DNA of 33,871 nt from Bdellovibrionales bacterium (GTDB taxonomy: Bacteria; Myxococcota; XYA12-FULL-58-9; SYDY01), in the NCBI GenBank assembly GCA_005801425.1, contig SYDY01000046.1, positions 1-33,871 on the forward strand. The letters run 5' to 3'. The notes below the pieces were generated by a model. It was not told the origin of the DNA, ran no database searches, and saw only the letters and a program-made list of their open reading frames with translations. This document shows positions 1 to 33,871 of this stretch, piece after piece (position 1 is the stretch's first letter; each line of letters opens with the position of its first letter). The position numbers and the translations under genes were made by a program.

Positions 1-299
1 TGCAATGTCTTCAATGCTGATCCCGCATGGCGACGCTCAACCGGATTAGAAACAACAACTTCTAATCCTTGCGGTCCTCCATTTACATAAACGCTAAAAC
101 GTGCGGTATTTGAATCATTCCAAGCCCCATACTTCACAGCATTTTCCATCAATTCACCAGCCACCATCGCAATGCCTTCAATGCTATCGTACTGCTTAAA
201 AGCTACGCCAAGACAATTAAGAATCGATGACCTTAAAAGTTCGACATGCCGCCACTCATTAAATGCAGGTACTTCTAAGTTAAATATGGCCGGGAGCAT
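1..299 (-). CDS. Anti-sigma-factor-type histidine-kinase-like ATPase, 3' end beyond window
   Basis: About 99 residues are visible and the gene runs off the left edge. The segment MVAGELMENAVKYG matches the N-box (E-x-x-x-N-A) of GHKL/HATPase_c proteins such as RsbW and related small ATPases, which bind ATP and act as Ser/Thr kinases or anti-sigma factors in partner switching. The ATG at 299 is chosen because a strong Shine-Dalgarno (AGGAGG, on the minus strand) lies about nine bases upstream. The start overlaps the end of the upstream STAS gene by 20 bases, which implies translational coupling. The STAS partner and the SpoIIE-type phosphatase next door support the role. The target regulator is not visible. 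It resembles the small ATPase at 10602-11099 in the N-box region. Confidence 0.75.
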   Translation of the reverse strand, partial: MLPAIFNLEVPAFNEWRHVELLRSSILNCLGVAFKQYDSIEGIAMVAGELMENAVKYGAWNDSNTARFSVYVNGGPQGLEVVVSNPVERRHAGSALKTL

Positions 300-681
300 G
301 TGTTGGTTCCTCCTGTGCAATTCCAATTATTTCAAGAGCGCTATCGTCGCCAGCAAGCACATTCAACGCTTCAAAACTCGCGCGTTGCCAATGCAATGAA
401 CTGTTATAAATCAATTGCAAATGGATACTTCGAGAACGTGCCAATCGTACAAGTTGAACGATCGCGGTGATCGTCGATGAATTGAAATGTTCGATATGCT
501 CAAAATGAAGCACGAGATGCCGTGCTTGATCCACACAAACGCTCAAAACGGATTCAAAATACGGCAAAAGAATGGCGCCAGGATTTCTTGCATTGCTTTT
601 ACCATACAAATCTAAACGCATAAGTCCATCGACAGAGGCATCGGAAGTAATTTTGAGGTCGCCGTCTTCAATTGTCAGCAT
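280..681 (-). CDS. STAS-domain protein (anti-anti-sigma-factor-like)
   Basis: This 133-residue protein has the alternating strand/helix pattern of a STAS domain. The segment LHFEHIEHFNSSTITAIVQL sits where anti-anti-sigma factors carry the phosphorylatable Ser in a D/N-S-S/T context, here N-S-S-T at about residues 67-70. In the family, the unphosphorylated form binds the cognate ATPase/anti-sigma factor, and a PP2C phosphatase resets it. Start at 681 is supported by GGAAGAG just upstream on the minus strand. It overlaps the next gene (ATPase) by 20 bases and is divergent from the phosphatase gene at 847, so a complete kinase/STAS/phosphatase module lies here. Family assignment is from motif and context; which sigma factor or output it controls is unknown. 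Confidence 0.75.
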   Translation of the reverse strand: MLTIEDGDLKITSDASVDGLMRLDLYGKSNARNPGAILLPYFESVLSVCVDQARHLVLHFEHIEHFNSSTITAIVQLVRLARSRSIHLQLIYNSSLHWQRASFEALNVLAGDDSALEIIGIAQEEPTHAPGHI

Positions 682-736
682 GGCTCTTCCTCATTGTTAA
701 GATGGTTCTAAAAAAGTCACATCTCTATGGTCCGAC

Positions 737-794
737 CGAACTCACGCCACGTCAAGTACGAATAGAAAATTATACTTGACCTATCAGACGTTCG
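737..794. promoter_or_regulatory. Dyad-symmetric divergent control region between STAS and PP2C genes
   Basis: Two pairs of inverted elements share one centre at 765.5. GTCAAGTA at 751-758 mirrors TACTTGAC at 773-780, and CGAAC at 737-741 mirrors GTTCG at 790-794. Read outward, each strand therefore carries TACTTGAC, nine bases, then GTTCG. This could be a pair of back-to-back promoters read by the same (possibly alternative) sigma factor, or one large operator. The TTGAC in each arm resembles a -35 element, but no good TATAAT lies 17 bases downstream. A TATAAT on the minus strand at 768-773 falls inside the dyad. The symmetry is seen directly; the function is inferred. Confidence 0.55.
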
Positions 795-846
795 TTTTTC
801 CAACTTCGTGGTACCGCCCAAAAATGTGGTAAAGTAGCGATTAAGA

Positions 847-2181
847 ATGACAACATCTTCCGAAATATCCGCACCTTCACTCGGCGAAGGTCATGTTGAA
901 CCGCTCAAAGGCCTCGATATTTTTATGGGCGGATTTTGTGTTATCAGTTTTTTAACGTCAATTGTTGCTTGGAATTTGGGTTATACCAGTACGGCGTCAC
1001 CCATCAGTATTGCACTATTTCTCATCACCAATCTTTTAATCAGTCAAATTTCGTTTCGATCACACGCACCTTACAAAGTTGAAATAGGCCGAGCCATTGC
1101 AGGCGCAATCATCGCACCTGGAACGTTTCTTCTTGTTGATGGCTGGATGACAGGATGGTGGCCTGGGTTTCTAATCATGTGTCTCGGTGGATGCATTATT
1201 CTGGGCCTTCTTACCCAGAAACCTTTTTTCGGAGCACTTCTTGTTTTTTATTACAGTGTCTTATTTTTTCTCACTGCATACTTCGGGAACAACAGTACAA
1301 GCACATACCAATTGGCCATGAACATCGCTGTGATTGCCATGGTGGGCCTTACATTTTCACAAACTATGTCGTTGCTAGGACAATCGCTTCACAAAGAATA
1401 CCTACAGCGTATTGAACTTAAAAAGACGAAAGATGCCCTGTTTGCTGAAATGGCCGTTGCACAAGAAATTCAAACACTTCTTCTTCCACGTTCCCCCACA
1501 CTGCCATACGCTTTGGTTACAGGAAAAATGGTTCCTGCAACAGAAGTCGGTGGTGATTATTACGACGTCATTAAAACCCCATCTGGACGTCATTTTATCG
1601 CCATCGGTGATGTATCAGGACACGGCGTCACATCTGGCCTTACCATGATGATGGCACGTGCAAGCCTTGTAGGTGCGCTAGAATCGCTCCCCAATGCCAA
1701 TCTGGCAACAATTTATCAAATCGTAAATCAATGTCTCATGGATAATTTAGAACGCATGGCACTCGACTTGTACATGACCTTTGCTTTGATTGAATATGAA
1801 CCTGGAGGTATCTTTCGATCAGTAGGAAAACATCTTCCGTTTTTTATTTACCGGCGAAATGAAAATCGCATTGATGAAATTGAATTGCGGGGTACATGGC
1901 TCGGTATTATCGAAAAATTACCCCAAGAAAAACTTCCAGAGATAGAATTTTCTCTCCGCGAAGGAGATCGCCTGTTTCTCTATACCGATGGGAGTGTTGA
2001 GCATTTCAATAACAACAACAGCGAAATGTTTGGTAGTCACCGACTTCACGATCTGATCTTGAATGGGAAATCAGATAGCGCAGCAACACTCATCGAAAAT
2101 ATTTTAACATCCTTGCGCGATCATAGCCCCGTTTTTGAAGATGACGTAACTTTTCTTGTAGTGGATATGGGTACGGCGTAG
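847..2181 (+). CDS. Membrane-anchored SpoIIE/RsbU-type PP2C Ser/Thr phosphatase
   Basis: The 444-residue protein has roughly six hydrophobic segments between residues 24 and 180, then a short charged linker (YLQRIELKKTKDALFAEM) and a C-terminal PP2C domain of the SpoIIE/RsbU class from about residue 205. Metal-binding motifs are visible: EVGGDYYD, IGDVSGHG, LFLYTDG and the terminal DDVTFLVV. The family dephosphorylates STAS-domain anti-anti-sigma factors, and the membrane part probably senses or localises the signal. It is divergent from the STAS/ATPase pair, which are its likely partners. No clear Shine-Dalgarno is seen before the ATG. It ends six bases before the converging reductase gene, leaving no room for a terminator. 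Confidence 0.9.
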   Translation: MTTSSEISAPSLGEGHVEPLKGLDIFMGGFCVISFLTSIVAWNLGYTSTASPISIALFLITNLLISQISFRSHAPYKVEIGRAIAGAIIAPGTFLLVDGWMTGWWPGFLIMCLGGCIILGLLTQKPFFGALLVFYYSVLFFLTAYFGNNSTSTYQLAMNIAVIAMVGLTFSQTMSLLGQSLHKEYLQRIELKKTKDALFAEMAVAQEIQTLLLPRSPTLPYALVTGKMVPATEVGGDYYDVIKTPSGRHFIAIGDVSGHGVTSGLTMMMARASLVGALESLPNANLATIYQIVNQCLMDNLERMALDLYMTFALIEYEPGGIFRSVGKHLPFFIYRRNENRIDEIELRGTWLGIIEKLPQEKLPEIEFSLREGDRLFLYTDGSVEHFNNNNSEMFGSHRLHDLILNGKSDSAATLIENILTSLRDHSPVFEDDVTFLVVDMGTA

Positions 2182-2187
2182 ACGCAA

Positions 2188-2919
2188 TTATCCCATCACC
2201 ACCCCACCCCCAGCATGAAACACATTGCCCGTGCTGTAGGTGGCTTGTGTAGCCACCCAATAAATCATCTCTGCAACTTCATGGGCACTTGCTATCCGTC
2301 CCATAGGGACACGTTTCAGAAGCATATTTTTTTGTTCATCCGTAAGATCTCTCACCAAATCAGTATCGATGACACCAGGTGCCACTGCATTGACACGTAT
2401 GCCACGCTTAATGCCCTCAAGGGCCAGTACTTTCACAAGACCTATCAGTCCGTGTTTGGAAGCAACGTACGCCGATGCCCCCGCATGCCCCATAAACGAC
2501 GAAGCCGATGCCACATGCACAATGCTACCACCACGATCCCCCATGCATCGCAGCGCAGCCCGCGACAGATAAAATGGCCCATTTAAATTCGTGCCCATTA
2601 CAGCATCCCAATCCGCATCTGTGGTGCGCGATACCAATGCACTTACTTGAATACCTGCATTACCAATCACAACATCAAGCGATTGATACTTTTCGTGTGC
2701 TTCATCAGCCAATGCCTCAACCTGCACTGGATCACGAATATCAGACTGAACACACAACACGCTTCCATTTTTGGATTCAATCTCTCTTTTTAAATCCTCG
2801 GCGAGATCACGGTTTTTGAGATAACTTGCCACCACATGGTAGCCGTTTTCTGCAAACAGAATTGCCGTCGCCTTACCAATGCCACGCGTTCCGCCGGTGA
2901 CTAAAACTGTTTTATCCAT
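2188..2919 (-). CDS. SDR-family oxidoreductase, FabG-like (3-oxoacyl-ACP/CoA reductase)
   Basis: This 243-residue classical short-chain dehydrogenase has the TGGTRGIG cofactor loop at residues 8-15, NAG at 87-89, and the S138/Y151/K155 catalytic set, which coincides with the numbering of E. coli FabG. It should reduce or oxidise a keto/hydroxy group with NAD(P)H. The open frame extends upstream into the preceding gene, but the ATG at 2919 gives the normal family N-terminus and lies four bases after the enoyl-CoA hydratase-like gene's stop. It is the last gene of the eight-gene biosynthetic operon, so a tailoring reductase acting on the carrier- or CoA-bound product is more likely than housekeeping fatty-acid synthesis. 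The exact substrate cannot be read. Confidence 0.85.
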   Translation of the reverse strand: MDKTVLVTGGTRGIGKATAILFAENGYHVVASYLKNRDLAEDLKREIESKNGSVLCVQSDIRDPVQVEALADEAHEKYQSLDVVIGNAGIQVSALVSRTTDADWDAVMGTNLNGPFYLSRAALRCMGDRGGSIVHVASASSFMGHAGASAYVASKHGLIGLVKVLALEGIKRGIRVNAVAPGVIDTDLVRDLTDEQKNMLLKRVPMGRIASAHEVAEMIYWVATQATYSTGNVFHAGGGVVMG

Positions 2920-2923
2920 TCCA

Positions 2924-3679
2924 TTAGCCCGCGTGTTTCGGCCGATTAAGAAGTTCACGAAAAACAGCCAGCTCACGATGCCAACTTGCCGATGCGATAG
3001 GATCGCTATGATCATGCAAAAGACTTTTCATGGCAGCCACACCTTTTCTCGGCATCTCAAAAAATTTACGGCAGATCCCATCGATCTCCTCGTCAATATT
3101 GGCATTGGATGCCAATACATGTGCCAAGCCACATGCATAAGCATCCTGCGCATTCATGGTACGCAATCCCAAAAGCAATGCTTTCGCACGCGATGATCCC
3201 ACAGCCTCAACCATGCGAGCCACACTTCCCGCAGTGGTTGTCCATCCATGATTGACCTCAGGAAAGCCAAAGACTGTGTTGCTTTGACACACGATAAAAT
3301 CGCAGTGCAATGCCAACTCAAAACCACCACCGATACACGCACCCTGCACTTTGGCAATCACGGGCACAGGAAGTGCCCCCAGTGCCCTAAATGCGATGGT
3401 GGCATCTCGCATAAATAGTTCAACTTCGATTGGAGAGCATCCAGATAATAATTTCAAATCGCCACCGGAACAAAACGATGACCCTTCTCCTGCAATAATC
3501 ACAGCACGGGTAGCACCCGATCGCGCGCGCATGGTCAATGAAGGCAATATCCCGTGCATCGCATCAACAACTTCTCGATTGATCGCATTGTGACATTCAG
3601 AACGACGAAACGTTAGAATATCAACAAAAAAATGGTCGATCTGCGTCGCAGTACATGTCATGACATCATGGCTTCCCAT
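2924..3679 (-). CDS. Enoyl-CoA hydratase/isomerase (crotonase) family protein
   Basis: The 251-residue protein has the crotonase core: the oxyanion-hole segment CSGGDL at 70-75, ACIGGGFELAL at 114-124 and FGFPEVNHGW around E141. E141 aligns with the first catalytic Glu (E144) of rat crotonase, but the second (E164) is replaced by Ala167. A simple syn-hydratase is therefore doubtful, and isomerase, decarboxylase or another crotonase chemistry is possible. The start at 3679 is chosen because its ATG overlaps the TAA stop of the aldehyde dehydrogenase gene (TAATG). The longer open frame upstream would run inside that gene. The FabG-like gene follows after four bases. Family is certain; reaction is not. 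Confidence 0.82.
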   Translation of the reverse strand: MGSHDVMTCTATQIDHFFVDILTFRRSECHNAINREVVDAMHGILPSLTMRARSGATRAVIIAGEGSSFCSGGDLKLLSGCSPIEVELFMRDATIAFRALGALPVPVIAKVQGACIGGGFELALHCDFIVCQSNTVFGFPEVNHGWTTTAGSVARMVEAVGSSRAKALLLGLRTMNAQDAYACGLAHVLASNANIDEEIDGICRKFFEMPRKGVAAMKSLLHDHSDPIASASWHRELAVFRELLNRPKHAG

Positions 3680-5109
3680 TATAAAATCTCCAACCCCGGA
3701 TGATCCGTATCGCCCCACAAAGACACCAAACTTCGTCTTGCCAATTCACGCTGCGTACATTCAAAAATCAAAACCTGCTCGCGGCTCGTTTTTTTCCAGA
3801 AGGCATGACTTTCGCCAAATGGACCACCGCTTCGACCAGGACCACCCCACGGCGATGCAAATTCAGGGATCATTGAATGTTCATTGTTCACAAGGAAAAG
3901 ACCCGTACGTTGCACAGACGCACTCAGGCGCTCGATCAAAGCGCCATCATCGGACCACATCGAAAATCGTAAGCCAAATGGATCTCTTGAAATTCTGTGT
4001 TCAATCTGTGTTTGAGCGATCTCATCGTTAGAACTCAAACGAAAAACGGGGATCAAGGGATAACCTATTTCATCGTGAAGCAGAAGGCACTTGTCGAGAT
4101 GGACACTATCGGCCCTCAAAGAAACCACCGTTGGTGCAACATAAACACCGGCAGGATCTCTCTCAAGCGACGCATTCATACGATAACCACCGATAAGGAT
4201 CTCACCTCCGCGCGCAACAGCATCATGAAGACTTTTTTCAAAGTCATCCAAACGCAATACCGGTGTCAAAATGCCGAGACTTCTATCATTTTCAATGGTT
4301 CGAAATGCATTGCGGGCCGCATGGACCAATCCAGAAACAAAATCATCATAAACAGCATCATGCACCAAGAATTTTTTAGGAATAGGACACGGCTGTGTCG
4401 AAAAATCGAATGCACGGGAAGCACTCGCAATGGCGTTTGTCACATCAGCATCTTTCCAAACAAGGCACCAATCGCTTCCTTCAAGCTCTAAAATCGTTTT
4501 TTTCTGATGGATTGCCGCTTGGCTTAAAACAGAAGCACCCGTTTTGGCATTTCCAAAAAAAACAATGGTATTGACGGCACTTTTATCCCAAAGTGCATCA
4601 AGAAATTCTCTCGATTTTCCGGTAAAAACCTGTACAAGCCCATCGGGTAAGCCATACTCCCGCAACGCGGGCCTTATTGCAGAATCAATCACAAGATGAA
4701 CACCCGCATCATGCTCAGGCGCACGAATAAGAACACCATTGCCCGCCAACAAAATAGGGAAAAGTGTTCCAGCATTGATCGTGGGTGAATTGCCCGGCGT
4801 AACAAGTGCCACGATCCCATCGGCCCGCCGGATTGATATCTCAAAGGTCGTCGTTAAACGCTTCACATCGATCATATCGCGTGCCGCAATCAGAAGACGC
4901 GCTTCTTCACTTTGCGCAAGAACCCATGGGGCATAGCGTTTTGCCAAAACATCTGACAGTCCATCTTCACGCAAACATCGAAAAATATCGTGCTGCTTTG
5001 CATGCAGAAATTCACCTGCATGGGATAGGATCTGTGCACGATTTTTGATGGGAGTGCGCGCCCAGATCTCCGATGTCGATTTAAGATGTTCCCATGAAAA
5101 ATCAATCAT
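3679..5109 (-). CDS. Aldehyde dehydrogenase superfamily protein
   Basis: This 476-residue protein has the ALDH landmarks in order: VTPGNSP (the Asn of the oxyanion hole), FFGNAKTG (cofactor-binding turn), LELEG with general base E208, and the nucleophile C241 in STQPCPIPKK. The catalytic residues are intact, so oxidation of an aldehyde to acid, or CoA-acylating chemistry, with NAD(P) is expected. The ATG at 5109 overlaps the TGA of the type III PKS gene as ATGA. A longer in-frame extension reaches 5226 but lies inside that gene. It sits in the halogenase/PKS operon and may oxidise or reduce an intermediate there. It was considered as a LuxC-type acyl reductase, but its motifs fit classical ALDH better. 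Confidence 0.85.
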   Translation of the reverse strand: MIDFSWEHLKSTSEIWARTPIKNRAQILSHAGEFLHAKQHDIFRCLREDGLSDVLAKRYAPWVLAQSEEARLLIAARDMIDVKRLTTTFEISIRRADGIVALVTPGNSPTINAGTLFPILLAGNGVLIRAPEHDAGVHLVIDSAIRPALREYGLPDGLVQVFTGKSREFLDALWDKSAVNTIVFFGNAKTGASVLSQAAIHQKKTILELEGSDWCLVWKDADVTNAIASASRAFDFSTQPCPIPKKFLVHDAVYDDFVSGLVHAARNAFRTIENDRSLGILTPVLRLDDFEKSLHDAVARGGEILIGGYRMNASLERDPAGVYVAPTVVSLRADSVHLDKCLLLHDEIGYPLIPVFRLSSNDEIAQTQIEHRISRDPFGLRFSMWSDDGALIERLSASVQRTGLFLVNNEHSMIPEFASPWGGPGRSGGPFGESHAFWKKTSREQVLIFECTQRELARRSLVSLWGDTDHPGLEIL

Positions 5110-6152
5110 GAATGCCATCCATCGAGAATCAACAGTGTAGAAATAATGCCCGGCCCCAAAGCAAAAAGTCCCAGACGATTTTCTTGGATCATCTTGGCAT
5201 CCAACGCCCGTTCTAATACCAAACAAAGTGATGCTGCCCCCACATTGCCAACATCATCAAGAACAGATTTCGACAATTCCAAGCTTTTCGCGTGTTCAGG
5301 GCATCGACCCGACAATGTATCCATCAGAGCTCTTCCACCCGGATGAAACAAAACAGCACCCTCTTGCATCCATTTTTTCAAAGAGGAAGGAACTTCATCC
5401 CCAACATGATGCCGAATGCCATTGCCTACAGAAATAAACGGCGACCCTGAATCATCAACGGCCAAATCGTTATCAACGAGTGTATTGGGCCACATATGCG
5501 ATTTAAGTGAAGCATTTTTCCAAGATCGAGATTCAGATTTTTCATTTCTTCGCAACACCATCGAAGATGCAGCATCCGAAGACAGAGCATGGGCAACAAT
5601 TTGGGAGACATCCGGTGGCTTCATGAACCACGCACATCCCCCATAGCTTCCCATGGCATCCACACACACCACAGTCACTTCATCATATTTGTCATCGGCC
5701 ATCAGAAGATGCGCCAAATACAAAGCATGCGTAGGACCCGCACACCCTAACCCCGCAAGATCAAAACAGACAGCATCGGGATCAAACCCCATACGGATAG
5801 CAACACGCCTGCTCAGCGATGGAAAACCTTGATACGTGCTGCTGACAACGATCAATGCGCCGCTGTTTTCAGGTCTCCATCCTCCATTTTTCATTTTTAA
5901 AAGACAGCGTTCTGTCAGGTCGAAAACGGCTTGATTGACATGCTTCTCCCATCCCAACTCATTCAATGCATCTGGGTTCCATCGTTCCCAATAGCGTTGC
6001 TTAATCCCTGATCGATCGTAAACAAAGGTTGTTTGTCGCCTCGCTTCCGTCCAGAATTCATCATCATTAAAACGCGTACGAAGATGATCTGCGAGATCTT
6101 CTTGGTAGATCCGATGCTGACCCAATTCCGTAGACAGGTGGGTGATATACAT
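5106..6152 (-). CDS. Type III polyketide synthase (chalcone-synthase-like ketosynthase)
   Basis: The 348-residue protein has thiolase-fold motifs of type III PKSs: FDLAGLGCAGPTHAL with nucleophile C137, LFHPGGRAL with H270, and DDVGNVGAAS with N303. The His-to-Asn spacing of 33 equals that of chalcone synthase (303/336), whereas E. coli FabH has 30. Such enzymes take a CoA- or carrier-bound starter, extend it with malonyl-CoA, and cyclise the chain. The ATG at 6152 follows the halogenase stop by one base, and the end overlaps the aldehyde dehydrogenase start. The operon suggests a pyrrolyl or other aminoacyl-carrier-derived starter. A divergent KAS III that transfers an acyl group cannot be excluded. 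Confidence 0.77.
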   Translation of the reverse strand: MYITHLSTELGQHRIYQEDLADHLRTRFNDDEFWTEARRQTTFVYDRSGIKQRYWERWNPDALNELGWEKHVNQAVFDLTERCLLKMKNGGWRPENSGALIVVSSTYQGFPSLSRRVAIRMGFDPDAVCFDLAGLGCAGPTHALYLAHLLMADDKYDEVTVVCVDAMGSYGGCAWFMKPPDVSQIVAHALSSDAASSMVLRRNEKSESRSWKNASLKSHMWPNTLVDNDLAVDDSGSPFISVGNGIRHHVGDEVPSSLKKWMQEGAVLFHPGGRALMDTLSGRCPEHAKSLELSKSVLDDVGNVGAASLCLVLERALDAKMIQENRLGLFALGPGIISTLLILDGWHS

Positions 6153-6153
6153 T

Positions 6154-7665
6154 TTACATCCTAAATGTACGACGTGGTGCAATCACCGTATGTTCTGAAC
6201 TAAAATCGGGAAGATCATCGTTGATGTCCTCAGCACGTATCCACCGCATCATGGAAAAATTTTCACGACCAAATTCACGGTAAAGTTTTTCTTCAAAATC
6301 GGTAATGGCCTGATCGAGTTCTGGATTGTTATCCGTGAGAACAAGCGAAGCGCGAATAGCATTGTCTTGAATCGCCAAGTAGGCCGCATCAACTCCTTGA
6401 TAATCTTTGTATCGATTAAAAATTTCCCATGCGATATCGCGCGCTTTACCTTCTTCAATATGCAAAGGTCCATCGGTGGCCAAACTTGTTCGCATTTTCT
6501 TAAGGACATCACTGGGTTCACAAAAACAATCACCCGCCAAAAGATCGATCATACCCTGGCGTGTTTTTCCTTTGGTCATGAAGCTAAAAAATGCAGGAAA
6601 CCGCCAAAAGTAGCGGATAAGATCTGCCGCTGCACTCTGACCGAGTTCGCTAAACTGTGTGAATTCGTAAAACGGTTTTTTGAAATCACCCGTACGAATA
6701 CCCTCCACAATGGCTTTTGCAGCCGCTCTTCCTTCCGCAAATGAAAATGCAACACCGAAAGAAAAAATAGGATCAAAAAATTTATGGGCATCACCCACAC
6801 AAATCCATCCGTCACCAACAAAGGGATCGCAACTGTAGGAATAATTGCGGATCACACGCACCGATTCGACCTGTTTGGCATTTCGAAGACGATTCTCCAA
6901 ATCAGGATTGATATGGTGAAGTCCCCACGCCAAAACTTCTTCAGGTGTTTTACCATGGGCTTTGTAGGTATCGGTGGGAATGACAACGCCAATGCTTGTT
7001 ACAGTCGACGATAAAGGAATAAACCACGACCAATGCAACGGCTGCCCGTAAAAGATGACCGTATCTTTTCCTAGCTGACCTTCTTCACGAAATGCGTTTT
7101 CGTATTGCGAAAATATAGCCATTTGACGAGAAAATTTATTGATAATACGTGGTCCCGCGACACCGAGATGCGCCAAAAATGTTCCTTGACCACTGCAATC
7201 AACAACGCATTTCGCATAGATCTCTTCTTCTTCACCATTTTCATGCGTGCATTTGACGCCTACTACGCGCGCGCCATCGCGTAATACATCCGTGACACGT
7301 GCTTGAATGTGCTCTGCCCCTGCAGATTTTGATTCGCGTTGCAGTATTTGGTCAAATTCAGCACGACGTACTTGCCATGTTGGACGGGGAACAGGAATAT
7401 AAAATTGATTTTGACCATTATGGCCAATCACTTTAACACCCATTTTTCCCGGAAAATCGATGCGGTCAAATTCTTCTTCAAGATGCAATTCGCGAACAAT
7501 ATCACCCGCCGCCCCCGTCAAAGATTCACCAATATGGTAACGAGGTAATTTCTGATAATCGATGACCAATGCATGAAGACCCATTTTTTCGAGCGTATAT
7601 GCGCAATAGCTTCCTGCGGGTCCTGAACCGATGACAACTACATCAGGATTTTTCCGTGTCTTCAT
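6154..7665 (-). CDS. Flavin-dependent halogenase (PltA/Bmp2-like)
   Basis: This 503-residue flavoprotein begins with the FAD-binding loop VVVIGSGPAG at residues 9-18. It has FPGKMGVKV with K74 where halogenases keep the catalytic Lys (K79 in PrnA), and the diagnostic W-x-W-x-I-P motif as W212-S-W-F-I-P217. A second flavin motif, GDAHKFFDPIFSFGV, lies in the middle of the protein. The family uses FADH2, O2 and chloride or bromide to halogenate aromatic rings. The start is set by a strong Shine-Dalgarno, GGAGGAG (minus strand, 7671-7677). Longer in-frame starts would overlap the carrier-protein gene. The carrier, adenylation and dehydrogenase genes upstream suggest that a carrier-bound pyrrole is halogenated. 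No flavin reductase is encoded in the window. Confidence 0.85.
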   Translation of the reverse strand: MKTRKNPDVVVIGSGPAGSYCAYTLEKMGLHALVIDYQKLPRYHIGESLTGAAGDIVRELHLEEEFDRIDFPGKMGVKVIGHNGQNQFYIPVPRPTWQVRRAEFDQILQRESKSAGAEHIQARVTDVLRDGARVVGVKCTHENGEEEEIYAKCVVDCSGQGTFLAHLGVAGPRIINKFSRQMAIFSQYENAFREEGQLGKDTVIFYGQPLHWSWFIPLSSTVTSIGVVIPTDTYKAHGKTPEEVLAWGLHHINPDLENRLRNAKQVESVRVIRNYSYSCDPFVGDGWICVGDAHKFFDPIFSFGVAFSFAEGRAAAKAIVEGIRTGDFKKPFYEFTQFSELGQSAAADLIRYFWRFPAFFSFMTKGKTRQGMIDLLAGDCFCEPSDVLKKMRTSLATDGPLHIEEGKARDIAWEIFNRYKDYQGVDAAYLAIQDNAIRASLVLTDNNPELDQAITDFEEKLYREFGRENFSMMRWIRAEDINDDLPDFSSEHTVIAPRRTFRM

Positions 7666-7681
7666 TGTCTCTCCTCCATCG

Positions 7682-7939
7682 CTATGCATTCGCATTTAAC
7701 GACATGATAAATGACGCCATCTTTTCGATGGATGAAAAATTTTCAGGACGCACTTCCTGGTCAGGAATTTTCACATGAAATGTTGATTCGAAAAAAACGA
7801 TCACCTTCTGAATGGACATCGAATCGATAACACCAAGATCCAAAAGAGGCGTATCCTCTCGGAGATCTCCCGCATTCCCGTGTAAAAGCTCTTGTGCAAC
7901 ATAAGTATAAATAGCCGCTTTAACTTTCGATTTTTCCAT
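7682..7939 (-). CDS. Acyl/peptidyl carrier protein (stand-alone, PltL-like)
   Basis: The 85-residue protein has the carrier-protein pattern LLDLGVIDSMSIQKVI, in which Ser40 would receive the 4'-phosphopantetheine arm. The protein is acidic around the Ser and has the usual helical layout and length. Its ATG at 7939 lies inside the 3' end of the adenylation gene (20-base overlap), which fits coupled production of the pair. In pyoluteorin, prodiginine and bromopyrrole pathways the equivalent protein holds prolyl and then pyrrolyl while dehydrogenase and halogenase act on it. No phosphopantetheinyl transferase is present in the window, so it must be primed by an enzyme from elsewhere. Confidence 0.88.
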   Translation of the reverse strand: MEKSKVKAAIYTYVAQELLHGNAGDLREDTPLLDLGVIDSMSIQKVIVFFESTFHVKIPDQEVRPENFSSIEKMASFIMSLNANA

Positions 7940-9365
7940 TGCGTATCATCTCCGAACTTTGAAGCGATTTTCTATCTATTTTTCCATTGGTATTCGTAGG
8001 AAGTTTCTCAAAAACAACGATGCGATCGATGGTCATGGATGGAGGGAGTTTTTCAGAACAATGCCTTTTAATCGACAACAATGACGGGGCCGGATGGTTT
8101 TTTTTAACAACGACACAAGCAACCAATTCATTGAGAACATCACCATAAGCCACCACAGCGACATCCTGAATACTTGGATAAGTAGCAATACATGCTTGAA
8201 TTTCTAACGGAGAAATACGATGGCCTCGGATCTTCACAAGATCGTCGCTACGGCCTACATAGTTCAGTTGATTGTTTGCATCGAGATAACCGTGGTCACC
8301 GGTCGCATAGCACCTACCCTTCAGTGCTTTATCACCCCAATACCCATGCATAACAGACGGGCCTTCGACACAAATTTCACCATCATCGGAAAGCCATACA
8401 CGATCACCGCTTGCAGCAGTTCCAATAGGAATACTGGTTGCATGATCGTCAATCTCTTTGATTTCGTAGGCCGTGCATACATTGGTTTCTGTTGGCCCGT
8501 ACCAATTATGCATGCGAATATGCCGGAAAGATTTACGAAGAACACGAAGGTCAGATAGCGGAAAAACTTCCCCTGCAAAGATCATATTTCGTAGCGATGG
8601 GAGATCACGTCCTATCAAACCGCCTTGCTCCATCATCATACGGATCACTGTAGGCACAGAGTACCACACAGAAATGCTTTGATTCTTAATAAAATCGACA
8701 AGCCCCTTGGGGTGAATATCCAATGCACGAGGAACAATGGAAACCGACGCCCCCATCGTCAAGGCTGCGTAAATATCGAAAACAGACAAATCAAAGTGAA
8801 ATCCCGCATGATTTGATAAAATATCATCTTTGTTGACGCCTATATTATCGGTCGCCCATGCAACAAAGGCATAAGCAGCCCGATGGGAAATACACACGCC
8901 TTTGGGTTCTCCCGTGCTTCCAGAGGTATACAGAATATATGCAAGCCGCTCTGGATCATCGACGGGCAAACATAAAGTGCTTGCCATCTGGGAAACCAAT
9001 TCATTTTCGGAGACAATAACCATATCACATCGATCATCGCTCCAAGACGCATCCGATGTCACAATACATTTTACGCCACAATGACTTGTAACTTTTCGGA
9101 CCCTCTCCGGTGGGGAACGTGGGTCGAGAGGTACATACGCTGCACCGAGGGCCATGACAGCATGCATGGTGCACAATTGATTGATCGATTTTGGACCAAA
9201 TAATGCGACACGATCATTTAAGCCAACGCCGCGCGCATGAAGTGCTGTGGCAATCCTGCGTGTTCGATCAAACATGGTTTCATAGGAGAAAGCCGCACCA
9301 TCACAATAAGCTGCCGTTGCCGATGGTGTTTCTTTCGCGAATTTTTTCATCCCATGATGAAGCAT
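7920..9365 (-). CDS. Stand-alone adenylation enzyme (amino-acid/acyl-AMP ligase, PltF/PigI-like)
   Basis: The 481-residue ANL-superfamily protein has all core motifs: YILYTSGSTGEPKG (ATP loop, near residue 150), NWYGPTETN (near 300), YATGDHGYLDANNQLNYVGR, DLVKIRGHRISPLEIQ, and the terminal NTNGKIDRKSL with catalytic K462. The stretch NHAGFHFDLSVFDIY is like that of prolyl-AMP ligases. It should activate an amino acid and load it onto the carrier protein encoded next. Proline is inferred from the adjacent dehydrogenase and halogenase, not from a binding-pocket analysis. The start at 9365 has a G-rich run upstream, lies nine bases after the dehydrogenase gene's stop, and the gene's end overlaps the carrier gene. 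Confidence 0.87.
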   Translation of the reverse strand: MLHHGMKKFAKETPSATAAYCDGAAFSYETMFDRTRRIATALHARGVGLNDRVALFGPKSINQLCTMHAVMALGAAYVPLDPRSPPERVRKVTSHCGVKCIVTSDASWSDDRCDMVIVSENELVSQMASTLCLPVDDPERLAYILYTSGSTGEPKGVCISHRAAYAFVAWATDNIGVNKDDILSNHAGFHFDLSVFDIYAALTMGASVSIVPRALDIHPKGLVDFIKNQSISVWYSVPTVIRMMMEQGGLIGRDLPSLRNMIFAGEVFPLSDLRVLRKSFRHIRMHNWYGPTETNVCTAYEIKEIDDHATSIPIGTAASGDRVWLSDDGEICVEGPSVMHGYWGDKALKGRCYATGDHGYLDANNQLNYVGRSDDLVKIRGHRISPLEIQACIATYPSIQDVAVVAYGDVLNELVACVVVKKNHPAPSLLSIKRHCSEKLPPSMTIDRIVVFEKLPTNTNGKIDRKSLQSSEMIRNGKIES

Positions 9366-9374
9366 CGCGCCCCC

Positions 9375-10517
9375 CTACAATCCCAAATGCGCTGCAATTG
9401 CGTTGCGTTGAATATCCGATGTTCCTGAAAAAATCGTACTTGGAATGCTATCCCGAAGTGCGCATTCAATACCCACGTCACGCATGCACCCCATGCCACC
9501 ATGAATGGCTATAGCATCCATCGCGGTTGAAACCGCCATTTCGCTGACATGGAGTTTTGCCGACGAAACAAGCATTTCTGAACGATTTCTATCCTCATGG
9601 GTGATCGACCATGCCGCGCGATACAACAAACAACGTGCTGATTCTATGCGTGTTTGCATATTGGCAATACGATGAGAAATGGCTTGATGTTTTCCGATAG
9701 CCACATCGCCTTGGATGCGTTCTTTAGCGTACACAATGCTGCGTTCAAGCATCCGTTGTGCAAGTCCCACGTATGCACCAAACAAACCTGTGCGCTCCCA
9801 TTGCATCGAATGACGAAAGATCTGAGCACCCGAACCTTCATGCCCTAACAATGAGGATCCTGGAATACGGCACGCATCAAAGTACACAGGACCTATCGGT
9901 GCGCAATCCAATCCCATGCCATCAAATGGTTTTCCGAGCGTGACACCTTTCATGTTTGTTGGAATAACAAAGGCAGAAACGCCCAATAGGCCAGCATTTT
10001 TATTGGTACTCGCGTAGACCAAAAGAATATCGGACGCAGGCCCATTGCTCACATAGGATTTTACGCCTGAGATCACATAATCCGATCCATCGCGGACAGC
10101 CTCTGTATGCAACGCAAATGCATCAGAGCCAGCTTCCGCCTCTGTGATCGCATTGGCACCCACGGCATCACCCGACAACAATCGCGGCAACCATGTTTCA
10201 CGAATTTCGGGCGTACAAAATTTTGCGATGGGCTCTACGCATGCAAATGCGTGGGCAAGTGCAGCAAAAGCCAAACCAAAATTATTAATCCCCAAGCCTA
10301 TGGCTTCGGTCATATGCACAGTTTGAAGTGGTGTTAATCCAAGACCACCATGGGATGCATCAACCGCCACACCCAAAACACCAAATTCGCCCATCGCTCG
10401 CCATACATCGGATGTCCGAGAAACAAGTGGCTTATCGGTCACAACTTTAAGATGAGAAAAAAACGCCAACGTACGTTCATAAAGCTGTTGTTCCTCATCC
10501 GACCAGCTAAAATCCAT
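9375..10517 (-). CDS. Acyl-CoA-dehydrogenase-like flavoprotein, probable aminoacyl-carrier oxidase (PltE/PigA-like)
   Basis: This 380-residue protein has the acyl-CoA dehydrogenase fold signatures TEAEAGSDA, SYVSNGPASD and the terminal IFSGTSDIQR. In medium-chain enzymes the catalytic Glu lies in the last motif (YEGT), but Ser is found here. Instead E241 in QWERTG sits where isovaleryl-CoA dehydrogenase and the prolyl-carrier oxidases keep the base. Together with the adenylation, carrier and halogenase genes, this suggests four-electron oxidation of prolyl-S-carrier to pyrrolyl-2-carboxyl-S-carrier. The start at ATG 10517 gives MDFSWSDEEQ, a normal family N-terminus, with AGGA a short way upstream. 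Upstream in-frame ATGs (10541, 10577) are less likely. It is the first gene of the operon. Confidence 0.85.
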   Translation of the reverse strand: MDFSWSDEEQQLYERTLAFFSHLKVVTDKPLVSRTSDVWRAMGEFGVLGVAVDASHGGLGLTPLQTVHMTEAIGLGINNFGLAFAALAHAFACVEPIAKFCTPEIRETWLPRLLSGDAVGANAITEAEAGSDAFALHTEAVRDGSDYVISGVKSYVSNGPASDILLVYASTNKNAGLLGVSAFVIPTNMKGVTLGKPFDGMGLDCAPIGPVYFDACRIPGSSLLGHEGSGAQIFRHSMQWERTGLFGAYVGLAQRMLERSIVYAKERIQGDVAIGKHQAISHRIANMQTRIESARCLLYRAAWSITHEDRNRSEMLVSSAKLHVSEMAVSTAMDAIAIHGGMGCMRDVGIECALRDSIPSTIFSGTSDIQRNAIAAHLGL

Positions 10518-10601
10518 CACAATGCATCCTGTCAACGTCATCGTACCATGAAGCGATGCATACAGATCATGATGCACATGCTAGAATGGCTCATAGACGC
10601 T
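10518..10601. promoter_or_regulatory. Short divergent intergenic region upstream of the biosynthetic operon
   Basis: Only about 84 bases separate the operon's first gene from the divergent small ATPase gene, so both promoters must lie here or within the 5' ends of the genes. No convincing -35/-10 pair was found on either strand. The assignment rests on gene layout alone. Confidence 0.35.
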
Positions 10602-11099
10602 ATGAACCTACAAAAAAACGTAATTCTCGCATATCGATGGCAGGATATTGAATGCGTACGCCAGGATGTGGTTGCGCTTGTCGCAACAACACACAATCCT
10701 TGTTTTGAACCAGAACGCGTTGGCATGGTTGCGGCAGAGCTTCTCGAAAATGCAATTGCCCATGGGGACAGCACATGTACGAAAGTTCATTTTTCTTTGA
10801 AACAGAAGGATGACTGTCTTCATATTCGTGTGCGAAATCACGTTAAGCATGCTGACGATGCAAACAAAATCAACCGATTGCTTGCATGGATTGGATCTTG
10901 TGAAAATAAACGCGTTGCATACCAAACGCTGCTATTGCAAGCCTTCAACTCCTATCAAGCCTCTGGCGGGGTTGGCCTTGCTCGCATTGTTTATGAGGGA
11001 CATTGTGAACTCACATGCAATACAGAAGAAGATCGTGAAATCGAAATGCATGCGATACTTAAAGCACTTCCGGTTGATCTTAATCCTATAGCACGATGA
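10602..11099 (+). CDS. Small GHKL/HATPase-type ATP-binding protein (anti-sigma-kinase-like)
   Basis: About 165 residues. The N-box VAAELLENAIAHGD and a later glycine-rich SGGVGLARIVYEG segment mark a GHKL ATPase fold like RsbW-type anti-sigma kinases. The N-box is close to that of the protein encoded at 1-299 (MVAGELMENAVKYG). The open frame continues upstream to 10350 but would lie antisense over the dehydrogenase gene. The ATG at 10602 gives an N-terminus like the paralogue; 10578 is an alternative, and neither has a good Shine-Dalgarno. It is divergent from the biosynthetic operon, which suggests a regulatory link to the operon or to the phosphatase/STAS module at the operon's far end. Confidence 0.68.
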   Translation: MNLQKNVILAYRWQDIECVRQDVVALVATTHNPCFEPERVGMVAAELLENAIAHGDSTCTKVHFSLKQKDDCLHIRVRNHVKHADDANKINRLLAWIGSCENKRVAYQTLLLQAFNSYQASGGVGLARIVYEGHCELTCNTEEDREIEMHAILKALPVDLNPIAR

Positions 11100-11176
11100 A
11101 CAAATTTTTCATGATTGAATGATAAACACGTCATCCCCGCTTTCCTAAGAAGCTTGAATTGAGCAGGTGTTCTATT

Positions 11177-11293
11177 GTAGGGGCGGTTCGTGAACCGCCC
11201 TCCCGAAAATGTCATCCACCATAGATTCCCGCTTGCGCGAGAATGACAGGGGATCCAAGGCATCCGCAAGGGCGCTTCGCGAAGCGCCCCTAC
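11177..11293. repeat. Compound palindromic repeat element with GTAGGGGC ends
   Basis: The element opens with GTAG and a hairpin in which GGGCGGTTC (11181-11189) pairs with GAACCGCCC (11192-11200). It closes with a perfect 20-base palindrome at 11270-11289, followed by CTAC. Between them lies another hairpin-forming stretch (ATTCCCGC / GCGAGAAT, near 11225-11244) followed by GACAGGGGATCC. That stretch resembles the widespread 'GTCATTCCCGCGAAAGCGGGAATC' class of dispersed repeats. A shorter sister element with the same ends is at 18000-18053. It fills most of the gap between two convergent genes. No long T-run follows, so it is not a canonical terminator, though folding could limit read-through. 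Confidence 0.75.
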
Positions 11294-11350
11294 TATACAT
11301 GCAGAAAAATTGTTCATCGACCCAGTGGCATGCCGAAGATTTATAATATT

Positions 11351-12748
11351 TTACGATCTCGCCCAGTAATGCATCCACGGACCGTATTGTTTTTCCATAG
11401 CGCCTACAAAATCATCGGCTTGTCGATTGCCAGGTGATGAGATCGCTGCATTAAAAGCTTGAAGCACCGGATGACATGCACAGCTACGTCGCAATTCAAC
11501 CGCAACACACCACGTCTCTTGGGCAAGACTTCCATCAGGAAGCCTCACGCATGCGGGTGGCATTTTTTTACGCGGCATGATCTGGGTTGATGACCTACAC
11601 ATACCTTTTGCAGCACCCTGTAAAATTCTACCTCCAAAAGAGCCTTCAGTATCATTGGGATATCGCAAACTCGGTCCATCAGGGATCAGGTCGCGTGTTG
11701 CTTGGCGGGCATATTGCATCAAAAGAAAACGTGCATGTTCCAATGCAATAATAGGTAAAAGATCCAACATGGGCTCAACGGTTCCCAAACAATTTTTCTC
11801 CCAGGTGTTCAATCCCGTCATGAGAGTTTCAATCACACATAGAGCCAAAGTTTCGGTTCCAATATGACACAGCAGCGCAGAAATTGCGCCCCGCGCTTCA
11901 TCGTCTTCCCCAACCATGTTACGCAACACATCACCTGCAGAGCACCGCAGTATTGCCGGCAAGCAATACTTGCCTCCATGAAACGTTGCCTCTTTCCAGT
12001 ATTCAGATCCCAAAATGCGGGCACTGAGTGTTTCATCTTTACTTCCATGAAACAGCATCTTTGACAGAGCCCAGCCAGATGCTTGCCAAATAAATAATCC
12101 CATCAAACCAGCCAGATTTTCCTTGGTTTCTGCATCCAAATGCGAGGCAAAAATTGTCGGGAATATTTGTTGGCGTGCAATATCAACAGCACATTGGCGA
12201 AGCACACAGTCAAGAACCTCCTCACATCTCACGCATTTTATTGGGGGATCCATAGCAAAAGCACGCACTGGAACATCAATGGTTGCGTGGGAAACAACTT
12301 TCTCATCCCGTCCAGCGAGAGTCGTATTCCAATTTGCCGCTTCACCTGGGTTCCATGCCACAAAATCGCGAGCGCTACGCTGTGAGAGCAGTGTCAACGA
12401 TAAAGCCACAGTCGCATCAAATTTTGGAGGCTTCAGTATTCCGTACAAATCACGGGCCATTGCAAGAAATCCCGACCGGCTTGTCAGCGGCCCTACGATC
12501 ACTTCCAATATGCCTTGATCACTTGGTGCCTGATTATTGGCTACAACAAGCCGCATCGAAGAAATACGTGGACTGCACTCGCTGGTGAAATTTGAAGCTG
12601 CTATCTCATTTGCGTCCAATTCACGCTTGTCTCCTTCGGGAATAGAAATGACTATCCCTGTATGTTCAGCCTCATAGCCAACTCCTGCGGGAGAAGCAGG
12701 CCTCTTAGCATGACGCGATGAGTCTGAAATGGAGAGCGTGCTGGCCAT
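11351..12748 (-). CDS. Hypothetical protein, 465 residues
   Basis: No family is recognised. The first 40 residues are low-complexity and polar (SISDSSRHAKRP, then an acidic stretch), with no signal peptide and no convincing membrane span. The body is helical in character and Cys-rich for a cytoplasmic protein, with CVRCEEVLDCVLRQC near residue 173 (a C-x-x-C among five cysteines) that could bind a metal or form disulfides. A basic segment, MPRKKMPP, lies near residue 390. The gene stands alone between the repeat at 11177-11293 and the YceI gene, on the same strand as the downstream operon genes but 64 bases away. Its length and consistent codon use support a real gene. Confidence 0.6.
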   Translation of the reverse strand: MASTLSISDSSRHAKRPASPAGVGYEAEHTGIVISIPEGDKRELDANEIAASNFTSECSPRISSMRLVVANNQAPSDQGILEVIVGPLTSRSGFLAMARDLYGILKPPKFDATVALSLTLLSQRSARDFVAWNPGEAANWNTTLAGRDEKVVSHATIDVPVRAFAMDPPIKCVRCEEVLDCVLRQCAVDIARQQIFPTIFASHLDAETKENLAGLMGLFIWQASGWALSKMLFHGSKDETLSARILGSEYWKEATFHGGKYCLPAILRCSAGDVLRNMVGEDDEARGAISALLCHIGTETLALCVIETLMTGLNTWEKNCLGTVEPMLDLLPIIALEHARFLLMQYARQATRDLIPDGPSLRYPNDTEGSFGGRILQGAAKGMCRSSTQIMPRKKMPPACVRLPDGSLAQETWCVAVELRRSCACHPVLQAFNAAISSPGNRQADDFVGAMEKQYGPWMHYWARS

Positions 12749-12812
12749 AAAAAAATCCTGGGATGAAGCTATATGGCGGCAAGCAAGAAAATCAATACAG
12801 ATATCTATAAAA

Positions 12813-13430
12813 TCACAACGGACGCATTATTTCAGCATCAATATGAATGGTCACTTCGTCACCTAGGATGGCAACACCCTCAGCCAATTGGCTAAATTTC
12901 AAACCAAAATCCTGACGATTGATTTTAGCAGACACACTGTAACCTGCACGCATTTGCTTGCTTCCAAAATTGACCATGCGCACGCCCAAAAACTCGCCTT
13001 CAAATGTCACTTCGCGGGTGATTCCCTTCAACGTAAGATCGGCCACTGCGGTCACACTGCTATCTGTAATTTTGATGGATTTTACTTTAAGCGATCCCAT
13101 CGGAAATACTTGGGCATCAAAAAAATCGGCAGCCCGTAGATGTTCATCGCGTTTTTCGATCCCTGTATTGATCGACGCAATTTTAACTGTTCCTGCAAGC
13201 GCTTTGATATGCCCCGTTTTACTATCTGCATCTATTTTCGCATCAAAATCGCGAAACTCACCACTTACTTTAGAAATCCCAAGATGGCGTATCGTAAAAC
13301 CAATACGCGAATGTGCTTTATCGATCTCAAAGCCCGCAGGTGCAACTTCAGCTTTGGGTGCAGCCTTCGCATGAGCAATCGACATTTGGAATGTACATAG
13401 AATGGCGGACACTAAAAATATGTTCTTCAA
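12813..13430 (-). CDS. YceI-family secreted protein
   Basis: This 205-residue protein has a signal peptide (residues 1 to about 22, ending IAHAKA) and a YceI-type lipocalin-like body: FEIDKAHSRIGFTIRHLGISKVSGEF, then GTVKIASINTGIEKRDEHLRAADFFD, then DFGL near the end. YceI proteins bind long-chain or isoprenoid-like ligands in the periplasm. The only start giving the whole signal peptide is TTG at 13430, backed by GGAG six bases upstream (see the ribosome-binding-site entry). It is the last gene of the metallophore operon, ten bases after the DUF2063 gene's stop. Its role with the peptide system is unknown; it may handle a ligand or envelope stress. Confidence 0.9.
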   Translation of the reverse strand: MKNIFLVSAILCTFQMSIAHAKAAPKAEVAPAGFEIDKAHSRIGFTIRHLGISKVSGEFRDFDAKIDADSKTGHIKALAGTVKIASINTGIEKRDEHLRAADFFDAQVFPMGSLKVKSIKITDSSVTAVADLTLKGITREVTFEGEFLGVRMVNFGSKQMRAGYSVSAKINRQDFGLKFSQLAEGVAILGDEVTIHIDAEIMRPL

Positions 13431-13436
13431 AATTTT

Positions 13437-13440
13437 CTCC
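13437..13440 (-). promoter_or_regulatory. Ribosome binding site that fixes a TTG start for the YceI gene
   Basis: GGAG on the minus strand directly follows the TAA stop of the DUF2063 gene and stands six bases before TTG at 13430. The next in-frame ATG would remove most of the signal peptide, so this site decides the start. Confidence 0.65.
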
Positions 13441-14172
13441 TTAAAAAGTATCGCTGCAGAGCAACCAGCCGTCGTCTACAGCCTCTTGTAGCAAATCCAA
13501 AACGGTTTTTGTTGAAATATTCGCGCATCGCGCTGCATCGCCCGGTGTCATGACATCGTGAACCATTTTAAGAACAAACAGCATGCGCGGGGAGGCAACC
13601 ATGGTGCATGCATGCAGCGAAATGGGGTGCCGAAACACAAACACTGTTTCATCAGAGGGTTGCGGTTCACCGAGCGTATTTACACCATCATTGTGTCGCC
13701 ACGCGCGCACAAACGTTCCCACGGGATATGAAAACATCAATGTTTGCAGAGTTGGATTAAAAACAAACCCTTGATCAGGCTTGGGCTGCCTGATTTCTTC
13801 GCGTGTAGCGTAAACTTCCCACTCCGCCCATTCAAGCTGCGTAAGTTCACAGATAAAATTCGAAATCCCAAAACGGTTTTGTGTATACATCGCGTCAATG
13901 AATGCGCGGTAAGCGGACGCACAACGATTGAGTTCATAATGTTCAGCTGGATAACGCCTATAAAATTCATTCACCAAGCTGGTGAATGTATCGGAGGGAA
14001 AAAGAACTGAACTCACATCGTAATTTTTCTCGACAGCCTCACGAATATGACCCTTCACTGCCTCAATATAAAAATAAAGACGTTCTTTAGGAACATTCCA
14101 CGCAAGGGCAAGTGCATCCGCGTCAAGATCACCACGAAGCATATGGTGCAACAATGTCGCCTGGTCTTTCAT
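13441..14172 (-). CDS. DUF2063 family protein, MNIO partner (HvfC/BufC-like)
   Basis: The 243-residue protein has a DUF2063-like N-terminal half: RLYFYIEAVKGHIREAVEKNY, then LFPSDTFTSLVNEFYRRYPAE, then LTQLEWAEWEVY. Members pair with DUF692 enzymes and are thought to present or recognise the precursor leader. The C-terminal third ends in a winged-helix-like segment (MTPGDAARCANISTKTVLDLLQEAVDDGWLL). The ATG at 14172 overlaps the TGA of the DUF692 gene (ATGA) and has GGAGAG just upstream. A TTG in frame at 14187 is less likely. It lies between the MNIO gene and the YceI gene. Annotated DUF2063 'DNA-binding' labels should be treated with care, because family context points to a modification partner. 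Confidence 0.82.
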   Translation of the reverse strand: MKDQATLLHHMLRGDLDADALALAWNVPKERLYFYIEAVKGHIREAVEKNYDVSSVLFPSDTFTSLVNEFYRRYPAEHYELNRCASAYRAFIDAMYTQNRFGISNFICELTQLEWAEWEVYATREEIRQPKPDQGFVFNPTLQTLMFSYPVGTFVRAWRHNDGVNTLGEPQPSDETVFVFRHPISLHACTMVASPRMLFVLKMVHDVMTPGDAARCANISTKTVLDLLQEAVDDGWLLCSDTF

Positions 14173-15014
14173 GCCGCTCTCCGCCAAGACAACAACGATG
14201 CATCACCTATTTCACGAACAATATGCAATTCATTGCGCAGTTCATCCAGTGGAGGAATTTGATTGTCACGTTCGATCATGGTCCACGTGGGTCCTACTTT
14301 TTCTATGACATATGCATAAAGGTCGAGTACCGATGATGGCGTTGACGCGCCATGGGTATCGATCAGAAAATTGCCTGAATCATCGTGTCCCGCAAGATGG
14401 ATTTGTCGAACACGTTGCAATGGCAACGCATCAATGAATGCCTTGGCAGCGTAGCCGTGATTGCGGCTGTTCACAAAGACGTTGTTTACATCAAGAAGCA
14501 ATCCGCAATCTGCGCGTGAAAGAACTTCACCTATAAATTCTGCCTCTGTCATCTCGGCGCCTGGCAAAACAATGTAATAGCTTGGGTTCTCTAACAAAAA
14601 CGGGGTCCTCATACGTGCTTGCACATATGTTATACGATCGACCACATGGTGCACTGCTTCCATGGTAAAGGGCACAGGAAGTAAATCGTGATACTCTACG
14701 CCAAAAGCCGAAGATGATGAAAGATGGTCCGAAAACCAGGGCGGAGAGATAATTGACGCCAGACGCGATAAACTATCAAGATAATCTTCCCGGAGAGGAT
14801 CAACGCCTCCGAGATTTAACGAAACGCCATGCATCACCAAAGGATAATACTCTCGAAGCGCATGCAATGTGTGCAGCGCTTTTCCACCAAATTCCATAAA
14901 ATTTTCTGGAACGATTTCAAGAAAATCGACATCATGCAATTTGGGCACGTAGTCGTCAAAATGGGGTCGCCTAAGACCCAAACCATAGCGTGCTGTTTCC
15001 ATGGACGACCCCAT
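14169..15014 (-). CDS. MNIO (DUF692) multinuclear non-heme iron oxidative enzyme, BufB/HvfB-like
   Basis: About 281 residues forming a TIM-barrel DUF692 protein. Expected metal-ligand segments are all present: EIVPENFM, VMHGVSLNLGG, FSDHLS, LLENPSYY, LLLDVNNVFVN, QIHLAGHDDSGNFLIDTHG and TMIERDNQIPPLDEL. MNIO enzymes use two or three irons to oxidise Cys side chains of a ribosomal peptide (for example to thiooxazole or oxazolone/thioamide groups) that then bind copper or another metal. The start is ambiguous: ATG at 15014 is used here, with TTG at 15023 and ATG at 15002 as alternatives, none with a strong Shine-Dalgarno. It lies 39 bases after the Cys-rich precursor gene and overlaps the DUF2063 gene. 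Confidence 0.9.
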   Translation of the reverse strand: MGSSMETARYGLGLRRPHFDDYVPKLHDVDFLEIVPENFMEFGGKALHTLHALREYYPLVMHGVSLNLGGVDPLREDYLDSLSRLASIISPPWFSDHLSSSSAFGVEYHDLLPVPFTMEAVHHVVDRITYVQARMRTPFLLENPSYYIVLPGAEMTEAEFIGEVLSRADCGLLLDVNNVFVNSRNHGYAAKAFIDALPLQRVRQIHLAGHDDSGNFLIDTHGASTPSSVLDLYAYVIEKVGPTWTMIERDNQIPPLDELRNELHIVREIGDASLLSWRRAA

Positions 15015-15053
15015 TGTTGACAATATTAAACCGGTTTATTGTTGTACGAGCCC

Positions 15054-15365
15054 TTAGTTTGGCTTGGGTGCGTCGGTTGTCGACTTGTTCTCTTCTCCGC
15101 ATTTCTTATCTGCACCACATTTTTTGTCAGCGCAGCATTTTTTATCGGCACCACATTTTTTATCAGCACAACACTTTTTGTCGGCACCACATTTTTTATC
15201 AGCACAACATTTTTTATCCGCACCACCACAGCTATTGGCCCCACAGCCTTTGGCTGCGCCTTTATCGGCCTGAGTCGTCGTAGCACAGCCTGTCATCGCA
15301 AGGGCAAGACCACCCAGCGACAAGGAGAGAGCCAGAGCACTTCGTTGAAGTTTATTGGTTGTCAT
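15054..15365 (-). CDS. Cys-rich RiPP precursor with ADKKC repeats (bufferin/HvfA-like metallophore)
   Basis: The 103-residue precursor begins with a Sec-type signal peptide (basic LQR, then a hydrophobic stretch to about residue 25). It ends in AMTGC27, a possible lipobox. The mature part carries C41 and C46, then seven hexapeptides ADKKC(C/G) at residues 49-90, alternating CC and CG endings, for 12 Cys after Cys27. HvfA-type precursors carry repeated E-G-K-C-G units whose Cys is oxidised by the MNIO enzyme. The K-C-G motif here is similar, while the K-C-C units differ. The start has GAGGA before the ATG. Secretion with modified cysteines suggests copper or other metal binding in the periplasm or on a membrane anchor. 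Confidence 0.85.
   Translation of the reverse strand: MTTNKLQRSALALSLSLGGLALAMTGCATTTQADKGAAKGCGANSCGGADKKCCADKKCGADKKCCADKKCGADKKCCADKKCGADKKCGEENKSTTDAPKPN
15096..15221 (-). repeat. Tandem 18-base coding repeats (36-base alternating unit) in the precursor gene
   Basis: Seven 18-base units encode ADKKCC or ADKKCG (residues 49-90 of the precursor). Units alternate, giving a 36-base super-period, with a final extra CG unit. Such near-identical repeats are prone to copy-number change by slippage. It is coding sequence, not a CRISPR array. Confidence 0.92.
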
Positions 15366-15552
15366 AGTGATTTCCTCATAAAAAGTGTTTTTTTTTGCTT
15401 TGCATCAACAAGCAGCGACTGCAATACGTGCAGCACCCAAAATAGACAACATTTTAAATCTGGGCAACGCAAGTATTCGCTCAAAAATCAGCAACACATT
15501 GAATGCAAGTACAGGACGCACTACAGATGTTTCTCTATACTTGGGGGGGTCC

Positions 15553-16851
15553 ATGAATCACATGTCTGTGCGGTATGCACTTTGCTTTGGGATGCTCATG
15601 TTATGTCATTGCGCGCAAAACAGCGATGACACGCCACCAACGCCTCCACCCAATCCTCCCGTCACACCACAAACCCCCGATCCTCCTGTCACACCCGTAA
15701 CACCTGATCCTCCTCCACCTGTCTCATGCCCCGAACATTCCCATGCCACAACCGACCAACAGTGCGCATGTGATGATGGTTATGTGGTCAATGCTGAAAA
15801 AACAGGATGCATCATCGCCCCCTCTGCTGACGGCCCCTGTGCCGGAACCTGCGGTCAATTGCTCTACAATGCATGTACCTGTGGTAAAGACGATCCATGC
15901 AAATGGGCCAACGATGGTTATTGCGACAACGCATGCGCACAACAAACCGCTGAACCGTTTGCGGATGGGACCGATTGTCCCGTTCCATGCACAGCCAACG
16001 CCGATTGTGGTCCTGGCCTTGCATGCAATGCAGGGACATGCATCATTGACGGCGCCGTCGTTCCTGCAGGACCTGTGCCCCAATGCACCGATATCCCTGA
16101 TTGGTACTGTCCAGACGGCGAAACCCAATGCGGCACAATCGTTCCGTTTGAACCCGATCATGGAACGGGCTATTGGGATTATTTGATCAACGGTGAAACA
16201 CAAGAGAATCAATACCGAAGCTTCATTCGTCGCGACACCATGCTGCTCATCAAATATGCCGCAGCCAAAGTGGCATGTCTTGCGCCCAACTGGCCCGGTA
16301 ACGGAGGTGAACTTGGCTTGGGTGACATGAGCGAAGGCAATGGCGCGATCCCTGGCGCATCCATCAATCAACCCGGACATCCCGAAGGCACCCATGTCAA
16401 CGGCCATGATATGGACATTGGGTACTATCAAGTGGGGACACCTAACAACCAATTGCGACCCATCTGTCCGCACGCAGAAAACGGGCAAGAAGCCTATCAT
16501 TGCGTAGGCGCCCCCGACAAATTGGACCCATGGCGCACCGCACTTTTCATCGCCCACATGCACGATTCGCCTCAATTGCGTGTGATTGGCGTTGATGGCA
16601 AAGCCGGTGTGATCATCACAGCCGCTGTCAAACAGCTCTGCGACGCCGGATGGTATCAGGGCCCTGCATGTCAAAACCTCAAACTTGCCTACGAAGTCAC
16701 CGATCAAGGCCGGGGATGGTTTTTATTTCACCACCATCATTTCCATATAAGCCTAGGCAACTGGGTCGCACGCCCAGCCGCCCCTGCGATCCTAAGCCCA
16801 CGAACTTCCGGGCCTTCGATGGAATGCATTGTGCCGGGGTGTGGCAAGTAG
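15553..16851 (+). CDS. Lipoprotein with Cys-rich region and MepA-like murein endopeptidase domain
   Basis: The 432-residue protein has a lipoprotein-like signal (MSVRYALCFGMLMLCHC), a proline-rich linker (PPTPPPNPPVTP onward), two Cys-rich modules (EGF-like CACDDGYVVNAEKTGC, then CTCGKDDPCKWANDGYCDNAC and CTANADCGPGLAC), and a C-terminal zinc-peptidase domain. The latter has H281-V-N-G-H-D286-M-D288 (the HxxGxDxD of MepA/M74 and LAS peptidases) and HHHHFH at 393-398. It would cut peptidoglycan cross-links or another D-peptide substrate on the cell surface. The start is ATG 15553 behind a run of G; the upstream open frame has no signal. It is divergent from the precursor gene. Substrate is inferred from family only. 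Confidence 0.75.
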   Translation: MNHMSVRYALCFGMLMLCHCAQNSDDTPPTPPPNPPVTPQTPDPPVTPVTPDPPPPVSCPEHSHATTDQQCACDDGYVVNAEKTGCIIAPSADGPCAGTCGQLLYNACTCGKDDPCKWANDGYCDNACAQQTAEPFADGTDCPVPCTANADCGPGLACNAGTCIIDGAVVPAGPVPQCTDIPDWYCPDGETQCGTIVPFEPDHGTGYWDYLINGETQENQYRSFIRRDTMLLIKYAAAKVACLAPNWPGNGGELGLGDMSEGNGAIPGASINQPGHPEGTHVNGHDMDIGYYQVGTPNNQLRPICPHAENGQEAYHCVGAPDKLDPWRTALFIAHMHDSPQLRVIGVDGKAGVIITAAVKQLCDAGWYQGPACQNLKLAYEVTDQGRGWFLFHHHHFHISLGNWVARPAAPAILSPRTSGPSMECIVPGCGK

Positions 16852-16890
16852 GATATTTCCAAATCCTGCAACCTCGCATATGTCGGCACC

Positions 16891-17991
16891 ATGGGATCAC
16901 AGGTGGTGCTTGATATAAGTCATGATTTTCCTATTCGCACGGCAAGCCCTGTTCACTCAGGCAAAGTACGGTCGGTCTATTGGCTTACCGACGCCGATTC
17001 AAAAAATCTAATCAAAACACGTGGCTATGCGGTGGAAGAAACCTGCCAACTTGGGATCATGATCATCAGCGATCGCATCTCTGCATTCGAGTGCATTTGG
17101 CATGCAAAAAACGATTTGCGTGGTGTGCCCGGCAAAGGTGCTGCGCTTAACGCGATTTCCGAGCATTGGTTTAAAGAATTTTCAAAAGCTGGGCTCGCGG
17201 GCAATCATATCGTGGACACACCTCATCCCTTGGTGTGGGTTGTGCAACGCGCCAGGCCCATCATGCTTGAAGCGATCGTACGCGGCTACATCACCGGCAG
17301 CATGTGGCGTGCATACAGCCAGGGCAGCCGTGAAATATGTGGCATCCCACTGCCCGAAAATTTGAAACAAGATCAACGTCTGGTTGAACCCTTGGTCACA
17401 CCCACCACCAAAGGTGTCCTCAAGGGCATTGATGGTATTCCCGAAGCCGATGATGTGGATGTCAGCCGCGATGTGATCTTGAGCCATCTTCAAACATTTC
17501 ACATCAACCGCCGCGAAGATATCTCGCGTTACGAATCGCTTCTTCTTGGCGGCTTCCAATTGATTGAGCGCGCCCTTGAAAGTCACGGACTTTTGTTTGT
17601 GGATACAAAATTTGAATTTGGTTACGTCCGTGGCCCTGATGGCAATGACGAAATCATTTATATCGATGAGGTAGGCACACCCGATTCATCACGTATTTGG
17701 GACAAAGCCGAATATGCTCAGGGCCATGTGGTCGAAAATTCCAAGGAAACATTCCGAAAAATATTATTGAGCCATCTGCCCGATCCCGATGTTTTGCTCA
17801 ACAAGTCCCGTTTTGAAGAACGCAAACACTTGGCGGCGACCTACCTCTTACCACCGGCCGCAATGCTTGAAATAGCCGCCATTTACCAAGACATGGCAGA
17901 AGTGATCACAGGCAAGCCGCTCATTAGAACCGATCGGCCACATGAAGAGATTATGGATACGCTCGGGTCTGTGTTGAAAATTTTGCAGTAA
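16891..17991 (+). CDS. purC: Phosphoribosylaminoimidazole-succinocarboxamide synthase (SAICAR synthetase)
   Basis: The 366-residue protein shows PurC landmarks in order: GKVRSVYW, SDRISAFE, EAIVRGYITGSMW, EPLVTPTTK, VDTKFEFGYV and IDEVGTPDSSRIW. It joins aspartate to carboxyaminoimidazole ribotide with ATP, a late step of purine synthesis in the cytoplasm. The longer, roughly 365-residue form (with a C-terminal extension after the DSSRIW motif) is known from some proteobacteria; the short form is about 240. The ATG at 16891 gives a clean N-terminus 39 bases after the peptidase gene. A palindromic repeat starts nine bases after its stop and may end the transcript. Confidence 0.95.
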   Translation: MGSQVVLDISHDFPIRTASPVHSGKVRSVYWLTDADSKNLIKTRGYAVEETCQLGIMIISDRISAFECIWHAKNDLRGVPGKGAALNAISEHWFKEFSKAGLAGNHIVDTPHPLVWVVQRARPIMLEAIVRGYITGSMWRAYSQGSREICGIPLPENLKQDQRLVEPLVTPTTKGVLKGIDGIPEADDVDVSRDVILSHLQTFHINRREDISRYESLLLGGFQLIERALESHGLLFVDTKFEFGYVRGPDGNDEIIYIDEVGTPDSSRIWDKAEYAQGHVVENSKETFRKILLSHLPDPDVLLNKSRFEERKHLAATYLLPPAAMLEIAAIYQDMAEVITGKPLIRTDRPHEEIMDTLGSVLKILQ

Positions 17992-17999
17992 AACAGAAT

Positions 18000-18053
18000 G
18001 TAGGGGTCGTTCGTGAAGGACCCTAAACAAGGCGGTTCGCGAACCGCCCCTAC
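18000..18053. repeat. Short compound palindromic repeat with GTAGGGG/CCCCTAC ends
   Basis: The 54-base element starts GTAGGGG and ends CCCCTAC. Its left half is an imperfect hairpin (GGGTCGTTC / GAAGGACCC, one mismatch), and its right half is a perfect 18-base palindrome at 18031-18048 (GGCGGTTCG / CGAACCGCC). It is a shorter relative of the element at 11177-11293. It lies between converging purC and the large lipoprotein gene and could fold in transcripts from either side, although no T-run follows. Confidence 0.75.
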
Positions 18054-18145
18054 ACAAAAAGCCGCAATTTATTGCGGACACACCATCGGCTGTCCGGTAC
18101 ATCCATTCGAGATGTGGGACTCAAACAGCGCAACAGCGGGAACAG

Positions 18146-21100
18146 CTACTGGCATTGTTGAAACAAGGGCCCCGTCACTTCCGTCAGATCCTCCGGAAGA
18201 AGCGGCGGGGACTTTCCCAATTCAGGAAAGATACGTCCAGTCACCACAAAGTGGTCATTGTGTTCGCCGCGCCCTGCATATGCCTCACTAAAAGTCCACA
18301 ACGTGCCTTCAGGTACACTTGCCAGCGGTGCAACATTAATCGAACCAAGATCGATCTTGGGCAAATCCATTTGCATGATTGAATCACGAATAATCGCAGG
18401 GATCACAGCAGACATCAGTGAATCAAATGCTTCGGTAAGGGCTGCCTGGTTCGCAAAGTTGCTTAAGCCAATCACTTCCACGCGGACTTGTGGGTCCTTC
18501 GATGGATGAATCACCAATTTGTGAATTGCGTTATCAATATGAAATCTGGCCGTAAAAATGACGCTGGTACGCAGTTTAACGCGCGTTATTCCGTTCACTG
18601 CAGCGCCGCCCGCGACGTCCATGGCATCAAAAAATTGATTCAAATCAATCGCAACATCAAGATCCAATTCACCCGCCGAAAAAACAACTTCATCCGGTGT
18701 TGACCCAGGCATCATCACCGGTGGCAAACCGGCATGCATGGAAATATCACCATCCACACCCAAATCTTTGTCCAAGACTTTTTCGGCCACAGCAATCACA
18801 TCATCCATTTGCATGCCGCCTGATGCCCACATACTCCACAGGATACGATTGATAAAATCATCTTGCACCGCAAGCCCGATCACAGGATTGTGACTTTGCG
18901 ATGCCTGCTTGGAGAAATCAGCACGTGAAGTACCTCGCTTAATAGAACTGAAGGAAAGCGCCTCCGCTTCATCAATCATATCTTCCACGGGGATCGCATC
19001 CACGGTGAGCCCCAATTGCATGCTTGCGTCGTCTGTGGAGGTCCGACCTTTGATATCAAGCCGCTCAGCCAAGGCTTGTGCGCCCATATGCACTTCGGCT
19101 GGCGTGCAGATATCCATTCGGCTCTGCAAGAGAGGCTTGCGCAGCATTTCTTCAAGACGTCCTGGGATTTGCTCTTCAAGGGTGTTGACCAAAATATCTT
19201 TGATCATGCCATCAAGAAACAAGAACTTGGCGCTGTCGACCACAATATTGGTGGCTTCATTGATAAGGTGAGAGGCAGGATCAGGAAATGGAAGCAATTC
19301 CAACTTCACGTCAGGACAATCGTGATCGCCCGGGCTCGCATCGCATTCAAGAACCACGTTCACGCAATCACGGCATGTGACCGCTGGGATCCCCAAGCGT
19401 GCCGCGAGTCCAAGATCCAAGGTCAGTGCGAATTTCTTAATTTTGATCACCATGCTGCCGTCAACTGACACATCCGGCGCCGGAGGAAGCGGGATCTGTA
19501 TCGTCGTATCAACAGGCAATCGAAGATCATGCATACTTACGCCAACCACCAGACCGCCATTGCGCAACGTAATCTGATCGATCTTGATCGAGGAATAGGT
19601 AAACGCACCGCCTTTGCGTGCCTCTACGCCAAGCCTACCACTGTCCGGTCCTGGCAAAAGAACCACAGGGAACCTTGATGTGTCCTTGCAGTATGCGGGG
19701 ATCGTATAAGGTGGCGTGATTGCTCTTTGCTTTCGACCACTTAAAATATCGCACGTATCGGGCTGTACCACCGATGGCGCTTTGCATTCAGGCGGCGCGA
19801 CGCGCATCATGTCGTCGATCAACGTATTGAAATTGGTGCGATCCAGCATCACTTGGGCCACGCTCACCAAGTCATCAAGTTCTGCCAACGCAGGGCCATC
19901 CACGGTACCGCGAACACCGTCATCCAAGAACTCTTGGGACATAAATACAGTAATACCTTCGGTCACTTGATAATCACGACGCGATTCTTCTGATGTAATC
20001 ACACTATCCGATGCAGCTTTCCATTCCGCATCACACACAAAAAAATTGTCGGGATTCACCGACGGATAATATGCATCGCTTGCAAGAAAAGAGGGGTACA
20101 CCACGCGGCGATTGCCACAATCGTCTTGCGCTTCAGCACGTACAGTATTGAGGCCCCATTGGATCTCTTGTTCAATCACAACACGGCTTGTTCCCATACT
20201 TGTGCGACCATTGATCATCATACTTCGCAGACCACTGCCAGCATCTTGGCCACGCCATGACAGTTCTACACGTGCCTTCTTATCAACGAAACCATCGGTC
20301 ACAAGAAAGTGTGAACCGCGCACCGGACGCCGGCCACCGTCTGCATCGGAAAGTTCAATGGAGGGAGGCGTGGAGTCAACACTTATCTCCATCTCTTTGG
20401 GACTCAACGAAGAACCGGCGATGTTCGCCGTCATACGATAGTCGCCCTCGCCATTGATCATAAGTTGGCCTTTGGCGTTGGTACTAAGCGTTTGTGGAAC
20501 ACATCCTGCGGCAGTCACACGGCAAAGGCCATACTGAACCGACGATGTCACCACGTTGCCCCATGCATCCATGGCGCGCGGGGTAATCGGTAAGCCGACG
20601 CGTTCAGGCAAGCATGTATCAGGCGTCTGCAAAACATCGTCCCACATGATGGGTGCGCCCGCGTTCACACGCAAAGACGCAAAACGCATCGTCGCGATAT
20701 TCGCCTGGGGCGGAACACAAAAAACCTGATAGTCATCCGCCAGGGTCACAGAAAAGCCACTTGCATCGGGTTGCAAGCCTGCTCGAGAAGGCAAAACCCC
20801 TGACATAGGTTGAACATCAATACGAAGGCCCGTGCTGCTGCTTCGAGGATTATTGAAACGATCCGCAGTTTGGCACGTCACACCAACACGCTCGGTGGGC
20901 AATGCTGCCACACGATCAAGCGTTGCGATGGTTCGCGCGATAGGACCTGCAATCACTGTGAATGTTTTGGTCACCTGCTTGCGAAGTCCCACACTTCGAC
21001 ACCCAAGGTCGTAATGATCGGCCCGTGTTGAGCTCACATTGTATACACCGGTGGCCGTTTGCACGAGCTGAGCACTCGCCGGGATATCGAGAAGTACGTC

Positions 21101-21601
21101 GGTGCTGCCTGCCGATATATTGCCATATCGATCAACCGCACGGCATACAAAACGCGCGGGATCACCCGCTTCTATTTCGCTTGGGGTCAAACTAACCTCA
21201 AGCTCCTGCGCATCGGCTGGGGATACCTCCAACGACTTACCCACAGCATCGATCACTGCACCATCGGCCGTTTGACAACGTATCTGGTAGGTACTTGCAA
21301 CGGTGGGCACAAACGCAAATGAACCTGATTGTGAACCCGGCGTCGCCACGCCCAAGCCTTGGGTAGGGAGCGACCGAACAATCAATGAAAGCTCTCTGGT
21401 CGGCGTGTTGCCACGAAATGCTTCGCATTGAACGGACAAGGCCGTGCCTGCCGTAATACGCGATTGGCTTAAACGCGTTGTAATGCGAACGTCGCCTGGA
21501 CGCTGGTCAGTCGGCGTACCGCTGGTTCTTCCGCAGCCCGACACCAGGGCAAATAAGAGCCCAAAACCCAGGAACAACATCTGTTTATGACATGCGATCA
21601 T
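18146..21601 (-). CDS. Very large Cys-containing lipoprotein with Ig-like segments
   Basis: The 1151-residue protein has a lipoprotein signal, LLFALVSGC, with lipid-attachment Cys at residue 23. Residues 37 to about 410 contain at least three or four Ig-like beta-sandwich segments. Each has a 'RVAxxCxxxDRFGN'-style core (VRCRAVDRYGN-like at about 155, VTCQTADRFNNP at about 243, PRAMDAWGN at about 342) and paired Cys. The second half (about 520-1151) is a separate unknown region with paired Cys and long amphipathic stretches. The start has GAGG just upstream. It is probably outer-membrane or surface located; no enzyme motif was seen. A long envelope protein of this style is typical of deltaproteobacterial groups. 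Confidence 0.72.
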   Translation of the reverse strand: MIACHKQMLFLGFGLLFALVSGCGRTSGTPTDQRPGDVRITTRLSQSRITAGTALSVQCEAFRGNTPTRELSLIVRSLPTQGLGVATPGSQSGSFAFVPTVASTYQIRCQTADGAVIDAVGKSLEVSPADAQELEVSLTPSEIEAGDPARFVCRAVDRYGNISAGSTDVLLDIPASAQLVQTATGVYNVSSTRADHYDLGCRSVGLRKQVTKTFTVIAGPIARTIATLDRVAALPTERVGVTCQTADRFNNPRSSSTGLRIDVQPMSGVLPSRAGLQPDASGFSVTLADDYQVFCVPPQANIATMRFASLRVNAGAPIMWDDVLQTPDTCLPERVGLPITPRAMDAWGNVVTSSVQYGLCRVTAAGCVPQTLSTNAKGQLMINGEGDYRMTANIAGSSLSPKEMEISVDSTPPSIELSDADGGRRPVRGSHFLVTDGFVDKKARVELSWRGQDAGSGLRSMMINGRTSMGTSRVVIEQEIQWGLNTVRAEAQDDCGNRRVVYPSFLASDAYYPSVNPDNFFVCDAEWKAASDSVITSEESRRDYQVTEGITVFMSQEFLDDGVRGTVDGPALAELDDLVSVAQVMLDRTNFNTLIDDMMRVAPPECKAPSVVQPDTCDILSGRKQRAITPPYTIPAYCKDTSRFPVVLLPGPDSGRLGVEARKGGAFTYSSIKIDQITLRNGGLVVGVSMHDLRLPVDTTIQIPLPPAPDVSVDGSMVIKIKKFALTLDLGLAARLGIPAVTCRDCVNVVLECDASPGDHDCPDVKLELLPFPDPASHLINEATNIVVDSAKFLFLDGMIKDILVNTLEEQIPGRLEEMLRKPLLQSRMDICTPAEVHMGAQALAERLDIKGRTSTDDASMQLGLTVDAIPVEDMIDEAEALSFSSIKRGTSRADFSKQASQSHNPVIGLAVQDDFINRILWSMWASGGMQMDDVIAVAEKVLDKDLGVDGDISMHAGLPPVMMPGSTPDEVVFSAGELDLDVAIDLNQFFDAMDVAGGAAVNGITRVKLRTSVIFTARFHIDNAIHKLVIHPSKDPQVRVEVIGLSNFANQAALTEAFDSLMSAVIPAIIRDSIMQMDLPKIDLGSINVAPLASVPEGTLWTFSEAYAGRGEHNDHFVVTGRIFPELGKSPPLLPEDLTEVTGPLFQQCQ

Positions 21602-21742
21602 TCAACATCCTCACCGCATTATGACGCGCGACTCGCTGCAGCTCGCTTAAAGAAGATCATGTAAAGCACGAAAAATGAACGCTGTACACACCCACCAGGC
21701 CATACGCGTAAACAATTGGCACACATCAAACCCAACTGGTGA

Positions 21743-21760
21743 CACCATTCGCACCATTCG
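21743..21760. repeat. Tandem duplication of a 9-base sequence in a divergent intergenic region
   Basis: CACCATTCG occurs twice in direct tandem, between the start of the large lipoprotein gene and the UPF0158 gene, about 50-70 bases before the latter. It may be a binding-site pair or chance. Confidence 0.4.
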
Positions 21761-21812
21761 GGTTTTTCGCGTGACATACATATTCATGCGATAGAATCAG
21801 CACGTGGAACGT

Positions 21813-22448
21813 ATGCAAGAGACACATATTGATTGGGCCGCGCTGTACAGTGCTTTTCAATTAAATACGCCGGAGATCGCGTGTTTTTTGAATCTTAATG
21901 AGGGCACAGTCCAACGGGTCAGTGTTCATGACCCAATCAATGCGCGTCTTCGGTCGAGTCCGCTGCTCTATGCGCCGATTGAAAACATCCCATCCCGACT
22001 CCAATACGACTGGGTCACCGAATTTCTTCCAAGCGTCGTCGATGAATTTCTACGTCAGCGGCTTGAAGTTGCCATCAATGGCAAGGGTGCTTTTCGACGC
22101 TTTAAAGACATCTTAATGAATACTGCCGAGGAACGGCGCCATTGGTTTGAATTTCGCGATCGTAAAATTCGATTGCGCATCATCGAATGGGTGATGGAAC
22201 AAGGATTGCGTCCTAACAATCCCCCTCCTTGGGATTCAGAGGGTCACATTGAACTCCATGGGGAAGAGGCCTGCGCTCCAACACCGATTAAAAAAGTCCC
22301 ATCATTGCCACAAAACTATAAAAACGATGCATTAAAAAATTTTTTAATCGACTGGATGGAACGACACGCGATCAAACCCATCAGCCCCATTTTGATCGAG
22401 GCATTGGCCTTTGATCTCTCACAACACTTTAGGATCAGTGCACCTTAG
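21813..22448 (+). CDS. UPF0158 family protein
   Basis: About 211 residues. The central segment GKGAFRRFKDILMN, followed by RRHWFEFRDRKIRLRIIEWVMEQGL, is the signature of UPF0158, an uncharacterised bacterial family; no function is known. The C-terminal 60 residues add a charged tail after the family core. The start is ATG 21813 with GGA four to five bases upstream. A GTG at 21804 would add three residues and overlaps that site. It converges with the TPR gene and their ends overlap by 14 bases. No signal peptide, so probably cytoplasmic. Confidence 0.75.
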   Translation: MQETHIDWAALYSAFQLNTPEIACFLNLNEGTVQRVSVHDPINARLRSSPLLYAPIENIPSRLQYDWVTEFLPSVVDEFLRQRLEVAINGKGAFRRFKDILMNTAEERRHWFEFRDRKIRLRIIEWVMEQGLRPNNPPPWDSEGHIELHGEEACAPTPIKKVPSLPQNYKNDALKNFLIDWMERHAIKPISPILIEALAFDLSQHFRISAP

Positions 22449-24591
22449 AAAGCACACGTGCCACCACTTTGGCATGGGGGCCTTCAGGATCGAGACGCAA
22501 ATACGTTTCACATGCATTGCGATCGTGACTCAGTGTACACAACGGAAAATAGCACAATGCATAGTTTGGATCGTATGCGATCCCACGATTCAATGAAACG
22601 ACCGCAGAAGAACTCTGCCCGCTGTACGTTTCTTCGACACCCAACATGCACCAAAGCACCGCATGCATGTGCGGTGGAATATCAAGGACTGAAGAATTGA
22701 GCAGTGACGTCAATTTGGCTGCAGCTTCAAGATGCTGTTTGTTGGATGACAACGCCTCTGCAATCGCAAGCACCGATTGCGCACGAACCGCAGGATCTGC
22801 ATCGGCGGGGATGGCCCCCAACGTTGCAACTGCCTCCTCAAAATGACGATTGCCAAGCTGAATACGTCCTTCCAGCAATTGCACATAAGGCGTTGTCTGC
22901 GCACCCAACTGAAGTGCCTGAGCAAGACTTGCCTTGGCCGATGAAGGGGATGCATCATCGAGTTGTGCTTGGGCCAAAAGAAGCCATGCTTTGGTGCTTT
23001 GCGGATTGTGCTTCACCACCTCAGCCAACGCACGCGCCGCTGTGCGAAAACGTCCGATTTGTATGGATTGCAAGCCCTGGATCCAATGAAAGGTTCCTTC
23101 ATTGTTAAGAGCTGGCATGGCCAATGCCATTTCTTGTGATGCTGTCGCTTTGTCGCCCCCCCGCTCCGCCAAAAGACCTAAAATGAAATGAGCGATGGCC
23201 ATGGCACGAGGCGACCGCAAACCCACGCCTGAGTGCAAAACATCGTCGGTGATTTCAATAATCGCTTTGCGTTCTGCAGGTTCAATGGGTGTACTGCTGC
23301 CGATTGCACGCACCAGGGCAATACCCAATTTGGCCAAAACATGATCCGGTTGTTTTTTGAGTACTTCTTCAAAATAAGAGAGTGCACGCTGATTTTCCTC
23401 AAGCGCCAGCGCATGCCATCCAAGGTACATCAGCACCCTAAAATTTTTTCCCTTCATGGCACCCAAGCGCATGATTTGATCCTGCACTTCACGCGGCGTC
23501 GCACCGTTGGCCGTTAGCAAACGATGTCTCTCCATGGCGATCAAGACATGAGGATGTCTCGAGGCTGTGAATGGATCCTGCAATTCCAATCCTTCAGAAA
23601 AACGCCCACGTAAAAAACTCAGCATCATTTGAGCCGCGTAGTATTCTGCAGGCAGATCCAAGGTATTGGGTGGAATATTCCCTAAAAATCGCGCAATCGC
23701 GGGCACCGCATCACGTTTGGCATGATCTATAGCCAACACCGCAGCAGCGTATGCCCCCTGGGCGCTGGCAAGTGTATTCAGAGGAACAATATGCAGCACA
23801 CGATCAGCGTGCATCATAACGTCCTGGTAATCGGTCACACGATCTGATGCGAGCGCATTGACGATAGCTGCAAGTGACTTACTCACCTCATGCTGGTCTT
23901 TTGCTTTCAAATACGTATGGGTGGCCATACCCGCCCCAATCACTGCAACGATAGCCGCCAATATCGCCACACTGCGCCATGTTTTCGAATAATCAGGGGG
24001 CACAGTCGTATTGCGTGGTGTGCCTCCATCATAATCATCAAGCAGATCTCTCTCGTAGGATGTCACGGTCTGTGCATGGACAGGTTTAGGCTCTGCGACG
24101 GATTCAGGCGCATCAGCGATTTCCAACTCTTTGACTAACTCTAGAGCCTCCATCGAACGATGCTTCGTGGGATGCTTAGGAGGCGGCTCGGCATAAGACG
24201 GACCGAGCTGTGCGAGCCCTGCCGTAAGTCCTGAATGCATGGGACTGCTGTCCAAGCCCCGATGAAACCACTGTGCCGCATGTGCCTTGTTACCGCGCTG
24301 AAAAGCCGCAGATCCGAGAATGTGGCATGCATCGGCGTCCATATCCGGATGCGCCAACAATTCGAGGGCGATTTCTTCTGCCTTGGGCAGTTTGCCTTGT
24401 ACAAGGTAAATACGTGACAGCATCAAAAGTCCGTTTGGACTGTGAGGTGCCGTACGCAAACCTTTTTTACACACCACCATCGCTTCCATAAGACGATGAT
24501 CCGCAAGATAGGCCTCTGCCAATGCAAGCGCATGATCCAGATCTGGGTGTTCTGAAAAGGCCCGTTCAAGAACATTCAGCTCAGGAGACAT
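22435..24591 (-). CDS. TPR-repeat protein with one central transmembrane segment
   Basis: The 718-residue protein has two TPR blocks. The N-terminal one is at about 15-135, with typical A-L-x-L-A / G-x-x-x-A-E pairs. A larger block runs from about 250 to the end and includes the pattern A-x-L-G-I-A-L and KAWLLLAQAQLDDASPSSAKASL. Between them lie a low-complexity acidic/Pro region and a single hydrophobic segment, VAILAAIVAVIGAGMATHTYL, near 208-228. The N-terminal repeats would face the cytoplasm and the C-terminal ones the periplasm (inferred). TPRs bind protein partners; the partner is unknown. It is divergent from bamD, another TPR-type protein, which suggests an envelope role. Start ATG 24591. 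Confidence 0.8.
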   Translation of the reverse strand: MSPELNVLERAFSEHPDLDHALALAEAYLADHRLMEAMVVCKKGLRTAPHSPNGLLMLSRIYLVQGKLPKAEEIALELLAHPDMDADACHILGSAAFQRGNKAHAAQWFHRGLDSSPMHSGLTAGLAQLGPSYAEPPPKHPTKHRSMEALELVKELEIADAPESVAEPKPVHAQTVTSYERDLLDDYDGGTPRNTTVPPDYSKTWRSVAILAAIVAVIGAGMATHTYLKAKDQHEVSKSLAAIVNALASDRVTDYQDVMMHADRVLHIVPLNTLASAQGAYAAAVLAIDHAKRDAVPAIARFLGNIPPNTLDLPAEYYAAQMMLSFLRGRFSEGLELQDPFTASRHPHVLIAMERHRLLTANGATPREVQDQIMRLGAMKGKNFRVLMYLGWHALALEENQRALSYFEEVLKKQPDHVLAKLGIALVRAIGSSTPIEPAERKAIIEITDDVLHSGVGLRSPRAMAIAHFILGLLAERGGDKATASQEMALAMPALNNEGTFHWIQGLQSIQIGRFRTAARALAEVVKHNPQSTKAWLLLAQAQLDDASPSSAKASLAQALQLGAQTTPYVQLLEGRIQLGNRHFEEAVATLGAIPADADPAVRAQSVLAIAEALSSNKQHLEAAAKLTSLLNSSVLDIPPHMHAVLWCMLGVEETYSGQSSSAVVSLNRGIAYDPNYALCYFPLCTLSHDRNACETYLRLDPEGPHAKVVARVLSKVH

Positions 24592-24676
24592 TTATGTCCT
24601 CTATGTTTTCGCCTGTGTGTGCGCAAGAAGCCTGTTGTCCATTGTTCAACATACTGCATTCTGGCATGGTGCCTGG

Positions 24677-25489
24677 GTGCAGTACCACTTCAAAATTTGG
24701 CCGACGGTCATCGTCCTCTCCGTGATGATCCAAGGTTGCAGTGCAAGTCGTGTCATACCGCGATTAAGCGACAATGCCACTGACGCCGAGAAACAGTATA
24801 TCAAAGGTATCTCGCTCTTTTACGATAGCATGTACCCCGAAGCGATTGCTGCATTCAACGACGTTAAAAATAAATACCCTTATTCGGATTTCGCAGCACT
24901 TGCACAATTGCAACTGGGTGAAGTCGAATACGATAAGCGGGAATTTACGGCAGCAGTCGATGCCTACCAACTTTTTTTAAAATACTATCCTGGCCATCAA
25001 AAATCAGACTACGCCATGTACCGTATTGCTGAATCCTATTTCGAGCAAGTGCCTTCCGAATGGTGGTTTTTGCCACCCGCTGCAGAAAAAGACCAAGCGG
25101 TCGTACGCAGAGCCCTCACCGCCTATCACGAGATGCTCACGCAATTCCCTAACTCTGAATATGCCAAAGAGGCCGACGAAAAGCATAAAATCTGCCGCAA
25201 TAGGCTCGCAGACCATGAAATTTACGTCGCCCGATTTTATCAAAAAAGAAACAAAGATGAAGCTGCAGTCAGCCGCTTACAGGCGACTTTAACCGATTAC
25301 GGCGGAGCCGGCAGCGATCCGGAGATCTTACAATTGCTGGCTATCAGTTTGGACCGTTTAGGAAAAACCGAAGAGGCCATTGATTCGCTTGAGCAACTTA
25401 TCAAGTCATACCCCACAAGCCCTGAGGCGCTCAAGGCAAGGGTTCATCTTCAGGAAATGCGATTTCGCCCTATGACGTCGCCGCCGTGA
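24677..25489 (+). CDS. bamD: Outer membrane assembly lipoprotein BamD-like
   Basis: About 270 residues. The GTG at 24677 gives a lipoprotein signal VQYHFKIWPTVIVLSVMIQGC, with lipidated Cys at residue 21. The frame is open back to a GTG at 24617, and the start is uncertain. Five TPR-like repeats follow: GISLFYDSMYPEAIAAFN, AQLQLGEVEYDKREFTAAVDAY, then YHEMLTQFPNSEYAKEA, DHEIYVARFYQKRNKDEAAVSR and LDRLGKTEEAIDSLEQL. This is the BamD/ComL plan of an outer-membrane lipoprotein that supports beta-barrel insertion by BamA. The RNRLADHEIYVARFYQKR segment is typical of the family. It is divergent from the TPR protein gene and converges on miaB seven bases away. Confidence 0.82.
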   Translation: MQYHFKIWPTVIVLSVMIQGCSASRVIPRLSDNATDAEKQYIKGISLFYDSMYPEAIAAFNDVKNKYPYSDFAALAQLQLGEVEYDKREFTAAVDAYQLFLKYYPGHQKSDYAMYRIAESYFEQVPSEWWFLPPAAEKDQAVVRRALTAYHEMLTQFPNSEYAKEADEKHKICRNRLADHEIYVARFYQKRNKDEAAVSRLQATLTDYGGAGSDPEILQLLAISLDRLGKTEEAIDSLEQLIKSYPTSPEALKARVHLQEMRFRPMTSPP

Positions 25490-25495
25490 GGTACC

Positions 25496-26959
25496 TCACG
25501 GCACCATCTGGCCGCGCATGGAAAGCTGGGTTGCTTCGGTCACCTTCACCGTCACGAGTTTACCGACCAAATCACCGCTGCCCTCAAACGCGATAATTTC
25601 ATCGCCTTGGGTGCGCCCCATCAAACGCACATGGGATGTTGACTCGGCACTGCGTTTCTCCCAGCCCAGCTGCACTTCACCCGGTTGGGGGCGATGAACA
25701 CGCAATGGGCTGAAGCCTTCAACAATCACGTCAATCTCTTGACCGATCATCGCACTATGAATTTCTAAAGCGATACCATTTTGGAGGTCGAGCAAATCGC
25801 GATTGCGTGCCTTTTTGACATCGTCGGGAACATCATCAACAAAACGTCGATCGGCCACGGTCCCTGAACGCGGAGAGTATTTAAAGATATAACAGCTCTT
25901 GTAACGAACTTTCTGAATCAAAAGACGTGTTGCTTCATGATCAGCATCGGTTTCTCCAGGAAACCCTACAATGATGTCGCCCGCAAAACGAATATCGGGC
26001 ATGCGCATCCGTGCCCGTTCAATCAACCCAAAATAAGTTTCAACGGTGTAGCCTCGGTTCATTTTTCGCAACATCTCGTTGGATCCGCTCTGGGCAGGAA
26101 TATGCAGGTATTTGCACATTCTTGGTGATGCGGCCATCACATCAAGCGTCGCGTCGTCAAAATCTCGGGGATAGGACGTTAAAAACCGAAGGCGTTGTAG
26201 ATCCGGCACCTGATCATGGATCATCGCGAGAAGATCGGCAAATGATGTTGTTTTTCCGCCATCCTGAAAAACATAATGGTTGACCGTTTGGCCAAGCAAC
26301 GTCACTTCGAGAACACCCTGCTCCACCAAAGATCGCACTTCCTGAACAATCGCCAAGGGTGGACGGTGCACTTCAGGCCCACGGGTATAAGGAACGACAC
26401 AATACGTACAAAATTTATTACAACCGCGTGTGATCCGAACATAGGCTTGCTTGCTGCTTCGCGTGGCTGAAAATGAACGAGAGAGATCAAGTGCTTCTAC
26501 ACCGTCTTCCGCTTTTTCGAGCGTGGCCGAACGCCTGCTGGTGTGCCCTGACAATGCCACCTGACGTTGACGGTTTTGCATTGCGTTTTGGAGAAGTCCG
26601 GGGAGTTTATCGAGCTCCGAAGGACCACACAGCACATCGATATGCGGCATACGTTTGACGAGCTCAGCCCCTTCTCGCTCGGCCATGCAACCAAGTACAC
26701 CAACCACGAGATCGTTATTGTTTTCCCGTTTTTCGATAGCCAAACGTCCGAGCTGAGACCACACTTTTTGCTCAGCCAGTTGGCGAACCGAGCACGTGTT
26801 CAAAAGAACAACATCGGCGTCGGCAGCAATCGAAGTGAATTGGTACCCCAATGCTTGAAGCTGTTCCTGCACCAACTCGCTGTCCAAAATATTCATTTGG
26901 CAGCCGTAGGTATCGATAAAAACCTGTTTCGGAGACTCTTTTATTTCGATGGCACTCAC
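25496..26959 (-). CDS. miaB: tRNA-2-methylthio-N6-isopentenyladenosine methylthiotransferase
   Basis: The 487-residue radical-SAM methylthiotransferase has the N-terminal UPF0004 domain (DTYGCQMNILDSE, LNTCSVRQLAEQK and GCMAEREG, three Cys for the auxiliary cluster). The radical-SAM motif RGCNKFCTYCVVPYTRGPE follows near residue 180, then a C-terminal TRAM domain (EGFSPLRVHRP onward). It adds a methylthio group to i6A37 of tRNAs reading UNN codons. QMN after the first Cys and the R-G-P-E segment distinguish MiaB from RimO, which is also present at 32345-33820. The start is GTG at 26959 with no good Shine-Dalgarno; no other start precedes the first motif. Confidence 0.95.
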   Translation of the reverse strand: MSAIEIKESPKQVFIDTYGCQMNILDSELVQEQLQALGYQFTSIAADADVVLLNTCSVRQLAEQKVWSQLGRLAIEKRENNNDLVVGVLGCMAEREGAELVKRMPHIDVLCGPSELDKLPGLLQNAMQNRQRQVALSGHTSRRSATLEKAEDGVEALDLSRSFSATRSSKQAYVRITRGCNKFCTYCVVPYTRGPEVHRPPLAIVQEVRSLVEQGVLEVTLLGQTVNHYVFQDGGKTTSFADLLAMIHDQVPDLQRLRFLTSYPRDFDDATLDVMAASPRMCKYLHIPAQSGSNEMLRKMNRGYTVETYFGLIERARMRMPDIRFAGDIIVGFPGETDADHEATRLLIQKVRYKSCYIFKYSPRSGTVADRRFVDDVPDDVKKARNRDLLDLQNGIALEIHSAMIGQEIDVIVEGFSPLRVHRPQPGEVQLGWEKRSAESTSHVRLMGRTQGDEIIAFEGSGDLVGKLVTVKVTEATQLSMRGQMVP

Positions 26960-27027
26960 GGGCGCACCGTAGCAGGAGGGGCGTGGTTCGTCTATTGTGT
27001 CAATGGTCTATGAATGGTGTCATAATA

Positions 27028-28158
27028 CTAAATCACACTATCGCCCGTCGCATACTTAGCATCAAGCCGCTGTATGAGTAGTTGAACTGAGCTGGCTGAT
27101 AATTCCCAGACACTTTGATCAACCGCCAGCCCCCAGCCAAGCCCAGTCGTATCAATGCCATAGGTGTCCAATTTCGCTTTACTTACTTGAATATACCCCC
27201 ATTGATTCCTATCAGACCTCGTCCCTACTTCAGTGGCCGTAAAGTAACGGCTATCAATAAGAGCCTGGCAAGCAGCACGCTGTTCATGGCTTATGCCTTG
27301 GCTCTGTTGTGCAACGGGAGCCGGCCTTGTTGTTGACACACCATGAGATGGCGATTGCATCCGCACAGATCCTTGTTGGCTCTGGATCTTCGCTACAATC
27401 CCGGGAACATCGGTGAGCAACACGTTGCTCCAGCCGGGAAAAGATCCTGCGGGCCTACCTACCCCTTGATTCGTGGGAACTTGAATACAATCACAAAGCC
27501 CTCCTGGATGCGGTCGGGCACCAAGGTGCTTAAGCTGAGCAACAGCATCTGCAGGCGTCATAGAAACACCTGGGCGAATTCCATGAGCTTGCTGCGAAGA
27601 AGCGACCTGCCAAGGAGCAGCTTGCGGATGAGATGGACCGCGATGTGGGGAAGGCCGCGCTGGCATTTGAGCAGAGAGAGCAGCAACCGCGCGATCGACA
27701 TCAGACAATAGGATATTAAAACCTGTGGGCGTTTGCCTTCCTATGCCCGCCTGTTGAAGCTGTGATACGATATTCGGATCCATATTCTTAATTTTGACCG
27801 CATCGCCCTGATTGTTGATGGTAAGCTGCAATGGCACTGAACCATAGAGCTGCTGTGGGATTGCCCGCTCAAGCTTCTCTAAGCCCTGAGTTTGTGCCGT
27901 CGAAAGAACACGCCACCCCGCTTGGCCTTCTACACGCTGCACGTACATCCGTAGATTGGTAGGATCACTCAGCGGTGCTCCGTGCGTATTCACGGGACCA
28001 CCACCAGCAGGCAATTGAACTTGGTAAATGTTATCGTGAAAAGTGGCGTCTTTTTGTGCCACTTTGCCGCCTTGAATACGCAGCAAATCACGAGACGTAC
28101 TGCTCAGATCACTGTGTGCAACGATATCTCTGAGATGCTTACTGCTTATCGTGGTCAT
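27028..28158 (-). CDS. Hypothetical protein, 376 residues, repeat-like architecture
   Basis: No family is recognised. The start is ATG 28158, chosen over the upstream GTG (28176) because AAGGGA stands seven bases before it. The protein lacks a signal peptide. Three stretches of about 60-90 residues look like diverged copies that end in a short hydrophobic run and a small helix: FNILLSDVDRAVAALSAQ near 170, SNVLLTDVPGIVAKIQSQ near 260, and WELSASSVQLLIQRL near 360. They are separated by Pro/Ser/Gln-rich linkers (ARPSPHRGPSHPQAAPW). Such linker-separated modules suggest a scaffold or secreted effector-like protein, but that is speculation. It lies alone between miaB and nadD on the minus strand. 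Confidence 0.6.
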   Translation of the reverse strand: MTTISSKHLRDIVAHSDLSSTSRDLLRIQGGKVAQKDATFHDNIYQVQLPAGGGPVNTHGAPLSDPTNLRMYVQRVEGQAGWRVLSTAQTQGLEKLERAIPQQLYGSVPLQLTINNQGDAVKIKNMDPNIVSQLQQAGIGRQTPTGFNILLSDVDRAVAALSAQMPARPSPHRGPSHPQAAPWQVASSQQAHGIRPGVSMTPADAVAQLKHLGARPHPGGLCDCIQVPTNQGVGRPAGSFPGWSNVLLTDVPGIVAKIQSQQGSVRMQSPSHGVSTTRPAPVAQQSQGISHEQRAACQALIDSRYFTATEVGTRSDRNQWGYIQVSKAKLDTYGIDTTGLGWGLAVDQSVWELSASSVQLLIQRLDAKYATGDSVI

Positions 28159-28481
28159 GAAATTTCCCTTCGCCACATATTATTTGTACCGAATAGTATC
28201 GTAGCCCATTCCGGAAAGATTTCATGGGTATTTTTAGGCTACAACAGCAGGAGAGGGGGTGCTTCGCCTATTGGGGCTATCGTATTCTATTGTCTAACTG
28301 ACCGCGTCGAGAGGCTGATTATACCGATCTGCCTCCATAACATCACAAAGCTAAGGATCAGGCTTAGGGAGCGTTTTATACCACGTAGCAAACGAATCCG
28401 GCGTAAGCAGTACAGACGCCATGGGGAGCAAGCTGGCCAATCGGATCATCACATACGAGCAGCACTCATATGATCAGCAGA
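28159..28481. other. 323-base gene-free stretch between the hypothetical gene and nadD
   Basis: No gene of either strand could be supported here. The promoter of the hypothetical gene (27028-28158) must lie in the left part; AATAAT and TACTAT on the minus strand near 28180-28200 are weak -10 candidates without a clear -35. No tRNA, long hairpin or repeat was seen. Confidence 0.4.
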
Positions 28482-29051
28482 TTAGCAATACAAACCATGC
28501 TCACGGATGTAGTCAAGAACCTTACTCGGCACCAATCCTCTCGGCATATGGCCCGCAGCAAGCCTTGAACGCACCCACGTGCTCGAAACATCGGGCAAGG
28601 CCAGCGGCGCCGCATTGGGATCGGGAAAACCCGCCCGAGCAAGATAAAGAACCTCCACCTTGGCTTCAATATCATCCCAGCGATGCCATAGGTGGCGCTG
28701 TTCGCGCGTGTCACTGCCCAAAATCAACGTAAATTTTTTGTCGGGGTGTTCTCGTTGAAGGGCATCGACCAAGTGAATCGTACGCCCTTCGCTTCCATGT
28801 TTGACTAGATCGGCTTCTGTGCTTAACACCCGTACGCGTTCCCCAAAACATCCAACCATGGCATAGCACATGGCCAAACGGTGTTCCCACGACACATGCT
28901 GCTTCCCCAGAGGATGCACAAACGTCGGCGCAAGCCATACCTCGCGAAAATCCAGCGCTTCTAAAAGATACAGCACGGCCATCTGATGGCCCATGTGCGG
29001 GGGATTGAAACTTCCTCCGAAAATGGCGGTCATGGATGAGAGCGGTAGCAT
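28482..29051 (-). CDS. nadD: Nicotinate-nucleotide adenylyltransferase
   Basis: The 189-residue protein has the nucleotidyltransferase motif IFGGSFNPPHMGH near the N-terminus, LAPTFVHPLGKQHVSWEHRLAM, LILGSDTREQRHLWHRWDDI, and the C-terminal SSTWVRSRLAAG motif (SSTxIR family box). It transfers AMP to nicotinate mononucleotide in NAD biosynthesis. Start ATG 29051 has GGA a few bases upstream; the internal ATG at 29033 would give the usual short N-terminus and remains possible. It is transcribed away from the membrane-protein gene at 29219. NadD usually lies near obg, proA or rsfS; none is here. Confidence 0.92.
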   Translation of the reverse strand: MLPLSSMTAIFGGSFNPPHMGHQMAVLYLLEALDFREVWLAPTFVHPLGKQHVSWEHRLAMCYAMVGCFGERVRVLSTEADLVKHGSEGRTIHLVDALQREHPDKKFTLILGSDTREQRHLWHRWDDIEAKVEVLYLARAGFPDPNAAPLALPDVSSTWVRSRLAAGHMPRGLVPSKVLDYIREHGLYC

Positions 29052-29218
29052 AAAAATCCAATACAGGCAGTAATTTTTTCAGATCAATGCCTAGGAAAGT
29101 CACCTATACACCACAGTAAAAGCTATAGTGTTCTTGATATATTCCTATTTTATATCATAAAATCACGGCCGCCTGCGGTTCTACGCCTAATCTATAGCCC
29201 CTACCAAGGACGATAATA

Positions 29219-29788
29219 ATGACCACATGTGAGAATATAAGAAAATTTATTGCCACCACGTACAACTTTACTGCAGCCGGAATTTCCTTGGGTGCTGCCA
29301 CCGTAGCAGCAACCACATCACTCGGCGCAGCGGTCCTTGATGCATCCGATTATGACGATTATTCAACCGCACGCGCAGCCACTACAGGCAATGTGGGGGG
29401 AATAATCGTCGGTGGTGCCTGTGGTTTTCTTTATGGTCTTGTTGCTGCATCTACACAAACAATTCCTGAACCATTTGATAAAAAAACACTGACCGGTGCC
29501 GTTGCGGGAGCCAACGTTCTAGCAGCACTCACAGGCCGTGGCGTTCTGGTATCTGCCGGATACGCAAGCTCTGCCTTGGGCCTCGGCCAGGCAGCAGCAG
29601 CTGCTGCTGTTGGCACTGCGATAATCTTCCCCTCCGTGGCACTCATCATTGCCGGCGGTATCGCTGGAGCAACATACTGGGCAACTGCGCAAGCCCAAAG
29701 GGATCCTCAAAGACCCGTCGCTAACGAACCCAACACACAAGCAATCGTCATCCAGATAGATCGCTCCACAGCTGAGACAGGGGTTTAA
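29219..29788 (+). CDS. Small Gly/Ala-rich membrane protein (hypothetical)
   Basis: The 189-residue protein is dominated by hydrophobic segments rich in Gly, Ala and Ser: FTAAGISLGAATVAATTSLG, GNVGGIIVGGACGFLYGLVAA, GAVAGANVLAALTG and VALIIAGGIAGATYWATAQA. These have glycine-zipper spacing that would pack helices tightly. The hydrophilic tail (QRDPQRPVANEP onward) should be exposed. A Shine-Dalgarno, AAGGA, precedes the ATG. No known family was recognised; pore-forming or glycine-zipper membrane proteins are possible analogues. It converges with the E1 dehydrogenase gene with ten bases between the stops. AT-rich sequence with TATATC/TATCAT near 29140 could be its promoter, low confidence. Confidence 0.62.
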   Translation: MTTCENIRKFIATTYNFTAAGISLGAATVAATTSLGAAVLDASDYDDYSTARAATTGNVGGIIVGGACGFLYGLVAASTQTIPEPFDKKTLTGAVAGANVLAALTGRGVLVSAGYASSALGLGQAAAAAAVGTAIIFPSVALIIAGGIAGATYWATAQAQRDPQRPVANEPNTQAIVIQIDRSTAETGV

Positions 29789-29798
29789 GGCTACTCGT

Positions 29799-31967
29799 CT
29801 AATACCGCGCAAGGGTCATGATACCGACCAGCACATCTTCGGTTTGTGGCAGGATCGTGTCTTCAAGACTTGGGTGATAGGCTACAAAGGTATCTTTGGA
29901 AGCCACACGCATCACCGGACCATCCAGGCAATCAAACAATTCGTCGGCAATGCGAGCCGCAATCTCGGATCCTGATCCCCAACTGCGTGAATCCTCATAA
30001 ACCACCAAGGCCTTGCCGGTTTTTGTCACACTCGTTGCAATCGCATCCCAATCGTAAGGACTGATGGTACGCAAATCCAAAATCTCTACATCGATACCCT
30101 GGGCTGCTGCCAAAATGGCCGCATCCATGGAGCGTTTGACAAGTGCGCCGTACGTTACAATCGTCAGATGCGAGCCTTCACGCACTTTCGCAGCCTTACC
30201 AAACGGGATCATAAACTCGGGACCGGGATAAGGTCCTCGATTGTAGGTTTGTCGATAAAGATGCTTGTGTTCAAGGAACAACACAGGATCTTCACAACGA
30301 ATCGCCGTACGCAAAAGCCCATTGGCATCAAGCGCATTGGACGGCATCACCACACGGATCCCTGGCGTATGAGCAAAGATCGACTCACCCGTTTGCGAGT
30401 GATAAACCGCTCCGCCTTTAAGATAACCACCATAGGTACATCGGATCACCACTGGGCAAGAAAAGGCATTGTTCGATCGCCATCGCAGCAACGCAAGCTC
30501 ATTGCGAATGTGATGCATGGCCGGCCAAATATAATCGAAAAATTGAATTTCAATCACAGGCTTTATGCCACGCGTGGCCATGCCCATGGCACGCCCCACG
30601 ATATTGGCTTCGGCCAAAGGCGAATTGAACACGCGGTGATGGCCAAACCGGCGCTGTAAGCCGTAGGTTACTTTGAATACGCCGCCTTTGCCTTTGACTT
30701 CACCCAACGCATCGATACGTGATGCATCGGCCACATCTTCACCAAACACGATCACGCGTGTGTCGCGTTCCATTTCATCACGCAAACATGCATTGATCAG
30801 ATCGACCATGGTTTTCGGTTCACCGTCACTGCTGCCTTGCACATCGAAGTTGGACGACGTGGGATCCACCGTGGGCGAATACACAAAATCTGTCACCGAA
30901 CTTTGCGGTGCAGGCGGTGCTGACAAAGCTGCGCTTTGTGCATCTTTTAAAATCGCTTCAACATCTTGTTCGATGGCATCGATTTGATCCGATGGAATTT
31001 TAAATTCATCCACAAGCCGCAGGCGGTAACGCGTGATTGGATCACGCTTGGCATCGTCGTCACGCTCGCGCTGTGTCCGATACGCCGCTTCATCATCAGA
31101 AAGCGAATGGGAGTAAGGCCGGATCACATGGGCATGCATCAACACGGGGCCATGACGCCCACGCGCATAGGCAACCCCTTCACCCCAGGCATTGTAACTT
31201 TCTTCGAGATCACAACCATCAAATTCAAGACGTAATAGATCGGGATAACCCCGCAATAGTGCACTGATATTACCGCCCGCCGTTTGTGCTTCAACAGGAA
31301 CACTGATGGCATAGCCATTGTCTTCGATGTGAAAAATAACGGGAAGTTTGTGCATACACGCCGTGTTAAGCGCTTCGAAAAACACACCTTGGCTGGTCGT
31401 GCCTTCACCCGAAGAGACATAAACAATTTCATCGTTTTCAAAATGCGGAAGTGTTGTGGCACCAGAAGGCAGCACAGCACTTAAATGACCCGCTTCGGCA
31501 CAACCTACGGCGCTTAAATACTGTGGTCCCGTTGGGCTTGCTTGGGACACAATATTCAAATTCGCATGACCCCAGTGGGAAGGCATTTGTCGCCCACCCG
31601 AGGCTGGATCGCTGGCGGCCCCAACGCTTTGCAGCAGCATTTCTTCGGGCGTCACACCAAGACCTAAGCACAATGCACGATCGCGATAATAGGGATAAAA
31701 CCAGTCGTATTTAGGTCGCAAATGCATGGCCGCAGCGGCGAGGCTCGCTTCGTGCCCCGCCCCTGAGATCTGAAAATAAATTCGATTTTGGCGTTTAAGC
31801 AAAATTTCCACGTCATCCAAGCGACGGCTCAGAAACATGGTTTTATACAGCGCCAAACGTTGTTGTTTGGACAGTGGCGCGCTCGACGCCATCTTTGGCC
31901 CAAGTTTTCCCTTGGTACCTTCATGCACACGCAACCCGACGGTTTCTCTCACGATGGCGGACCCCAT
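29799..31967 (-). CDS. Fused alpha-beta E1 of a 2-oxoacid dehydrogenase complex (thiamine-dependent)
   Basis: About 722 residues. The N-terminal half (to about 370) is E1 alpha: [17 protein letters not shown], then [15 protein letters not shown]…EDNGYAIS, which is the thiamine-pyrophosphate loop (Glu instead of the usual Asp in G-D-G). The C-terminal half (from about 390) is E1 beta: [55 protein letters not shown]-like and [14 protein letters not shown]. It should decarboxylate a 2-oxoacid (pyruvate or branched-chain) and transfer acyl to an E2 lipoyl protein not seen here. Start ATG 31967 is provisional; ATG 31892 (MASSAPLSK) is the other option. Neither Shine-Dalgarno is strong. Substrate cannot be settled from sequence. 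Confidence 0.87.
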
Positions 31968-32006
31968 TCTAGGATGCCGCAAGCAGCACCCCTACGGGAC
32001 ATCCTC

Positions 32007-32333
32007 CTAAATCGGATTGCCATCGGAAAGCAACTCTTGGCGCAAACGGGCGCGCAAAGCCTCCATTTCCGCAATCTTGCATTCAAGCATCGCCGCCAAA
32101 GCCTTGCGTAAATGCACTTCGATTTCTTGATCGCAGGAACCGGAATTCGCAACAACGGTGTCGTAGAGATGTTTCGTATCTTCACTTACTTGTAACGTGA
32201 TCGTATTTTCCGCGAGATGATCGCCCAGCAGGTCACGCAACAAACCCGATAAATTGATCCCACGCTCATGCACCAGCGTATATTGCGCTTCGGTAAGCAT
32301 GATATTGATGCGCCTGTAAGGACCTTCCATCAT
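32007..32333 (-). CDS. Small hypothetical protein, possible ribbon-helix-helix-like N-terminus
   Basis: About 108 residues. The N-terminal segment RRINIMLTEAQYTLVHERGINLSGLLRDLLG has a strand followed by two helices, as in ribbon-helix-helix DNA-binding proteins such as CcdA-like antitoxins. The rest is an acidic helical region (EIEVHLRKALAAMLECKIAEMEALRARLRQEL) likely to form a coiled coil. ATG 32333 is chosen over TTG 32348, which would overlap the rimO stop. It is nearly contiguous with rimO (11 bases) and with the E1 gene, so it may be in their transcript. No toxin gene is adjacent. Function unknown. Confidence 0.55.
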   Translation of the reverse strand: MMEGPYRRINIMLTEAQYTLVHERGINLSGLLRDLLGDHLAENTITLQVSEDTKHLYDTVVANSGSCDQEIEVHLRKALAAMLECKIAEMEALRARLRQELLSDGNPI

Positions 32334-32344
32334 ACTTTTTTCTT

Positions 32345-33820
32345 TCAATCGACAACAATACCGCCCACGACATCATAATCGCCGGCCTGATCCACAAGCA
32401 CACGCACCACATCGCCACGCGATGCCGTACCATCGTTGATGTACGTCACACCATCGATTTCCGGTGCTTGCCCACGATGACGTCCTTGCAGCAACAAATC
32501 GGTTTCATCACTCACGCCATCCACAAGAACTTCAACAACTGTCCCCACCAAGGCTTCCGCTTTGTCGTGGGCAATTTTTTGTTGGATCGCCAGTAAAACA
32601 CCGCGACGCTCTTCGGCAAGTTCCTGGGGCACCTGATCATCCATGAGGGCTGCGGGTGTATCCTCTTCGCGAGAGTACGCAAAAACGCCCATATTATCGA
32701 AGCGCATTTCTTCGACAAAATCACAAAGCTCTTGGAATTCTTCGTCGGTTTCACCGGGCATCCCCGTGATCATGGTCGTGCGCAACACCAGATCCGGCAC
32801 CACTTCTTTCATTTCTTTGAGAAGCTTGCGGGTATCCGCACCGCCTGTTCCACGCTTCATACGACGCAACATGGCATCGGCAATATGCTGCAATGGCATA
32901 TCCAAATAGGGGACCACCGATGTGCACTGGGCCATAGCATCCATCACCCGCCGAGTTAAACCTTTGGGATAGGCATACAAGCAACGGATCCACGTGGGGC
33001 GATGGTATTCTGCCGCCACGGCATCGAGGGCGTATAACAGCTCTGCCAGTGTTTCGTTGGCATCGCGTCGATCTTTTCCGAAAGCACAGAGATCTTGCGC
33101 GATCAGATTGATTTCTACAGCCCCTGCAGCAAACAACCGATGGGTTTCTTCCACCAAATCAATAATGGGACGAGAACGCTGCGGACCACGCAATTTCGGA
33201 ATAATACAAAAAGCGCAAGTATTGGAGCAACCTTCGGAGACTTTAAGATAGGTACTGTGACCAGGCAATGTTGCGCGGCGCGGAGACTTCGATGTCAGCG
33301 TAAAATCGGGCTGCGGGATCACGATATTGGGCGCATCAGGATCACCAAAGTGTGAAAACGGCTCAAGTTTATTGGGGCCACGCAAACGGGCATGATCGGT
33401 GCGTTCAATCTGCACGAGATCATGATTGTGGCGCCCCTGAAGGACATCAACGATTTGCTCAAAATTGCCTGTGCCAAGAAAATGATCGACTTCGGGCAAT
33501 TCTTTTTGCAACTCAGGCGCATAGCGCTGGCTCAAGCATCCCGCCACGATAATCTTTTTGGGGCGTCCGATGTTTTTGAGTTGCACCATCTCAACGATAG
33601 CATCCACCGATTCTTCTTTGGCGGCTTCAATAAATGCGCACGTATTGACCACGATCACATCGGCTTCTTCAGGAGACGCTGCATCGCCATAACCTGCTTG
33701 CGCAAGATGACCCAACATCACTTCACTATCAACACGGTTTTTGGGGCATCCCAACGAAACGATGAAAGCCTTACCGTTCTCGGGATTTTGTGCAGTTTCG
33801 GGTGTCAAATTGTGCTCCAT
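32345..33820 (-). CDS. rimO: Ribosomal protein uS12 methylthiotransferase
   Basis: Up to 491 residues. IVSLGCPKNRVDSEVMLGHL is the RimO version of the UPF0004 motif; VVNTCAFIEAAKEESVD and GCLSQRY follow. The radical-SAM motif GCSNTCAFCIIPKLRGPQRSRP is near residue 200, and a TRAM domain ends the protein. It methylthiolates an Asp of ribosomal protein S12. The ATG at 33820 coincides with the last base of the tRNA CCA end, so no separate Shine-Dalgarno fits. A TTG at 33808 has GGAG about six bases upstream (within the annotated first codons) and may be the true start, making the protein four residues shorter. The 113-residue-frame gene follows directly. Confidence 0.93.
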   Translation of the reverse strand: MEHNLTPETAQNPENGKAFIVSLGCPKNRVDSEVMLGHLAQAGYGDAASPEEADVIVVNTCAFIEAAKEESVDAIVEMVQLKNIGRPKKIIVAGCLSQRYAPELQKELPEVDHFLGTGNFEQIVDVLQGRHNHDLVQIERTDHARLRGPNKLEPFSHFGDPDAPNIVIPQPDFTLTSKSPRRATLPGHSTYLKVSEGCSNTCAFCIIPKLRGPQRSRPIIDLVEETHRLFAAGAVEINLIAQDLCAFGKDRRDANETLAELLYALDAVAAEYHRPTWIRCLYAYPKGLTRRVMDAMAQCTSVVPYLDMPLQHIADAMLRRMKRGTGGADTRKLLKEMKEVVPDLVLRTTMITGMPGETDEEFQELCDFVEEMRFDNMGVFAYSREEDTPAALMDDQVPQELAEERRGVLLAIQQKIAHDKAEALVGTVVEVLVDGVSDETDLLLQGRHRGQAPEIDGVTYINDGTASRGDVVRVLVDQAGDYDVVGGIVVD

Positions 33821-33871
33821 GGTGCGAGCGGAGGGACTCGAACCCCCACAGATTGCTCCACTGGAACCTAA
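33820..33871 (-). tRNA. tRNA-Leu, anticodon UAG, 3' half (5' part beyond window)
   Basis: Read on the minus strand, the sequence opens within the anticodon loop (T-TAG-G-T, anticodon at 33870-33868). It continues with stem TCCAG, a 13-base long variable arm, a T-arm with stem GGGGG/CCCTC and loop TTCGAGT, the acceptor strand CGCTCGC, discriminator A and encoded CCA. The long variable arm and the TTTAGGTT-like loop match tRNA-Leu(UAG). The acceptor's 5' strand and D-arm lie outside the window, so pairing cannot be checked. The CCA's last A is also the first base of the annotated rimO ATG. Confidence 0.85.

Follow-up and report, generated by a model that had tools for sequence, protein, structure and literature searches.

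A candidate operon for a halopyrrole-primed polyketide, flanked by genes of partner-switch type, in a Bdellovibrionales bacterium

The window analysed here (the whole 33,871-nucleotide stretch) contains an operon in which four genes resembling those of bromopyrrole synthesis are followed by genes for a type-III-PKS-like condensing enzyme, an aldehyde dehydrogenase (ALDH), a crotonase (ECH) and a FabG-like reductase (SDR). Our preferred reading, with a probability of roughly 0.55, is that this one operon makes a halopyrrole-primed short polyketide, with the hydrolytic release of Bmp-type pathways replaced by decarboxylative condensation. If this is true, a type-III-PKS-like enzyme receives a carrier-bound halopyrrole, and no description of such a coupling was found in the open-access literature. 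The host is a bacterium outside the known halopyrrole producers, and it would combine an over-halogenating pyrrole enzyme with a gatekeeper-less condensing enzyme in a lineage whose other sampled genomes showed neither.

Operon organization

The operon runs on the minus strand from position 10517 to 2188 and comprises eight ORFs (Table 1), with neighbours either separated by 16 bp or less or overlapping by up to 20 bp (9, -20, 16, 1, -13, -1 and 4 bp in the order ACAD to SDR). This spacing makes a single transcript likely. Coordinates rest on the likeliest ATG start for each gene, and families were assigned by Pfam, NCBIfam and PDB searches. The preliminary description reported eight tightly packed genes of these families with intact catalytic residues, and both points hold: all of the ORFs are present, and a motif check confirmed E241 of ACAD, K74, W212 and W214 of Hal, and C137/H270/N303 of the PKS-like enzyme. 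The ALDH catalytic pair is also intact, but the start chosen here numbers it E211/C244, where the earlier account has E208/C241, 3 positions lower. Further intact sites are N110 and E350 of ALDH, E121/E141 of ECH, N87/S141/Y151/K155 of SDR and S40 of CP. Since every catalytic residue is present, none of the eight genes looks decayed. Three genes bracketing the operon, encoding STAS, PP2C and HATPase proteins, were absent from the earlier account.

Table 1. Genes of the operon and its regulatory flanks, with positions in the window.
Gene product	Position	Strand	Supporting features
STAS-domain protein, anti-sigma antagonist type	280..681	-	STAS 5.9e-4; slr1659 superfamily 1.1e-6
Membrane SpoIIE/PP2C-type phosphatase	847..2181	+	SpoIIE 7.9e-31; convergent with operon end
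FabG-like SDR ketoreductase	2188..2919	-	TIGR01830 3e-65 (below equivalog cut-off); N87/S141/Y151/K155
Crotonase, enoyl-CoA hydratase type (ECH)	2924..3679	-	Pfam ECH_1 1.7e-37; E121/E141
Aldehyde dehydrogenase superfamily enzyme (ALDH)	3679..5118	-	Pfam Aldedh 2.6e-49; N110/E211/C244/E350
Type-III-PKS-like condensing enzyme (PKS)	5106..6152	-	C137/H270/N303; Pfam FAE1_CUT1_RppA, Chal_sti_synt_C; PDB Pks11
Flavin-dependent halogenase (Hal), putative Bmp2 type	6154..7665	-	K74, W212xW214; pocket F303/F307/A346; PDB 5bva 3e-119
Stand-alone carrier protein (CP), 85 aa	7682..7939	-	PP-binding 9.7e-6; Ser40 site; without thioesterase domain
Putative L-proline adenylation enzyme (A), Bmp4/PltF type	7920..9365	-	PDB 6o6e; code DLFYIAWVCK
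Putative prolyl/pyrrolyl-S-carrier dehydrogenase (ACAD), Bmp3/PigA/RedW type	9375..10517	-	Base E241; NCBIfam PigA, RedW; PDB 6cxt, 4irn
HATPase_c anti-sigma-type kinase	10548..11099	+	HATPase_c_2 3.1e-4; divergent from operon; start within 10548-10602

Proline loading, oxidation and halogenation

Judged by their sequence matches, the first four genes are of Bmp type, and they very probably form a halopyrrolyl-carrier. In the proposed pathway, A would load L-proline onto the stand-alone carrier, ACAD would oxidise the prolyl-S-carrier to the pyrrolyl-2-carbonyl-S-carrier, and a Bmp2-type Hal would then put several halogens, probably three, on the carrier-bound pyrrole. Identity to the proteins of Pseudoalteromonas bmp loci is 45-48% for Hal, 43% for ACAD, 37-40% for A and 30-37% for CP, which aligns to the carrier part of Bmp1.

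The nearest solved relative of A is an L-Pro--[prolyl-carrier] ligase (PDB 6o6e, 3.2e-108). Aligned with PltF and with six Bmp4 enzymes encoded in bmp loci of Pseudoalteromonas, A shows the ten pocket residues DLFYIAWVCK, as against DLFYIAFVCK in Bmp4 of P. peptidolytica (one conservative change) and DLLYLALVCK in PltF; the proline specificity suspected in the preliminary description is thus borne out by the prolyl code of Bmp4/PltF. ACAD, previously named as an aminoacyl-carrier oxidase, is nearest to prolyl-carrier dehydrogenases (Bmp3/PigA). It matches the NCBIfam models PigA (1.6e-113) and RedW (1.4e-110), both below the cut-off, and in the PDB it ranks 6cxt first (1.5e-91), which we take to be the Bmp3 structure, followed by the prolyl-carrier dehydrogenases 4irn (1.1e-80) and 5zw0. 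With the PigA model ACAD scores 380 bits, and none of the six further dehydrogenases in the host genome exceeds 246.

The best PDB relatives of Hal are 5bva (402 bits) and 5bul (393 bits), recognised from their mutations and a review text as Bmp2 and a triple mutant of it; the next scores 160 bits. In a maximum likelihood tree Hal is sister to Bmp2 with 100/100 support, in agreement with the halogenase family named earlier. The pocket residues F303/F307/A346 correspond to Y302/F306/A345 in Bmp2 and to S/V/W in PltA and Mpy16. These positions determine how many halogens Bmp2 adds, and an S/V/W swap, as in Mpy16, gives a mono-halogenating enzyme (PMC5577590). By these residues Hal appears to share the over-halogenation-type pocket of Bmp2: the F/F/A set predicts more than two halogens, and Hal would add several, probably three, the halogenation itself being as much a prediction as the count. 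A pyoluteorin-type assignment is rejected on the S/V/W pocket of PltA and on the tree.

The preliminary description had the first four genes follow both pyoluteorin and bromopyrrole logic; the Bmp1-4 logic stands, whereas the Plt-type assignment falls on the Hal pocket and the Hal tree. The window resembles the tetrabromopyrrole/pentabromopseudilin pathway of Pseudoalteromonas in its four activities, best matches, prolyl code and Hal pocket class. It differs in gene order (ACAD-A-CP-Hal as compared with CP/TE-Hal-ACAD-A), in lacking a thioesterase, in a C-terminal extension of Hal, and in carrying PKS, ALDH, ECH and SDR genes where Bmp has Bmp5-10. The pyoluteorin pathway (PltE/PltF/PltL/PltA) has the same logic of a carrier-bound pyrrole that is halogenated and then extended as a polyketide, but its sequence similarity to the window is lower, the S/V/W pocket of PltA is dihalogenating, and extension is by a type I PKS.

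When 84,980 genomes were scanned for sequence patterns, 14 loci were returned, every one in Pseudoalteromonas with adjoining bmp genes; the patterns were stretches conserved between the window and Bmp2 halogenases and are narrow, so that absence elsewhere is weak evidence. No relative of the window PKS was found in the flanking sequence examined at these 14 loci, and the combination of a Bmp quartet with a type-III-PKS-like gene was found neither in this narrow scan nor in 195 genomes of the window's own phylum. With a halogenase profile, window Hal scores 709 bits and the next best protein in 193 own-phylum genomes 202. Scans of viral contigs, including one with the halogenase alone, yielded no relative.

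The condensing enzyme and the fate of the halopyrrole

The labelling of the fifth gene as a type III PKS can be kept only in part. The triad C137/H270/N303 is present, and the enzyme carries the type III motifs GLGC, HPGG, GN and GPG, where FabH has HQAN and GAG. Against the label, matches to type III PKS models are weak (Pfam 1.3e-7 and 6.9e-7; best PDB entry Pks11, 1.4e-13). In the tree, type III PKSs together with the window enzyme are split from FabH with 100/100 support, but the window enzyme is basal, its branch is 3.1 changes per site long, and support of 69/51 decides neither for nor against a grouping with FabH. The gatekeeper (Phe215 of CHS), which is Phe in 27/27 references (20 type III PKSs and 7 FabH), is Ser191; its region reads ALSSDAASS in place of ALFGDGAAA, with the GDG loop lost, and the loop ahead of the catalytic His is shortened. 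From its sequence, we regard the enzyme as a deep, atypical and very divergent type III relative, hence type-III-PKS-like. The nearest relatives found are on Rhizobium plasmids (28-30% identity, none above 30%), and the plasmid relatives are ordinary type III PKSs, stand-alone or methyltransferase-linked; no closer relative was found in 195 own-phylum genomes or in 369 Gammaproteobacteria. Two AlphaFold predictions lacked alignment depth (pLDDT 34 and 38). This divergence (at most 30% identity, the long branch, and the loss of the gatekeeper and GDG loop) means that the substrate of the enzyme cannot be predicted. The host genome, rated 100% complete, has no FabH above E 1e-20, and its sole weak FabH match is the window PKS; FabH was present in 18/20 genomes of that search, the host being one of the 20.

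The core of the proposed mechanism is what the operon lacks. Bmp1 of locus L021 joins a carrier and an alpha/beta hydrolase within one protein, but no releasing thioesterase or hydrolase domain was found in the 85-aa window CP, nor any hydrolase gene in the operon. In the Bmp pathway, which belongs to marine bacteria, the acid is released by the Bmp1 thioesterase and CO2 is then lost (PMC5577590). With the thioesterase absent, the carboxyl carbon would stay a thioester, as a condensing enzyme requires. If the preferred reading is true, it suggests how the Bmp dead end of release and CO2 loss becomes chain extension simply through thioesterase loss. C137 would then take the halopyrrolyl thioester and condense it with malonyl-CoA, both the transfer from the carrier and the number of condensations being postulated. 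Type III PKSs that accept acyl-ACP starters exist, namely Gcs and HidC (PMC8086630). Taken with the missing thioesterase and the shared operon, this gives somewhat better than even odds that the window enzyme accepts a halopyrrolyl starter. Cylindrocyclophane-type clusters (CylB carrier, CylC halogenase, CylI type III PKS) likewise pass a halogenated chain from a free-standing carrier to a type III PKS, but the chain is alkyl, the halogenase is a dimetal-carboxylate enzyme and a type I PKS intervenes (PMC8086630).

In a presumed order, the FabG-like reductase would act on the beta-keto product, the crotonase would remove water, and ALDH would fix the final oxidation state as an aldehyde or acid terminus. 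The complete SDR and crotonase sites could support reduction and dehydration of a beta-keto thioester, and alterochromides provide a condensation-reduction-dehydration set acting on an aryl starter (AltD/AltH/AltG), although the enzyme types are different (PMC5577590). Several points count against the preferred reading. Besides the divergence of the PKS-like enzyme, no genome carrying all eight genes turned up that could serve as a comparison. The substrate of a crotonase is normally a CoA ester, and the reading has to suppose that the chain changes carrier; and ALDH, whose NCBIfam and PDB relatives are generic only, has a general base (Glu211), which suits the oxidation of an aldehyde better than the reduction of a thioester. 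A ferulate-type hydratase/lyase reading of the crotonase-ALDH pair was set aside, as both hydratase Glu residues are present. A DpgA/DpgD pathway was rejected as well: matches are far below cut-off (35.6 of 425 and 91 of 400) and DpgB and DpgC genes are absent.

The best-surviving rival, which we consider unlikely, divides the operon into two halves: a thioesterase encoded elsewhere, or hydrolysis without an enzyme, would free the halopyrrole, while PKS, ALDH, ECH and SDR would make a separate acyl or aromatic part, joined later or never. The Bmp pathway indeed couples halves made separately (PMC5577590), crotonase, SDR and ALDH are enzymes of general CoA-ester metabolism, and a DpgA/DpgD pair, to which PKS and crotonase show their weak matches, makes an aromatic acyl-CoA from malonyl-CoA alone. 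Those scores, however, lie far under the cut-offs, the operon has no thioesterase, P450 or coupling enzyme, and the PKS gene directly follows the Hal gene, as a related pair also adjoins in the G189 genome described below.

It is improbable that the PKS-like enzyme moves the halopyrrolyl group to another molecule, whether as an acyl transferase or by using a nucleophile other than malonyl. Certain thiolase-fold enzymes, of the CerJ type, are acyl transferases, and the rebuilt gatekeeper region and shortened loop would suit such a role, but all three residues for decarboxylative condensation are kept, H270 and N303 included, and a reductase and dehydratase come next, as after condensation. That halogenation by Hal follows the PKS step, or has a different aromatic compound as its substrate, the product then not being a halopyrrole-primed chain, is very improbable: sequence gives neither substrate nor timing, and the C-terminal extension sets Hal apart from Bmp2, but the carrier-dependent Bmp2 is by far its nearest relative (100/100) and the genes making its usual substrate adjoin.

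Putative flanking partner switch and genome context

STAS, HATPase and PP2C genes, the gene set of a putative partner-switching module, lie around the window operon and have orthologues in an operon of G189, a distant genome of the same phylum. A phosphatase search of 195 own-phylum genomes gave one orthologue, that of G189 (46% over 436 aa, 2e-135, 404 bits), the next best match being 31% and 177 bits. The G189 STAS orthologue is 47% identical (5e-33), and the HATPase orthologue (32%, 3e-18) adjoins counterparts of Hal and PKS. The G189 operon (L074:9147-14415; C2:190146-195414; L074 GC 0.73) has six genes, overlapping by 1 or 4 bp, in the order halogenase-like, PKS-like, STAS, HATPase, second STAS and SpoIIE phosphatase. 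Its halogenase-like protein aligns with window Hal over 485 aa at 30% identity (4e-75), and the alignment takes in the C-terminal extension of about 95 residues that Bmp2 lacks; the match of its PKS-like protein to the window PKS is faint but colinear (blastp 3e-5; hhalign E 4e-5, probability 70).

Unlike the window enzymes, both G189 proteins have lost their catalytic residues: GxGxxG, Lys, WxW and GDA in the halogenase-like protein and, from alignments, Cys, His and Asn in the PKS-like protein. GC3 is 0.91-0.96 across all six frames, which therefore look like maintained genes. No A, CP or prolyl dehydrogenase gene was found near the G189 operon (the best prolyl-dehydrogenase match in the genome, 253 bits, is at background level), and a second STAS gene is added. 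Upstream lies a divergent gene for a PilZ-containing sigma-54 activator.

Either the linkage of the Hal-PKS pair to the switch predates both genomes, or the unit was transferred. We suggest, tentatively and with considerable doubt, that Hal and the PKS-like enzyme have long been paired and connected to the STAS/HATPase/PP2C switch, and that the G189 pair lost catalysis, kept its translational coupling to the switch and became its non-catalytic sensing or binding subunits. Together with the catalytically dead pair, this linkage makes the idea that biosynthetic enzymes can become regulators testable. The flanking switch may control the window operon; the halopyrrole polyketide may itself be the signal, and the C-terminal extension common to both halogenase-like proteins may be a contact surface. 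A halogenase-like gene near STAS/HATPase/PP2C genes in another genome (G172, L109) was dismissed as chance, as unrelated genes intervene and the shared features are missing. A search for the phosphatase pair in 398 Pseudomonadota genomes, run with no positive control, gave no match.

GC3 is 0.35-0.43 in the operon and flanking regulatory frame, whereas the housekeeping genes on the right-hand side are at about 0.5. In seven genomes of this order, neither an orthologue-level phosphatase nor a close PKS relative is present. Horizontal gain is likely. An assembly chimaera is unlikely, with MiaB, RimO, NadD and a fused E1 dehydrogenase encoded on the same contig; on its left side the window reaches the end of the contig.

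Several other genes were noted. Beside the operon regulator, a 465-aa protein (11351-12748, minus strand) has no match in Pfam, NCBIfam or PADLOC. The genes at 13441-15365 (minus strand) resemble a bufferin-type RiPP cluster for metal binding, with a precursor that is unusual in being repeated: DUF2063 and DUF692 (MbnB/TglH/ChrH) genes stand next to one for a Cys-rich, lipoprotein-like peptide of 103 aa that contains KKC repeats, and a YceI gene is also present. The E1 alpha and beta subunits of a 2-oxoacid dehydrogenase appear fused in one 727-aa frame (29799-31982, minus strand). Elsewhere in the host genome, a 2833-aa PKS-like frame with a ketosynthase-like start and a phosphopantetheinyl-transferase match (G000:C118; L050:9969-18467, minus strand) is perhaps a PUFA-synthase type protein, and a halogenase-like flavoprotein gene beside two ketosynthase-like genes and an SDR gene (G000:C43; L048:296-5704) resembles an aryl polyene cluster.
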